Part shown: positions 1 to 37,365 of the stretch, one piece after another | Numbering within the stretch: position 1 is the stretch's first letter | How the letters are laid out: each line of letters starts with the position of its first letter | Source: a virus | Length of the DNA: 37,365 bases | Virus record (IMG/VR): IMGVR_UViG_3300050138_000058 | Location: 1-37,365 of that record | Direction: 5' to 3' (one strand) | Notes under the pieces: generated by a model | The model's database searches: none | What the model was told of the DNA's origin: nothing | The model's input: only the letters and a program-made list of their open reading frames with translations | Program-made: the position numbers and the translations under genes

Positions 1-2
1 GG

Positions 3-806
3 GCACCGTGGCCGTGGCAGAGCTTAACAAAAGCGACTTTTGGGCGAAGACCTGGGGAGATTTACACGCTGGGCGCGGGGACGGGTATTGGGAAGACTTC
101 GACATGGCTGCAAGTTGGTTCCGAAATCATACGTGCGGGGGAGAAGGTTGGGTTCATACTCTTCGAGAACTCCAACAAGGATGCTGGGTTACGTATTGCA
201 TCAGCCCTTGCTGGGACGCCCTTCTTCGTACCAGCTTCTTCGGAGAATCCCTGGACGGAAGCACAGTTGCAGACAGCACTCTCCACACTGGCGGGTAAAT
301 GCCTATTGTACGATACGGCCAATGCGGACTGGGAATCGTGTGAGTCGATAATCAGGTATTGGCACGGAGCAGAGGAAGTTAATCATATAGTGCTCGATCA
401 TCTGTCTGCCTTCAGTGCTGAAGAAGCCGATGATCGGAAGGCTCTGGACGCGATCATGTCCAAACTATCGAAGCTGGTCCAAGAGTTGCAGATCAACGTC
501 TTTCTTATTACGCATCTAAGACGCCCACTCGGAGATAGCCATGAAGAGGGCGGACGGGTGCGTTTAGACCAATTTCGGGGTAGTAATGCCATTGCCATGT
601 TTAGCAATTTCGCTTTTGGACTGGAGAGAAATCAACAGTCGGGAGATAAGGCGGAACAGTTGAGACTGACATGGCGTGTGTTGAAAGACCGGAATACCGG
701 GAGATCAACGGGAGATACGTTTCATATGCGGTATGATCCAAATACCGCCCGTCTTGTAGAAGACGGGGGAACAGGATTTACTCCGGTAGTCAAGGAGAAT
801 TTCTAA
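3..806 (+). CDS. Replicative DNA helicase, T7 gp4/DnaB-like, 5'-truncated
   Basis: C-terminal 267 residues of a hexameric RecA-fold helicase that unwinds DNA at the phage fork; the gene runs in from outside the window, so any primase domain cannot be judged. Read from base 3 the frame is open and begins with PWPWQSLTKATFGRRPGEIY, followed by a Walker A loop GAGTGIGKT at about residues 24-32. Further on are a Walker B strand (HIVLDHLSAF), the sensor-like segment FLITHLRRP, and HEEGGR...RGSNAIAMFSN...LERNQQ, which closely follows the T7 gp4 pattern around its arginine finger. The stop overlaps the ATG of the HNH gene by one base (TAATG). The ATG at 267 is internal and is not the start. The family is clear from the motifs. 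Confidence 0.93.
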   Translation, partial: APWPWQSLTKATFGRRPGEIYTLGAGTGIGKTSTWLQVGSEIIRAGEKVGFILFENSNKDAGLRIASALAGTPFFVPASSENPWTEAQLQTALSTLAGKCLLYDTANADWESCESIIRYWHGAEEVNHIVLDHLSAFSAEEADDRKALDAIMSKLSKLVQELQINVFLITHLRRPLGDSHEEGGRVRLDQFRGSNAIAMFSNFAFGLERNQQSGDKAEQLRLTWRVLKDRNTGRSTGDTFHMRYDPNTARLVEDGGTGFTPVVKENF

Positions 807-1096
807 TGAAGTGGTATGTGAAGGTAGATCATGGTAAAAGGGGAACGGCCTATGCTCATCGAGAGATATGGGCGGCTGTTCATGGCCCCATTCCGCCAGG
901 AATGATTATTCATCATGCAGATGACAACCGGCGTAACAACGCCATTGATAACCTAATCTGTGTAACGAAATTAGAGCATCAACGTCTACATTTGGGTTGC
1001 GCTCATGGTCAGCAATTCCGCAATGATTGGGGAAAGTGCCGGATGTGTCAAAATGCCGCAGCGGCCCGATACCGCGCACGTCAGCGGTCACTATGA
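806..1096 (+). CDS. HNH endonuclease (free-standing, homing type)
   Basis: A 96-residue HNH nuclease of the kind phages carry as mobile genes, cutting DNA with a beta-beta-alpha-metal site. The core is HREIWAAVHGPIPPGMIIHH (His36-His37), then DNRRNNAIDNL (Asn in the middle) and a closing His58 in KLEHQRLH. The tail holds C65, C78 and C81 (CAHG...CRMC), which could bind a structural zinc. It sits between helicase and DNA polymerase, overlapping the former by TAATG and the latter by ATGA, so it is co-translated with them. In other phages such genes are selfish elements near replication genes. Whether it is active or has been recruited cannot be told from sequence. Confidence 0.9.
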   Translation: MKWYVKVDHGKRGTAYAHREIWAAVHGPIPPGMIIHHADDNRRNNAIDNLICVTKLEHQRLHLGCAHGQQFRNDWGKCRMCQNAAAARYRARQRSL

Positions 1097-3009
1097 AACG
1101 CATATACTTTGACTTAGAGACTGACGGACTTCTTGCGGATGTAACCAAAATCCATGTCATGGTCATTCGCGATCTTGATGATGAAACAAGTGTTTGCCAG
1201 TATTTTGACGCGCAAAAAATTGTGGCACTTTCCATTTTGGAAAATGCTGAAGAAGCGTGGTGCCATAATGGACTAGCATATGACGTGCCGGTATTGCGAA
1301 AGGTGTGGGGCTGGACGGGCCAAGCCAAGGTGTTCGACTCGATGCTCGCCAGCCAGCTTGCCTTTCCTGACCTCATCAAGCGGGACTATGCAACACACGT
1401 CCCCTCGGGCGCCATGCAGAAGAGTATGGCGGGTTCACATTCAATCGAAGCCTGGGGCATAAGGCTCGGGGAGATTAAAGTCGGTGCGGACATTGAAGAT
1501 TTCAGCGTACTTAGTCCCGATCTACTTGCTCGCTGTATTGCTGACACTTCTATTGGCGTTGATGTGGTGCGCCAGTGTAGTGAACGATTGCCTGCAATGG
1601 CTTGGAACATTGAGTGCGCGCTTGCTCCTTACCTTGTACAGCAAGAGGCAAACGGCATTGCTTTCGATGTTGAGAAGGCCCAAGCATTAACAGCCAAGCT
1701 CAGAGGCAAGCAGCTTGCATTGCGTGAAGACCTAGCAATATGGGGTGGATCATGGGTGGCAGAGAGCGGGAAGCCGTGGATACCGAAGCGCGACAATGTG
1801 AAGCTTGGCTATCTGAAGGGGGTGCCTGTCCAGAAGATGAAGACAGTGAGTTTCAACCCCAACTCACGACCGCAGATCGTGAAGCGATTGAAAGAAGTGT
1901 ATGGATGGGAGCCAGAGGTATTCACGGACGCGAACAACCCGAAGCTGGACGAAGCAGTCCTGCTCCCTCTGGGGGCGGCGACGCTACAGGATGGCACGCC
2001 CCGATATCCGATAGTGCAGCAGATGATAGAGCACTTCGAGGTAGGGAAGCACCTGGGGTTTCTGAGCGACGGGAAAACATCATGGCTGAAATTAGCGCAC
2101 ACGCCCGATATCACTGGCAAAGATATCTCGACTGGCTTATGTGTGATCTCTATTCATCACCATGTCAATCAGTTGGGGACAGCATACGCACGGGCGAGCC
2201 ACAGCCATCCGAACCTGTCCCAAGTCCCAGTGTTGAAGGACAAGACGACAGGGCAGGACTTACCTCCGACTCAACAGGTGTTCCGTGAACTCTTCTACGT
2301 GCCCGAACGCATATCCGACGTGGCATGGTCATTCTGTGGTGTTGATATGTCTGGGATCGAGTTGCGAATGCTTGCCCACTTTGCCTACCCGTACGACGGT
2401 GGAGAGTATGCTACCATTGTTCTCGACGGAGACCCCCATGCAGCAAACGCCGAAGCCTGGGGAGTCAGTAGAACCATCGCCAAAACTGGCATCTATGCGT
2501 GGCTCTACGGCGCAGGCGATAAGAAACTGGGTAGGACTCTCCACCCCTATCTTATCACAGAACGTGACCAAATGGCAGCAGGACGCAAAGGCCGTGCTAC
2601 AATCGCTGAACGATTCATTGGACTCGGTAGACTCGTTGAGCGAGTCCGAGACAAAGCAAGTGCTCAAGGATACCTTACGGGCCTTGATGGTAGAACTATC
2701 CCAATTCGCGCTGACTACTCGGCCCTCAACAACGTCCTCCAAACCGGAGCCGCCGTCGCAGCCAAGGTCTGGATTAACAATGTTAATAGATCCCTCTTGG
2801 AATGGTTAGGTCCACAGGGATGGAACGGTAAGTGGGCTGCACAGCTATGGGTCCACGACGAACTACAGATTGCATGTGGCACGGGTATTGCAGAGTATGT
2901 CAAGGACGTAATGATCCAAGGCATAGAGGATGCCGGTCGCATGTTGAACCTTAGCGTGCCCCTCGCAGGGGCAGGGAGAATTGGGAGAACATGGGCCGAC
3001 ACACACTAG
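1093..3009 (+). CDS. DNA polymerase, family A, T7 gp5-like
   Basis: Replicative polymerase of 638 residues with an N-terminal 3'-5' exonuclease and a C-terminal polymerase. Exo I is FDLETD (D7, E9) and Exo II is HNGLAYD (58-64). The third exonuclease aspartate is probably D151 in RCIADTSIG. Polymerase motifs: SHSHPNLSQVP before motif A; motif A CGVDMSGIELRMLAHF (D418); motif B RTIAKTGIYAWLYGAGDKKLG (R460, K464, Y468); motif C HDE (588-590). All match T7 gp5 closely; T7 gp5 is slightly longer (704). The start at 1093 is chosen because ATGA overlaps the HNH stop and the protein then opens with the exonuclease strand. An upstream in-frame ATG at 1027 would add 22 unrelated residues inside the HNH gene. 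Confidence 0.96.
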   Translation: MKRIYFDLETDGLLADVTKIHVMVIRDLDDETSVCQYFDAQKIVALSILENAEEAWCHNGLAYDVPVLRKVWGWTGQAKVFDSMLASQLAFPDLIKRDYATHVPSGAMQKSMAGSHSIEAWGIRLGEIKVGADIEDFSVLSPDLLARCIADTSIGVDVVRQCSERLPAMAWNIECALAPYLVQQEANGIAFDVEKAQALTAKLRGKQLALREDLAIWGGSWVAESGKPWIPKRDNVKLGYLKGVPVQKMKTVSFNPNSRPQIVKRLKEVYGWEPEVFTDANNPKLDEAVLLPLGAATLQDGTPRYPIVQQMIEHFEVGKHLGFLSDGKTSWLKLAHTPDITGKDISTGLCVISIHHHVNQLGTAYARASHSHPNLSQVPVLKDKTTGQDLPPTQQVFRELFYVPERISDVAWSFCGVDMSGIELRMLAHFAYPYDGGEYATIVLDGDPHAANAEAWGVSRTIAKTGIYAWLYGAGDKKLGRTLHPYLITERDQMAAGRKGRATIAERFIGLGRLVERVRDKASAQGYLTGLDGRTIPIRADYSALNNVLQTGAAVAAKVWINNVNRSLLEWLGPQGWNGKWAAQLWVHDELQIACGTGIAEYVKDVMIQGIEDAGRMLNLSVPLAGAGRIGRTWADTH

Positions 3010-4076
3010 ATAGTGGGAACCTAGAACATATAGATGGGATGCGAAGGGATGGTGGGACATGGCAGAATGTTGCAGACTACTATGGCTATGGGTCTGAGAC
3101 CGCAGCCCGCCGTGCATATAAGCACGCGTGCATCGTGAGGGATAGGGGTAGGACGTTTGACGTACTGTGGAAGCCAGAGGATGCCATCGAGAAGCCAGCC
3201 ATTCCCCAGGTTACAAACTATGATCGGATGCTAGAGGATCTTGCTACGCATGGGGCCAAGCCCGCCTTCATTCCACCCCTAACTCGTGACCAACGGCCAC
3301 CCATCAGTAACACGGGTGACCTTGAGCGCATCCTCTTTGTGCCCGATGCCCACATCCCCTATGAGAATCAGCAGTCGTGGGAGTTGATGATGGCTGCGGC
3401 CAAGAACTTTGACCCCACGATCATCGTCATCATCGGAGACTTTGGAGACTTCAAGGCGGTGTCCCAATACCTGAAGCACCCAACCGATAAGACGAAGCTC
3501 AAGTGGGAAGTGGAACAGTGCAACAAGCGGCTGGATGAACTCGACGCTCTCGGTGCTAAGACTAAAATCTTCCTCGCAGGTAACCATGAAGATAGACTTG
3601 AACGATACCTCCAAGAGCGTGCTCCAGAGTTGTTCGACTTCATCTCCGTGCCCGCGCTGTACAAGCTGGGCGAAAGGGGATGGGAATATGTTGCTTATCG
3701 TGAACACACGACACTGGGCTCCCTCTACCTTACACACGATGTTGGCACTACAGGCATCGGCTGTGCCCGAAAAGCCCTTGACACTTTCATGCACTCCGTC
3801 GTTACTGGGCACTCCCATCGACTTCAATACGTTGTTGAAGGGGATGCTACTGGAGACTGCCGAGTCTCTGCCCTGTTCGGATGGATAGGTGACATCGAGC
3901 AAGTTGATTACCTCAGTCGTGCAAGAGCCGCAAGGGACTGGGCACAAGGGTTTGGCATAGGCTATTTCAACTTCGCCAATGGCGTAGTGCATCTGGTACC
4001 CGTGCCCATTGTCCAAGGGACATGCGTCGTGGAAGGCCACCTTTATGAAGTGGGGAAGAAATGCGAGACTTGGTGA
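2991..4076 (+). CDS. Calcineurin-like metallophosphoesterase
   Basis: A 361-residue two-metal phosphoesterase. All family motifs are present: D-x-H at PDAHIP (D119, H121), GD at IIGDFGDF (D150), GNHED (197-201), a later metal His in LTHD (H249) and GHSH (273-276). About 100 residues precede the catalytic domain and look like a DNA-binding-type helical segment (MRRDGGTWQNVADYYGYGSETAARRA, a possible helix-turn-helix). Similar enzymes sit in the replication block of several T7-like phages, where a DNA end- or nucleotide-processing role is assumed but the substrate is generally unknown. The ATG lies 19 bases inside the polymerase gene behind a GGGAG ribosome site, so the two are coupled. Confidence 0.9.
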   Translation: MGRHTLDSGNLEHIDGMRRDGGTWQNVADYYGYGSETAARRAYKHACIVRDRGRTFDVLWKPEDAIEKPAIPQVTNYDRMLEDLATHGAKPAFIPPLTRDQRPPISNTGDLERILFVPDAHIPYENQQSWELMMAAAKNFDPTIIVIIGDFGDFKAVSQYLKHPTDKTKLKWEVEQCNKRLDELDALGAKTKIFLAGNHEDRLERYLQERAPELFDFISVPALYKLGERGWEYVAYREHTTLGSLYLTHDVGTTGIGCARKALDTFMHSVVTGHSHRLQYVVEGDATGDCRVSALFGWIGDIEQVDYLSRARAARDWAQGFGIGYFNFANGVVHLVPVPIVQGTCVVEGHLYEVGKKCETW

Positions 4077-4411
4077 TGATAAAGTGGTTGGAGTTTCAGT
4101 TATGGTTCAAGCGTGAACTCAAGCATGGGGAACTCATGCCCCGTGGCTATGGGTGGGCCGGGTATGATGAGAGGACTGAGCACATCTTTGTCATGCCCAT
4201 GCCGATCAACATGGTGTACTCGGGCTGGATGTGGTTCTACTATGAGATGGTGTCGGGATTCCAGTCCCGCGCTCAGTCGTACACGTACAAGACCGGCTTG
4301 CAGCTTGGACAATTCAGTGGCTACAAGCAGGGGTACATGGCTGGCTACACGGACTGCCGCAACAAGGTGCCAAACAAACTCCTAGCCCTACCAACCGATG
4401 CCAAACCGTAA
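4061..4411 (+). CDS. Hypothetical protein, aromatic-rich
   Basis: A 116-residue protein of unrecognised family, strikingly rich in Trp and Tyr (WLEFQLWF near the start, SGWMWFYYEMVSGFQSR in the middle). The C-terminal part GLQLGQFSGYKQGYMAGYTDCRNK looks amphipathic. It overlaps the phosphoesterase by 16 bases and the exonuclease by 14. Two starts are possible: ATG 4061 behind GGGGAAGAA, or ATG 4076 in a TGATG junction like other couplings in this genome, which would remove five residues. Its place inside the replication cassette suggests a DNA-metabolism accessory, but no function can be assigned. Confidence 0.75.
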   Translation: MRDLVMIKWLEFQLWFKRELKHGELMPRGYGWAGYDERTEHIFVMPMPINMVYSGWMWFYYEMVSGFQSRAQSYTYKTGLQLGQFSGYKQGYMAGYTDCRNKVPNKLLALPTDAKP

Positions 4412-5174
4412 ACTGCTGATAGATGGTGACGCCCTGGTATGGAAGCACGGTGAGGCCAATCAAGAAGAGTCGTGGTGGCCGGGCAGCAATGACACACGCA
4501 CGGCAACCTGTAACGTGGAACATGCAACCTCAGACATTGTGGCTGCGGTCCATGCGCTTAGGGATCTTGCTCATGCAGATAGTGTGTACATTGCTATGGC
4601 ACCCTGGCACAAGGAGAACTTCAGGAACAAACTCTGGCCTGCATATAAGATGCATCGCCGCAGGCTGGACAGCCCCATTGGCATGGGCGTCATTCGTGTC
4701 ATGCTTGCGGAGCAGATGGCGCATGATGTGGTGTTTGCGCCCAAAGAGTTAGAGGCTGATGATCTGCTTGGCGTGGAGATGACACGGCCCTGGGCGACAG
4801 AAAATCAGGAGGTAGTGATGTGGTCTCCTGACAAAGACATGAAGCAGATACCCGGAATGCACTTGCTCACTGGGCCTGGGGATGATGACACGCGAATCAT
4901 AACGATCAGTACCGATGAGGCTGACTACTGGCACCTGTATCAGACTCTAGTGGGTGATAGCTCGGACGGCTACCCTGGTTGCCCGAAGGTTGGGCCAGTT
5001 ACGGCACAGAAGATCTTGTCCGATCAGCTTGATGTACATGACAACTGGTTGAACGTGGTTGAGGCTTTTGAGGATGCCAAGCTCACTGAAGAGGATGCCC
5101 TGATCCAGGCCCGTGTGGCACGAATACTGCGGTATGGAGAGATCCCTGGAGAATGGAGCCCAAGTGGATGCTGA
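4398..5174 (+). CDS. 5'-3' exonuclease / flap endonuclease, T7 gp6-like
   Basis: A 258-residue FEN/PIN-type 5' nuclease that in T7-like phages removes RNA primers and degrades host DNA into nucleotides for phage synthesis. Metal-binding acidic clusters are visible: LIDGDAL (D9, D11), KELEADDLLG (E119-D122), SPDKDMKQIPG (D145, D147) and LVGDSSDGYPG (D188, D191), the last followed by the helix-hairpin-helix-like CPKVGPVTAQKIL that grips DNA. The arch motif ENFRNKLWPAYKMHRR (74-88) matches the family. Start overlaps the upstream gene; stop lies inside the next. Assignment is firm at family level. Confidence 0.93.
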   Translation: MPNRKLLIDGDALVWKHGEANQEESWWPGSNDTRTATCNVEHATSDIVAAVHALRDLAHADSVYIAMAPWHKENFRNKLWPAYKMHRRRLDSPIGMGVIRVMLAEQMAHDVVFAPKELEADDLLGVEMTRPWATENQEVVMWSPDKDMKQIPGMHLLTGPGDDDTRIITISTDEADYWHLYQTLVGDSSDGYPGCPKVGPVTAQKILSDQLDVHDNWLNVVEAFEDAKLTEEDALIQARVARILRYGEIPGEWSPSGC

Positions 5175-5544
5175 CTGCGGAGGATCATATAGTAGTGCGG
5201 ACTTCATGGGTGCCGTAGATGGGGGTGGCATCAAGGCTGTCATGTTCAGCCCCAAGCCCCCTATCGAACTCATCCCTTCACAATTTATCTTTGGGCTTGC
5301 GGGCATTCTACTCCACGGCAAGGTGAAGTATGCGGCCAACAACTGGATGCGTGGGATGAGCTGGAGCACGGTGTACGGTGGGGTGCAGCGTCACCTGAAC
5401 GCATGGTACTTGGGTGAGGACACGGACCCAGATAGCAAACTGTCCCATCTCTTTCATGCAGCCTGTGGCATAATGTTCCTGACTTTTTACGCGAGTCGAA
5501 CAGACTATAAGAAGTTCGATGATCGAACATACAAGGAGAGCTAA
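5164..5544 (+). CDS. dATP/dGTP diphosphohydrolase N-terminal-domain protein (MazG/MazZ-like)
   Basis: About 126 residues matching the phage dATP/dGTP diphosphohydrolase N-terminal domain: PPIELIPSQFIFGLAGILLHG, KVKYAANNWMRGMSWSTVYG, QRHLNAWYLGEDTDPDSKLSH and LFHAACGIMFL. The H-x-x-A-W-x-x-G-E and D-x-x-S-x-x-x-H-x-x-H pattern is typical. Such all-alpha enzymes hydrolyse dNTPs to dNMP and pyrophosphate and adjust the pool during phage replication. I favour GTG 5164 because GGAG lies five bases upstream; GTG 5113 and ATG 5134 in the same frame would add residues inside the exonuclease gene and lack a ribosome site. MazZ of 2-aminoadenine phages belongs to the same broad group, but no PurZ is seen here. 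Confidence 0.8.
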   Translation: MDADCGGSYSSADFMGAVDGGGIKAVMFSPKPPIELIPSQFIFGLAGILLHGKVKYAANNWMRGMSWSTVYGGVQRHLNAWYLGEDTDPDSKLSHLFHAACGIMFLTFYASRTDYKKFDDRTYKES

Positions 5545-5864
5545 TGCGCGTTTATGTGGCGGGACCCATGCGTGGCATCCCACTCTTCAACTTCCCAGCC
5601 TTTGACCATGCGGCCAAGGCGCTTCGGGACCAGGGACATGAAGTCTTTAGCCCTGCGGAACGGGACCGAGAGGATGGGTTTGATGAGACCATCGTGCGAG
5701 AAGTCACCAACGCGGAGTACCGTGCATTTCTGAAGAAGGATCTCCCAATAGTTCTTGACTGTGAGGCCATGTATATGTTACGTGGCTGGTCACAGTCTAC
5801 GGGTGCGAGTCTGGAGAGACATACAGGCAGGGCCGTGGGCAATTCCCTGTGGTATCAACCATGA
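5544..5864 (+). CDS. DUF4406 protein (nucleoside 2-deoxyribosyltransferase-like fold)
   Basis: A 106-residue protein beginning MRVYVAGPMRGIPLFNFPAF, the hallmark of the DUF4406 family, followed by AAKALRDQGHEVFSPAERDRE and later IVLDCEAMYMLRGWSQSTGASLE. The family is thought to share the nucleoside 2-deoxyribosyltransferase fold: the GPM-x-G loop would hold the nucleobase or sugar, and the S/T-x-G-A-S-x-E region carries the acidic residue used in that enzyme class. No activity is proven for the family. Coupling by TAATG to the dNTP hydrolase suggests both tune nucleotide pools. Confidence 0.85.
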   Translation: MRVYVAGPMRGIPLFNFPAFDHAAKALRDQGHEVFSPAERDREDGFDETIVREVTNAEYRAFLKKDLPIVLDCEAMYMLRGWSQSTGASLERHTGRAVGNSLWYQP

Positions 5865-6091
5865 GCCGCCGCCCGCTTCCCCCGCCCGTCTGGAGCAGTC
5901 CACCCTTCCTGCTCGGCATACTGATTGGCATAGCCTTCTGTTGGATTCTCTTTATGTTTACCATCGTCCTCAACCACTCACCCACTGCCCCCCACCCCAT
6001 ACAATCGGACACAATGCCCGATACCTTGGGACTTCCACCCGCCCCACCTGGGTACCATTGGGTGCCCGTACCGCCGCCCACCCGCATCTAG
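5861..6091 (+). CDS. Small single-pass membrane protein, proline-rich
   Basis: A 76-residue protein starting at ATG 5861 in an ATGA overlap with the previous stop; a GTG at 5849 would add four residues. Residues about 14-40 form one strong hydrophobic helix (FLLGILIGIAFCWILFMF) preceded by SRR, which favours the N terminus inside. The rest is Pro-rich (PPAPPGYHWVPVPPPTRI) and would be periplasmic. No family recognised. It ends the DNA-metabolism cassette. A lysis-accessory role is possible but unsupported. Confidence 0.72.
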   Translation: MSRRPLPPPVWSSPPFLLGILIGIAFCWILFMFTIVLNHSPTAPHPIQSDTMPDTLGLPPAPPGYHWVPVPPPTRI

Positions 6092-6134
6092 GTGTATAGA
6101 AATAATACACCATACTATCCCCAAGGATACCAAT
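6091..6134 (+). promoter_or_regulatory. Candidate phage RNA polymerase promoter with overlapping dyad
   Basis: Between the replication and virion genes lies TAATACACCATACTATCCCC (6103-6122). Laid on the T7 promoter from -17, it keeps TAATAC and the ACTAT of the melting region, 12 of 17 positions in all, but has CCCC where T7 has GGG. A perfect 7-bp dyad, GGTGTAT (6091-6097) and ATACACC (6105-6111), overlaps its upstream half and could form a hairpin or an operator. The position, at the middle-to-late switch, is where T7-like phages place such promoters. No polymerase gene or second strong copy was found in the window, so this is tentative. Confidence 0.35.
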
Positions 6135-6338
6135 ATGTTAGACCCATTTGAGCGCCAGCCCTTGCTGGCCCCGATGATTGACGATGACTTCATTGCTTAT
6201 TGCGCGCGGAAGTTTCCTAACCGCTTGCCCGATCAGTACGTAGATGACTTCCAACTGGGCAAACTGCTTGGGGTGCAGGAGGTTATCCGGCACTTCGTCG
6301 GACTCAAGCTGCAACAGGATCGCGGTACCACCCACTAA
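6135..6338 (+). CDS. Hypothetical protein, 67 aa
   Basis: A small acidic protein (MLDPFERQPLLAPMIDDDFIAY...) ending in a helix-prone stretch with QEVIRHFVGLKLQQ. It follows the candidate promoter, with a CAAGGA ribosome site shortly before the ATG. It precedes the head genes. No recognised family and no membrane segment. Confidence 0.65.
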   Translation: MLDPFERQPLLAPMIDDDFIAYCARKFPNRLPDQYVDDFQLGKLLGVQEVIRHFVGLKLQQDRGTTH

Positions 6339-6359
6339 CCCCTTGGAGGACAACGACTT

Positions 6360-6530
6360 ATGTGTGGCCCTTTCAATGCACCGAAGCCGCCTGTCCTCCC
6401 CCCAGTCCCCGCCACCCCTCCCCCTGCGGCTGTGTTCGGTCAGCCCCTAACTCTTTCTGGTGCAACAGGTTATGCTCCTGGCACAGCGGCTCACGCGACT
6501 TCGGCGGGGAACCTCTATGTTGGCCGCTAA
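6360..6530 (+). CDS. Small proline-rich protein with MCGP start (possible gp7.3/gp6.7-type virion protein)
   Basis: A 56-residue gene with an excellent ribosome site (GGAGGA at 6345-6350, nine bases before the ATG). The protein starts MCGPFNAPKPPVLPPVPATP, then SGATGYAPGTAAHATSAGNL. Many T7-like phages have, just upstream of the connector, a short protein beginning MC followed by Pro-rich sequence and implicated in tail assembly; this fits by position and character only. The gp14-like protein at 20127 also begins with an M/V-C-G-P sequence. The stop lies 14 bases past the ATG of the next gene. Confidence 0.7.
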   Translation: MCGPFNAPKPPVLPPVPATPPPAAVFGQPLTLSGATGYAPGTAAHATSAGNLYVGR

Positions 6531-7107
6531 GTTGCCCTGGCAGCGCACTCGGCACCGCAGCTTCAATGAAAGTTCCGAAGACATCCTGTTCGACATCCGT
6601 AAAGACGTGGAACAGATCCTCCACGACCTTGAACCACCCTCAAATGTGAGGCTCACCATCACCATAGGAGACGCAATGACCCCCACTTCTTCCTTCACCA
6701 TTCCGGCCCCTGGCTCTGCCACCTTTGAGCTTCGCTACCTGAATCCCGATGGTAGCATGGGCGTTGCGCCTGCTGGTGCAGTTACGCCTAGCCTGTCGAA
6801 CAGTTCGGTCGGGGGCTTCTCGTCTGCCTCTATTGCTCCGTCTGTTGACCCCACGAACGTCGGCGGGTACACCCTTACTGTCGCGGATGCGGTCCCGGCT
6901 GTTGCTGGTACGGATATGTATGTCGTGACCGATGGTATCAGTTCGCCCAGTATCAACATCATCGTGACCGTTGCGGTGGTTGCTCCGGTGGCTGTCCTGA
7001 CCATCACGGGCGGAACGTTGGTTGCTCCTGCCACGCCGGTTGCGAGCGCGTCGGCTGTGAAGGTTGCGACGGCTCTGTCGGCCAAGCCGTTTACGACCAT
7101 TCGCTAA
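6517..7107 (+). CDS. Probable virion-associated protein with Ig-like beta region
   Basis: A 196-residue protein from ATG 6517, which has GGGGA six bases upstream inside the previous gene. The first 50 residues are charged and helical (SSEDILFDIRKDVEQILHDL). From about residue 54 the sequence turns into small, polar, beta-rich repeats (SFTIPAPGSATFELRYLNPDGSMG; SVDPTNVGGYTLTVADAVP), resembling phage Ig-like or BIG2-type decoration domains. A second in-frame ATG at 6676 has its own GGAG (6667-6670) and would release the beta-rich part alone, so two products are possible. It precedes the connector. The function is inferred as structural only. Confidence 0.7.
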   Translation: MLAAKLPWQRTRHRSFNESSEDILFDIRKDVEQILHDLEPPSNVRLTITIGDAMTPTSSFTIPAPGSATFELRYLNPDGSMGVAPAGAVTPSLSNSSVGGFSSASIAPSVDPTNVGGYTLTVADAVPAVAGTDMYVVTDGISSPSINIIVTVAVVAPVAVLTITGGTLVAPATPVASASAVKVATALSAKPFTTIR

Positions 7108-7196
7108 AAGATTTGCTGGGATTCATAACCCTGGCAACCAGTTACGGGGCTCTGGACAAAATGCCCCTTCCCCCATCTTAGGAGCCCATACCCCCT

Positions 7197-8993
7197 GTGG
7201 CAAAGAAACAAGACGACTCGCCGCTAGAAAAGAGTGAGGCCGCACAGCGGTATGGCGTCCTAAGTGATGGTAAGCTGATCTTCATACAACGGGCACGGCG
7301 GGCTGCTAGAGTGACGTGCCCCATGCTGTTCCCGCCGCAGGGCCATAGTGCAGCCTCTCAATATCCCACACCGTTTCAGTCCATCGGGGGCATCGGTGTC
7401 AACAACCTGACTGCCAAGATGGTGCTGGCCCTGTTCCCTCCTGGCGCACCCTTCTTTAAGTTCTCGCTGTCCCCGAAAGCCAAAGCCTCGATCAAGAAGT
7501 CTACAAATGACGAGGCCGATGGTAAGGATGTGCAGTCGAACCTCGAAGCGGGCCTGGGACTGGCAGAGAAGGAAGTTACCAACGAATTAGAGCAGCACGG
7601 GAGCCGCATCGGTAAGACTGAAGCGATTCAGCAGGCTATCGTGGGCGGTAACTGTCTTGTCCAAGTCACGGATGACAATCACTTGCTCGCGCACCACCTA
7701 GAAGACTATGTGTGCCGCAGAGATGTGGACGGCCATCCTATTGAGATCATCATACGGCAGACCTTGAAGCGCCAGTCGTTGCCCGATGAGGCGCAAGACT
7801 TCCTCTTCAAGATTGAGAAGCAGCCCCGCCTTGGGATGCAGACCAATGCGGAGAGCGCGGGCATCAAGTCCACTGGCTCTGCCGATCAGGTCTCCCAGAT
7901 GGAACCCGGCAGCATCGAGTTGTTCACGCACGCAATCATCAAAGGTAAGGGAAAGCAGCGGAAGTGGCACGTCTATCAAGAGCTATTGGGCCACCGTGTC
8001 CCCGGCACTGATGCCACTTGGCCCTTGGACACCCCAGCTTTCATTCCCTTGTGCTGGCGGCGCATCCAGGGTGAGGACTATGGTCGTGGGTTTGTTGAGG
8101 GATACCAGGGCGATCTCAACTCGTTAGAGTCACTGTCGCAGACGCTTGTGGAGGGTGCAGCGATCAGCGGGCAGGTGAAGATTATCGTCGATGAGACGGG
8201 TCTGACGAAGATGTCCGACATCACCGACACGCCAAATGGTGAAGCGATCCACGGTGAAGTGGTGGATGGGAAGCCGAAGAATGTAGGCGTGTTGCAGATT
8301 GACAAGCAGATGGACTTTCAATTCCTTCTGTCGTGTATCAACAAGATTGAGGAACGTCTCAACACAGCCTTCCTCAAGGTTGCACCGAGAGAGGCAGAGC
8401 GCGTCACAGCCGAAGAAATCCGGCAACTTGCCAAGGAGCTTGAAGCCGCCCTGGGTGGAGCATATGCCATCTTTGCACAGGAGTTTCAGCGTCCCCTGGT
8501 ACGTCGTGTCGTGCTCAACATGCAGAAGAAGGGCGCACTGAAGCACTGGCCGAAGGATATGGTCCGCAGTGAAGTGGTCGCAGGGCTGGAAGGTTTGGGT
8601 CGCGAGCAGGAAGCACAGCGCATGACTCAGCTAATCAATGCACTTCAGCCCTTCGGTCCAGGTATTATGAGTGCATTCAACGTCGGTACCTTCATCACAC
8701 GTTTCGGTACTGCATTCGGTATCGACATGACTGGCCTTGCGAAGAGTGACCAGCAACAGCAGCAGGAAGCACAGGCTGCACAGATGGCCGATCAGCAGAA
8801 GTCCTTGGGACCGCATATGATTAAGGCCGCAGACTCACAGGCCAAGGACATGAGAGCCCATCCCGATAGCCCGGTAGATAAGCAGCCGGGTGGAGCGATG
8901 GGTGCAGTACAGGCTCAAGCACAAGGTCAAGTAGCACCACACGCTCTCGCAGGACAGGCGGGCGGTGGTTCACCCCCCGGAGCAGCGCAATAA
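7197..8993 (+). CDS. Portal / head-to-tail connector protein, T7 gp8-like
   Basis: A 598-residue connector that forms the dodecameric ring at the capsid vertex through which DNA is packaged and ejected. Family features include the N-terminal region with ARRAARVTCPMLFPPQG, the SIGGIGVNNLTAKMVLALFPPGAPFFKF segment, ALLKP-equivalent crown regions, and HTAFLKVAPREAERVTAEEIRQLAKELEAALGG-type stem sequence (residues about 382-423). The tail is Gln/Ala/Gly-rich, as in relatives. Length fits T7 gp8 (536) with a longer C terminus. The start is GTG 7197 with GGAG twelve bases upstream, a long spacing, so a slightly different start cannot be excluded. The 89 bases before it show no gene. Confidence 0.93.
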   Translation: MAKKQDDSPLEKSEAAQRYGVLSDGKLIFIQRARRAARVTCPMLFPPQGHSAASQYPTPFQSIGGIGVNNLTAKMVLALFPPGAPFFKFSLSPKAKASIKKSTNDEADGKDVQSNLEAGLGLAEKEVTNELEQHGSRIGKTEAIQQAIVGGNCLVQVTDDNHLLAHHLEDYVCRRDVDGHPIEIIIRQTLKRQSLPDEAQDFLFKIEKQPRLGMQTNAESAGIKSTGSADQVSQMEPGSIELFTHAIIKGKGKQRKWHVYQELLGHRVPGTDATWPLDTPAFIPLCWRRIQGEDYGRGFVEGYQGDLNSLESLSQTLVEGAAISGQVKIIVDETGLTKMSDITDTPNGEAIHGEVVDGKPKNVGVLQIDKQMDFQFLLSCINKIEERLNTAFLKVAPREAERVTAEEIRQLAKELEAALGGAYAIFAQEFQRPLVRRVVLNMQKKGALKHWPKDMVRSEVVAGLEGLGREQEAQRMTQLINALQPFGPGIMSAFNVGTFITRFGTAFGIDMTGLAKSDQQQQQEAQAAQMADQQKSLGPHMIKAADSQAKDMRAHPDSPVDKQPGGAMGAVQAQAQGQVAPHALAGQAGGGSPPGAAQ

Positions 8994-9064
8994 ATCCTGC
9001 ATAGTCAGGTCGGCTCATATGGGAACCACCCCCTGCCACCCCACGCACCCTAACCAATAGGACA

Positions 9065-9517
9065 ATGCCAACAAAAAATCCGAACCCCGAAGTTATCCCC
9101 GAAGGTCTTGAACCCGTCGAGTTTCAGAAGGGCGAAGAACTCGCTCCGAACGTTGCCCGCTTGGGCACGAAGGCTCCGAAGCTGCGGCCCCCGCAGAAGA
9201 AGATGCGCGACGTGTTCGTGCAGAACGACACCTTCGTCCGCAAGAACCTTGTCGAAGGTGATGAAACCTACGAAGTGCCACAGTACATCTGGGGCATGGA
9301 TGAGGACGGCAAGCAGGCTCTCGTAGTGAACCCCGAGTATGAAGGTATCCTCGATCCGAACGGAACGCTGAAGAAGCTCCCGCTGTCCAAGGGTCCGAAG
9401 GTCGGGTCCAATAGCCAGCTGCTCCCCTCGCGCTATCCGATCAGGGCGAAGGCCCCCATCGGCACGCAGCAGAATCCTGCGGAGCACGTCAGCACGATGA
9501 TTCGGCAGGATAACTAA
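9065..9517 (+). CDS. Hypothetical head-module protein, 150 aa
   Basis: A soluble, Lys/Pro-rich protein (MPTKNPNPEVIPEGLEPVEF...) with PKLRPPQKKMRDVFVQND in the middle and YEVPQYIWGMDEDGKQALVV further on. No family recognised. It lies right after the connector and opens an accessory block absent from T7 between genes 8 and 9. The ATG follows AGGACA with only two bases of spacing, the same arrangement seen at the scaffold start (12262). A virion-associated role is likely from position. Confidence 0.7.
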   Translation: MPTKNPNPEVIPEGLEPVEFQKGEELAPNVARLGTKAPKLRPPQKKMRDVFVQNDTFVRKNLVEGDETYEVPQYIWGMDEDGKQALVVNPEYEGILDPNGTLKKLPLSKGPKVGSNSQLLPSRYPIRAKAPIGTQQNPAEHVSTMIRQDN

Positions 9518-9679
9518 ATGTGCAAAGACTGTTGCCAGTGCGCGTGCACGAAGTGTTGCCCACATCCGTATCCTCCGGCACCGCCAACCACCATCTATCC
9601 TGGGACCGTTCCATACATCCCTACTGTTACTCCCTGGTGGCCTCCCATTATGACCGGCCCCTACGCCATCAATAACTAA
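9518..9679 (+). CDS. Cysteine-rich mini-protein (7 Cys in first 14 residues)
   Basis: A 53-residue gene starting directly after the previous stop (TAAATG) and ending in a TAATG overlap with the next. The N terminus is MCKDCCQCACTKCCPH, with Cys at 2, 5, 6, 8, 10, 13 and 14. Then comes a Pro/Tyr-rich tail ending GPYAINN. Such clustered C-x-C and CC motifs are typical of metallothionein-like metal binding or dense disulfides. The ordered couplings on both sides argue that it is translated. No homologous family is recognised. Confidence 0.7.
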   Translation: MCKDCCQCACTKCCPHPYPPAPPTTIYPGTVPYIPTVTPWWPPIMTGPYAINN

Positions 9680-9939
9680 TGTACGATGACTGGGAGTTTG
9701 ACCCGCCGCAAGACTGGCCCCCTGGTCCTATCGTCCCAGCCAATGATACCTACTATGGTATCACAGGGCCGAAGGGTGCAGGTACAGCGGTGAAACCAAC
9801 TCCCATCGGACTACAGATCAATCTGAGCCCTGCGGCTGCTACACAACCGCCCTTGAATCCCGCAGGCACAGCGGGCGGTGTCCCAACTACGGGGGCAGGT
9901 ACCATAGTCATTCCCCCCACTCTCTTCCCCCCAGTTTAG
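9679..9939 (+). CDS. Hypothetical proline/glycine-rich protein
   Basis: An 86-residue protein beginning MYDDWEFDPPQDWPPGPIVP. Its segment DTYYGITGPKGAGTAVKPTP resembles ETFYGVASPGAGTGVVPTAV near the N terminus of the large repeat protein at 10267, so the two probably share a small module. Ends in TIVIPPTLFPPV. Probably a capsid-associated or fibre-attachment peptide; no family recognised. Confidence 0.68.
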   Translation: MYDDWEFDPPQDWPPGPIVPANDTYYGITGPKGAGTAVKPTPIGLQINLSPAAATQPPLNPAGTAGGVPTTGAGTIVIPPTLFPPV

Positions 9940-9950
9940 GAGCTAACTAC

Positions 9951-10184
9951 ATGGCCGTAAGATCGTCGAACCCCTCGATCCAGACGACTCCAGTGGACCC
10001 GTGTGTGCATGGGACTACGGGCGGCTGGACCGCACTAAGCGGGGATGCAGTCCCGCCCGTGAATAACTCCGGCACTGATACAGAAAGCTGGGGCTCATTC
10101 ACAATGGCTGTTGACACCACCACTGGATTTCCTGTTGAGACCTTCGTGGTCAGTGGTGCAGGTACCGTCCGCGTAGATCATTAA
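9951..10184 (+). CDS. Hypothetical protein, 77 aa
   Basis: A small, low-charge, Thr/Ser/Gly-rich protein (MAVRSSNPSIQTTPVDP...SGAGTVRVDH) of beta-prone composition, with a clear GGAG ribosome site eight bases before the ATG. Likely virion-associated by context. The 82 bases that follow it contain two short hairpins (AGCCAGCA...TGCTGGGCT and CCGC-GTAA-GCGG, 10184-10220) but no U-tract. Confidence 0.65.
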   Translation: MAVRSSNPSIQTTPVDPCVHGTTGGWTALSGDAVPPVNNSGTDTESWGSFTMAVDTTTGFPVETFVVSGAGTVRVDH

Positions 10185-10266
10185 GCCAGCATCCTGCTGG
10201 GCTGACGCCCGCGTAAGCGGTCATGGAAGCGTCCTGTAATTCATCCTTTGCTCGGAGGCTATTGAT

Positions 10267-12051
10267 ATGACTCTGCAAGCTGTGTATCCCCTATACAATG
10301 CCGTCGAGAAGGCGCCGAATCCCCCGCCCCCCATCAAGTCAGGCCCCACGCCTGCTGAGACATTCTACGGTGTGGCTTCGCCGGGTGCTGGCACAGGCGT
10401 CGTTCCGACCGCTGTTGCTACGGTGGTTGGTCCTGTTCCCCAGGATGACTACGCCACACTGGCTGCGGCGTCCTATCCTTCAACCTCGTACACCCCGCCC
10501 CCTGTTGACCCTGCCCGTGTGACCTATGCTGGTCAGGTAACGGGTGCGAACAGCGGTACGGTGCCGCTATGGCTGACGGGCACCACATATGCGATGGGCG
10601 ACATCGTTGCGGGAGTGACGGCGGGAACGCAACCACTGTATCAGTCGATTGTTGCAAGCAACCACGCGAACACGCCTGCTTCCAGTCCGACGAAATGGCG
10701 TCTTGTTGGTCCGACTGCGGTTGGTCCTGCCTTTGGCGCGGCCTTCTCGAATCCTGGCCTGCTCCCCCTGTGGACCTCGGCTGCCATCATCAAGGGTAAG
10801 GTGGTTGGATACGTCTCGATCAATGCAACGTACTACATCGGCCATTTGTATGTGGCCGGTACCACGTATGCTGAAGGTACCTTTGTTATTGGCACGGACA
10901 TGAATGTCTATATGTCCTTGCAGGGTAGCAACGTCGGGAACTCCCCGCTCATTGCAGCGAACTTGGGCGTGTACTGGGATCTCGTTAACACCACGTTCGA
11001 CAAGGGTGCAAACTCTGGCGCGAGCTATGTAGTCGGACAGCTAGTGCTGCAAGATGGCGTGACCTATGTTTGCGTTTCCACGGTTACGACTAACCGCCCC
11101 GACATTGACTCAACGGACTGGACGGCGACGACTGTTACCGCCAACCCGTGGTTGGTCGGCTCGGCGTATACCTCGGGCCAGATCGTCGTGTACAACAACA
11201 CGTACTGGATCTCCAGTGCCGCAGGTAGCACCGGGAAGATCCCAGGCTCGGGTACCGGGACCAGCACGGGCGTTGGTTCGTGGACCCCGCTATATGCTCC
11301 GACGTGGAATAGCGACACGACCTATGTGTCTGGCACCACTGCTCTGACGTTTGCCTATGTTACGTTGAATGGTGTTCTGTACAACGTGAAGACGGGGCAG
11401 ACGATTGTTGGACAGAACCCGCGCATCAACAATCAGTTGCAGTTTGACTCAAGCGCGGCAGACGACAACCTCCCGACAACCGTGCTGTGGAATGCGGTTG
11501 GCCGTGGACCTGTCGTTCCTTACCGGGCGATTGCCGCCACGACGAACAACCTTCCCGACGCGAACAACAACGTCGTCGGTACGGGAACGTGGTGGACGTA
11601 CCTGAATACGGCAGCCCTGGGCGTGGCTGGTGGAGCGCAGCTTGCGCGTACCGATCTCTCCTATGGACCGCAGGTCTATGGGGATGGTACCACGGTCACA
11701 GACTGGATTACTGGTGGACTCTGGGGGCCTGCAAACGTTGACTCTCCGGTTTCACGTACAGATTTCAATACCGTTGTCGCGAAGATTGTCATTACCGTAC
11801 CCACCCTGACCTCTATTACAGCGGTTGTGGCTACTGCGGTCGTGACAGATAACAACGGAAACGCGTTGACCCCGGGGCGTTATGGTGTTGGCCCGATTGT
11901 CTGGACACAGAACAACACGACAGACTACACGATCTCGGCTAACATTGATGGTTCCGTCACTCTGACGGGTGCTTCTGCTGGTTCGGCTACCACACTGACT
12001 GCTACCATTGGTAGTCGGTCAGCCTCTATCACCCCCACCCTGGCGACCTAA
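10267..12051 (+). CDS. Large capsid-module protein with about five CBM5/12-like repeats and a C-terminal Ig-like domain
   Basis: A 594-residue protein with no T7 counterpart. After a Pro-rich N terminus (1-95) come about five repeats of the carbohydrate-binding type W-x-x-G-x-x-Y-x-x-G-x-x-V...Y...W: residues about 101-146 (LWLTGTTYAMGDIV), 195-238 (LYVAGTTYAEGTFV), 249-287 (ASYVVGQLV), 295-341 (WLVGSAYTSGQIVVYNNTYW) and 347-409. The C terminus (about 505-594) is an Ig/BIG2-like beta domain. Such aromatic repeats resemble chitin-binding modules of families 5 and 12. Placed between connector and scaffold, it may be a head fibre or decoration protein that binds glycans. The start has GGAGG-like sequence eight to twelve bases upstream. 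Confidence 0.75.
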   Translation: MTLQAVYPLYNAVEKAPNPPPPIKSGPTPAETFYGVASPGAGTGVVPTAVATVVGPVPQDDYATLAAASYPSTSYTPPPVDPARVTYAGQVTGANSGTVPLWLTGTTYAMGDIVAGVTAGTQPLYQSIVASNHANTPASSPTKWRLVGPTAVGPAFGAAFSNPGLLPLWTSAAIIKGKVVGYVSINATYYIGHLYVAGTTYAEGTFVIGTDMNVYMSLQGSNVGNSPLIAANLGVYWDLVNTTFDKGANSGASYVVGQLVLQDGVTYVCVSTVTTNRPDIDSTDWTATTVTANPWLVGSAYTSGQIVVYNNTYWISSAAGSTGKIPGSGTGTSTGVGSWTPLYAPTWNSDTTYVSGTTALTFAYVTLNGVLYNVKTGQTIVGQNPRINNQLQFDSSAADDNLPTTVLWNAVGRGPVVPYRAIAATTNNLPDANNNVVGTGTWWTYLNTAALGVAGGAQLARTDLSYGPQVYGDGTTVTDWITGGLWGPANVDSPVSRTDFNTVVAKIVITVPTLTSITAVVATAVVTDNNGNALTPGRYGVGPIVWTQNNTTDYTISANIDGSVTLTGASAGSATTLTATIGSRSASITPTLAT

Positions 12052-12053
12052 AG

Positions 12054-12164
12054 ATGCCCGAAGTGTGCGAAGTGTGTGGAGTGGCTGCTGTTGTTTCAGC
12101 AGGCCGCTGCAAGTATGTCTGTGGCAACTGCAAGACTGTCATCCAGACTTGCTCTGACCTGTAA
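12054..12164 (+). CDS. Zinc-ribbon-like mini-protein (36 aa)
   Basis: A short gene beginning two bases after the previous stop. The 36-residue product has six Cys: CEVCG (5, 8), then CKYVCGNC (19, 23, 26) and C33. The paired C-x2-C knuckles spaced by about 15 residues are the pattern of a minimal zinc ribbon. It has no separate ribosome site, so translation would depend on coupling to the repeat protein. Function unknown; it may be a structural or regulatory peptide. Confidence 0.55.
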   Translation: MPEVCEVCGVAAVVSAGRCKYVCGNCKTVIQTCSDL

Positions 12165-12169
12165 CCTGC

Positions 12170-12197
12170 GGTCCTTGGGCCTGAAAACCCAAGGGCC
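12170..12197 (+). terminator. Strong hairpin after the accessory head genes
   Basis: A 10-bp stem (12170-12179 with 12188-12197, one G-U pair) with core CCTTGGG / CCCAAGG and loop CCTGAAAA. No U-tract follows, so intrinsic termination by host polymerase is doubtful. It may attenuate transcription or mark an mRNA end before the scaffold gene. It resembles the hairpin after the capsid gene at 15275. Confidence 0.45.
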
Positions 12198-12261
12198 ATA
12201 TGTAGTAATGTTATCCTAGTTTAGTGAAATCCTGTAACATGCACCCTTTCCCCAAAGGACA

Positions 12262-13260
12262 ATGCCAGAAACCATTCCGACCGACATCACAGCCACATCT
12301 ACCCCCAGTAGAACCATCACCCAAGACGGACACGGGAACACAAAGATTTCCGTTAAAGCAACCGAAGCCGCTGTCCAACGTGTGACCCCTCCCCCTCCAG
12401 CCCTCGGCACTGCCGAGAGGGACGCATGGCTACCGAAGGAGTTTCTGACACCCCAGGCCCTAGTGGCGAGCCAGAAGGAGGGACATGCTACGATTACACG
12501 GCTGTCCCAAGAATTAGCGGTCCTAAAGGCTGGTGCTCCGTCCACAACCGCTACCACGACTGCAACGCCCCCGTCTCCACAGATCCCAATTACCCCCGCG
12601 ACGGTGGAAAACCTGACTTCAGTTGCGGCTGCCGCGTTAACGGGTACCGATGTGCCGCCCACCGCTTCGGTCGTTGTGCCCCCGGCTCCCTCGGCCCCAA
12701 TCCCTGGGGTCCAAGACACCGTGGCCCAAACGTTAGACCTCCCAGCGATGTCAGCGGAGTGGGCCAAGAACGGGGGCAAGCTGACCCCGGCATCTCAGGC
12801 ACGCCTGGACAAGCTCGGAGTGACGAAGGAGGTAGTGGAGCAGTACGTTCAAGCGCAGATGGCTTGGGCCGCAAACAACACCGCATCACTAGAGCAGGTC
12901 GTGGGGGGTAAGGACCGCCTCGGTCTGGTTTTACAATGGTATGGTGCAAATGAAAAGGAGACCGGGGATCTTTACAATGCTGCCCTTGCCAAGCTCGACT
13001 ACAAGAGCGCACGGCTGATCCTTGCGGGCATGAATGCCACCTATGCTGATGCCGTGGGCCATGATCCCCGACTCTCAATGAGTGGGGCTGAGTCCGCGCG
13101 TATGATTACCGAGAGCCCGTTCCTCTCGCAAGGCGAGTTGCAGACTGCGCTGAGTGACCCCCGCTACAAGGCGGGTACAGATGCTCAGTTCATTCGGAGC
13201 GTGGAGCGGAGAGCCCTACAGTTTGCTGCCATGCAGCGGACAGGGAGAGCGGGCCGCTAA
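12262..13260 (+). CDS. Scaffold / capsid assembly protein, T7 gp9-like
   Basis: A 332-residue assembly protein that guides procapsid formation and leaves before packaging. The first 180 residues are low-complexity Thr/Pro/Ala with no clear domain. The C-terminal half carries the family pattern: KLTPASQARLDKLGVTKEVVEQYV, then GKDRLGLVLQWYGANEKETGDLYN, and near the end SQGELQTALSDPRYKAG with IRSVERRALQ. Position directly upstream of the capsid genes agrees. The ATG follows AGGACA with two-base spacing after a 97-base intergenic stretch. Confidence 0.87.
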   Translation: MPETIPTDITATSTPSRTITQDGHGNTKISVKATEAAVQRVTPPPPALGTAERDAWLPKEFLTPQALVASQKEGHATITRLSQELAVLKAGAPSTTATTTATPPSPQIPITPATVENLTSVAAAALTGTDVPPTASVVVPPAPSAPIPGVQDTVAQTLDLPAMSAEWAKNGGKLTPASQARLDKLGVTKEVVEQYVQAQMAWAANNTASLEQVVGGKDRLGLVLQWYGANEKETGDLYNAALAKLDYKSARLILAGMNATYADAVGHDPRLSMSGAESARMITESPFLSQGELQTALSDPRYKAGTDAQFIRSVERRALQFAAMQRTGRAGR

Positions 13261-13700
13261 TGTGGAAGAAGGTAAAAGCATACCTGCTACGCTGTGCGCT
13301 TGGCCTGGATATGTTCGCCAACGTACTTACAGGCGGGCACCTTGATGAGACGATTAGTTCTCGCGTCCGTCGTGCATCTGACACACATCCACACACATCA
13401 GGTCTGCCCAGCGTGTGGATTGCTAAAGTGCTCAACAGTATGCTCAATGATATTCAAGCGGATCATGGTCATCTGGCAGAGCAGGGCGACCTCACCCGTG
13501 CAGGGTATGTACAGACGATAGAACAGCAAGCACTCAAAGTCGTGGCCGTTGCGGCAGCACATGGGGTTGTCATCCCAGTTGCATCTGCCGTTGCTGCTGT
13601 AGTTTCCGCACTTCCAACCCAAGCAGAGGCCCCACATGAACCCTGTTCCGCAGCCCCTCCCGCTTCCAGTTCCAGTTCCGACTCCCACGCAGACCGTTAA
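13260..13700 (+). CDS. Conserved phage protein of unknown function (LDxFxNVLxGGxxDETISSR family)
   Basis: A 146-residue protein with TAATG coupling to the scaffold gene. Its N-terminal half, CALGLDMFANVLTGGHLDET followed by ISSRVRRASD, matches a short protein often seen in tailed phages and prophages, which continues with a helical part like VLNSMLNDIQADHGHLAEQGDL. Its function is unknown in that family. A hydrophobic Ala/Val stretch (VVAVAAAHGVVIPVASAVAAVV) may be a membrane helix. The last 22 residues are low-complexity and overlap the next gene in another frame. Confidence 0.75.
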   Translation: MWKKVKAYLLRCALGLDMFANVLTGGHLDETISSRVRRASDTHPHTSGLPSVWIAKVLNSMLNDIQADHGHLAEQGDLTRAGYVQTIEQQALKVVAVAAAHGVVIPVASAVAAVVSALPTQAEAPHEPCSAAPPASSSSSDSHADR

Positions 13701-14181
13701 TTCGGTTATTGCTGGCATTGATTCCTTGCTCGCTTCGGCGGGTCAGGCTGCATTGTCGGCCAGCGTTGTCGGTGAAATCGCTACCGTAATTAGTACGTTG
13801 CTGCCCTTCTTGGACGAAGTGTTCCCCGGCCTTGCGGCTGTGGGACGCGAGAGCCAGCGTGAGGATACGCTGTATACCGCGTACAACGCGGGCAACATGG
13901 CGGGCCTACTCGCTTACAAGAATGATGTCCCCGCACATCCGAAAGCTAGCCTTGCGATCTGTGACCTCTTGATCGCGAAGCTCACGGCTTTGCAGGCCGT
14001 TGGTCTGGTCCCTGTTACGACTGTTTCTACAATACCCGCTCAGGTCTCCACTAACTCTCCCGCCGCCGTTGGCGTGCCGAGTCTCGTTAATGCAGGATCA
14101 CTTGCGGCTGTGGCAGCAGTAGCCTCAGGACCAGAGAAAGGCCCGCTGAGTATTGGTGGGTCTCGTATTCTAAGTCATTAG
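13636..14181 (+). CDS. Hypothetical protein, 181 aa, Ala/Val-rich
   Basis: It begins inside the preceding gene (65-base overlap, different frame) with an AGAGG ribosome site. The N terminus is Pro-Val-rich (MNPVPQPLPLPVPVPTPT), followed by a likely helical bundle of small residues (SVIAGIDSLLASAGQAALSA; IATVISTLLPFLDEVFPGL). The section YTAYNAGNMAGLLAYKNDVP and a low-complexity C terminus follow. The hydrophobic parts could be amphipathic helices rather than true membrane spans. No family recognised; it sits just before the capsid gene. Confidence 0.68.
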   Translation: MNPVPQPLPLPVPVPTPTQTVNSVIAGIDSLLASAGQAALSASVVGEIATVISTLLPFLDEVFPGLAAVGRESQREDTLYTAYNAGNMAGLLAYKNDVPAHPKASLAICDLLIAKLTALQAVGLVPVTTVSTIPAQVSTNSPAAVGVPSLVNAGSLAAVAAVASGPEKGPLSIGGSRILSH

Positions 14182-14318
14182 TACAAGTCGTCCGTGTTTG
14201 CTATGACCACGGATGCAGCCGACAGCACAACCGATCTCTGAGGCCCGAAAGGCTAACCTCGCTGAGTGAGGCGCGTGAGGATTCACGCTCGTAGCACGCT
14301 TCAACTGCTGAATATAAT
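14182..14318 (+). promoter_or_regulatory. Structured leader of the major capsid gene
   Basis: A 137-base untranslated leader. It holds a perfect 6-bp hairpin GCGTGA-GGAT-TCACGC (14273-14288). Upstream, the GAGG at 14239-14242 can pair with CCTC at 14257-14260, which can instead pair with GAGG at 14267-14270, so two folds compete. No Shine-Dalgarno stands close to the ATG; the sequence before it is AATATAAT and includes TATAAT at 14313-14318, which is too close to the start to be its own -10 box with a usual leader. Confidence 0.4.
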
Positions 14319-15257
14319 ATGGCAGACTCAGTAGTCACGTATGGTGGGCAGAGTAATTTATCTGGCGATACCCGTGCCGATTACCTGACTCTCTTCACTG
14401 GTGAAGTTCTCCAGGCTTTCATGGAGAAAAATATCTTCATCAAGCACAACGATGTGAAGACGATTCAGTTTGGTAAACAGGCTCAGTGGATCGTCTCGTG
14501 GAAGGGTTCGGCCCGCTACCACACTCCGGGTACGGAGATCGTGGGCGACCAGACGGCATTCGCGCAGGCTCTTATCGCGTTGGATGACCTCCTGATCGCA
14601 GACCGTTTCGTCTCGAACTTCGACGAAGCGATGGCTCAGTTTGACATTCGTCAGCCGCTTGCCCGTGAAATGGGTATGGCCCTGGCGCGTGTGTACGACC
14701 AGCAGATCGCTCAGTTGTTCTGCTTGGCCGCGCGTGCGTCCGCTTTCGTTACGGGCGCTCCGGGTGGATCGCAGATCACCCTGAACAACACGACCTCGTA
14801 CCTTGCGGATGACCTTGTTGCCGCGATTGCGAGCGCCGCTGTTGCGCTTGACCAGAAGTATGTTCCCGATGAGGGCCGGTTCATTGCTGTTCGCCCGGCT
14901 GACTTCTACAACCTCATCAACTCGTCTTCGCGCGCCATCACCACGCTCTATAACCAGAACGCGGGAAGCGGCTCGATTCAAGACGGTACCTTGAAGCAGT
15001 TGTTTGGCATGACGATTGAACGGAGCAACAACATTCCGTCCACGAACGTCACCACTGGTCCGACCAACTACCAGGGGAACTTCAGTTCAACCATTGCTAT
15101 CGTCGCGACCTCTGCGGCGGTTGGAACGGTCAAGCTGATGGAACTCAATATGGAAGCTGAGTACGGCACCCGTTGGCAGGGTACGTTGATGGTTGCTCGG
15201 TATGCGGTTGGGCATGGTGTCCTCCGTCCCGAGTGTGCTGTAGAGATCATCACGTAA
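14319..15257 (+). CDS. Major capsid protein, T7 gp10-like
   Basis: The 312-residue HK97-fold shell protein, close in length to T7 gp10A (344). Family features include the start region ADYLTLFTGEVLQAFMEKNI, a middle QFGKQAQWIVSWKGSARYHTPG, the DDLLIADRFVSNFDEAMAQFDIR section, REMGMALARVYDQQIAQLFCL and the C-terminal AEYGTRWQGTLMVARYAVGHGVLRPECAVEI. It follows scaffold and precedes tail tubular A, the standard order. Codon use is regular and GC-ending, as expected for an abundant protein. No readthrough or frameshift form is suggested. The ATG lacks a nearby ribosome site, although an in-frame upstream start is excluded by the TAG at 14292. Confidence 0.95.
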   Translation: MADSVVTYGGQSNLSGDTRADYLTLFTGEVLQAFMEKNIFIKHNDVKTIQFGKQAQWIVSWKGSARYHTPGTEIVGDQTAFAQALIALDDLLIADRFVSNFDEAMAQFDIRQPLAREMGMALARVYDQQIAQLFCLAARASAFVTGAPGGSQITLNNTTSYLADDLVAAIASAAVALDQKYVPDEGRFIAVRPADFYNLINSSSRAITTLYNQNAGSGSIQDGTLKQLFGMTIERSNNIPSTNVTTGPTNYQGNFSSTIAIVATSAAVGTVKLMELNMEAEYGTRWQGTLMVARYAVGHGVLRPECAVEIIT

Positions 15258-15274
15258 GTGTTAGTACCAGTTTC

Positions 15275-15299
15275 GCTTGGTTCTGGCTAAAAACCAAGC
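15275..15299 (+). terminator. Post-capsid terminator-like hairpin (T-phi position)
   Basis: Eighteen bases after the capsid stop, GCTTGGTT (15275-15282) pairs perfectly with AACCAAGC (15292-15299) across a nine-base loop. It is followed by TACACTTTCTTCT, which is pyrimidine-rich but not a clean U-tract. T7 places its main phage-polymerase terminator at exactly this point, after gene 10. Termination here is inferred from position and stem only. Confidence 0.5.
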
Positions 15300-15329
15300 T
15301 ACACTTTCTTCTCCCACTCCTTGAGGCCA

Positions 15330-16088
15330 ATGAGCAACCTGATTACTGGTGGGTATTTCACCGAGACTTCGGCACTGAACTATCTGCTGAGAGCTATAGG
15401 TGAAGCCCCCGTAGCATCTGCGGCCACCGCGACACAGGCCGACTGTGTAATGGCCCTTGCCACCCTCAATGACGTGTTGACGGAAGTCTTATCAATGCAG
15501 TGGAAGTTCAATTCTGAAATTGGGTATCAGCTTCAGCCCATCGGGCAGATCAACTGGACGCCCACCCTCGGCGGTACCGTGGAGGTACTCAATGTTTTCG
15601 CCATTCCAGCTAACCTCATGGCTTACCGAACAACGTCAGCGCCGCAACAGGTTGGAGTCAACTACACTGACATCGGATGGCGGCGGGCAATCGTGTGGAA
15701 CTCTGCCGGAGTGTACCCGCTTGTCTTTTACGATAGAAGCCATAATCGCGAAGGGTGGAACGCCGGAAGTTACCCTTTCCTCGCCATCGACCCTGTGTGG
15801 CTCATGCCCTTTGTCGATCTCCCTTATGAAGCCCAACTATACGTCGTTGCCAAGTCGGCCCGCCAACTTGTCGAGCGAAGCGTAAACTCATCGGAGATCG
15901 CTAGCTTCATCAAGACTGATGAAGCATGGTCCTACGCCCGCCTCATGCGGAAGTATGGAAAGTTGGATAGCTTCAACTTCTTGCGGACTGGCAATGCGAT
16001 GCGTGCCCTGGGTATGCGTCCTGCTGTGAACGTGGGCTACATTGACATCCGTGGAGAGCCGCCAGCCTACGCTGAAGCGAAGGTCTAA
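15330..16088 (+). CDS. Tail tubular protein A (adaptor/gatekeeper), T7 gp11-like
   Basis: A 252-residue adaptor ring joining connector to nozzle. Matches include ALNYLLRAIGEAPVAS near the start, the DCVMALATLNDVLTEVLSMQWKFN segment, FAIPANLMAYRT, LPYEAQLYVVAKSARQLVERS and the C-terminal RTGNAMRALGMRP. T7 gp11 has 196 residues. Start at ATG 15330 with GAGG three bases upstream; a TTG at 15321 in the same frame would include that ribosome site. Coupled to the nozzle gene by TAATG. Confidence 0.9.
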   Translation: MSNLITGGYFTETSALNYLLRAIGEAPVASAATATQADCVMALATLNDVLTEVLSMQWKFNSEIGYQLQPIGQINWTPTLGGTVEVLNVFAIPANLMAYRTTSAPQQVGVNYTDIGWRRAIVWNSAGVYPLVFYDRSHNREGWNAGSYPFLAIDPVWLMPFVDLPYEAQLYVVAKSARQLVERSVNSSEIASFIKTDEAWSYARLMRKYGKLDSFNFLRTGNAMRALGMRPAVNVGYIDIRGEPPAYAEAKV

Positions 16089-18844
16089 TGCCCCTCATCG
16101 CACAAACCGTCCAGGCAATCTACGATGGTGTGAGTCAGCAGCCTGACAAACTTCGTACCACTGGTCAGTCACAGACGCAGCTTAATGTGTTCGACAGCAT
16201 GGTCTATGGGAAGATCAAACGTCCCCCAACTACGCATGTCGCAAAGCTCGGCAGCGGTACGTGGGTCAATCCATACATCTTCGCCGTTAATCGGGACTCG
16301 GTAACGAAGTATCACGTCGTAGTGGCTGGAGGTAGCTGCTACGTCTTTGATGGCATCACAGGCGCTTCGTATACTGTCCTGACCCCCAAGGGTTCGGCGT
16401 ATCTCACTCTTGCGCCGACTAGCCCGCCAGCCATGCAGTCAGGGTTCCGGTTTGCACAGGTCCAAGATACCACGTTCATCGTCAACCAGACGATCAGTCC
16501 GAACCCCCTAGCCGGTCAGTTCACGCCGACCGCACAACCAGAGGCCCTTGTCACGGTAGCCTTGGGTGACTATGGTACCAACTATTACGTCACTCTCAAT
16601 GGCATCACTGTCGGGTTCCAGGCCACCACGCCGAACTCTCCCGTGTCGAGAGCACAGTTGTCCACGGACCAGATGGCTCAACAGTTGTTCGTCGCCTTCA
16701 CAGAGAATGCAACGCTGAATGGGAAGTTCTATTTCACACTGCTTGGCATCATCGGGACGACTGAAGGCGCATCTACCATCTACATCACTCGGAAGGACGG
16801 AGCCGACTTCCAAATCTCGGCCAATGACGGCTTGAATGATGGTGGAATTGTGGTCGTCAAGGGCACAGTCCAGAACATCGAAAACCTGCCAGCACGCGCG
16901 ATGAATGGGCAAGTGGTTGAAGTCGCTCCCGATCCCGACAACAAGTTTGATGTGACATATTATGCGTATGACAATCTTGGCTCAGCGAATCTGGCTGGCG
17001 TGTGGCGTGAGTGTGCCGCCCCCGGCATCCTGACCACGATTGACCCTGCTACTATGCCGTGGCAACTAACGAAGGGTGGGGATATCATTGCTGGGTTCAA
17101 TGCTGATGGCACACCGCCAATGCCCATTGTCGGACACGGCAATGTTACAATATGGTATGAAGGTCTGCCAGGCTACACTGCCACACAAAGACAGTCCTTT
17201 GTGAATGATGGGGACCACTTTACCTATACCTTGGCTCACTTGGCGGGTATCGCAGGTGAAGTTCTGACCTTCTACTATGATGTAGATGCGGGTAATCTTC
17301 CTGTTGGACAGTTCGTCTCGGTCAACATCCATGATGTCGGTCTTGGGATCAACTATCCTCAATACTTTGCGGGTGGCACGACCGTCCTCAACTTTTCGCA
17401 GGTCATACCCACCACAGGGTCAAGTGGTGACGGGTTCATCTGCACGCTGAACTACTCAAATGGCACACCGAAGGATTCACAGAAAGCAACTGTAACCTTC
17501 CACGCCTATAATGATTCGACTGGACTGAATACAGTTACAGAGTCTATCCCAGATGGTGTGCTGCTAACGTGGAATGCGGACTGGACGTATGCAATGGGTG
17601 TGGCGATTAATGTAACCATCGCAGGATTTGGTACGGAGACTTATACACCCGCGACTGATGAGACGGCAGCCCAGGTTGCTGCGGGCGTGGCGGCGCTGAC
17701 GGGCTGGTCTCATCTACTCACAGGGTCGGTGGTTAATGGGATCTCCACTCTCTTTGCACAGAATGGGCTCAATCCGATTCCGGCTGCGGCTAGTGTGACG
17801 TATGGATGGACACCCTCCCAGCAGTATCACAATGCCAGTCTTGACATGGCGACCAATGAGCTTGTGGGCTACATCTTCCGAGACCTCACCGATGGATCAA
17901 CCGCAACCATCACCAGCAACACGGCCACAACCATCACCTTTACTGGTGGTCTCAGTGGCGGAACTACTAACACAGTACGAAAGAATGATGTGGTGGCTGT
18001 GGCTGGACCTGCAAATGTATTTGTGCTCCAGCCAGTCAACTGGTCCCCGCGAGAAGTCGGAGACGATACCACTAACCCCTTCCCCTCTCTGACCTATGAC
18101 TTCATTACTGAAGTGGGATTCACGTCGGGACGGCTTGTTCTTCTCAGCGGTGAGAATGTCGTCTGCTCCGGCTCCAATGATATCTTCAACCTCTTTAGGA
18201 CCACCGTTACTCAACTTCTGGACGGAGACCGGATTGATATATCCGCTAACTCCGGTACTGTTTCTGACTGGCACTCCCTAGTACACTGGGCTGAAGGGGC
18301 ATGGTTATTTGCAGGCAATGTCCAAGCGCAGCTTCCAACAGATCCCGCGCTCGCAAATAGCTCTGTCTCCATCCAGTCCTTGACTATCTACCAGTCACAA
18401 CCCACCATGCGGCCCTTGGGCATGGACCGCCGTGTCTTCTTCACAAGGCTGCGGAGCCCTAATTCTGCGGTGCCAGTGACGGAAGTGATGCGATACATGC
18501 GTGCAAGGTTCCCGTTGGCAGGCTTCTTTGCTGAGGGAATAACTAAACACATTCCAACGTATTTGGCAGGCATCCCCCTGCAATTAGTTGGAGACCCGCA
18601 ATTAGAGATGGTGGTGTTACTGACCTCTGCCGTGCCAAACCAAGTCTATCCTTACATTTTCCATTACAATGCCGCACAAGATTTAGAGATGGAAAGTTGG
18701 AGCACATGGCAGTTTGATCCGGGTTGTGCCGTGCTGGCTATGGATATGCTCGATGGTGTGCTGGGACTGATTATCCAAAGATCGGACGGTGTTTATCTCG
18801 AATACTGCGACATGCAGTTGGCCCTGTACGAGAACCCGTCCTAA
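16088..18844 (+). CDS. Tail tubular protein B (nozzle), T7 gp12-like, with a large internal insertion; lacks its C-terminal domain
   Basis: A 918-residue nozzle protein. The start (LIAQTVQAIYDGVSQQPDKLR) and KRPP at 44-47 are the gp12 signature. Later come W652-x-x-R-E-V-G-D-D...NPFPS and SGRLVLLSGENVVCSGSNDIFNLFR. In relatives the MP-x-x-L segment (323-327 here) lies close to that W-x-x-R-x-V-G-D motif. Here some 310 residues of beta-rich sequence, including a GSTATITSNTATTITFTGGL module, lie between them. The usual C-terminal beta domain is missing and is encoded by the next gene. T7 gp12 has 794 residues. The stop overlaps the next ATG (TAATG). Confidence 0.9.
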   Translation: MPLIAQTVQAIYDGVSQQPDKLRTTGQSQTQLNVFDSMVYGKIKRPPTTHVAKLGSGTWVNPYIFAVNRDSVTKYHVVVAGGSCYVFDGITGASYTVLTPKGSAYLTLAPTSPPAMQSGFRFAQVQDTTFIVNQTISPNPLAGQFTPTAQPEALVTVALGDYGTNYYVTLNGITVGFQATTPNSPVSRAQLSTDQMAQQLFVAFTENATLNGKFYFTLLGIIGTTEGASTIYITRKDGADFQISANDGLNDGGIVVVKGTVQNIENLPARAMNGQVVEVAPDPDNKFDVTYYAYDNLGSANLAGVWRECAAPGILTTIDPATMPWQLTKGGDIIAGFNADGTPPMPIVGHGNVTIWYEGLPGYTATQRQSFVNDGDHFTYTLAHLAGIAGEVLTFYYDVDAGNLPVGQFVSVNIHDVGLGINYPQYFAGGTTVLNFSQVIPTTGSSGDGFICTLNYSNGTPKDSQKATVTFHAYNDSTGLNTVTESIPDGVLLTWNADWTYAMGVAINVTIAGFGTETYTPATDETAAQVAAGVAALTGWSHLLTGSVVNGISTLFAQNGLNPIPAAASVTYGWTPSQQYHNASLDMATNELVGYIFRDLTDGSTATITSNTATTITFTGGLSGGTTNTVRKNDVVAVAGPANVFVLQPVNWSPREVGDDTTNPFPSLTYDFITEVGFTSGRLVLLSGENVVCSGSNDIFNLFRTTVTQLLDGDRIDISANSGTVSDWHSLVHWAEGAWLFAGNVQAQLPTDPALANSSVSIQSLTIYQSQPTMRPLGMDRRVFFTRLRSPNSAVPVTEVMRYMRARFPLAGFFAEGITKHIPTYLAGIPLQLVGDPQLEMVVLLTSAVPNQVYPYIFHYNAAQDLEMESWSTWQFDPGCAVLAMDMLDGVLGLIIQRSDGVYLEYCDMQLALYENPS

Positions 18845-19479
18845 TGGCAAACGCTCCGGCATCCTGCCAACACCTAGATCGACAGGTCACAAACTTGACA
18901 ACCGGGGTGTCGTCAGCCTATAGTGCTCCCACGACAACATGGACTCTGCCCTATACCGTGACCACAGATCAGGTCACAATGGGGCACCTGACCATCTGCC
19001 GCATGGACACGAACGTATGGTTTGAGGATGCCGCTCAGGCGGTCAACGCTGGAGTTACCGTTACCCGACCCGCCAATAACAAAATCGCCGTCTCGGGAGC
19101 AGGGAACCTCACAGCCGTTCCGGTCCTGATCGGCGTCCTCTTCAATGCTTCATGGGAGCTTTCGACCATCTACGAGCGTGACCAGAATAAGCAGGCAGAG
19201 CAGCGCGGACGCTTGCGTTTGGGATACTTCCACTTCGCCTACGAACCGATGACTAATTTGACAGCAACGGTGACGCCGCAGGGGCGCTCACCTTATGTCT
19301 ATGTCTTCTATGATCCCACAGCCGGAGCAGGAATGGATGAAGTTAAGCCGTTTACTATACCTATCCAAGCGCGTAATGAAGACTCTACGATTGTCTTTTC
19401 CGATTCAACTCCTGGCTCTTTTAGAATTGTGTCCTACGACTGGGAGGGCACGCTTACTATGCGTGCAAGGGGAGTATAA
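18844..19479 (+). CDS. Detached C-terminal domain of tail tubular protein B
   Basis: A 211-residue protein that continues the gp12 pattern: HLDRQV near the start, TTTWTLPYTV, then RLRLGYFHFAYEPMTNLTAT, a beta section and SFRIVSYDWEGTLTMRARGV at the end. In ordinary nozzle proteins the equivalent G-R-L-x-L-R and W-E-G-x-x-x-x-R segments form the C-terminal part of the same chain. The ATG 18844 is inside the preceding stop codon, so both chains should be made together and assemble in the same ring. The frame is also open upstream to 18724, but no canonical slippery heptamer is seen there. Confidence 0.8.
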   Translation: MANAPASCQHLDRQVTNLTTGVSSAYSAPTTTWTLPYTVTTDQVTMGHLTICRMDTNVWFEDAAQAVNAGVTVTRPANNKIAVSGAGNLTAVPVLIGVLFNASWELSTIYERDQNKQAEQRGRLRLGYFHFAYEPMTNLTATVTPQGRSPYVYVFYDPTAGAGMDEVKPFTIPIQARNEDSTIVFSDSTPGSFRIVSYDWEGTLTMRARGV

Positions 19480-19634
19480 TGCCTAAACCCAACCATGAAG
19501 AGTTGGTCGTTGAGTATAAGAAGCAGTGCGGCCAATGGGTCGTTGACCTGTGGGATGCTGCCGACACAGCGTATGTCATCCACCACAACTCTCCCGAGAG
19601 GGAGGAAGAAGAGGACGATGAGCATAGAGATTAG
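19479..19634 (+). CDS. Small acidic protein, 51 aa
   Basis: A short gene coupled by TAATG to the nozzle C-terminal gene, with GGGGAG just before. The product MPKPNHEELVVEYKKQCGQW... continues into WVVDLWDAADTAYVIHHN and an acidic tail (EREEEEDDEHRD). It overlaps the gp13-like gene by 17 bases. No known family. The tightly packed position makes it likely real. Confidence 0.6.
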   Translation: MPKPNHEELVVEYKKQCGQWVVDLWDAADTAYVIHHNSPEREEEEDDEHRD

Positions 19635-20127
19635 GGAATCGGATGAGACTGCCGTGATGTGGGTTGCAGATCATCTCTGTGCCGCAGACGACTTAGAGAT
19701 TACGACAGTCAGTGGTCTCCCGCCCAGAGAAAGTGTACAGTTTGGTGTTACTGTAGCCACCGACAGCTTTGCTGTACATCCAATTCTTAATGGAGTGGCT
19801 GGAGCACCAGTGGCTCTTTTCGGCGTTGTGGATGACGGTGAACGGAGTCCTGGGTGGGGGGTCATCTGGTTGGTTGGGACGGACATGCTGCTGAAGACCT
19901 CTATGGATATCTTCAAGGCTGCCCCCCTCTGGCTCGATGCATGGCTGGATCGCTTCCCCGCTGGTCTGCATAACCTCGTAGACATGCGAAATGAGCGGCA
20001 CATTAAGTGGATCAAGCGTATGGGTGGCAAGTTCGATGGCACCGGCAAGATCCTCAATGGTCAAAAGTTCGCGTACTTCTCAATTCAGCGCCCGCCAATC
20101 ACGGAAACCCAAGGAGAGATGTCATAG
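19618..20127 (+). CDS. Internal virion protein A-like, T7 gp13-like (GNAT fold)
   Basis: A 169-residue protein between nozzle and gp14-like genes, where T7 encodes gp13. The shared pattern includes ALFGVVDDG...WGVIWLVGTD, a helical middle (FKAAPLWLDAWLDRFPAGLH) and NERHIKWIKRMGGKFDGT, which mirrors the N-x-x-H-I-x-F-L-K-x-I-G-A motif of gp13-type proteins. The family has an acetyltransferase-like fold, but acetyl-CoA use is not established. T7 gp13 is needed for infectious virions. ATG 19618 is chosen for its AGAGGA ribosome site; the frame extends upstream to 19495 within the preceding gene. Confidence 0.8.
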   Translation: MSIEIRESDETAVMWVADHLCAADDLEITTVSGLPPRESVQFGVTVATDSFAVHPILNGVAGAPVALFGVVDDGERSPGWGVIWLVGTDMLLKTSMDIFKAAPLWLDAWLDRFPAGLHNLVDMRNERHIKWIKRMGGKFDGTGKILNGQKFAYFSIQRPPITETQGEMS

Positions 20128-20726
20128 TGTGTGGCCCGGCAGCGATCATGGCAGTGCAGATGGGGATAGCAGCGGCAGGCTCCATCGAAGGAGCTATAGC
20201 AAAGGACAAGGCTGCCCGACAAGCCTGGGGGAGTACCATAACAGATCTTGAAGGCCAGTATAGTGCAACCCAGCTTCGTGAGCAACAGGAGATGTCAAAG
20301 GCACAGATGGATGTCTTTCAGGCTCAACGGTCTGGGCAGTCGCTTACCTCACGGGTTCGTGTCCAAAGTGCCAGCGGTGGAGTGGGTGGCGCAACGGCTG
20401 CTGAACGTGAGCAGACTGTGGGAAATAATGTGGAGAACTATGCCTCGACTTCTAAAGTCAACCTTGCGAATGAACTCAGGCAGAATCAGCTGGATGCTAA
20501 GGGCTTCTTGGCGAAGGCACAGACCCAGATCAATGAGAATCAGCCGGAAACAGGTTTGTCACTTGGTCTTGATCTTGCCTCACAGGCTGCCTCTATGGGT
20601 CAGAAGGCTATGCCCCCTGCTGGTACGTCTGCGGCTGGCTCCCTTGATACTAGCGGCTCCCTCGATGCTCTCAATAGTCCCGATGTATTGTCGGGTATCA
20701 GTAGTGCTTCCTCGGCCCTCGCCTAA
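20127..20726 (+). CDS. Internal virion protein B-like, T7 gp14-like
   Basis: A 199-residue ejection-core protein predicted to enter the host outer membrane during DNA delivery. It begins MCGPAAIMAVQMGIAAAGSI, like the MC-W-A-A-A start of T7 gp14, followed by a long Gln/Ala-rich helix (AWGSTITDLEGQYSATQLRE) and GGVGGATAAEREQTVGNNVENYASTS. T7 gp14 has 196 residues. Start is GTG 20127, overlapping the previous TAG, with AGGAG ten bases upstream. Upstream open frame is ignored for that reason. Confidence 0.85.
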   Translation: MCGPAAIMAVQMGIAAAGSIEGAIAKDKAARQAWGSTITDLEGQYSATQLREQQEMSKAQMDVFQAQRSGQSLTSRVRVQSASGGVGGATAAEREQTVGNNVENYASTSKVNLANELRQNQLDAKGFLAKAQTQINENQPETGLSLGLDLASQAASMGQKAMPPAGTSAAGSLDTSGSLDALNSPDVLSGISSASSALA

Positions 20727-22399
20727 TGCCCGGCACAGCGATTGAGTCGGAATCCCCTATCAATGAGTCCCAGGGCATTCCAAAGCCATCTCTTGATGTT
20801 ACTGCTCATGCCGTTGATACCTATGTGCGGCCTGTCTCCCCTGAGAAGTCAAGTCTTGGACAACTTGCTGGAGCACTGAAGGACTTGAACCCGGCCCTAG
20901 AGAAAATTGAGACACGCTTTCAGGATCAGGCAGAGCAGCAAGGTGAGGCGGCAGGAACGGCAGCCTTCGCGAAGGATAGTGGGGATTGGGATAAGGCAAT
21001 AGCCAATGGCGATGTGCCCTCCATCCTTAACCCTTGGGCACGGCAACGTGCGCGTGAGACATTTGGTAAGCTGTCTGGGGATAAGATGGGCAATGACATT
21101 CGGGCTAATCAAGACTATATCCGCGAGAATGCCAACGCCACCACTCTTCAGCAGCATGATGATGCATGGGCAAGAGCGCGTCAACAGTGGGAGAAGGAGA
21201 ATCTTGGGCATACCAGCCACTCAGACCCACTCTTTCAGCTTCACTATCAGGCAATGGCAGCCGTACAGACGCAGGAAGAGCGTAATCGTGCTGTGCCCGA
21301 GATTGAAAAGAACTTCGTGACACTGAATGGAAAGCATCTGTCGGACCTAATGACAAACCACTTGCAGGATGGGATATCAAGTGGAGCCAGTGGTGAAGCT
21401 ATACAGGCCGATCTCACAACCTTTGCCGCCCAGTCTCACTTGCCAGAGCTTGTACAGCGTACCGCAATCAACTCTGCGATTGATGCAATGGCTCACAAGT
21501 CAGGTAAAATCTCTGTCTATGGCCTAGCCGATGGTGTAACGGTCACAGGATCAGACGGCACGAAGTATAACATGGGCAATGATGTAGACTTCATCAAGCT
21601 CCGCACGGCTGGTCAGGCTGAAATTACCCGCACTGCCTTTACTGGAGTGCGGTTGTACAATGCTGAGTTGCTACAGAAACAGACCCAGGTACGTGCGGAT
21701 GCTGCATCGAACATCATAGATCAACTTATCAAGAACCCAAATGCAGTAATCGACGAGGCCCCACTTCGGGCGTCCTATACAGCAGCAGGGATTGGGGGGA
21801 AGATAAAGGAGATACCCGCACTTATTGAGGCAGGACGCCACCCGCCTATTGATGACGTTATCTCTGCGACTGATGCAGGTAGGTATAGTGCCCAGATTAG
21901 TGATCGTTCCTTGCAGAAGACGAACAGTACCTACGTTACCCAGGATACGCTGATTAAAGCATTGGCTGACCGGCAGCTTAACATGAATGATTATAACAAG
22001 CTTCAGTCCCGTGTTGCAGCGCGGGACGGGCGTGCTGATAGGGGTGGCCGTACAGCAGCCGACCCGCAGACTGTGAAGGACATCTTTGATCGGTACCAGC
22101 AGCAGATTCGCATGTCGATCTCGCCCGCAGCCCTCGCCAACACACCCAAATACTTCAAGGGGAATATCTTTGATGCTCAAAACTCGGGTGTGGCCCAGCT
22201 ATCAGACGCATTCTTCCAGTACAAAGAGGCACATCCCGAGATGGATGCGCAGCAATTGAATAAGCATCTCGCAGAATATACACAAATCCTCGTTGACTAC
22301 TATCTTGAGCCGTCAATGACGAATGCTAAGGAAGTCAATGTCACGAATACTGGTAAGGGCGCAAAGGCCCCTCCCCCAATGAACAACGAGGATGAGTAA
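20726..22399 (+). CDS. Internal virion protein C-like, T7 gp15-like
   Basis: A 557-residue mostly helical, charged protein in the gp15 position. Recognisable parts are DQAEQQGEAAGTAAFAKDSG, NPWARQRARETFGKL, QHDDAWARARQQWEKEN and the C-terminal ATDAGRYSAQISD...LIKALADRQLNMNDYNKL. T7 gp15 (747 residues) forms part of the ejection tube across the periplasm; this one is about 190 residues shorter. TAATG couplings join it to gp14-like and gp16-like genes. The role follows from synteny plus helical composition. Confidence 0.82.
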   Translation: MPGTAIESESPINESQGIPKPSLDVTAHAVDTYVRPVSPEKSSLGQLAGALKDLNPALEKIETRFQDQAEQQGEAAGTAAFAKDSGDWDKAIANGDVPSILNPWARQRARETFGKLSGDKMGNDIRANQDYIRENANATTLQQHDDAWARARQQWEKENLGHTSHSDPLFQLHYQAMAAVQTQEERNRAVPEIEKNFVTLNGKHLSDLMTNHLQDGISSGASGEAIQADLTTFAAQSHLPELVQRTAINSAIDAMAHKSGKISVYGLADGVTVTGSDGTKYNMGNDVDFIKLRTAGQAEITRTAFTGVRLYNAELLQKQTQVRADAASNIIDQLIKNPNAVIDEAPLRASYTAAGIGGKIKEIPALIEAGRHPPIDDVISATDAGRYSAQISDRSLQKTNSTYVTQDTLIKALADRQLNMNDYNKLQSRVAARDGRADRGGRTAADPQTVKDIFDRYQQQIRMSISPAALANTPKYFKGNIFDAQNSGVAQLSDAFFQYKEAHPEMDAQQLNKHLAEYTQILVDYYLEPSMTNAKEVNVTNTGKGAKAPPPMNNEDE

Positions 22400-25300
22400 T
22401 GGCTGACGATGCCCAGGCTGGTCCCCCGGCCCCTGTTCAAGCAGAGAGCACAGCTACACCGGCCCCACCCGCCGCTCCTCCGATACAGAAGCCCGGCACC
22501 GAACAGGCTGCATACAACCTAGCTCAACAGATCAAGGGCTCTGCGGCTGGAACGGCTGAGACGGAGCAGAGTGCCCCCACTATAGGGCAGAAGGTAGCAA
22601 ACATTGTTTCCGATCAGGTAGACAATGCGAAGCACATGCACCCCCTCAATGATGCGGAAGCTGGCATCACAGGTGCGGGGAATATGCTTTCTAATCTTGC
22701 TGTTGCTGGGGCACGTAAGCTTCGCCCCGATGCAATGAATAACGCATTGGGCATTCTATCTGGACAGAAGGTCACATCAGACACCCCGACTGCACGAGTG
22801 AATCCATATCAGATTTCGCCTGACCAGATGAAGGTTGCCTTTGGTGAGCCCGCAAGCTGGATGGATAATGCTGCGCGCGGTGTGGCACAGTTTGGGACGC
22901 TTGCCCTGCTCACTAGTGGTGGTGGTCCTGGCCTCACTGCGGCGGCTGATGCATCTATTGGGCCGAGGGTAGGTATCGCGGCAGCTAAGTGGACACTCGG
23001 TACGGCGAAGGTGGGAACCCTGATGACCATTGGGTCCGATCCTTCTACCCCCGAGTTTTTCACTAAGCAGCTACAACAGGCCCCACGCGGCTCTGTACGT
23101 GGATACTTTGGAAACTTGTTGGGAGCTAACCCACTTGATCCTGATTGGCTCGCCTATACTCGTGCAGAAGGGCGTAACCTCATCTCCGCTGGCACGATGG
23201 AGTTGGGTATTGGGGCTGCTGCCGGTGTATGGGCCGCAGTTCGTGGTGGTGGCCAGCCTGCATTAGAGACCTTCCTAGCCACTGCCAAACCGGCTGAAGA
23301 GGATGTGGCTGAGATGGCTCATCAGGTAGATGGGACAGTCAAGGTCTCTGACATACCGCCTGATGTACCGCCCGGTGAGCCTCTAGCCGCCCCAGAAGCC
23401 GAAGCCGCGCCTGCTACGCCATCTACGGCTTGGGATCGTCGTCAGGCAGAGACCCACATGCTAGCCGATATTGAGAGACGGAGTGGTGTTGCAAATCGCC
23501 GTATGCAGGAGTTAAATACAGAACTTCAGGGGGAAAGTAGACGCCGTAGTTATGAGATGGCAGCGGCAGAGGGAGAGCCTAAATATGCTATACAGCAGGG
23601 AAACTCTGATGTCTTCTATGACAATAAGCCCCCTGCCCCTACGCCTGATGTTGTCATGCCTGACCACGGCTCCGCAGAGGTTGAAGTAGCCCAACGTAAT
23701 GAGGCTGCTAGCCAGCGTGAGATTGCCGCTGCGGGTCCAGCCAAGTATGAAGCAGGGTGGCGAGAGCTATCAAAGGCCATGAAGGCGGGCGCACACCGCG
23801 CTGACATACAGCAGATCCTACGGGACCATGACATCCGTGTTCCATATGGCATCCCCGCTGAAGACATCCAATCCTATGTCCACAGTCTAGGACAGATGAT
23901 ACGCGGCACGGGTACTGGTGAGGGCACAGGTAAGACAGTTGAGCAGCTTGCTAAGGAGACAGCCGAGTCGTTGAATCCTGATGAGCCCTCGACTACTACG
24001 ATGGGCAGGTTTCGTGACTGGTTCCGTTCTGGAGATGATCCTGAAGCGAAGGTAACGGGTGCGGGGCTTTATATACGTGCTCTCGGTCACCAGTCCAATG
24101 AGGTAGGGGAAGCCCTCGGTGCAGCCCCCATGTCTCCAACAGCACAGATGAACGTGCAGAAGATGTGGCAGACGCTTATGGAGTTGCATGTGCCGTGGCG
24201 TGGGAATGCCTCGCGCACGGGTTCCATACTGCAAGCCTATGGTGGCGGTGCTGAAGATAATGCTGCCGAACTTGAGGGTGGCCGTGTTGAGGCTGCGGGC
24301 GCACAGGAAGGCGCACCGGCACCCCGTGAGGCGGCTGGTGAGCAGGCGACGGAGAAACTGGCCGCCACACAGTCAGCCATCACCCTTGATCCTGAAGGAC
24401 TACGTGAGTTTGGGCAGAGTCTCCGCATTGCGAATGGCGACCCTTCAGAGTTGCTAGAGGCTACACGGCAGTCCATGATTCGTGAGACGCTGCTTCGGAA
24501 TACGAAGTGGCCCCCGATGCTGCCACACTCGCAGGCTTTCCGCGATGCGACGGGAATTGCGATGGAAGACCCACGCTTTCCTAAACAGGCTACGAGCTTC
24601 ACGAATGCGACCGAGAATGCAGAAGCAGCCCCCCGCAGTGGGAAGCAGTTCCCACCATCCTCTCCTGCCTTTGCGAATGCGACGGATGCAGCCGCTACCC
24701 CACCGCCCCGCTTCCCGCCAGCTTCGACTGGCTTCAAGAATGCGACCGAGAATGTAGAAGCTACGCCGCGAGAAGAACAGCAGTTTGGTCCTTCTTCTCC
24801 TGCCTTCATCTCTGCGACTGGAAAAGCAATGGCGAAGGATGAGCCACCCATGTCTTCTGCTATGTTCCGTGCTGCCACAAAAGCTTCACAGATGACAGAG
24901 TGGGATAAAGCCAAAGCATCCTTCTCTATGTACATGATTAACAACATGATTGGAGGTGTGCCCACCTATGAGAAGGTGGCTATGTCCCAAATGTTTCAGA
25001 TGCTCCACTTGCCAATGGAGACCTTTGTTGGTGGTGGTCCCTATGGGATCAGGGCTGTGAAGAAGGCCATAGGTGGAGATTTCTCGGGAGCCCTCGCAGA
25101 TACAAAGGCGGGAGCAGCTATGATGACACAGGGACTCGATCAGTTTGCTGGTCTAGTGACGGAAGCCAATCAGGCAATGAGGGCAGCAGCGCGGTCTCTC
25201 CGTTCAGGCCAGTCTCATATAGATCCAGGCTCAGTCATCTTCCCTGGTGGCCGCATCTCACCAGAGTATTTCGATCTCGGACAGGCGAATTACCTGTACA

Positions 25301-27075
25301 ATGTGGTGGGTGCTCCTGGCCGTATCCATACTACGATGACTGAGTTTACAAAGACACTCATCTATCGCTCATGGGTACGTTCACAGGCCCTTCGCTCTGC
25401 TACAGAGCAGAGTATGAATCCTGAAGAGACTAGCCAACTTGTTAGTAGCCAACTTAAGAATGCCTTTGATCCTGAAGGCAAGGCAATGGGGACAAACATC
25501 ACGGCTACTGGCGGTCCCTTGCAAGATGCTCTCTATCAGGCCCGCCGTGCCTCACTGACTCAGCCACTCGATGGTACACTGATGGGTAAGCGCGTACATG
25601 ACCTGCTAGAGAAGTACCCACTCTCCCGTCTTTATGCGGCTCCCTTCCAAAAGATTGGCACGAATGCCTTTTCGGAAACGTGGTCAATGATGCCGGGCCT
25701 CGCTGCGGCAAAGGCTAGTGTGCAGCAGCAGTTTAAGAATGGTGGAGACGATTGGGCACGCGCCTACTCCAATCAGATGATCGGAGCGAGTGCCACGGCC
25801 ACCCTGATGATGGCTGCGATGCGCGGACATTTGACTGGTGCTCCACCCGCAGATAAGGACCTACGTGACCAGCAGGTAGCCAATGGGGTGAAGCCCTATA
25901 GCTTTACCTTTGGTGGGGTACGGGTTCCCCTTGATCGCATCCCCTTTGTTGGATCAATGGTGCAGGATACAAAGGATATTGGTGATGGGGTGTCTGCTCT
26001 CCGTGCGCGCCAAGACTCTCAGTCCAAGTATTGGCAAGAGGCACAGGGCAATAAGTATGCCTATATGGACAACCATCCTGTCTTCCAACATATGCGGCAA
26101 ATTGCTGACTTTGTATCGGGTACCCGTGGCACGTTGTCGTCAGATGGTGCAAAAGCACTGTCAGGCATCACACTTAATCTGACAAAGAACTCAACTGATC
26201 CCACATGGTTCGGGTCTGTGTCGCACCTGCTTGAGATCATAACGGGTGGGGATACTGAAGAGAATGGGGCCAAGCTGGCACAGTGGGCACTGACCGAAGC
26301 AAAGACCATGATTACTCCGGGTGCTGCCTTCTGGAAGAGTATCAACTCGGATGGGATTCATGGTGAAATACGCTCCCTCCTTACAGACCTCAAAATTAAG
26401 GCTCCAGGCTATGGCACTGTTGAGCCCAACTACAATATGTTTGGGTCAGAAGTTGAGGCTCCGCCTGCCTTTGCCGACTGGCAGCAGGATCATCATACCA
26501 ATCCAGCGCAGAGTTGTATGCAGGGTGGTCCCGACTGGATACAGACAGCCCTGCTTGCTATGGGTAAGTCTATGCCCGGCATCGCAAAGGCCACTCCAGG
26601 TCAGGATGGCTTGCCTGATGTGGACTGGACTGATCGCGGACAATGGGATCAGGAGAAGGGTGCAGAAGGTGTGTCTCCCTATGCGCGCGTTCATCAGCTA
26701 CTTGCGAGCCCAATGTTCGGTGATAGAAGCTCAGAGGATGTGGTTCGGGAGATCATGGAGAGCGATGAATATAAGAAGCTTCCAGATACGAACCCACTCA
26801 TGCCCGATGGTCCACGATACAATATTATTGCTGAAGTGATGCAGCAGATGAATGAAGCAGCCATCGCCAAGATGGAGTCAGAACCCCGCTATCACAACTT
26901 TGCTTTACAGGTCGAGGCTGCTAAGGAGCAGAAGGAGACTGGCAAGGAAGCGGCAGATAGTATCACTCATGCAGTACGACACGCTATCCTCGGTGACTCA
27001 GCAGCAAAAGTGAATGCACCTACACCCTCTCAAGGAAGTATGATGCACTGGAATACAACCAGAGGTAAGAAATAA
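22399..27075 (+). CDS. Internal virion protein D-like, T7 gp16-like, 1,558 aa
   Basis: The largest gene, in the gp16 position. The first 75 residues are Pro/Ala-rich. Hydrophobic Ala/Gly helices follow (ARGVAQFGTLALLTSGGGPG; TMELGIGAAAGVWAAVRGGG), then a coiled region and about six imperfect F-x-N-A-T repeats at residues 706-830. A C-terminal half resembles other podoviral ejection proteins (AYSNQMIGASATATLMMAAM; YSFTFGGVRVPLDRIPF). T7 gp16 (1,318) starts with a lytic transglycosylase; no ESGG-type catalytic motif is seen here. It is expected to form the inner-membrane end of the ejection channel. Confidence 0.83.
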   Translation: MADDAQAGPPAPVQAESTATPAPPAAPPIQKPGTEQAAYNLAQQIKGSAAGTAETEQSAPTIGQKVANIVSDQVDNAKHMHPLNDAEAGITGAGNMLSNLAVAGARKLRPDAMNNALGILSGQKVTSDTPTARVNPYQISPDQMKVAFGEPASWMDNAARGVAQFGTLALLTSGGGPGLTAAADASIGPRVGIAAAKWTLGTAKVGTLMTIGSDPSTPEFFTKQLQQAPRGSVRGYFGNLLGANPLDPDWLAYTRAEGRNLISAGTMELGIGAAAGVWAAVRGGGQPALETFLATAKPAEEDVAEMAHQVDGTVKVSDIPPDVPPGEPLAAPEAEAAPATPSTAWDRRQAETHMLADIERRSGVANRRMQELNTELQGESRRRSYEMAAAEGEPKYAIQQGNSDVFYDNKPPAPTPDVVMPDHGSAEVEVAQRNEAASQREIAAAGPAKYEAGWRELSKAMKAGAHRADIQQILRDHDIRVPYGIPAEDIQSYVHSLGQMIRGTGTGEGTGKTVEQLAKETAESLNPDEPSTTTMGRFRDWFRSGDDPEAKVTGAGLYIRALGHQSNEVGEALGAAPMSPTAQMNVQKMWQTLMELHVPWRGNASRTGSILQAYGGGAEDNAAELEGGRVEAAGAQEGAPAPREAAGEQATEKLAATQSAITLDPEGLREFGQSLRIANGDPSELLEATRQSMIRETLLRNTKWPPMLPHSQAFRDATGIAMEDPRFPKQATSFTNATENAEAAPRSGKQFPPSSPAFANATDAAATPPPRFPPASTGFKNATENVEATPREEQQFGPSSPAFISATGKAMAKDEPPMSSAMFRAATKASQMTEWDKAKASFSMYMINNMIGGVPTYEKVAMSQMFQMLHLPMETFVGGGPYGIRAVKKAIGGDFSGALADTKAGAAMMTQGLDQFAGLVTEANQAMRAAARSLRSGQSHIDPGSVIFPGGRISPEYFDLGQANYLYNVVGAPGRIHTTMTEFTKTLIYRSWVRSQALRSATEQSMNPEETSQLVSSQLKNAFDPEGKAMGTNITATGGPLQDALYQARRASLTQPLDGTLMGKRVHDLLEKYPLSRLYAAPFQKIGTNAFSETWSMMPGLAAAKASVQQQFKNGGDDWARAYSNQMIGASATATLMMAAMRGHLTGAPPADKDLRDQQVANGVKPYSFTFGGVRVPLDRIPFVGSMVQDTKDIGDGVSALRARQDSQSKYWQEAQGNKYAYMDNHPVFQHMRQIADFVSGTRGTLSSDGAKALSGITLNLTKNSTDPTWFGSVSHLLEIITGGDTEENGAKLAQWALTEAKTMITPGAAFWKSINSDGIHGEIRSLLTDLKIKAPGYGTVEPNYNMFGSEVEAPPAFADWQQDHHTNPAQSCMQGGPDWIQTALLAMGKSMPGIAKATPGQDGLPDVDWTDRGQWDQEKGAEGVSPYARVHQLLASPMFGDRSSEDVVREIMESDEYKKLPDTNPLMPDGPRYNIIAEVMQQMNEAAIAKMESEPRYHNFALQVEAAKEQKETGKEAADSITHAVRHAILGDSAAKVNAPTPSQGSMMHWNTTRGKK
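24529..24888 (+). repeat. F-x-[ND]-A-T amino-acid repeats in the gp16-like protein
   Basis: Six imperfect copies of a unit like P-x-S-x-x-F-x-N-A-T-x-x-A, with the Phe codons at 24538, 24598, 24670, 24733, 24805 and 24865, spaced 20, 24, 21, 24 and 20 codons apart. Copies 2 and 4 share FTNATENAEA/FKNATENVEA; copies 3 and 5 share FPPSSPAFANAT/FGPSSPAFISAT, which suggests a two-unit (about 45-codon) duplication. Confidence 0.8.
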
Positions 27076-27512
27076 TGCCAATAGGCCACAAGGAACATAA
27101 AATCCTTCAGGATCGGCTTGAACATGAAACGGAGATGCGGAAGTCACAGCAGAAATCTGTTCGCCGCGCTCTCAAACTAGCACTTCGGGAATTGAAACGT
27201 CGCCTCAGCGTTCTCAATGGAGAGCGTGCCCGACAGGATGAAGACCGCCTACTCATGGCAAGCAACACTCGTGTGGATGGTCTAATCAATCAGGCTGAGA
27301 CTAAATATGAGGCCCTAAGTGCGCGGCTTCGGGTATTAGAGGATCTACGTCGGATTCAGGAAGGTAGTATAGCTGAGGGACGTGCGGCTATCGATAAGCG
27401 TGCAACCGATATGGCGCGTATGCAGTGGAAGGTTAGCCTTGTGATGACGGGTATCTTCCTGCTCATATCTATTTTAGTAAATGCTGTGTTTCACGTTGTA
27501 GTCCCCAAGTAA
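27075..27512 (+). CDS. Coiled-coil protein with C-terminal membrane anchor
   Basis: A 145-residue protein: basic start, long charged coiled coil (about residues 10-112, many Arg/Glu/Lys) and one hydrophobic helix at the end (KVSLVMTGIFLLISILVNAVFHVVV, about 118-142). This layout resembles XhlA-type holin partners and also tail-anchored proteins. T7 has its holin and spanin near the terminase genes, so a lysis role is reasonable by position. Sequence alone does not decide. Confidence 0.72.
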   Translation: MPIGHKEHKILQDRLEHETEMRKSQQKSVRRALKLALRELKRRLSVLNGERARQDEDRLLMASNTRVDGLINQAETKYEALSARLRVLEDLRRIQEGSIAEGRAAIDKRATDMARMQWKVSLVMTGIFLLISILVNAVFHVVVPK

Positions 27513-27785
27513 ATGCCTGACATCACTCCGGCCCAGCAGAAACTAGTCGAGCAGGCTGATCGCGTACAGGCTATGTTGCTCAATGACTTTGAGGCTATCC
27601 TGAAGCCAGACAAGAATGGGATGACCGCCGCCTCACCAACAGATCGTGCCACGATAGCCCGCTACCTGAAGGACAATAACTTCAGAGTAGATGCCAATAA
27701 CCTTCCGCAGAATCTGGCCGAGATGGTTGCAGCCACTCGTGCTAAACGACCGATGCCTGACGCATCCAAACTCCCAGGTGAATAG
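27513..27785 (+). CDS. terS: Small terminase subunit, T7 gp18-like
   Basis: A 90-residue protein directly before the large terminase, as in T7 (gp18, 89 residues). The segments DRVQAMLLNDFEAILK and SPTDRATIARYLKDNNFRVD are consistent with the small packaging subunits of T7-like phages, which form a ring, bind the concatemer junction and stimulate the motor. The stop overlaps the GTG of the large subunit (TAGTG). Assignment rests on size, pattern and synteny. Confidence 0.78.
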   Translation: MPDITPAQQKLVEQADRVQAMLLNDFEAILKPDKNGMTAASPTDRATIARYLKDNNFRVDANNLPQNLAEMVAATRAKRPMPDASKLPGE

Positions 27786-29596
27786 TGGCTTGGACAAAGG
27801 ACGAAATCCATGAAGCGGGACTTGACGTATTTGCAAACTTTCTGTCCCTGGTGTGGGCACATCTTGGCTTGCCGGAACCTGATGCAGTCCAGCTTGAAAT
27901 GGCCCACTTCCTCCAGTACGGAGATAAGCGGCTCGTACTGGAAGGCTTCCGTGGGGCGGGTAAGACATGGATTACTGGCGCGTTTGCTGTATGGAACCTG
28001 CTCATTGACCAACAGCTTAACGTTCTGGTTGTATCAGCATCTCAAGGGTACGCGGATAAAGTCGCCACATTCATATCACAGATCGTCCGAGACATGCCGA
28101 TCCTCTCCTTCCTTCGTCCACGAGACGATCAGCGATCAAGTGTTATCGCCTTCGACGTGGCAGGTGCGCGGCCCAACCCTGTTCCGTCTGTCTCTTCAGT
28201 AGGACTCGGCGGTCAGATGACGGGAAACCGCTCTGACATCGTGATCGTAGATGACTCTGAGACACCAAAGAACTCCTTCACGGATCTTCTGCGTACCAAG
28301 TTAGCCGTAACTGTAAAGGAGTTTGATGCCCTTCTCAAGCCGAAGAAGGACGCGCGCATCATCTACCTCGGGACGCCACATACTGAAGAGACATTGTATA
28401 ACAAGTTGCGGGAGCTTGGTTATACTCTGGTCATATGGCCGTCTGAAGTCCCAGCGTTTCCCGACAAGTACAAGGACTGTCTCTCGCCGCTTGTCAAGCA
28501 GATGATAGCAAATGGTGTGCCCAGTGGGACACCTATTGAGCCGACACGCCACGGATTAGATGAACTCGCACAGCGTAAAGCTGCGCTTGGATTTACCCAG
28601 TACCAGATGCAGTATATGTTAGACCCGTCCCCGTCCGATCTTGACCGCTTACCGCTCCGTTGTGGAGACTGCATCGTCTATGACTTCGATATTAAAGACA
28701 CACCCATACGGTTTGTCTGGACACGCGACCCTAGATATACCATCCCGAACTATCCCGCTGGAGGAATGGATGGCGATGTGTGGAGAAGTCCCCTCTTCAC
28801 ATCCACTGAGCGTTCTGACTATCAAGGGACAGTCATGGCTATTGATCCATCTGGAAAAGGAACCGATGAAACCGGATACTCCATCGTTCGATATGCACAA
28901 GGGCTTCTCTATTGGGTCGCCTGTGGAGGATATAAGGACGGACTCTCTGACGCTACCCAGCAATCTCTGGCTACTAAAGCAATCCTCCATCGCTGCACAC
29001 ACGTCATCCTTGAACCCAACTATGGAGGGGGAGCCTTCGGACAACTCCTCAAGCCTTGGCTGGTCAAAGTCTTTGAGGAAATGGCTACAGCAAATCCTGA
29101 ACAGAAATATCTAATCCCAGCACTCGTAGAAGACTTCAAGTGGTCCCGTGGGCAGAAGGAACGCCGCATCCTTGACACTTTGGAGCCCTTGATCCAGTCT
29201 CACAAAGTTATCATCTCGCGGGCTCTCATCGACGAAGACATGAAGTGGCGTGGGGCTGATGATGAGAACCAAATGTATAGTGTTATCTACCAGATGACAC
29301 GACTGACGCGGGACAAGGGCTCATTAGCACATGAGGATAGGATCGAGAGCCTAGCAATGGCGGGTGAGTATTGGGCACACCGCATGGCTCGTGACCAGCA
29401 GAAGATGGTGCAGCGCCACAATGATGATGCCCGAGCCAAAGAGCTTAAGAAGATGATGCAGATTAGCCGCATGGGTGGGATAATGATTACTGATATGCGG
29501 ATTGGCCGAGAGATGTCACAAATGCCCAAGCACACGATCCAGAAAGACTCTGGGAATACTCACACCGACTGGAGACGCGACCGTGGCAATTGGTAG
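27785..29596 (+). CDS. terL: Large terminase subunit, T7 gp19-like
   Basis: A 603-residue packaging motor and nuclease. ATPase: Walker A FRGAGKT (55-61), Walker B DIVIVDD (151-157), coupling motif IYLGTPHTEETLY (about 193-205). RNase-H-type nuclease: first acid in AIDPSGKGTDETG (D354), second near VILEPNYGGGAFGQ (E410), third in HEDRIESL (D518). All match the T7 gp19 group, which cuts concatemers and leaves direct terminal repeats; that end type is inferred by relationship. Start is GTG 27785, overlapping the small-subunit stop. Confidence 0.95.
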   Translation: MAWTKDEIHEAGLDVFANFLSLVWAHLGLPEPDAVQLEMAHFLQYGDKRLVLEGFRGAGKTWITGAFAVWNLLIDQQLNVLVVSASQGYADKVATFISQIVRDMPILSFLRPRDDQRSSVIAFDVAGARPNPVPSVSSVGLGGQMTGNRSDIVIVDDSETPKNSFTDLLRTKLAVTVKEFDALLKPKKDARIIYLGTPHTEETLYNKLRELGYTLVIWPSEVPAFPDKYKDCLSPLVKQMIANGVPSGTPIEPTRHGLDELAQRKAALGFTQYQMQYMLDPSPSDLDRLPLRCGDCIVYDFDIKDTPIRFVWTRDPRYTIPNYPAGGMDGDVWRSPLFTSTERSDYQGTVMAIDPSGKGTDETGYSIVRYAQGLLYWVACGGYKDGLSDATQQSLATKAILHRCTHVILEPNYGGGAFGQLLKPWLVKVFEEMATANPEQKYLIPALVEDFKWSRGQKERRILDTLEPLIQSHKVIISRALIDEDMKWRGADDENQMYSVIYQMTRLTRDKGSLAHEDRIESLAMAGEYWAHRMARDQQKMVQRHNDDARAKELKKMMQISRMGGIMITDMRIGREMSQMPKHTIQKDSGNTHTDWRRDRGNW

Positions 29597-31535
29597 GATT
29601 GCGAGCGCATCAAAGGCCAAGCATGGGCACAATCCAGAGCATCCCTATGCTCCAGGCATTCAGCCTGGGGGCCAGATCAATGCCGCAGACATTCCGGTTG
29701 ATGTAATCAGTACCATTGTTCAAGAGACAGTGCAGAGTGGAGCTATCCCACCTACGATCCCTCTATCCCAGACTACGGGAGATGACGCCGACCTTCCATT
29801 AGGGATACCCACATCTGGTGCTGCCGCAGGCACTTACGGTGATTCGACGGATATCCCAGTTGTCACTGTTGACGCTTTGGGACGTATAACGAGCATCGCC
29901 ACGACACCGACTGTGCCAGTGATTCCGCCTGTTGTAGTACCTCCCTCCAGCACCATGCCAGTATGGATGACTGTAGGGGATGATGGTGACCTGCTCACGC
30001 TGGCCCTACAGCAGACGCCACAGGCTGGTGCTCCGGGAAGTGCAGGAGCACAGGGGATTCCAGGGCCACAAGGCCCGATTAGCAATGGTCCGGTGTGGCA
30101 GGGGGCTGGTGATGATGGCGACCTCCTAATAAATGAGGTTCCCACATCTGGTGCTGCTGCTGGTACCTATGGTGATGCGACTGACATTCCTGTTGTCTCG
30201 GTAGATGCCCTTGGCCGGGTACTATCAATCACTACTACACCAGTAGTCTTTCCAACCGATGTGGATATACCACAGAATCCGGCCAACCTGATGCCTGTGT
30301 GGATGGGTGCAGGTGATGATGCTGATTTGTTGCCATCGGCCAGTCCAGGCGCCCTGCCTCTCGCCGGAGGCTCGATGCAGGGTATCATCTGGTTGCAGGG
30401 TATACGGTACAACTGCGTATTTGTGAATGATGCCAACTACTCAGTCAAACCGGGTGATAACATCATCATCTACACTGGGCTCTCAGCGAATCGGACTGTC
30501 ACCTTTCCACTTGCTGCTGTGGCTCAAGGTCAATCAGTTCAGATTTGGGATGGAACAGGTAATGCCCCAGGCGCATCGAATACTGTCAACATCTATGTAG
30601 CTATTACAGCCGGTGATACAGTCAATGCTCAGACTTCTCCATTGCTTGCTGTTGCTGTGGCGTTCGGTCAGGCCACAATGGTCCCCCTACTCACAGGTGG
30701 GTGGATCTTAGCTGCCTCAACCCTTGCGGTTGGTGGAATATCTGGATCAAGTAATGGTATTCCAAACGTTACTACACAGGCCAACTGGCAGGATGCCCAG
30801 GGCTTCTTTGGCTATTCGACTGCCCGTGCTGCTGCATACATTGCTGGTGCGCTCATGCTCGGTATCACGCAAACTACAGCCCTGTCAGGCACACTCGCTC
30901 TTACTGCAAACTCTGCACCTATTCAGTTAGTGACCTCAACAGCCGCAGAGGCCATCACAGTTGTTAATCTTGGCAGCTACTATGGAATTATCAAGAATAC
31001 AGGGACGTACTTACTGACAGTGACCTCTACAGGCGGATCATCCATTCCACTTGTCCCTGGTGCAACCCTGGTCTATTGCACATCCGGCATCACTGGTTCA
31101 ATTATCATCGATGTTATCTCACTGACAGGAACCATTGGTACAGGCGGGAGCGCCACTCCAATCCAGGTTGCCACAGTTGACCTTGCAGCCCAGGCGGCTG
31201 CGATCACCGCTACCACGATGCACACAACTCTAGTGGCGGGCCGCTACCGGGCTGAGTGGATTGCACAGATTACAACGGTTGGATCAGTTTCCTCTTCATT
31301 AGGCGGAACGAATGGGTTTCAGATGGAGTGGACAAGCCAAGATACATCGGCTGCTACTGCTTCGGGTCCGACAATCCCATCGGCTGGCAATGCCACTACT
31401 ATTGCACTAGCTGGTGTTGTCCCAATGAATTGTACGGCGGCAACAAACATTCAGTATATCTTCGGTTATACCTCGGCAGCCGCTGCAACCATGAAGTATT
31501 CGCTCCACATTCGCTTGTACTACCTCGGACCTTAA
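29583..31535 (+). CDS. Tail fibre / receptor-binding protein
   Basis: A 650-residue fibre from GTG 29583, with GGAG eight bases upstream, overlapping the terminase by 14 bases. Two repeats of IPTSGAAAGTYGDSTDIPVV-T/S-VDALGR occur (protein about 81-111 and 189-218), a module common in tail fibres. A collagen-like stretch GAPGSAGAQGIPGPQGP lies between them, and P-V-W-x-x-x-GDD-x-DL recurs. The C-terminal ~100 residues (VAGRYRAEWIAQITTVGSVS ... MKYSLHIRLYYLGP) are probably the receptor-binding head. No chaperone or depolymerase motif is apparent. The usual gp17 N-terminal anchor domain is not recognisable. Confidence 0.82.
   Translation: MAIGRIASASKAKHGHNPEHPYAPGIQPGGQINAADIPVDVISTIVQETVQSGAIPPTIPLSQTTGDDADLPLGIPTSGAAAGTYGDSTDIPVVTVDALGRITSIATTPTVPVIPPVVVPPSSTMPVWMTVGDDGDLLTLALQQTPQAGAPGSAGAQGIPGPQGPISNGPVWQGAGDDGDLLINEVPTSGAAAGTYGDATDIPVVSVDALGRVLSITTTPVVFPTDVDIPQNPANLMPVWMGAGDDADLLPSASPGALPLAGGSMQGIIWLQGIRYNCVFVNDANYSVKPGDNIIIYTGLSANRTVTFPLAAVAQGQSVQIWDGTGNAPGASNTVNIYVAITAGDTVNAQTSPLLAVAVAFGQATMVPLLTGGWILAASTLAVGGISGSSNGIPNVTTQANWQDAQGFFGYSTARAAAYIAGALMLGITQTTALSGTLALTANSAPIQLVTSTAAEAITVVNLGSYYGIIKNTGTYLLTVTSTGGSSIPLVPGATLVYCTSGITGSIIIDVISLTGTIGTGGSATPIQVATVDLAAQAAAITATTMHTTLVAGRYRAEWIAQITTVGSVSSSLGGTNGFQMEWTSQDTSAATASGPTIPSAGNATTIALAGVVPMNCTAATNIQYIFGYTSAAAATMKYSLHIRLYYLGP
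29768..30336 (+). repeat. Repeats in the tail fibre gene
   Basis: Two copies of a PTSGAAAGTYGD-x-TDIPVV-x-VDALGR unit (about 29809-29900 and 30142-30225) and four copies of a GDD-x-DL motif (near 29779, 29979, 30109 and 30310), three preceded by P-V-W. The second and third nucleotide copies are alike enough to indicate duplication. Confidence 0.75.
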
Positions 31536-31546
31536 TAGGAGACACA

Positions 31547-31891
31547 ATGGCTTACGGATCAATCAAGAGGGTCGGGCCACTAGCCATGATCCTGACCACG
31601 CCCACCAACATCTATCAGGGTGGGAATGGATCAGCCCTCATCTATGACAAGATCGCCCAGATCCACATTGTCAACAAAACATCCTCTCCTGCTACCTTCA
31701 CCATGTATCTCGGCGCTACAGGTGCATCGGCAGCTGGTACAGAACTCTTTGTTGGTGTCAATATCCCTGCCAATGGATACTTCGACTGGTTCACACCAAC
31801 GAAACTTGTGTCAACTGAATTTCTCGTAGGGTTCGCCAGTGTCACTTTGGCACTTACCATCACCATTATGACGGAGCAATTCGTCGTCTAA
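31547..31891 (+). CDS. Hypothetical fibre-adjacent protein, beta-rich
   Basis: A 114-residue protein with a clear GGAG five bases before ATG 31547. Sequence is beta-rich and low in charge (IAQIHIVNKTSSPATFTMYL; AAGTELFVGVNIPANGYFDW; LALTITIMTEQFVV), typical of small carbohydrate-binding or fibre-associated jelly-roll proteins. The frame is open further upstream inside the fibre gene, but that extension has no ribosome site. Close coupling to the fibre gene suggests an accessory tail role. Confidence 0.75.
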   Translation: MAYGSIKRVGPLAMILTTPTNIYQGGNGSALIYDKIAQIHIVNKTSSPATFTMYLGATGASAAGTELFVGVNIPANGYFDWFTPTKLVSTEFLVGFASVTLALTITIMTEQFVV

Positions 31892-31899
31892 GGAGCGGT

Positions 31900-32199
31900 A
31901 TGAAGTTCCCGGCTGGTATTCCGAAGTCAATGCCTTCACACATGGGTTCGATTCCTGTTCATTTCGTTGATCGGCTCAAGCTCAAAGATGACACAAAGCT
32001 CATGGGATGCTATCGTCCCAAGCATCGTGAGATCCAACTGCGTGCAGGGAATCTACACCCAATGGCAGTGCGTCAAACACTGTGGCATGAATGGGTTCAT
32101 GCTATTCTCATAGATGCAAATGCAGTGCCGAAAGACCACGACCAAGAAGAAGCAGTTTGTGATGCAATGGGTATGGCCCTCGCTGTACTCTTCACCTAA
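31900..32199 (+). CDS. Zinc metallopeptidase-like protein (HExxH)
   Basis: A 99-residue protein with a perfect GGAG ribosome site. The segment TLWHEWVHAILIDANA carries HEWVH, the HExxH zinc site, and is followed 19 residues later by EEAVCDAMGMALAVL, whose acidic residues could supply the third ligand as in gluzincins. Similar short HExxH proteins occur among tailed phages with no known substrate. It lies between fibre-associated and small membrane genes. Peptidase activity is inferred from the motif alone. Confidence 0.78.
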   Translation: MKFPAGIPKSMPSHMGSIPVHFVDRLKLKDDTKLMGCYRPKHREIQLRAGNLHPMAVRQTLWHEWVHAILIDANAVPKDHDQEEAVCDAMGMALAVLFT

Positions 32200-32211
32200 C
32201 CGGAGCCTATA

Positions 32212-32430
32212 ATGCCTGGACCAACACCGCCTACCAGTACCCATGACTACGGTGGACACATGAAGGGTGGCTTCCATGAAGGAACCCGGCGTGATGCGCC
32301 GACCGAACGCGGGTCCAGAGAGACCCGAGAGAAACGGAGTGATAGCACACGGGCATCAGGGAACCTCGGCCCGACTGGTCCCGATGATCCGGCAAACGTT
32401 AGTCCCTCAAATCAAGGAGCCGCTGCATAA
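32212..32430 (+). CDS. Hypothetical charged, probably disordered protein
   Basis: A 72-residue protein rich in Gly, Arg, Ser and Pro (THDYGGHMKGGFHEGTRRDA; RGSRETREKRSDSTRASGNL) with no hydrophobic core, so probably disordered. GGAG precedes the ATG. Its stop overlaps the next ATG (TAATG). No family recognised. Confidence 0.65.
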   Translation: MPGPTPPTSTHDYGGHMKGGFHEGTRRDAPTERGSRETREKRSDSTRASGNLGPTGPDDPANVSPSNQGAAA

Positions 32431-32615
32431 TGATCTCCCTTATCATCACCCTGGTCATTGTCGGGGTTCTGCTGTACTGTTTCAATGACTTCGTGCCGAT
32501 GGACCCAAAGTTCAAGAAGCTCATCAATGTCCTTGTCTGCCTTGCGGCTGCCCTCTATGTCCTTCATGGCTTCGGCTATGGGTCGGACTTCGGGCATCAT
32601 CACTGGAGAGACTAA
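32430..32615 (+). CDS. Small two-helix membrane protein
   Basis: A 61-residue protein with two hydrophobic helices: MISLIITLVIVGVLLYCF and LINVLVCLAAALYVLHGFGY, joined by a short PMDPKFKK loop, and a His-rich end (HHHW). This is the layout of a common class of phage small membrane proteins and also of class II holins. With no endolysin nearby, a holin role is only a possibility. Confidence 0.75.
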   Translation: MISLIITLVIVGVLLYCFNDFVPMDPKFKKLINVLVCLAAALYVLHGFGYGSDFGHHHWRD

Positions 32616-33793
32616 TGCGAAAGTGGTTTATTGCAGCCCTCGTAGCCCTGGCTAGTGTCTGCACAGCCCAGGCTCAGACCCTTACCCTTACGGGTGTCCC
32701 CCAGATCGCAGTAGTCGGGGATACCATCCACCCCACCGCCGTCTATACGCCAGCGGGTGGGGTTGCTGGGTACTGTAAGACGTGCTGGTTCGCCACCACG
32801 AACACGGTAGCCTCACGGACTACTACAACCATGAGTAACTATGGTACATGGTCAAAGGCTCCAGGGTCAACAGTGCCGATAGTGGCCCTTATACCGGGCA
32901 CTACGGTCATCTACGGTACCGTATATGGTACTACGATCCGTGCCATAGCGACCATGCTGGTGACAGCCCAGGTCATCAATCTACCCCCTCCGGTGGGTAC
33001 ACCAAACATGCCAGCGGGCATGACGGTAGTCTGTCAGACCGGGCAGGTGACAGCAATGACTGTCACAGGCTCCAGTGTAGCCTTTGGTGGCCCAAAGCCT
33101 TGTACGTGGCAGGATAACGGCCCAGGGACAGGTTCTATTGGGCTTGCGACGGGTGCCAAGAATCCTGATGGCAGTGTGAACACAGATATCCAGAAGACGG
33201 GCTACCGTGTCATGTTTCCAGCCGGAAAGGTCAATGATCCGGCATGGGGAATGTATACGCCTCATGCAGGTGGCACTGGGACGTACTACATCAGTTGGTT
33301 AGAGCGTCAGGAGGTTCATGGTGCCTATCCCGCCATCCAGAAGGTGATGAATAGTCTGGACAGTAAGGCATGGGCTCCCAAGGGTCCGAATGGAGACCTG
33401 ACCATCATGTCTTGGATGGACTTCAGCTATTTCACTCCAACTGCTATCATTGGCTTGAACTTCCAGGGGGAAGATAACGCCAACATCCCTGACAATAACC
33501 TGACTGGTAAGTCTGGCACTGTGGCCGCAGCGGCTACCATGTCCCTGCCTGGAGTGCAGAAGGGTGATGGGTCATGGGATCAGGAAGAAGTGCTGATTGT
33601 AGGATCAGGGAACGTGGGTACAAGTTCTGTGACGTTCTTTGTCAATGGAAAGCAGGTTGCGAAGGCAACAGGTGTGACCAATGCCTCAGTCTGGAATGAA
33701 ACAGACCAGTATGTCTCTCGGTCTGTGTATAGTGGGACTCAAGCGATTACAACTCACATGGACTTCGATCAGGTAACGATTGCTGTCAAGTAA
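32615..33793 (+). CDS. Secreted protein with Ig-like and ConA-like (jelly-roll) regions
   Basis: A 392-residue protein that starts with a classical signal peptide (MRKWFIAALVALASVCTAQA, cleavage near residue 19-21). Residues about 22-120 look Ig-like and Thr/Val-rich. The C-terminal ~260 residues have features of laminin-G/ConA-type jelly rolls: YRVMFPAGKVNDPAWGMYTP, a YYISWLERQEVHG strand, GDGSWDQEEVLIV and SVTFFVNGKQVAKATGV. Such domains bind or cleave polysaccharides. Catalytic residues are not recognised. Export by the host suggests action in the periplasm or outside, possibly on host glycans. Confidence 0.75.
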   Translation: MRKWFIAALVALASVCTAQAQTLTLTGVPQIAVVGDTIHPTAVYTPAGGVAGYCKTCWFATTNTVASRTTTTMSNYGTWSKAPGSTVPIVALIPGTTVIYGTVYGTTIRAIATMLVTAQVINLPPPVGTPNMPAGMTVVCQTGQVTAMTVTGSSVAFGGPKPCTWQDNGPGTGSIGLATGAKNPDGSVNTDIQKTGYRVMFPAGKVNDPAWGMYTPHAGGTGTYYISWLERQEVHGAYPAIQKVMNSLDSKAWAPKGPNGDLTIMSWMDFSYFTPTAIIGLNFQGEDNANIPDNNLTGKSGTVAAAATMSLPGVQKGDGSWDQEEVLIVGSGNVGTSSVTFFVNGKQVAKATGVTNASVWNETDQYVSRSVYSGTQAITTHMDFDQVTIAVK

Positions 33794-33810
33794 GGGGAGG
33801 GTAACGATCA

Positions 33811-33906
33811 ATGTCAACTAACTCGGAGGTCCGTATGTATATCGGTGGCGGGTTCATTCTGTTCTGTATCATCCTGTGGCTCATCTTCGGTCGGAGCGGT
33901 AAGTAA
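33811..33906 (+). CDS. Tiny single-pass membrane protein (31 or 23 aa)
   Basis: ATG 33811 lies ten bases behind GGGGAGG (33795-33801) and gives 31 residues; ATG 33835 in the same frame has its own GGAGG (33825-33829) five bases upstream and gives 23 residues (MYIGGGFILFCIILWLIFGR...). Both forms contain the same single hydrophobic helix ending in RSGK. Two nested starts with strong ribosome sites recall dual-start holins, but the size is very small. The stop directly abuts the next ATG. Confidence 0.6.
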   Translation: MSTNSEVRMYIGGGFILFCIILWLIFGRSGK

Positions 33907-34119
33907 ATGGCTGATCTGAAGAGTGAGCTAGAGCGCGAAGGAACGATGACTCAGGTCTCCGTGAAGGAGCACCTTGGAGACCGTCCGTCGCACGGTGTCA
34001 GTGACTCTGGGCCCATGAGCTTTCCGCTTTGGGGCACGGGCGAAGAGGCATGTTTGCACTCAAGCCGCGATCCAAGGGTGACGGAAGGTGGATTCATTGG
34101 ACAGGAGTTGGATAAGTAG
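33907..34119 (+). CDS. Hypothetical charged protein, 70 aa; last gene of the late block
   Basis: A soluble acidic protein (MADLKSELEREGTMTQVSVK...) with DRPSHGVSDSGPMSFPLWGT in the middle. Starts immediately after the stop of the tiny membrane gene (TAAATG). It is followed by the long non-coding junction. No family recognised. Confidence 0.65.
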   Translation: MADLKSELEREGTMTQVSVKEHLGDRPSHGVSDSGPMSFPLWGTGEEACLHSSRDPRVTEGGFIGQELDK

Positions 34120-34124
34120 TAACA

Positions 34125-34172
34125 TCTGATATATTGTGCGTTATGTGTGGCTCTAACGCACAGTATATTAGG
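34125..34172 (+). terminator. 19-bp hairpin at the end of the late operon
   Basis: Left arm 34125-34143 and right arm 34154-34172 pair over 19 positions, 16 Watson-Crick and three G-U; the core TGTGCGTTA / TAACGCACA is perfect. Loop is ten bases (TGTGTGGCTC). It starts six bases after the last late gene. Only CTTTCG follows, so it lacks a full U-tract; it may terminate phage-polymerase transcripts or protect mRNA 3' ends. Confidence 0.6.
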
Positions 34173-34313
34173 CTTTCGTACATAGTGTCTTTACGTAATA
34201 CTGCATAGCCGCAATACTATCGCTCATAGCATTGAAGGTATGCAAGATATGGGTATTTTGGCACAAATTTTCGTGTCCACATACGCATCGTGACGGGCCT
34301 CCATTTACCCCCA

Positions 34314-34400
34314 TGCTACCGTCACGCGTGCTACCATACCGCGCCCCCATAGCACGGCAGCACGCATGACAGCGACACGTATGCACGCGTGACGGTAGCA
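34314..34400 (+). repeat. Perfect 18-bp inverted repeat with 51-base spacer
   Basis: TGCTACCGTCACGCGTGC at 34314-34331 is exactly complementary to 34383-34400. Each arm also contains the self-complementary CACGCGTG. The spacer repeats TGCTACC (34329-34335) and CCCCCAT. A cruciform, a packaging signal or a protein-binding pair are possible readings. Confidence 0.85.
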
Positions 34401-34412
34401 CACTGATTGCAG

Positions 34413-34460
34413 GCATGAGGACATGAGTGCATGAGGACATGCGTGCATGAGTGCATGGGG
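34413..34460 (+). repeat. Six tandem 8-bp repeats, consensus RCATGAGK
   Basis: Units in order: GCATGAGG, ACATGAGT, GCATGAGG, ACATGCGT, GCATGAGT, GCATGGGG. All keep CATG in phase. The first four units form two 16-bp copies with one difference. The array looks iteron-like, with a binding site about every 8 bp, but could also be simple-repeat slippage. Confidence 0.85.
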
Positions 34461-34504
34461 GGCTAGGTGGCTGGTTCGCAGTCTTTTGAACATTGTGTCC
34501 ACCA

Positions 34505-34578
34505 TTGGTGACAGTTTATTACATTCATGTAACGGACAATCATTTACTATTGCACTCTAGATCGAATAGGTTTACTAT
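34505..34578 (+). promoter_or_regulatory. Candidate host-type early promoters and operator-like dyad
   Basis: Two sigma70-like pairs precede the early-type genes: TTGGTG (34505-34510) with TGTAAC (34528-34533), and TTGCAC (34550-34555) with TACTAT (34573-34578), each with 17-base spacing but weak matches. A dyad TTACAT-TC-ATGTAA (34519-34532) lies across the first -10 region. Phage T7 uses host-polymerase promoters at the equivalent left end, so the setting fits. Confidence 0.35.
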
Positions 34579-34609
34579 CCTTCTATCACCGAAGTCAAGG
34601 GGAAACAAA

Positions 34610-34753
34610 ATGCGAGTCGGCGTGATAGTGTACTGGAGAGCGGGTGGGACATTTCGCGGCGCCATGACAATGGCGAAGCTTGAACAGTGGCTTGCGTCGC
34701 ACGGTCCGATGATTGCTTGCGTCACTATCGAGGGGATAGCCGAGGATCGCTGA
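34610..34753 (+). CDS. Small early protein, 47 aa
   Basis: The first gene after the junction. AGGGGA lies seven bases before ATG 34610. The product MRVGVIVYWRAGGTFRGAMT... continues into KLEQWLASHGPMIACVTIEG. No family recognised. Its leader, TCAAGGGGAAACAAAATGCGA split across the start, is almost copied at 35126. Confidence 0.6.
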   Translation: MRVGVIVYWRAGGTFRGAMTMAKLEQWLASHGPMIACVTIEGIAEDR

Positions 34754-34791
34754 CAGGCGATTGCTGGCTTCCCAATCCCGAGGGGTTTCTA

Positions 34792-34962
34792 ATGTCATCG
34801 CGATTCAGCAAGGTTATCCACTTGCGGTCCGAGAACGACGCGGCCAAGGCCGTCTGCGGTCGCAAGCTCAAGAGTAATGAGTTTGCATTTACCGATGCGG
34901 ACACATTCGGTGGCAACGGTATGGAATGCTTGCGTTGCATGTCCACAAAACAGGACGCCTAA
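34792..34962 (+). CDS. Small Cys-containing protein (possible zinc finger), 56 aa
   Basis: Starts at ATG 34792 behind GAGGGG. Cysteines at 22 (AVCGRKL) and 46, 49 (MECLRCMS) give a C-x23-C-x2-C arrangement; with His10 it could form a zinc site. Comparable small C-G-R...C-x2-C proteins are frequent in phages with unknown roles. Coupled to the next gene by TAATG. Confidence 0.65.
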   Translation: MSSRFSKVIHLRSENDAAKAVCGRKLKSNEFAFTDADTFGGNGMECLRCMSTKQDA

Positions 34963-35123
34963 TGACTCTCAAACAGATCAAAGCGGCACTTAATTACGCG
35001 CGTCTGGGCCATTGTGGCGCGCGAATACCGGATATGCACGGCCCACTCATGGTCTCGCATAGTAAGATTCGCATATTCGATAGTGTAACAAAGGTTACAC
35101 CGCGCTACGCGAAAGATCGCTGA
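34962..35123 (+). CDS. Small basic protein, 53 aa
   Basis: Begins in the TAATG overlap at 34962. The product MTLKQIKAALNYARLGHCGA... ends DSVTKVTPRYAKDR. The N-terminal helix followed by a basic stretch could bind nucleic acid, but no family is recognised. Within the gene, GTGTAAC-AAAG-GTTACAC (35083-35100) forms a perfect 7-bp hairpin or operator-like dyad. Confidence 0.6.
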   Translation: MTLKQIKAALNYARLGHCGARIPDMHGPLMVSHSKIRIFDSVTKVTPRYAKDR

Positions 35124-35139
35124 CATCAAGGGGAAACAA

Positions 35140-35226
35140 ATGCGAACGGCAAGCAATATCGCCATTTGGCTTTTTGTCCTATTTACTATGTATGGCATTC
35201 TACTCGCGGCTCGGATCGTCAAATGA
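35140..35226 (+). CDS. Tiny membrane protein, 28 aa
   Basis: ATG 35140 follows AGGGGA at a good distance. The product is MRTASNIAIWLFVLFTMYGI plus LLAARIVK: one hydrophobic helix ending in basic residues. Stop overlaps the next ATG (ATGA). The repeated leader shared with the gene at 34610 supports expression. Confidence 0.6.
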   Translation: MRTASNIAIWLFVLFTMYGILLAARIVK

Positions 35227-35573
35227 CTAGACTATATCGCATAGCCTATATCCTTGTCATGCTTGTCGCGTCGGCAGTCAGTGTGCGTGCTCAGGCACCT
35301 AGCGCCTTAGTCGGCAAATGGCAATGGCGCTCGGCAGACACAGCTACGTGTGGTGCGTGCGTCTGGACTATTGACCTGAGAACCAACCACAAAGCTACGG
35401 CAGTCTTTCACGGTAATGGGTACGAACGGGCCTACTACGTCGGCAAGTGGACCACTCATTACGACCTACTATGCTTAGTGGAATATGGGCGTCATACGTG
35501 TTGGACGTATGGACTAGTACAGGGTAGTGGTAACCTTCAGCTTGATTATCACACATACTATCCGTTGAGGTAG
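35223..35573 (+). CDS. Early-region secreted protein, four Cys
   Basis: A 116-residue protein starting in an ATGA overlap at 35223. N terminus MTRLYRIAYILVMLVASAVSVRAQ is a signal peptide with a likely A-x-A-type cleavage around residue 23. The mature part begins ALVGKWQWRSADTATCGACV and holds four Cys (CGAC and later C...C), suited to disulfides in the periplasm. The sequence looks beta-rich, with VGKW occurring twice. Unknown family. An exported early product suggests superinfection exclusion or surface modification, but that is inference. Confidence 0.7.
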   Translation: MTRLYRIAYILVMLVASAVSVRAQAPSALVGKWQWRSADTATCGACVWTIDLRTNHKATAVFHGNGYERAYYVGKWTTHYDLLCLVEYGRHTCWTYGLVQGSGNLQLDYHTYYPLR

Positions 35574-35578
35574 TCACA

Positions 35579-35695
35579 ATGAATACGCGACCGCTCGGTC
35601 ACGCAATGAGAAAGGTTACTTGGCAGCAATGGGGTATGATCGCATTTGTCACCGTCTTGACGGTGTGGGGCCTCTACCTGGCGCTGACGACATGA
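35579..35695 (+). CDS. Tiny membrane protein, 38 aa
   Basis: ATG 35579, product MNTRPLGHAMRKVTWQQWGM followed by IAFVTVLTVWGLYLALTT. Basic N-terminal half, one C-terminal hydrophobic helix. A GAGGTAG run precedes the start. Stop overlaps the next ATG (ATGA). Confidence 0.6.
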   Translation: MNTRPLGHAMRKVTWQQWGMIAFVTVLTVWGLYLALTT

Positions 35696-35859
35696 AGCCG
35701 ACTACTCCATTTATCTGGCCGGTGTCAATTCCCAGCCACGCGTCACGCCATGCCAAGCGTCGTATAGCGTCACGCGTCCTGTACAGCCTCATTGTGGCTA
35801 ATGTCGTCATATGGGGCTATAACCTCTATATGTACCTCACAATATGGGGGGTCAAATGA
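35692..35859 (+). CDS. Small membrane protein, 55 aa
   Basis: Starts in ATGA overlap at 35692. Basic, His-containing N terminus (SRHAKRRIASR) followed by one hydrophobic segment VLYSLIVANVVIWGYNLYMY. Probably N-inside single pass. The frame is open upstream to 35620, but the overlap start is preferred. Stop overlaps the next ATG. Confidence 0.65.
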   Translation: MKPTTPFIWPVSIPSHASRHAKRRIASRVLYSLIVANVVIWGYNLYMYLTIWGVK

Positions 35860-36029
35860 GATGCTATCACTATGCTATTGATCGTGTGGAGGGGGGCACT
35901 TGGCGCATGGAGGGCACTTGGCGCATAGTCGCATGGACCAAAGGATCAGACGTTACGAGCGCGCGTCCGATTGCCTATTTCCTGACGGAGACTGACGCAC
36001 GCAAGTATCTTCTCCAAAGGTGCGTCTAA
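35856..36029 (+). CDS. Small soluble protein with internal duplication, 57 aa
   Basis: Starts in ATGA overlap at 35856. Product MRCYHYAIDRVEGGTWRMEG... contains GTWRME-GTWRIV from a tandem 18-base duplication (35894-35911 and 35912-35929, first 15 bases identical). The end, YFLTETDARKYLLQRCV, is helical. No family recognised; the fold could be a small beta-alpha domain. Confidence 0.65.
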   Translation: MRCYHYAIDRVEGGTWRMEGTWRIVAWTKGSDVTSARPIAYFLTETDARKYLLQRCV

Positions 36030-36133
36030 TGTTCTACATAGAAGCATTGCTGACAGTGTGGGCGGGAGTGCTAGTCGGCTTAGGGGGCATTGCCATAGCC
36101 CACCTATACGGAATCATGCGAGGACCAAAATAA
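36029..36133 (+). CDS. Tiny membrane protein, 34 aa
   Basis: Starts in TAATG overlap at 36029. Product MFYIEALLTVWAGVLVGLGG then IAIAHLYGIMRGPK: a single Gly-containing hydrophobic helix with a basic C-terminal end. No family recognised. Confidence 0.6.
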   Translation: MFYIEALLTVWAGVLVGLGGIAIAHLYGIMRGPK

Positions 36134-36134
36134 C

Positions 36135-36431
36135 ATGCTATATCGCATATACACTGCGGACATTAACCGGGCCGCTACGCTTGCCGTCGTCGCAAAGGCA
36201 TATGACAGTTTTACAGCCATAGAAGCACTCGGTTATTTCAAGGGTACGGCGGAACCTTCCCTCGTGATTGAATTGCTGACGGAAGATAGTTGGAGAGATC
36301 GAAGTAAGGTTACCACACTTGCTGACGCAATACGACAGCTTAACAATCAGCAAGCTGTGTTAGTCTCGTGCTGTGCCGAATGGCATTTTAGCGCAATAGC
36401 GCCACGCGAGCCGCGCGGATCGTGCGTATGA
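36135..36431 (+). CDS. Conserved-looking small soluble protein, 98 aa
   Basis: Product begins MLYRIYTADINRAATLAVVA. The pattern of an R-x-Y-T-x-D-x-N-R start, a G-Y-F-K-G-T-A-E-P-S-L-V-I-E core and LADAIRQLNNQQAVLVS resembles small proteins common in phages and bacteria that have no assigned function. I judge the resemblance from memory of the pattern only. It starts two bases after the previous stop and shares ATGA with the next gene. Confidence 0.68.
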   Translation: MLYRIYTADINRAATLAVVAKAYDSFTAIEALGYFKGTAEPSLVIELLTEDSWRDRSKVTTLADAIRQLNNQQAVLVSCCAEWHFSAIAPREPRGSCV

Positions 36432-36526
36432 CTGACACCACTATGACGATCTGTGCATATGTTGGCGTCGCAATTGGCATAGGCTTACTGATCTATTGCT
36501 GCTATCTCATTCGTACGGGCAAATGA
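36428..36526 (+). CDS. Tiny membrane protein, 32 aa
   Basis: Starts in ATGA overlap at 36428. Product MTDTTMTICAYVGVAIGIGL plus LIYCCYLIRTGK: one hydrophobic helix containing Cys, ending in basic residues. Stop overlaps the next ATG. No family recognised. Confidence 0.6.
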   Translation: MTDTTMTICAYVGVAIGIGLLIYCCYLIRTGK

Positions 36527-36681
36527 AGCGCCTAATCATACAAATCATATTCGTATGTGGGGCACTTATCACGCTACTTGCGTATGACTGCGCGACGACA
36601 CCACCCGCACCTTGTCCCAACCATATGAGGTCTAAAACTTGTGTCAAAATTGATAGCGTGGGGGTTACAGGTACTCATTAG
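36523..36681 (+). CDS. Small exported or membrane-anchored protein, 52 aa
   Basis: Starts in ATGA overlap at 36523. MKRLIIQIIFVCGALITLLA is a hydrophobic signal or anchor, followed by YDCATTPPAPCPNHMRSKTC. The Cys after the helix is not in a proper lipobox. Three Cys in the outside part may form a disulfide. Last gene of the tiny-gene run; a hairpin follows. Confidence 0.62.
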   Translation: MKRLIIQIIFVCGALITLLAYDCATTPPAPCPNHMRSKTCVKIDSVGVTGTH

Positions 36682-36685
36682 TCGA

Positions 36686-36704
36686 CCGCTAATGTCAGTA
36701 GCGG
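36686..36704 (+). terminator. Short hairpin after the tiny-gene run
   Basis: CCGCTA (36686-36691) pairs with TAGCGG (36699-36704) around ATGTCAG. No U-tract follows. It sits in the 87-base gap before the last gene and may end or process the early transcript. Confidence 0.3.
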
Positions 36705-36768
36705 CCTATTGCTGGAGATTAGGCGAACGGATTCATGCACGTACATATAACCGAAAATAGGGGGGACC

Positions 36769-37365
36769 ATGAGACAAGATAGTGACGACAACGTGAACGA
36801 CACACTAGACTTTGCGGCTATCCTCCGGGATAACGCTGGCTTAGCGCGTATGGTCGCACACTACGTCAAGACGCAATTAGATTGCGTCTCGGAGCAGACT
36901 TGTGAAGAGCGTGAACGTGCTGCGCGTAATGAAGGATACGAGGATGGCCAGCACGCGGCGGACTGTGATAAGGAACACGTCGAGGATATGCCCCGTTGCT
37001 TGCGTCCTAGTCTTGACGGATTAATGATTGAGGTCGTCGGATCGGACCAGATCGCACCCGCAAGACAGGTACATGCAATGTATACGAAATGGAAAAATGG
37101 TACACTTTCCACCGAAGAAAAGCAGATCGGATTGGGCAAGAGGACGAACCCAGTGGACCGCATTGCGTCCTATCTTATCTATCGGGCAGACGACGAAACG
37201 ATCAGCGTAGGCTGTATGAAGTTTAACGTGGCGGAAATCGAGTATCTTGCGAAAGCAATGGGGTGGGTGACCGTCTCAAATGCGGACATCGATGGGGCCT
37301 ATCAACGTGGCGTCCGCGACGCTACCATCGCGCAAGCCATACTAGACGAAATGGCGAAGATACTG
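36769..37365 (+). CDS. Hypothetical early protein, 3'-truncated
   Basis: Open from ATG 36769 (GGGGGGA run just upstream) to the window end with no stop: 199 residues so far. It begins MRQDSDDNVNDTLDFAAILR, contains a Cys-rich helical part (ERERAARNEGYEDGQHAADC) and continues KWKNGTLSTEEKQIGLGKRT, then AKAMGWVTVSNADIDGAYQR. Acidic and soluble. G-Y-x-x-G and A-Y-x-x-G helices resemble small counting motifs but no family is recognised. It is larger than its neighbours and may start the next functional block. Confidence 0.7.
   Translation, partial: MRQDSDDNVNDTLDFAAILRDNAGLARMVAHYVKTQLDCVSEQTCEERERAARNEGYEDGQHAADCDKEHVEDMPRCLRPSLDGLMIEVVGSDQIAPARQVHAMYTKWKNGTLSTEEKQIGLGKRTNPVDRIASYLIYRADDETISVGCMKFNVAEIEYLAKAMGWVTVSNADIDGAYQRGVRDATIAQAILDEMAKIL

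Follow-up and report, generated by a model that had tools for sequence, protein, structure and literature searches.

In phage T3, the first operon carries a SAM-lyase-type gene (0.3), and the next gene encodes a small membrane protein, gp0.6, whose membrane segment has a Kyte-Doolittle (KD) mean of 1.95. T7 gp0.5 is likewise a short early-region membrane protein, with a 4-nt overlap with 0.6A. SAM lyases of family PF23780 form trimers, have their active sites where subunits meet and convert SAM to MTA and homoserine lactone. For the SAM lyase Svi3-3 (PDB 6zm9, 6znb), section 11 of PMC7877911 discusses Gly56, Tyr58, Glu69 and Gln104 and reports three strictly conserved residues, without specifying which three. 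According to PMC12255297, the C. botulinum SAM-AMP lyase and the phage candidate AcrIIIB4 also have a PII fold, and the lyase T-loop comprises 10–12 residues between strands 2 and 3, the loop through which canonical PII proteins bind their partners.

Here we describe a run of nine small predicted genes (the cassette, 35140–36681) in a window of 37,365 nucleotides, the whole stretch of viral DNA that was analyzed. We suggest, with a probability of about one half, that the cassette is an accessory early (class I) counter-defence operon that combines a predicted SAM-lyase-like enzyme with orphan inner-membrane micro-effectors.

Genome context

The gene order of the window (primase/helicase, DNA polymerase, exonuclease, portal, capsid, TerL) is T7-like; by this order and by the RNA polymerase gene of its relative G001, the window is a T7-like (Autographiviridae-type) phage contig. 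Five proteins (TerL, the exported protein, the 36135 protein and the products of the 55-aa and 52-aa ORFs) were each used to search viral_contigs, and every search returned G001 only; this contig of 47,733 bases, whose ends overlap each other, is the sole close relative that we found. A TerL alignment scan gave at least 80 loci at 39–47% identity. Most of the genome aligns between the window and G001 at 98–100%. Directed mutagenesis of the DNA polymerase was considered and discarded, as a recombination-like tract was seen instead.

In G001, the late genes lie on one side of the cassette and a gene for a single-subunit RNA polymerase (PF00940, E = 2e-85) lies downstream of it, a position occupied in T7 and T3 by the class I early genes. 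The window ends before the polymerase gene. Through G001, then, the cassette has a T7 class I early-type position, in agreement with the preliminary description, which had placed it in an early-type region; transcription by the host would follow by inference. Sigma-70-like sites were about at shuffle level in the window (9 vs 6.6) and in modest excess in locus L002 (11 vs 5.9, sd 2.5). L002 also has an 11-pair terminator-like hairpin at 11580–11605, past the early run, with the number of terminator-like sites there at shuffle level (4 vs 3.4). A repeated-word search for phage promoters turned up only the end repeats of G001, and we found no Rfam families in 33500–37365 and no tRNAs in the window.

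The features of the early-type stretch are as follows.

34610..34753, +: 47-aa ORF; its final 29 codons (from 34664) are common to G001
34757..34792, +: startless remnant of a 37-aa membrane micro-gene, 11 codons plus the stop
34792..34962, +: 56-aa soluble ORF with Cys; G001 DNA identical
34962..35123, +: 53-aa soluble ORF, TAATG overlap; G001 has its first part only
35116..35139, +: leader with an SD-like AAGGGGA ahead of the cassette
35140..35226, +: 28-aa membrane micro-ORF; same in G001
35223..35573, +: 116-aa exported protein, ATGA overlap; the model, of low confidence, has a signal helix followed by beta strands
35579..35695, +: 38-aa membrane ORF, junction product (version in the preliminary description)
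35606..35695, +: 29-aa core of the 35579 membrane ORF, the G001 version, ATG at 35606
35692..35859, +: 55-aa membrane ORF, ATGA overlap; N-terminal tail basic
35856..36029, +: 57-aa soluble ORF, ATGA overlap; contains an 18-bp tandem repeat
36029..36133, +: 34-aa membrane micro-ORF, TAATG overlap
36135..36431, +: 98-aa predicted PII-fold, SAM-lyase-like protein, phrog_16022
36428..36526, +: 32-aa membrane micro-ORF, ATGA overlap
36523..36681, +: 52-aa membrane-anchored ORF with Cys-containing tail, ATGA overlap
36769..37365, +: next early gene, truncated by the contig end; mosaic relative to a 223-aa G001 gene

Upstream of the cassette, the 34792 and 34962 ORFs have in-frame codon scores of +0.118 and +0.010 per codon and no PHROG match below E 0.06. 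The leader is part of a 25-nt element that is 84% like the one at 34585–34609.

A dense cluster of membrane micro-ORFs

As had been described, the cassette is a tiled run of nine predicted plus-strand ORFs, six of which (28–55 residues) have a single hydrophobic segment each, with best 19-residue KD means of 2.13 (35140, 28 aa), 1.87 (35579, 38 aa), 1.49 (35692, 55 aa, the weakest), 2.15 (36029, 34 aa), 2.17 (36428, 32 aa) and 2.18 (36523, 52 aa). By the positive-inside rule, the Cys-containing tail of the 36523 protein can be read as lying outside. The reported joining by ATGA or TAATG holds for six of the eight junctions (five ATGA, one TAATG), whereas 5 nt separate the ORFs at 35573/35579 and 1 nt those at 36133/36135. 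The 35856 ORF, which had been called duplicated, does contain a tandem repeat (35891/35909, 94% identical), of merely 18 bp or about six residues.

Within 34100–36900, the best tiling chain is the cassette itself (9 ORFs, 1542 bases, with the GTG start at 36422 used for the 36428 ORF). Its span was matched in 1 of 500 dinucleotide shuffles, the best chains of which had at most 7 ORFs; on the minus strand of the same stretch, 5 ORFs form a chain spanning 868 bases, slightly above the shuffle 95% point of 814. At a KD threshold of 1.49, chosen post hoc from the weakest cassette member, 6 of the 7 cassette ORFs of 28–60 aa pass, compared with 416 of 8306 such ORFs in shuffles (5.0%; binomial 1e-7) and 32 of 378 on both strands of the whole window, cassette ORFs counted (8.5%; binomial 2e-6). 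A stricter filter, KD 1.6 (also picked knowing the values) plus an SD or coupled ATG, retains 5 membrane micro-ORFs in 1653 bases, where shuffles average 0.16 and none of 200 reaches 5. The claimed local enrichment in tiny membrane proteins therefore stands. Since the stretch past TerL (31536–34120) has 2 such ORFs (shuffle mean 0.10, 1 of 200 reaching 2), the enrichment extends beyond the cassette.

Only this local cluster is unusual; the density over the whole early region is ordinary. G001 has 7 membrane micro-genes in the 6990 bases of its early region (1.0 per kb), and the early regions of T7, T3 and ctgrD200 have a similar density (0.7–0.9 per kb in T7 and ctgrD200), with no local run in T7 or ctgrD200 as dense as that of the cassette. 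T3 has one membrane micro-protein, compared with six in the cassette run. Because T7 gp0.5, T3 gp0.6 and ctgrD200 provide examples of small early membrane proteins, calling the cassette an undescribed module, as the preliminary description tentatively did, is too strong as a statement of kind. A membrane segment is present in 6 of 7 small cassette proteins and in 5 of 29 small annotated early proteins (70 aa or less) of T7, T3, LUZ100, TRX32-1, RHEph01, ctgrD200 and S-CBP2, with IME-DE1 excluded (Fisher P = 0.0014; the cassette is a chosen stretch, minus-strand and oversize genes were left out, S-CBP2 was counted by eye and annotation of the shortest genes varies between records). When the upstream small ORFs 34610, 34792 and 34962 are added, the proportion is 6 of 10 (P = 0.017).

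Codon log-odds weakly favor coding of the six membrane ORFs. With the 35579 ORF entered as its 29-aa core and long genes, which score +0.227, used for training, the pooled in-frame value is +0.041 (SE 0.054), and the five alternative frames score between −0.10 and −0.34. The synonymous-only score (−0.025, SE 0.026) gives no coding support.

Relatives of these proteins are scarce. The two longest membrane ORFs (35692 and 36523) have no relative in viral_contigs besides G001 and none in phages; the four shorter ones gave no accepted kinship in family libraries, the only sequence search made with them alone. Neither the whole cassette as DNA nor the 57-aa soluble ORF matched anything in phages, and no sequence kinship was found between the cassette and T7 gp0.5 or the small membrane proteins of ctgrD200. 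Matches of micro-ORFs to Gemini_mov, phrog_13896 (E = 7e-4), phrog_36203, phrog_27834 and phrog_28176 were dismissed as matches of hydrophobic segments. For the exported 35223 protein, a Pfam match to PA2201_N (E = 0.022) fell far under the cut-off and the single-sequence model was poor (pLDDT 56.5); G001 encodes another exported protein to which it bears a weak likeness (E = 0.014).

Gene turnover between the window and G001

G001 retains five of the six membrane micro-ORFs at full length, overlaps included, and for four of these the protein is identical. The exception is the 38-aa ORF at 35579. G001 carries 742 extra bases at this site, and the window ORF takes its SD and first six codons from an exported gene of 180 aa, which G001 has in intact form. 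Thus, although the 38-aa ORF that had been listed exists, it is a junction product in this sequence comparison; the protein common to both genomes has 29 residues, from the ATG at 35606. G001 also has two additional membrane micro-genes, one of which is the 37-aa gene (42976–43089) that survives in the window only as the beheaded remnant at 34757..34792. The common part of the 34610 ORF (from 34664) sits elsewhere in G001, between the 34962-type and 35140-type genes.

It is possible that these differences are metagenome assembly errors, with the 38-aa and 34610 ORFs being chimeras: both sequences are metagenomic contigs, and one breakpoint falls at the short shared word GATCGCTGACA. We consider this improbable. 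The breakpoints are concentrated in the early region while most of the genome aligns at 98–100%, as phage mosaicism predicts, and the other cassette genes stand whether or not these junctions are genuine.

If the differences are real, what do they say about the micro-genes? The preliminary description had proposed that the proteins exert a concerted effect on the host envelope, such as exclusion, depolarisation or inhibition of membrane machinery. Six membrane proteins within one tiled run, most of them preserved with their overlaps in G001, speak for such a joint module. However, we noticed no common sequence and found no common relatives among the six, homology points neither to links between them nor to a target, the run is interrupted by a cofactor-enzyme-like gene, and the micro-genes of the region are individually replaceable. 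Because whole genes have been gained, lost or fused between near-identical genomes, independent accessory genes fit better than one machine, and we regard a single joint action as quite unlikely.

The same turnover could mean that most of the membrane micro-ORFs are young, near-neutral genes, short hydrophobic ORFs that do little or nothing and persist because this accessory region changes fast. That the two longest had no relative but G001 in the sets searched and that the synonymous codon signal is absent are consistent with this idea. Against it stand the tight tiling with overlaps and the local excess under the strict filter, which no ORF passes in the exo-portal small-gene stretch of the window; we regard this explanation as unlikely, if worth keeping in view. 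The suggested dN/dS comparison of overlap pairs yielded 8 changed codons in the cassette (2 synonymous, 6 nonsynonymous) with no stop or frameshift, too few to give any power for selection tests.

The 36135 protein resembles phage SAM lyases

Of the cassette products, the compact 98-aa 36135 protein lends itself best to interpretation. Its model (pLDDT 84) has the order strand-helix-strand-strand-helix-strand, which structural searches match to the PII/GlnB-like ferredoxin fold, as in SAM lyases. The top match by Z was the SAM lyase Svi3-3 at 10.9 (16% identity, 84 residues superposed at an rmsd of 2.0); the SAM-AMP lyase structures 9gad and 9gab scored 9.4 and 9.3. Canonical PII proteins were effectively tied (Z of 10.2 and below), which counts against the lyase reading. 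In profile alignment, E40 falls on the catalytic Glu69 and Q72 on Gln104 of Svi3-3, the Glu and Gln that, according to PMC12255297, are also conserved in the SAM-AMP lyase and AcrIIIB4. The only invariant columns among 17 aligned sequences (36135 protein included) are T27, G33, E40 and Q72; G33 with an aromatic residue at 35 is present in 17 of 17, and its match to Gly56/Tyr58 is taken from motif order rather than from the aligner. In phage SAM lyases, the corresponding Gly, Glu and Gln contact SAM. By prediction and comparison, the 36135 protein appears to have the PII/ferredoxin-like fold of phage SAM lyases, with an invariant Gly and with the catalytic-Glu and Gln positions of these enzymes likewise invariant.

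There are clear differences. Strands 27–35 and 38–48 of the model are joined by a loop of about 2 residues, whereas the hairpin loop of Svi3-3 is longer and its first strand is preceded by additional residues, and the SAM-AMP lyase T-loop (10–12 residues, with a conserved Cys66; PMC12255297) has no counterpart. The T3 enzyme is 152 residues long, with a much longer hairpin. At position 8, the window protein has Ala, in contrast to the Glu found in all 15 other members of the 16-sequence alignment; the relatives in S-CBP2 and IME-DE1 also lack Glu there.

Family models connect the protein to the lyases through intermediates. The phrog_16022 profile matches the window protein (E = 5e-7) and all 16 aligned sequences, the window's included. 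With hits down to E = 1 counted, PF23780 (S-AdoMet_lyase) matches 7 of the 16, the strongest at 5.6e-5, with the IME-DE1 gp11 relative at 3e-5 (24.4 bits) and the S-CBP2 relative at 17.9 bits, under the curated cut-off of 28 bits. As the window protein alone also falls below that cut-off (E = 0.11, 12.9 bits), we call it SAM-lyase-like and do not count it as a member. At an E limit of 0.1, the T3 SAM lyase family, phrog_2226, matches 6 of 16 (strongest 4.7e-4; S-CBP2 relative 6e-4, IME-DE1 relative 9e-4; T3 gp0.3 itself 6e-54). Direct comparison with T3 gp0.3 by hhalign gives a probability of 1.3%, so that kinship with T3 gp0.3 is visible only through family models and intermediates. DUF3574 (PF12098), which like phrog_16022 has no assigned function, matches 12 of 16, more than PF23780; the window protein reaches 13 bits, below the cut-off of 25, and the S-CBP2 relative, a phrog_16022 match at 4.6e-43, exceeds it. 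In the literature searched, DUF3574 turned up in one paper, on plant SET proteins. Alignment A5 omits L103, L104, L105, L110 and L111 as duplicates and L097 (identical to L002); A6 omits L102, too close to L100.

No relatives were found in a bacterial genome scan. The S-CBP2 relative is encoded in the early region, ahead of the integrase and RNAP. Small membrane ORFs (100 aa or less) lie within 2 kb of the gene in 8 of 13 loci (L099, L101, L102, L106, L107, L109, L112, in which the gene itself is unmarked, and L115); as this count has no control, we make no claim about membrane neighbors.

Some PII-like proteins act on membrane partners: GlnK regulates AmtB and SbtB regulates SbtA. Could the 36135 protein be a PII-like sensor that binds adenine nucleotide and regulates a micro-protein or host transporter? 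Foldseek ranks SbtB first (E = 6e-4) and a SAM lyase 20th, the sequence profile also touches SbtB (E = 0.08–0.26), and membrane-protein genes surround the gene. However, the partner-binding loop of canonical PII proteins is nearly absent from the model, the residues that never vary correspond to those of lyases (for Glu and Gln the alignment shows this directly) and the family is hit by lyase models. We consider a sensor unlikely.

Discussion

If the cassette is an accessory counter-defence operon, host RNA polymerase would transcribe it immediately at entry and the overlapping stops and starts would couple translation. The substrate of the 36135 protein, cleaved where the subunits of a trimer meet, would be SAM or a signal derived from it. 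Loss of SAM would starve SAM-dependent defences such as type I restriction and BREX, as T3 gp0.3 does; alternatively, a SAM-AMP type alarm may be removed, as proposed for the phage SAM-AMP lyase. The membrane micro-proteins might, more speculatively, be separate, fast-evolving and optional inner-membrane effectors, acting perhaps in exclusion or in inhibition of a membrane protein. The earlier suggestion of a host-takeover module is thus supported in its link to takeover, because the soluble 36135 protein is SAM-lyase-like, and unsupported as to a concerted takeover of the envelope. It is very improbable that phrog_16022, DUF3574 and the phage SAM lyases form one PII-fold enzyme superfamily and, in addition, that a miniature 36135 enzyme removes SAM or the alarm while the micro-proteins block an alarm-opened membrane effector, all as one unit.

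The cassette shows fast swapping of tiny membrane genes in a phage early region between two near-identical genomes. The unnamed family phrog_16022, represented here by a cyanophage, Delftia and Tunturiibacter phages and metagenomic phages, gains a concrete and easily tested enzymatic hypothesis, and DUF3574 may be related to the lyases. If the 36135 protein is an enzyme, its 98 residues and nearly missing T-loop would make it a minimal form of the SAM lyase.

A run of small genes above chance

The stretch at 35140-36681 is tiled by nine ORFs, six of which encode proteins of 28–55 residues with a single hydrophobic segment each; six of the eight junctions overlap, and the remaining two are gaps of 5 and 1 nt. 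Such tiling is rare in dinucleotide shuffles, which reached this span in 1 of 500 cases and chained at most seven ORFs, although the minus strand of the same stretch also yields a tiled chain, slightly above the 95% point of the shuffles. Under a stricter filter (KD 1.6, SD or coupled ATG), the cassette contains five small membrane ORFs, against a shuffle mean of 0.16, and none of 200 shuffles reached five. The membrane enrichment is stronger against chance than the tiling. Pooled codon scores favored the claimed frames, but weakly, and their synonymous part alone did not favor them. On the tiling and membrane counts, the nine-gene cassette with six tiny membrane proteins proposed in the preliminary description is real and exceeds chance; as drawn, its ORFs stand, except that one start must be moved from 35579 to 35606.

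The same strict filter was applied to the cassette, other stretches of the window, and the early regions of reference phages.

Strict membrane micro-ORFs in reference early regions and other window stretches (count; density)
T7: 1; 0.85 per kb
T3: 1; 1.09 per kb
ctgrD200: 4; 0.72 per kb
LUZ100: 1; 0.26 per kb
TRX32-1: 1; 0.16 per kb
S-CBP2: 0
RHEph01: 0
Window, exo-portal stretch: 0
Window, after TerL: 2; 0.77 per kb

Cassette density is 3.0 per kb, a value for a chosen stretch, and 2.3 per kb across 34600-36768. The whole early region of the close relative IMGVR_UViG_3300037233_000016 (G001) contains seven in 6990 bases (1.0 per kb), within the range of T7, T3, and ctgrD200; thus, both the kind of gene and its overall density are already known, and the local run is the unusual part. 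The two micro-ORFs after TerL (31536-34120; one of 61 aa, the other of 31 aa at 33811-33906) exceed the shuffle level and could be lysis or late membrane proteins.

The cassette lies where T7 carries its class I genes

The window, a linear phage record in IMG/VR, has a T7-like gene order (primase/helicase, DNA polymerase, exonuclease, portal, capsid, TerL). Megablast of 20000-37365 against 50,697 phage records gave no match, and the best TerL match was that of ctgrD200 (48.5%). G001 (47,733 bases) was the only close relative found, with 98–100% identity across most of the window. Its ends overlap each other (47607-47733 equals 116-242), and it encodes a single-subunit RNA polymerase from about 2157 (PF00940, E 2e-85). 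When G001 is read through its joined ends, late genes are followed by the cassette, two more early ORFs, a terminator-like hairpin, a few small ORFs, RNA polymerase, and primase/helicase; the cassette thus occupies the position that class I early genes have in T7. The hairpin (11 pairs, G001 locus L002 11580-11605) lies in a stretch where terminator-like sites are at shuffle level in number (4 versus 3.4). No integrase-sized ORF was seen between cassette and polymerase in G001, unlike in LUZ100, RHEph01, S-CBP2, and ctgrD200.

At the self-overlap of the G001 contig (1-332 and 47607-47733), a 116-base stretch within an ORF is repeated 216 bases apart. Inside the DNA polymerase gene, differences between window and G001 are densely clustered at 1329-1572 amid near-identical surroundings, apparently a recombination tract.

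Gene gain, loss, and fusion

Base-by-base alignment revealed 742 extra bases in G001 at window 35595/35596, comprising a 180-residue exported protein that opens with the same MNTRPL, more small ORFs, and then a membrane gene with its own ATGA overlap and a start ATG equivalent to window 35606. The 38-residue ORF of the window is therefore a fusion in which a 29-residue membrane gene follows the exported gene's ribosome site and six initial codons. The junction (window 35579-35612 versus L002 8704-9474) is deletion-type, and deletion in the window lineage would be the simpler direction. Upstream of the cassette, a 37-residue membrane gene is whole in G001 (42976-43089), and window 34757-34792 retains only its last 11 codons and stop; block 34651-34755 is located elsewhere in G001. 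Mosaicism is also seen in the gene that starts at 36769. In the rest of the cassette, eight codons differ (six nonsynonymous, two synonymous, none disruptive), the two genomes being too close for conservation to count as evidence.

Upstream, 34120-34609 is long, lacks convincing genes, and differs between window and G001. This candidate genome end carries an inverted repeat of 18 bp without mismatches (34314-34331/34383-34400), along with CATGAG-type tandem repeats of 8 bp. A 25-nt element with a ribosome site precedes two early genes (34585-34609 and 35116-35140, 84% alike) and could be a recombination site for gene swapping. G001 also encodes a second small exported early-region protein (locus L095 1792-2106), weakly like the 116-aa exported cassette protein at 35223 (E 0.014).

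A cassette protein resembling SAM lyases

The 98-aa protein encoded at 36135..36431 (+) matches phrog_16022 (E 5e-7), which carries no function. Successively larger alignments, scanned against viral contigs, recovered 13 distinct additional relatives; besides these, there are relatives in Tunturiibacter phage Tunturi_3, Synechococcus phage S-CBP2 (phrog_16022, E 4.6e-43), and Delftia phage IME-DE1 (phrog_16022, E 6e-9). Among 16 aligned members, PF23780 (S-AdoMet_lyase) matches 7 (best 5.6e-5) and DUF3574 matches 12 (best 3.6e-6), both counting E up to 1; phrog_2226, the T3 gp0.3 family (T3 gp0.3 E 6e-54), matches 6 (best 4.7e-4), as well as the S-CBP2 (6e-4) and IME-DE1 (9e-4) proteins. The IME-DE1 relative matches PF23780 at 3e-5. 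The S-CBP2 protein (locus L121 1739-2020), which matches phrog_16022 and SAM lyase models, scores 40 bits against DUF3574, above the cut-off, and has a weak PF23780 match (E 0.003), which suggests a common PII-fold superfamily that includes DUF3574. The 36135 protein itself falls below the curated cut-offs (PF23780, 12.9 versus 28 bits; DUF3574, 13 versus 25 bits), and no match emerges when it is compared directly with T3 gp0.3. Both PHROGs (phrog_2226) and the T3 gene 0.3 record (L117 901-1359) label the SAM lyase family "SAM-dependent methyltransferase," and the Tunturi_3 relative (L009 2492-2770) is annotated "ATP-dependent DNA ligase"; these labels look misnamed.

A model built from a five-row alignment (pLDDT 84) predicts strand, helix, strand, strand, helix, strand. 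In structural alignment, the model ranks phage SAM lyase Svi3-3 first (Z 10.9, rmsd 2.0 over 84 residues), tied in Z with PII proteins, for which the rmsd is larger (Z 10.2, rmsd 3.0); Foldseek places PII-like SbtB at rank 1 and the SAM lyase at rank 20. The best BFVD matches are uncharacterized proteins of cyanophages P-HM2, P60, and S-CBP2, a siphovirus, and IME-DE1. Across 17 sequences, only T27, G33, E40, and Q72 are invariant, and position 35 is always aromatic (17/17). Profile alignment pairs E40 and Q72 with Glu69 and Gln104 of Svi3-3, and from motif order we read G33 and the aromatic residue as putative counterparts of Gly56 and Tyr58. PMC7877911 treats these four Svi3-3 residues as conserved and SAM-binding, gives only three residues as strictly conserved among SAM lyases of shown activity, and reports 1500- to 4500-fold activity losses for Glu69 changes; according to PMC12255297, the SAM-AMP lyase retains the same Glu and Gln. 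The sequence evidence agrees with the structural likeness. However, the predicted equivalent of the lyase T-loop hairpin is far shorter, and codon 8 (36156-36158) encodes Ala in the window copy and Glu, within a YTED motif, in the 15 other members of the 16-sequence alignment, G001 included; Glu8 is also absent from the S-CBP2 and IME-DE1 relatives. Because of the sub-cut-off scores, the failed T3 gp0.3 comparison, the short hairpin, and Ala8, we call the protein SAM-lyase-like rather than a family member.

Discussion

How might the cassette act? Most likely, the phage would express the run on entry, and the 36135 protein would lower SAM or remove a SAM-derived signal, blunting SAM-dependent defenses. 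This early role is proposed because of the fold, invariant residues, and position, and is modeled on T3 gp0.3, which blunts such defenses, namely restriction (PMC7877911) and BREX (as cited in PMC12255297). From their hydrophobicity, position, and turnover, we infer that the membrane micro-proteins are most likely independent, optional inner-membrane effectors. That they form one concerted envelope module, as the host-takeover reading had it, is less likely. That reading holds in part: an accessory cassette of early type and directed at the host stands, but its most informative part would be a defense-directed, SAM-lyase-like enzyme.
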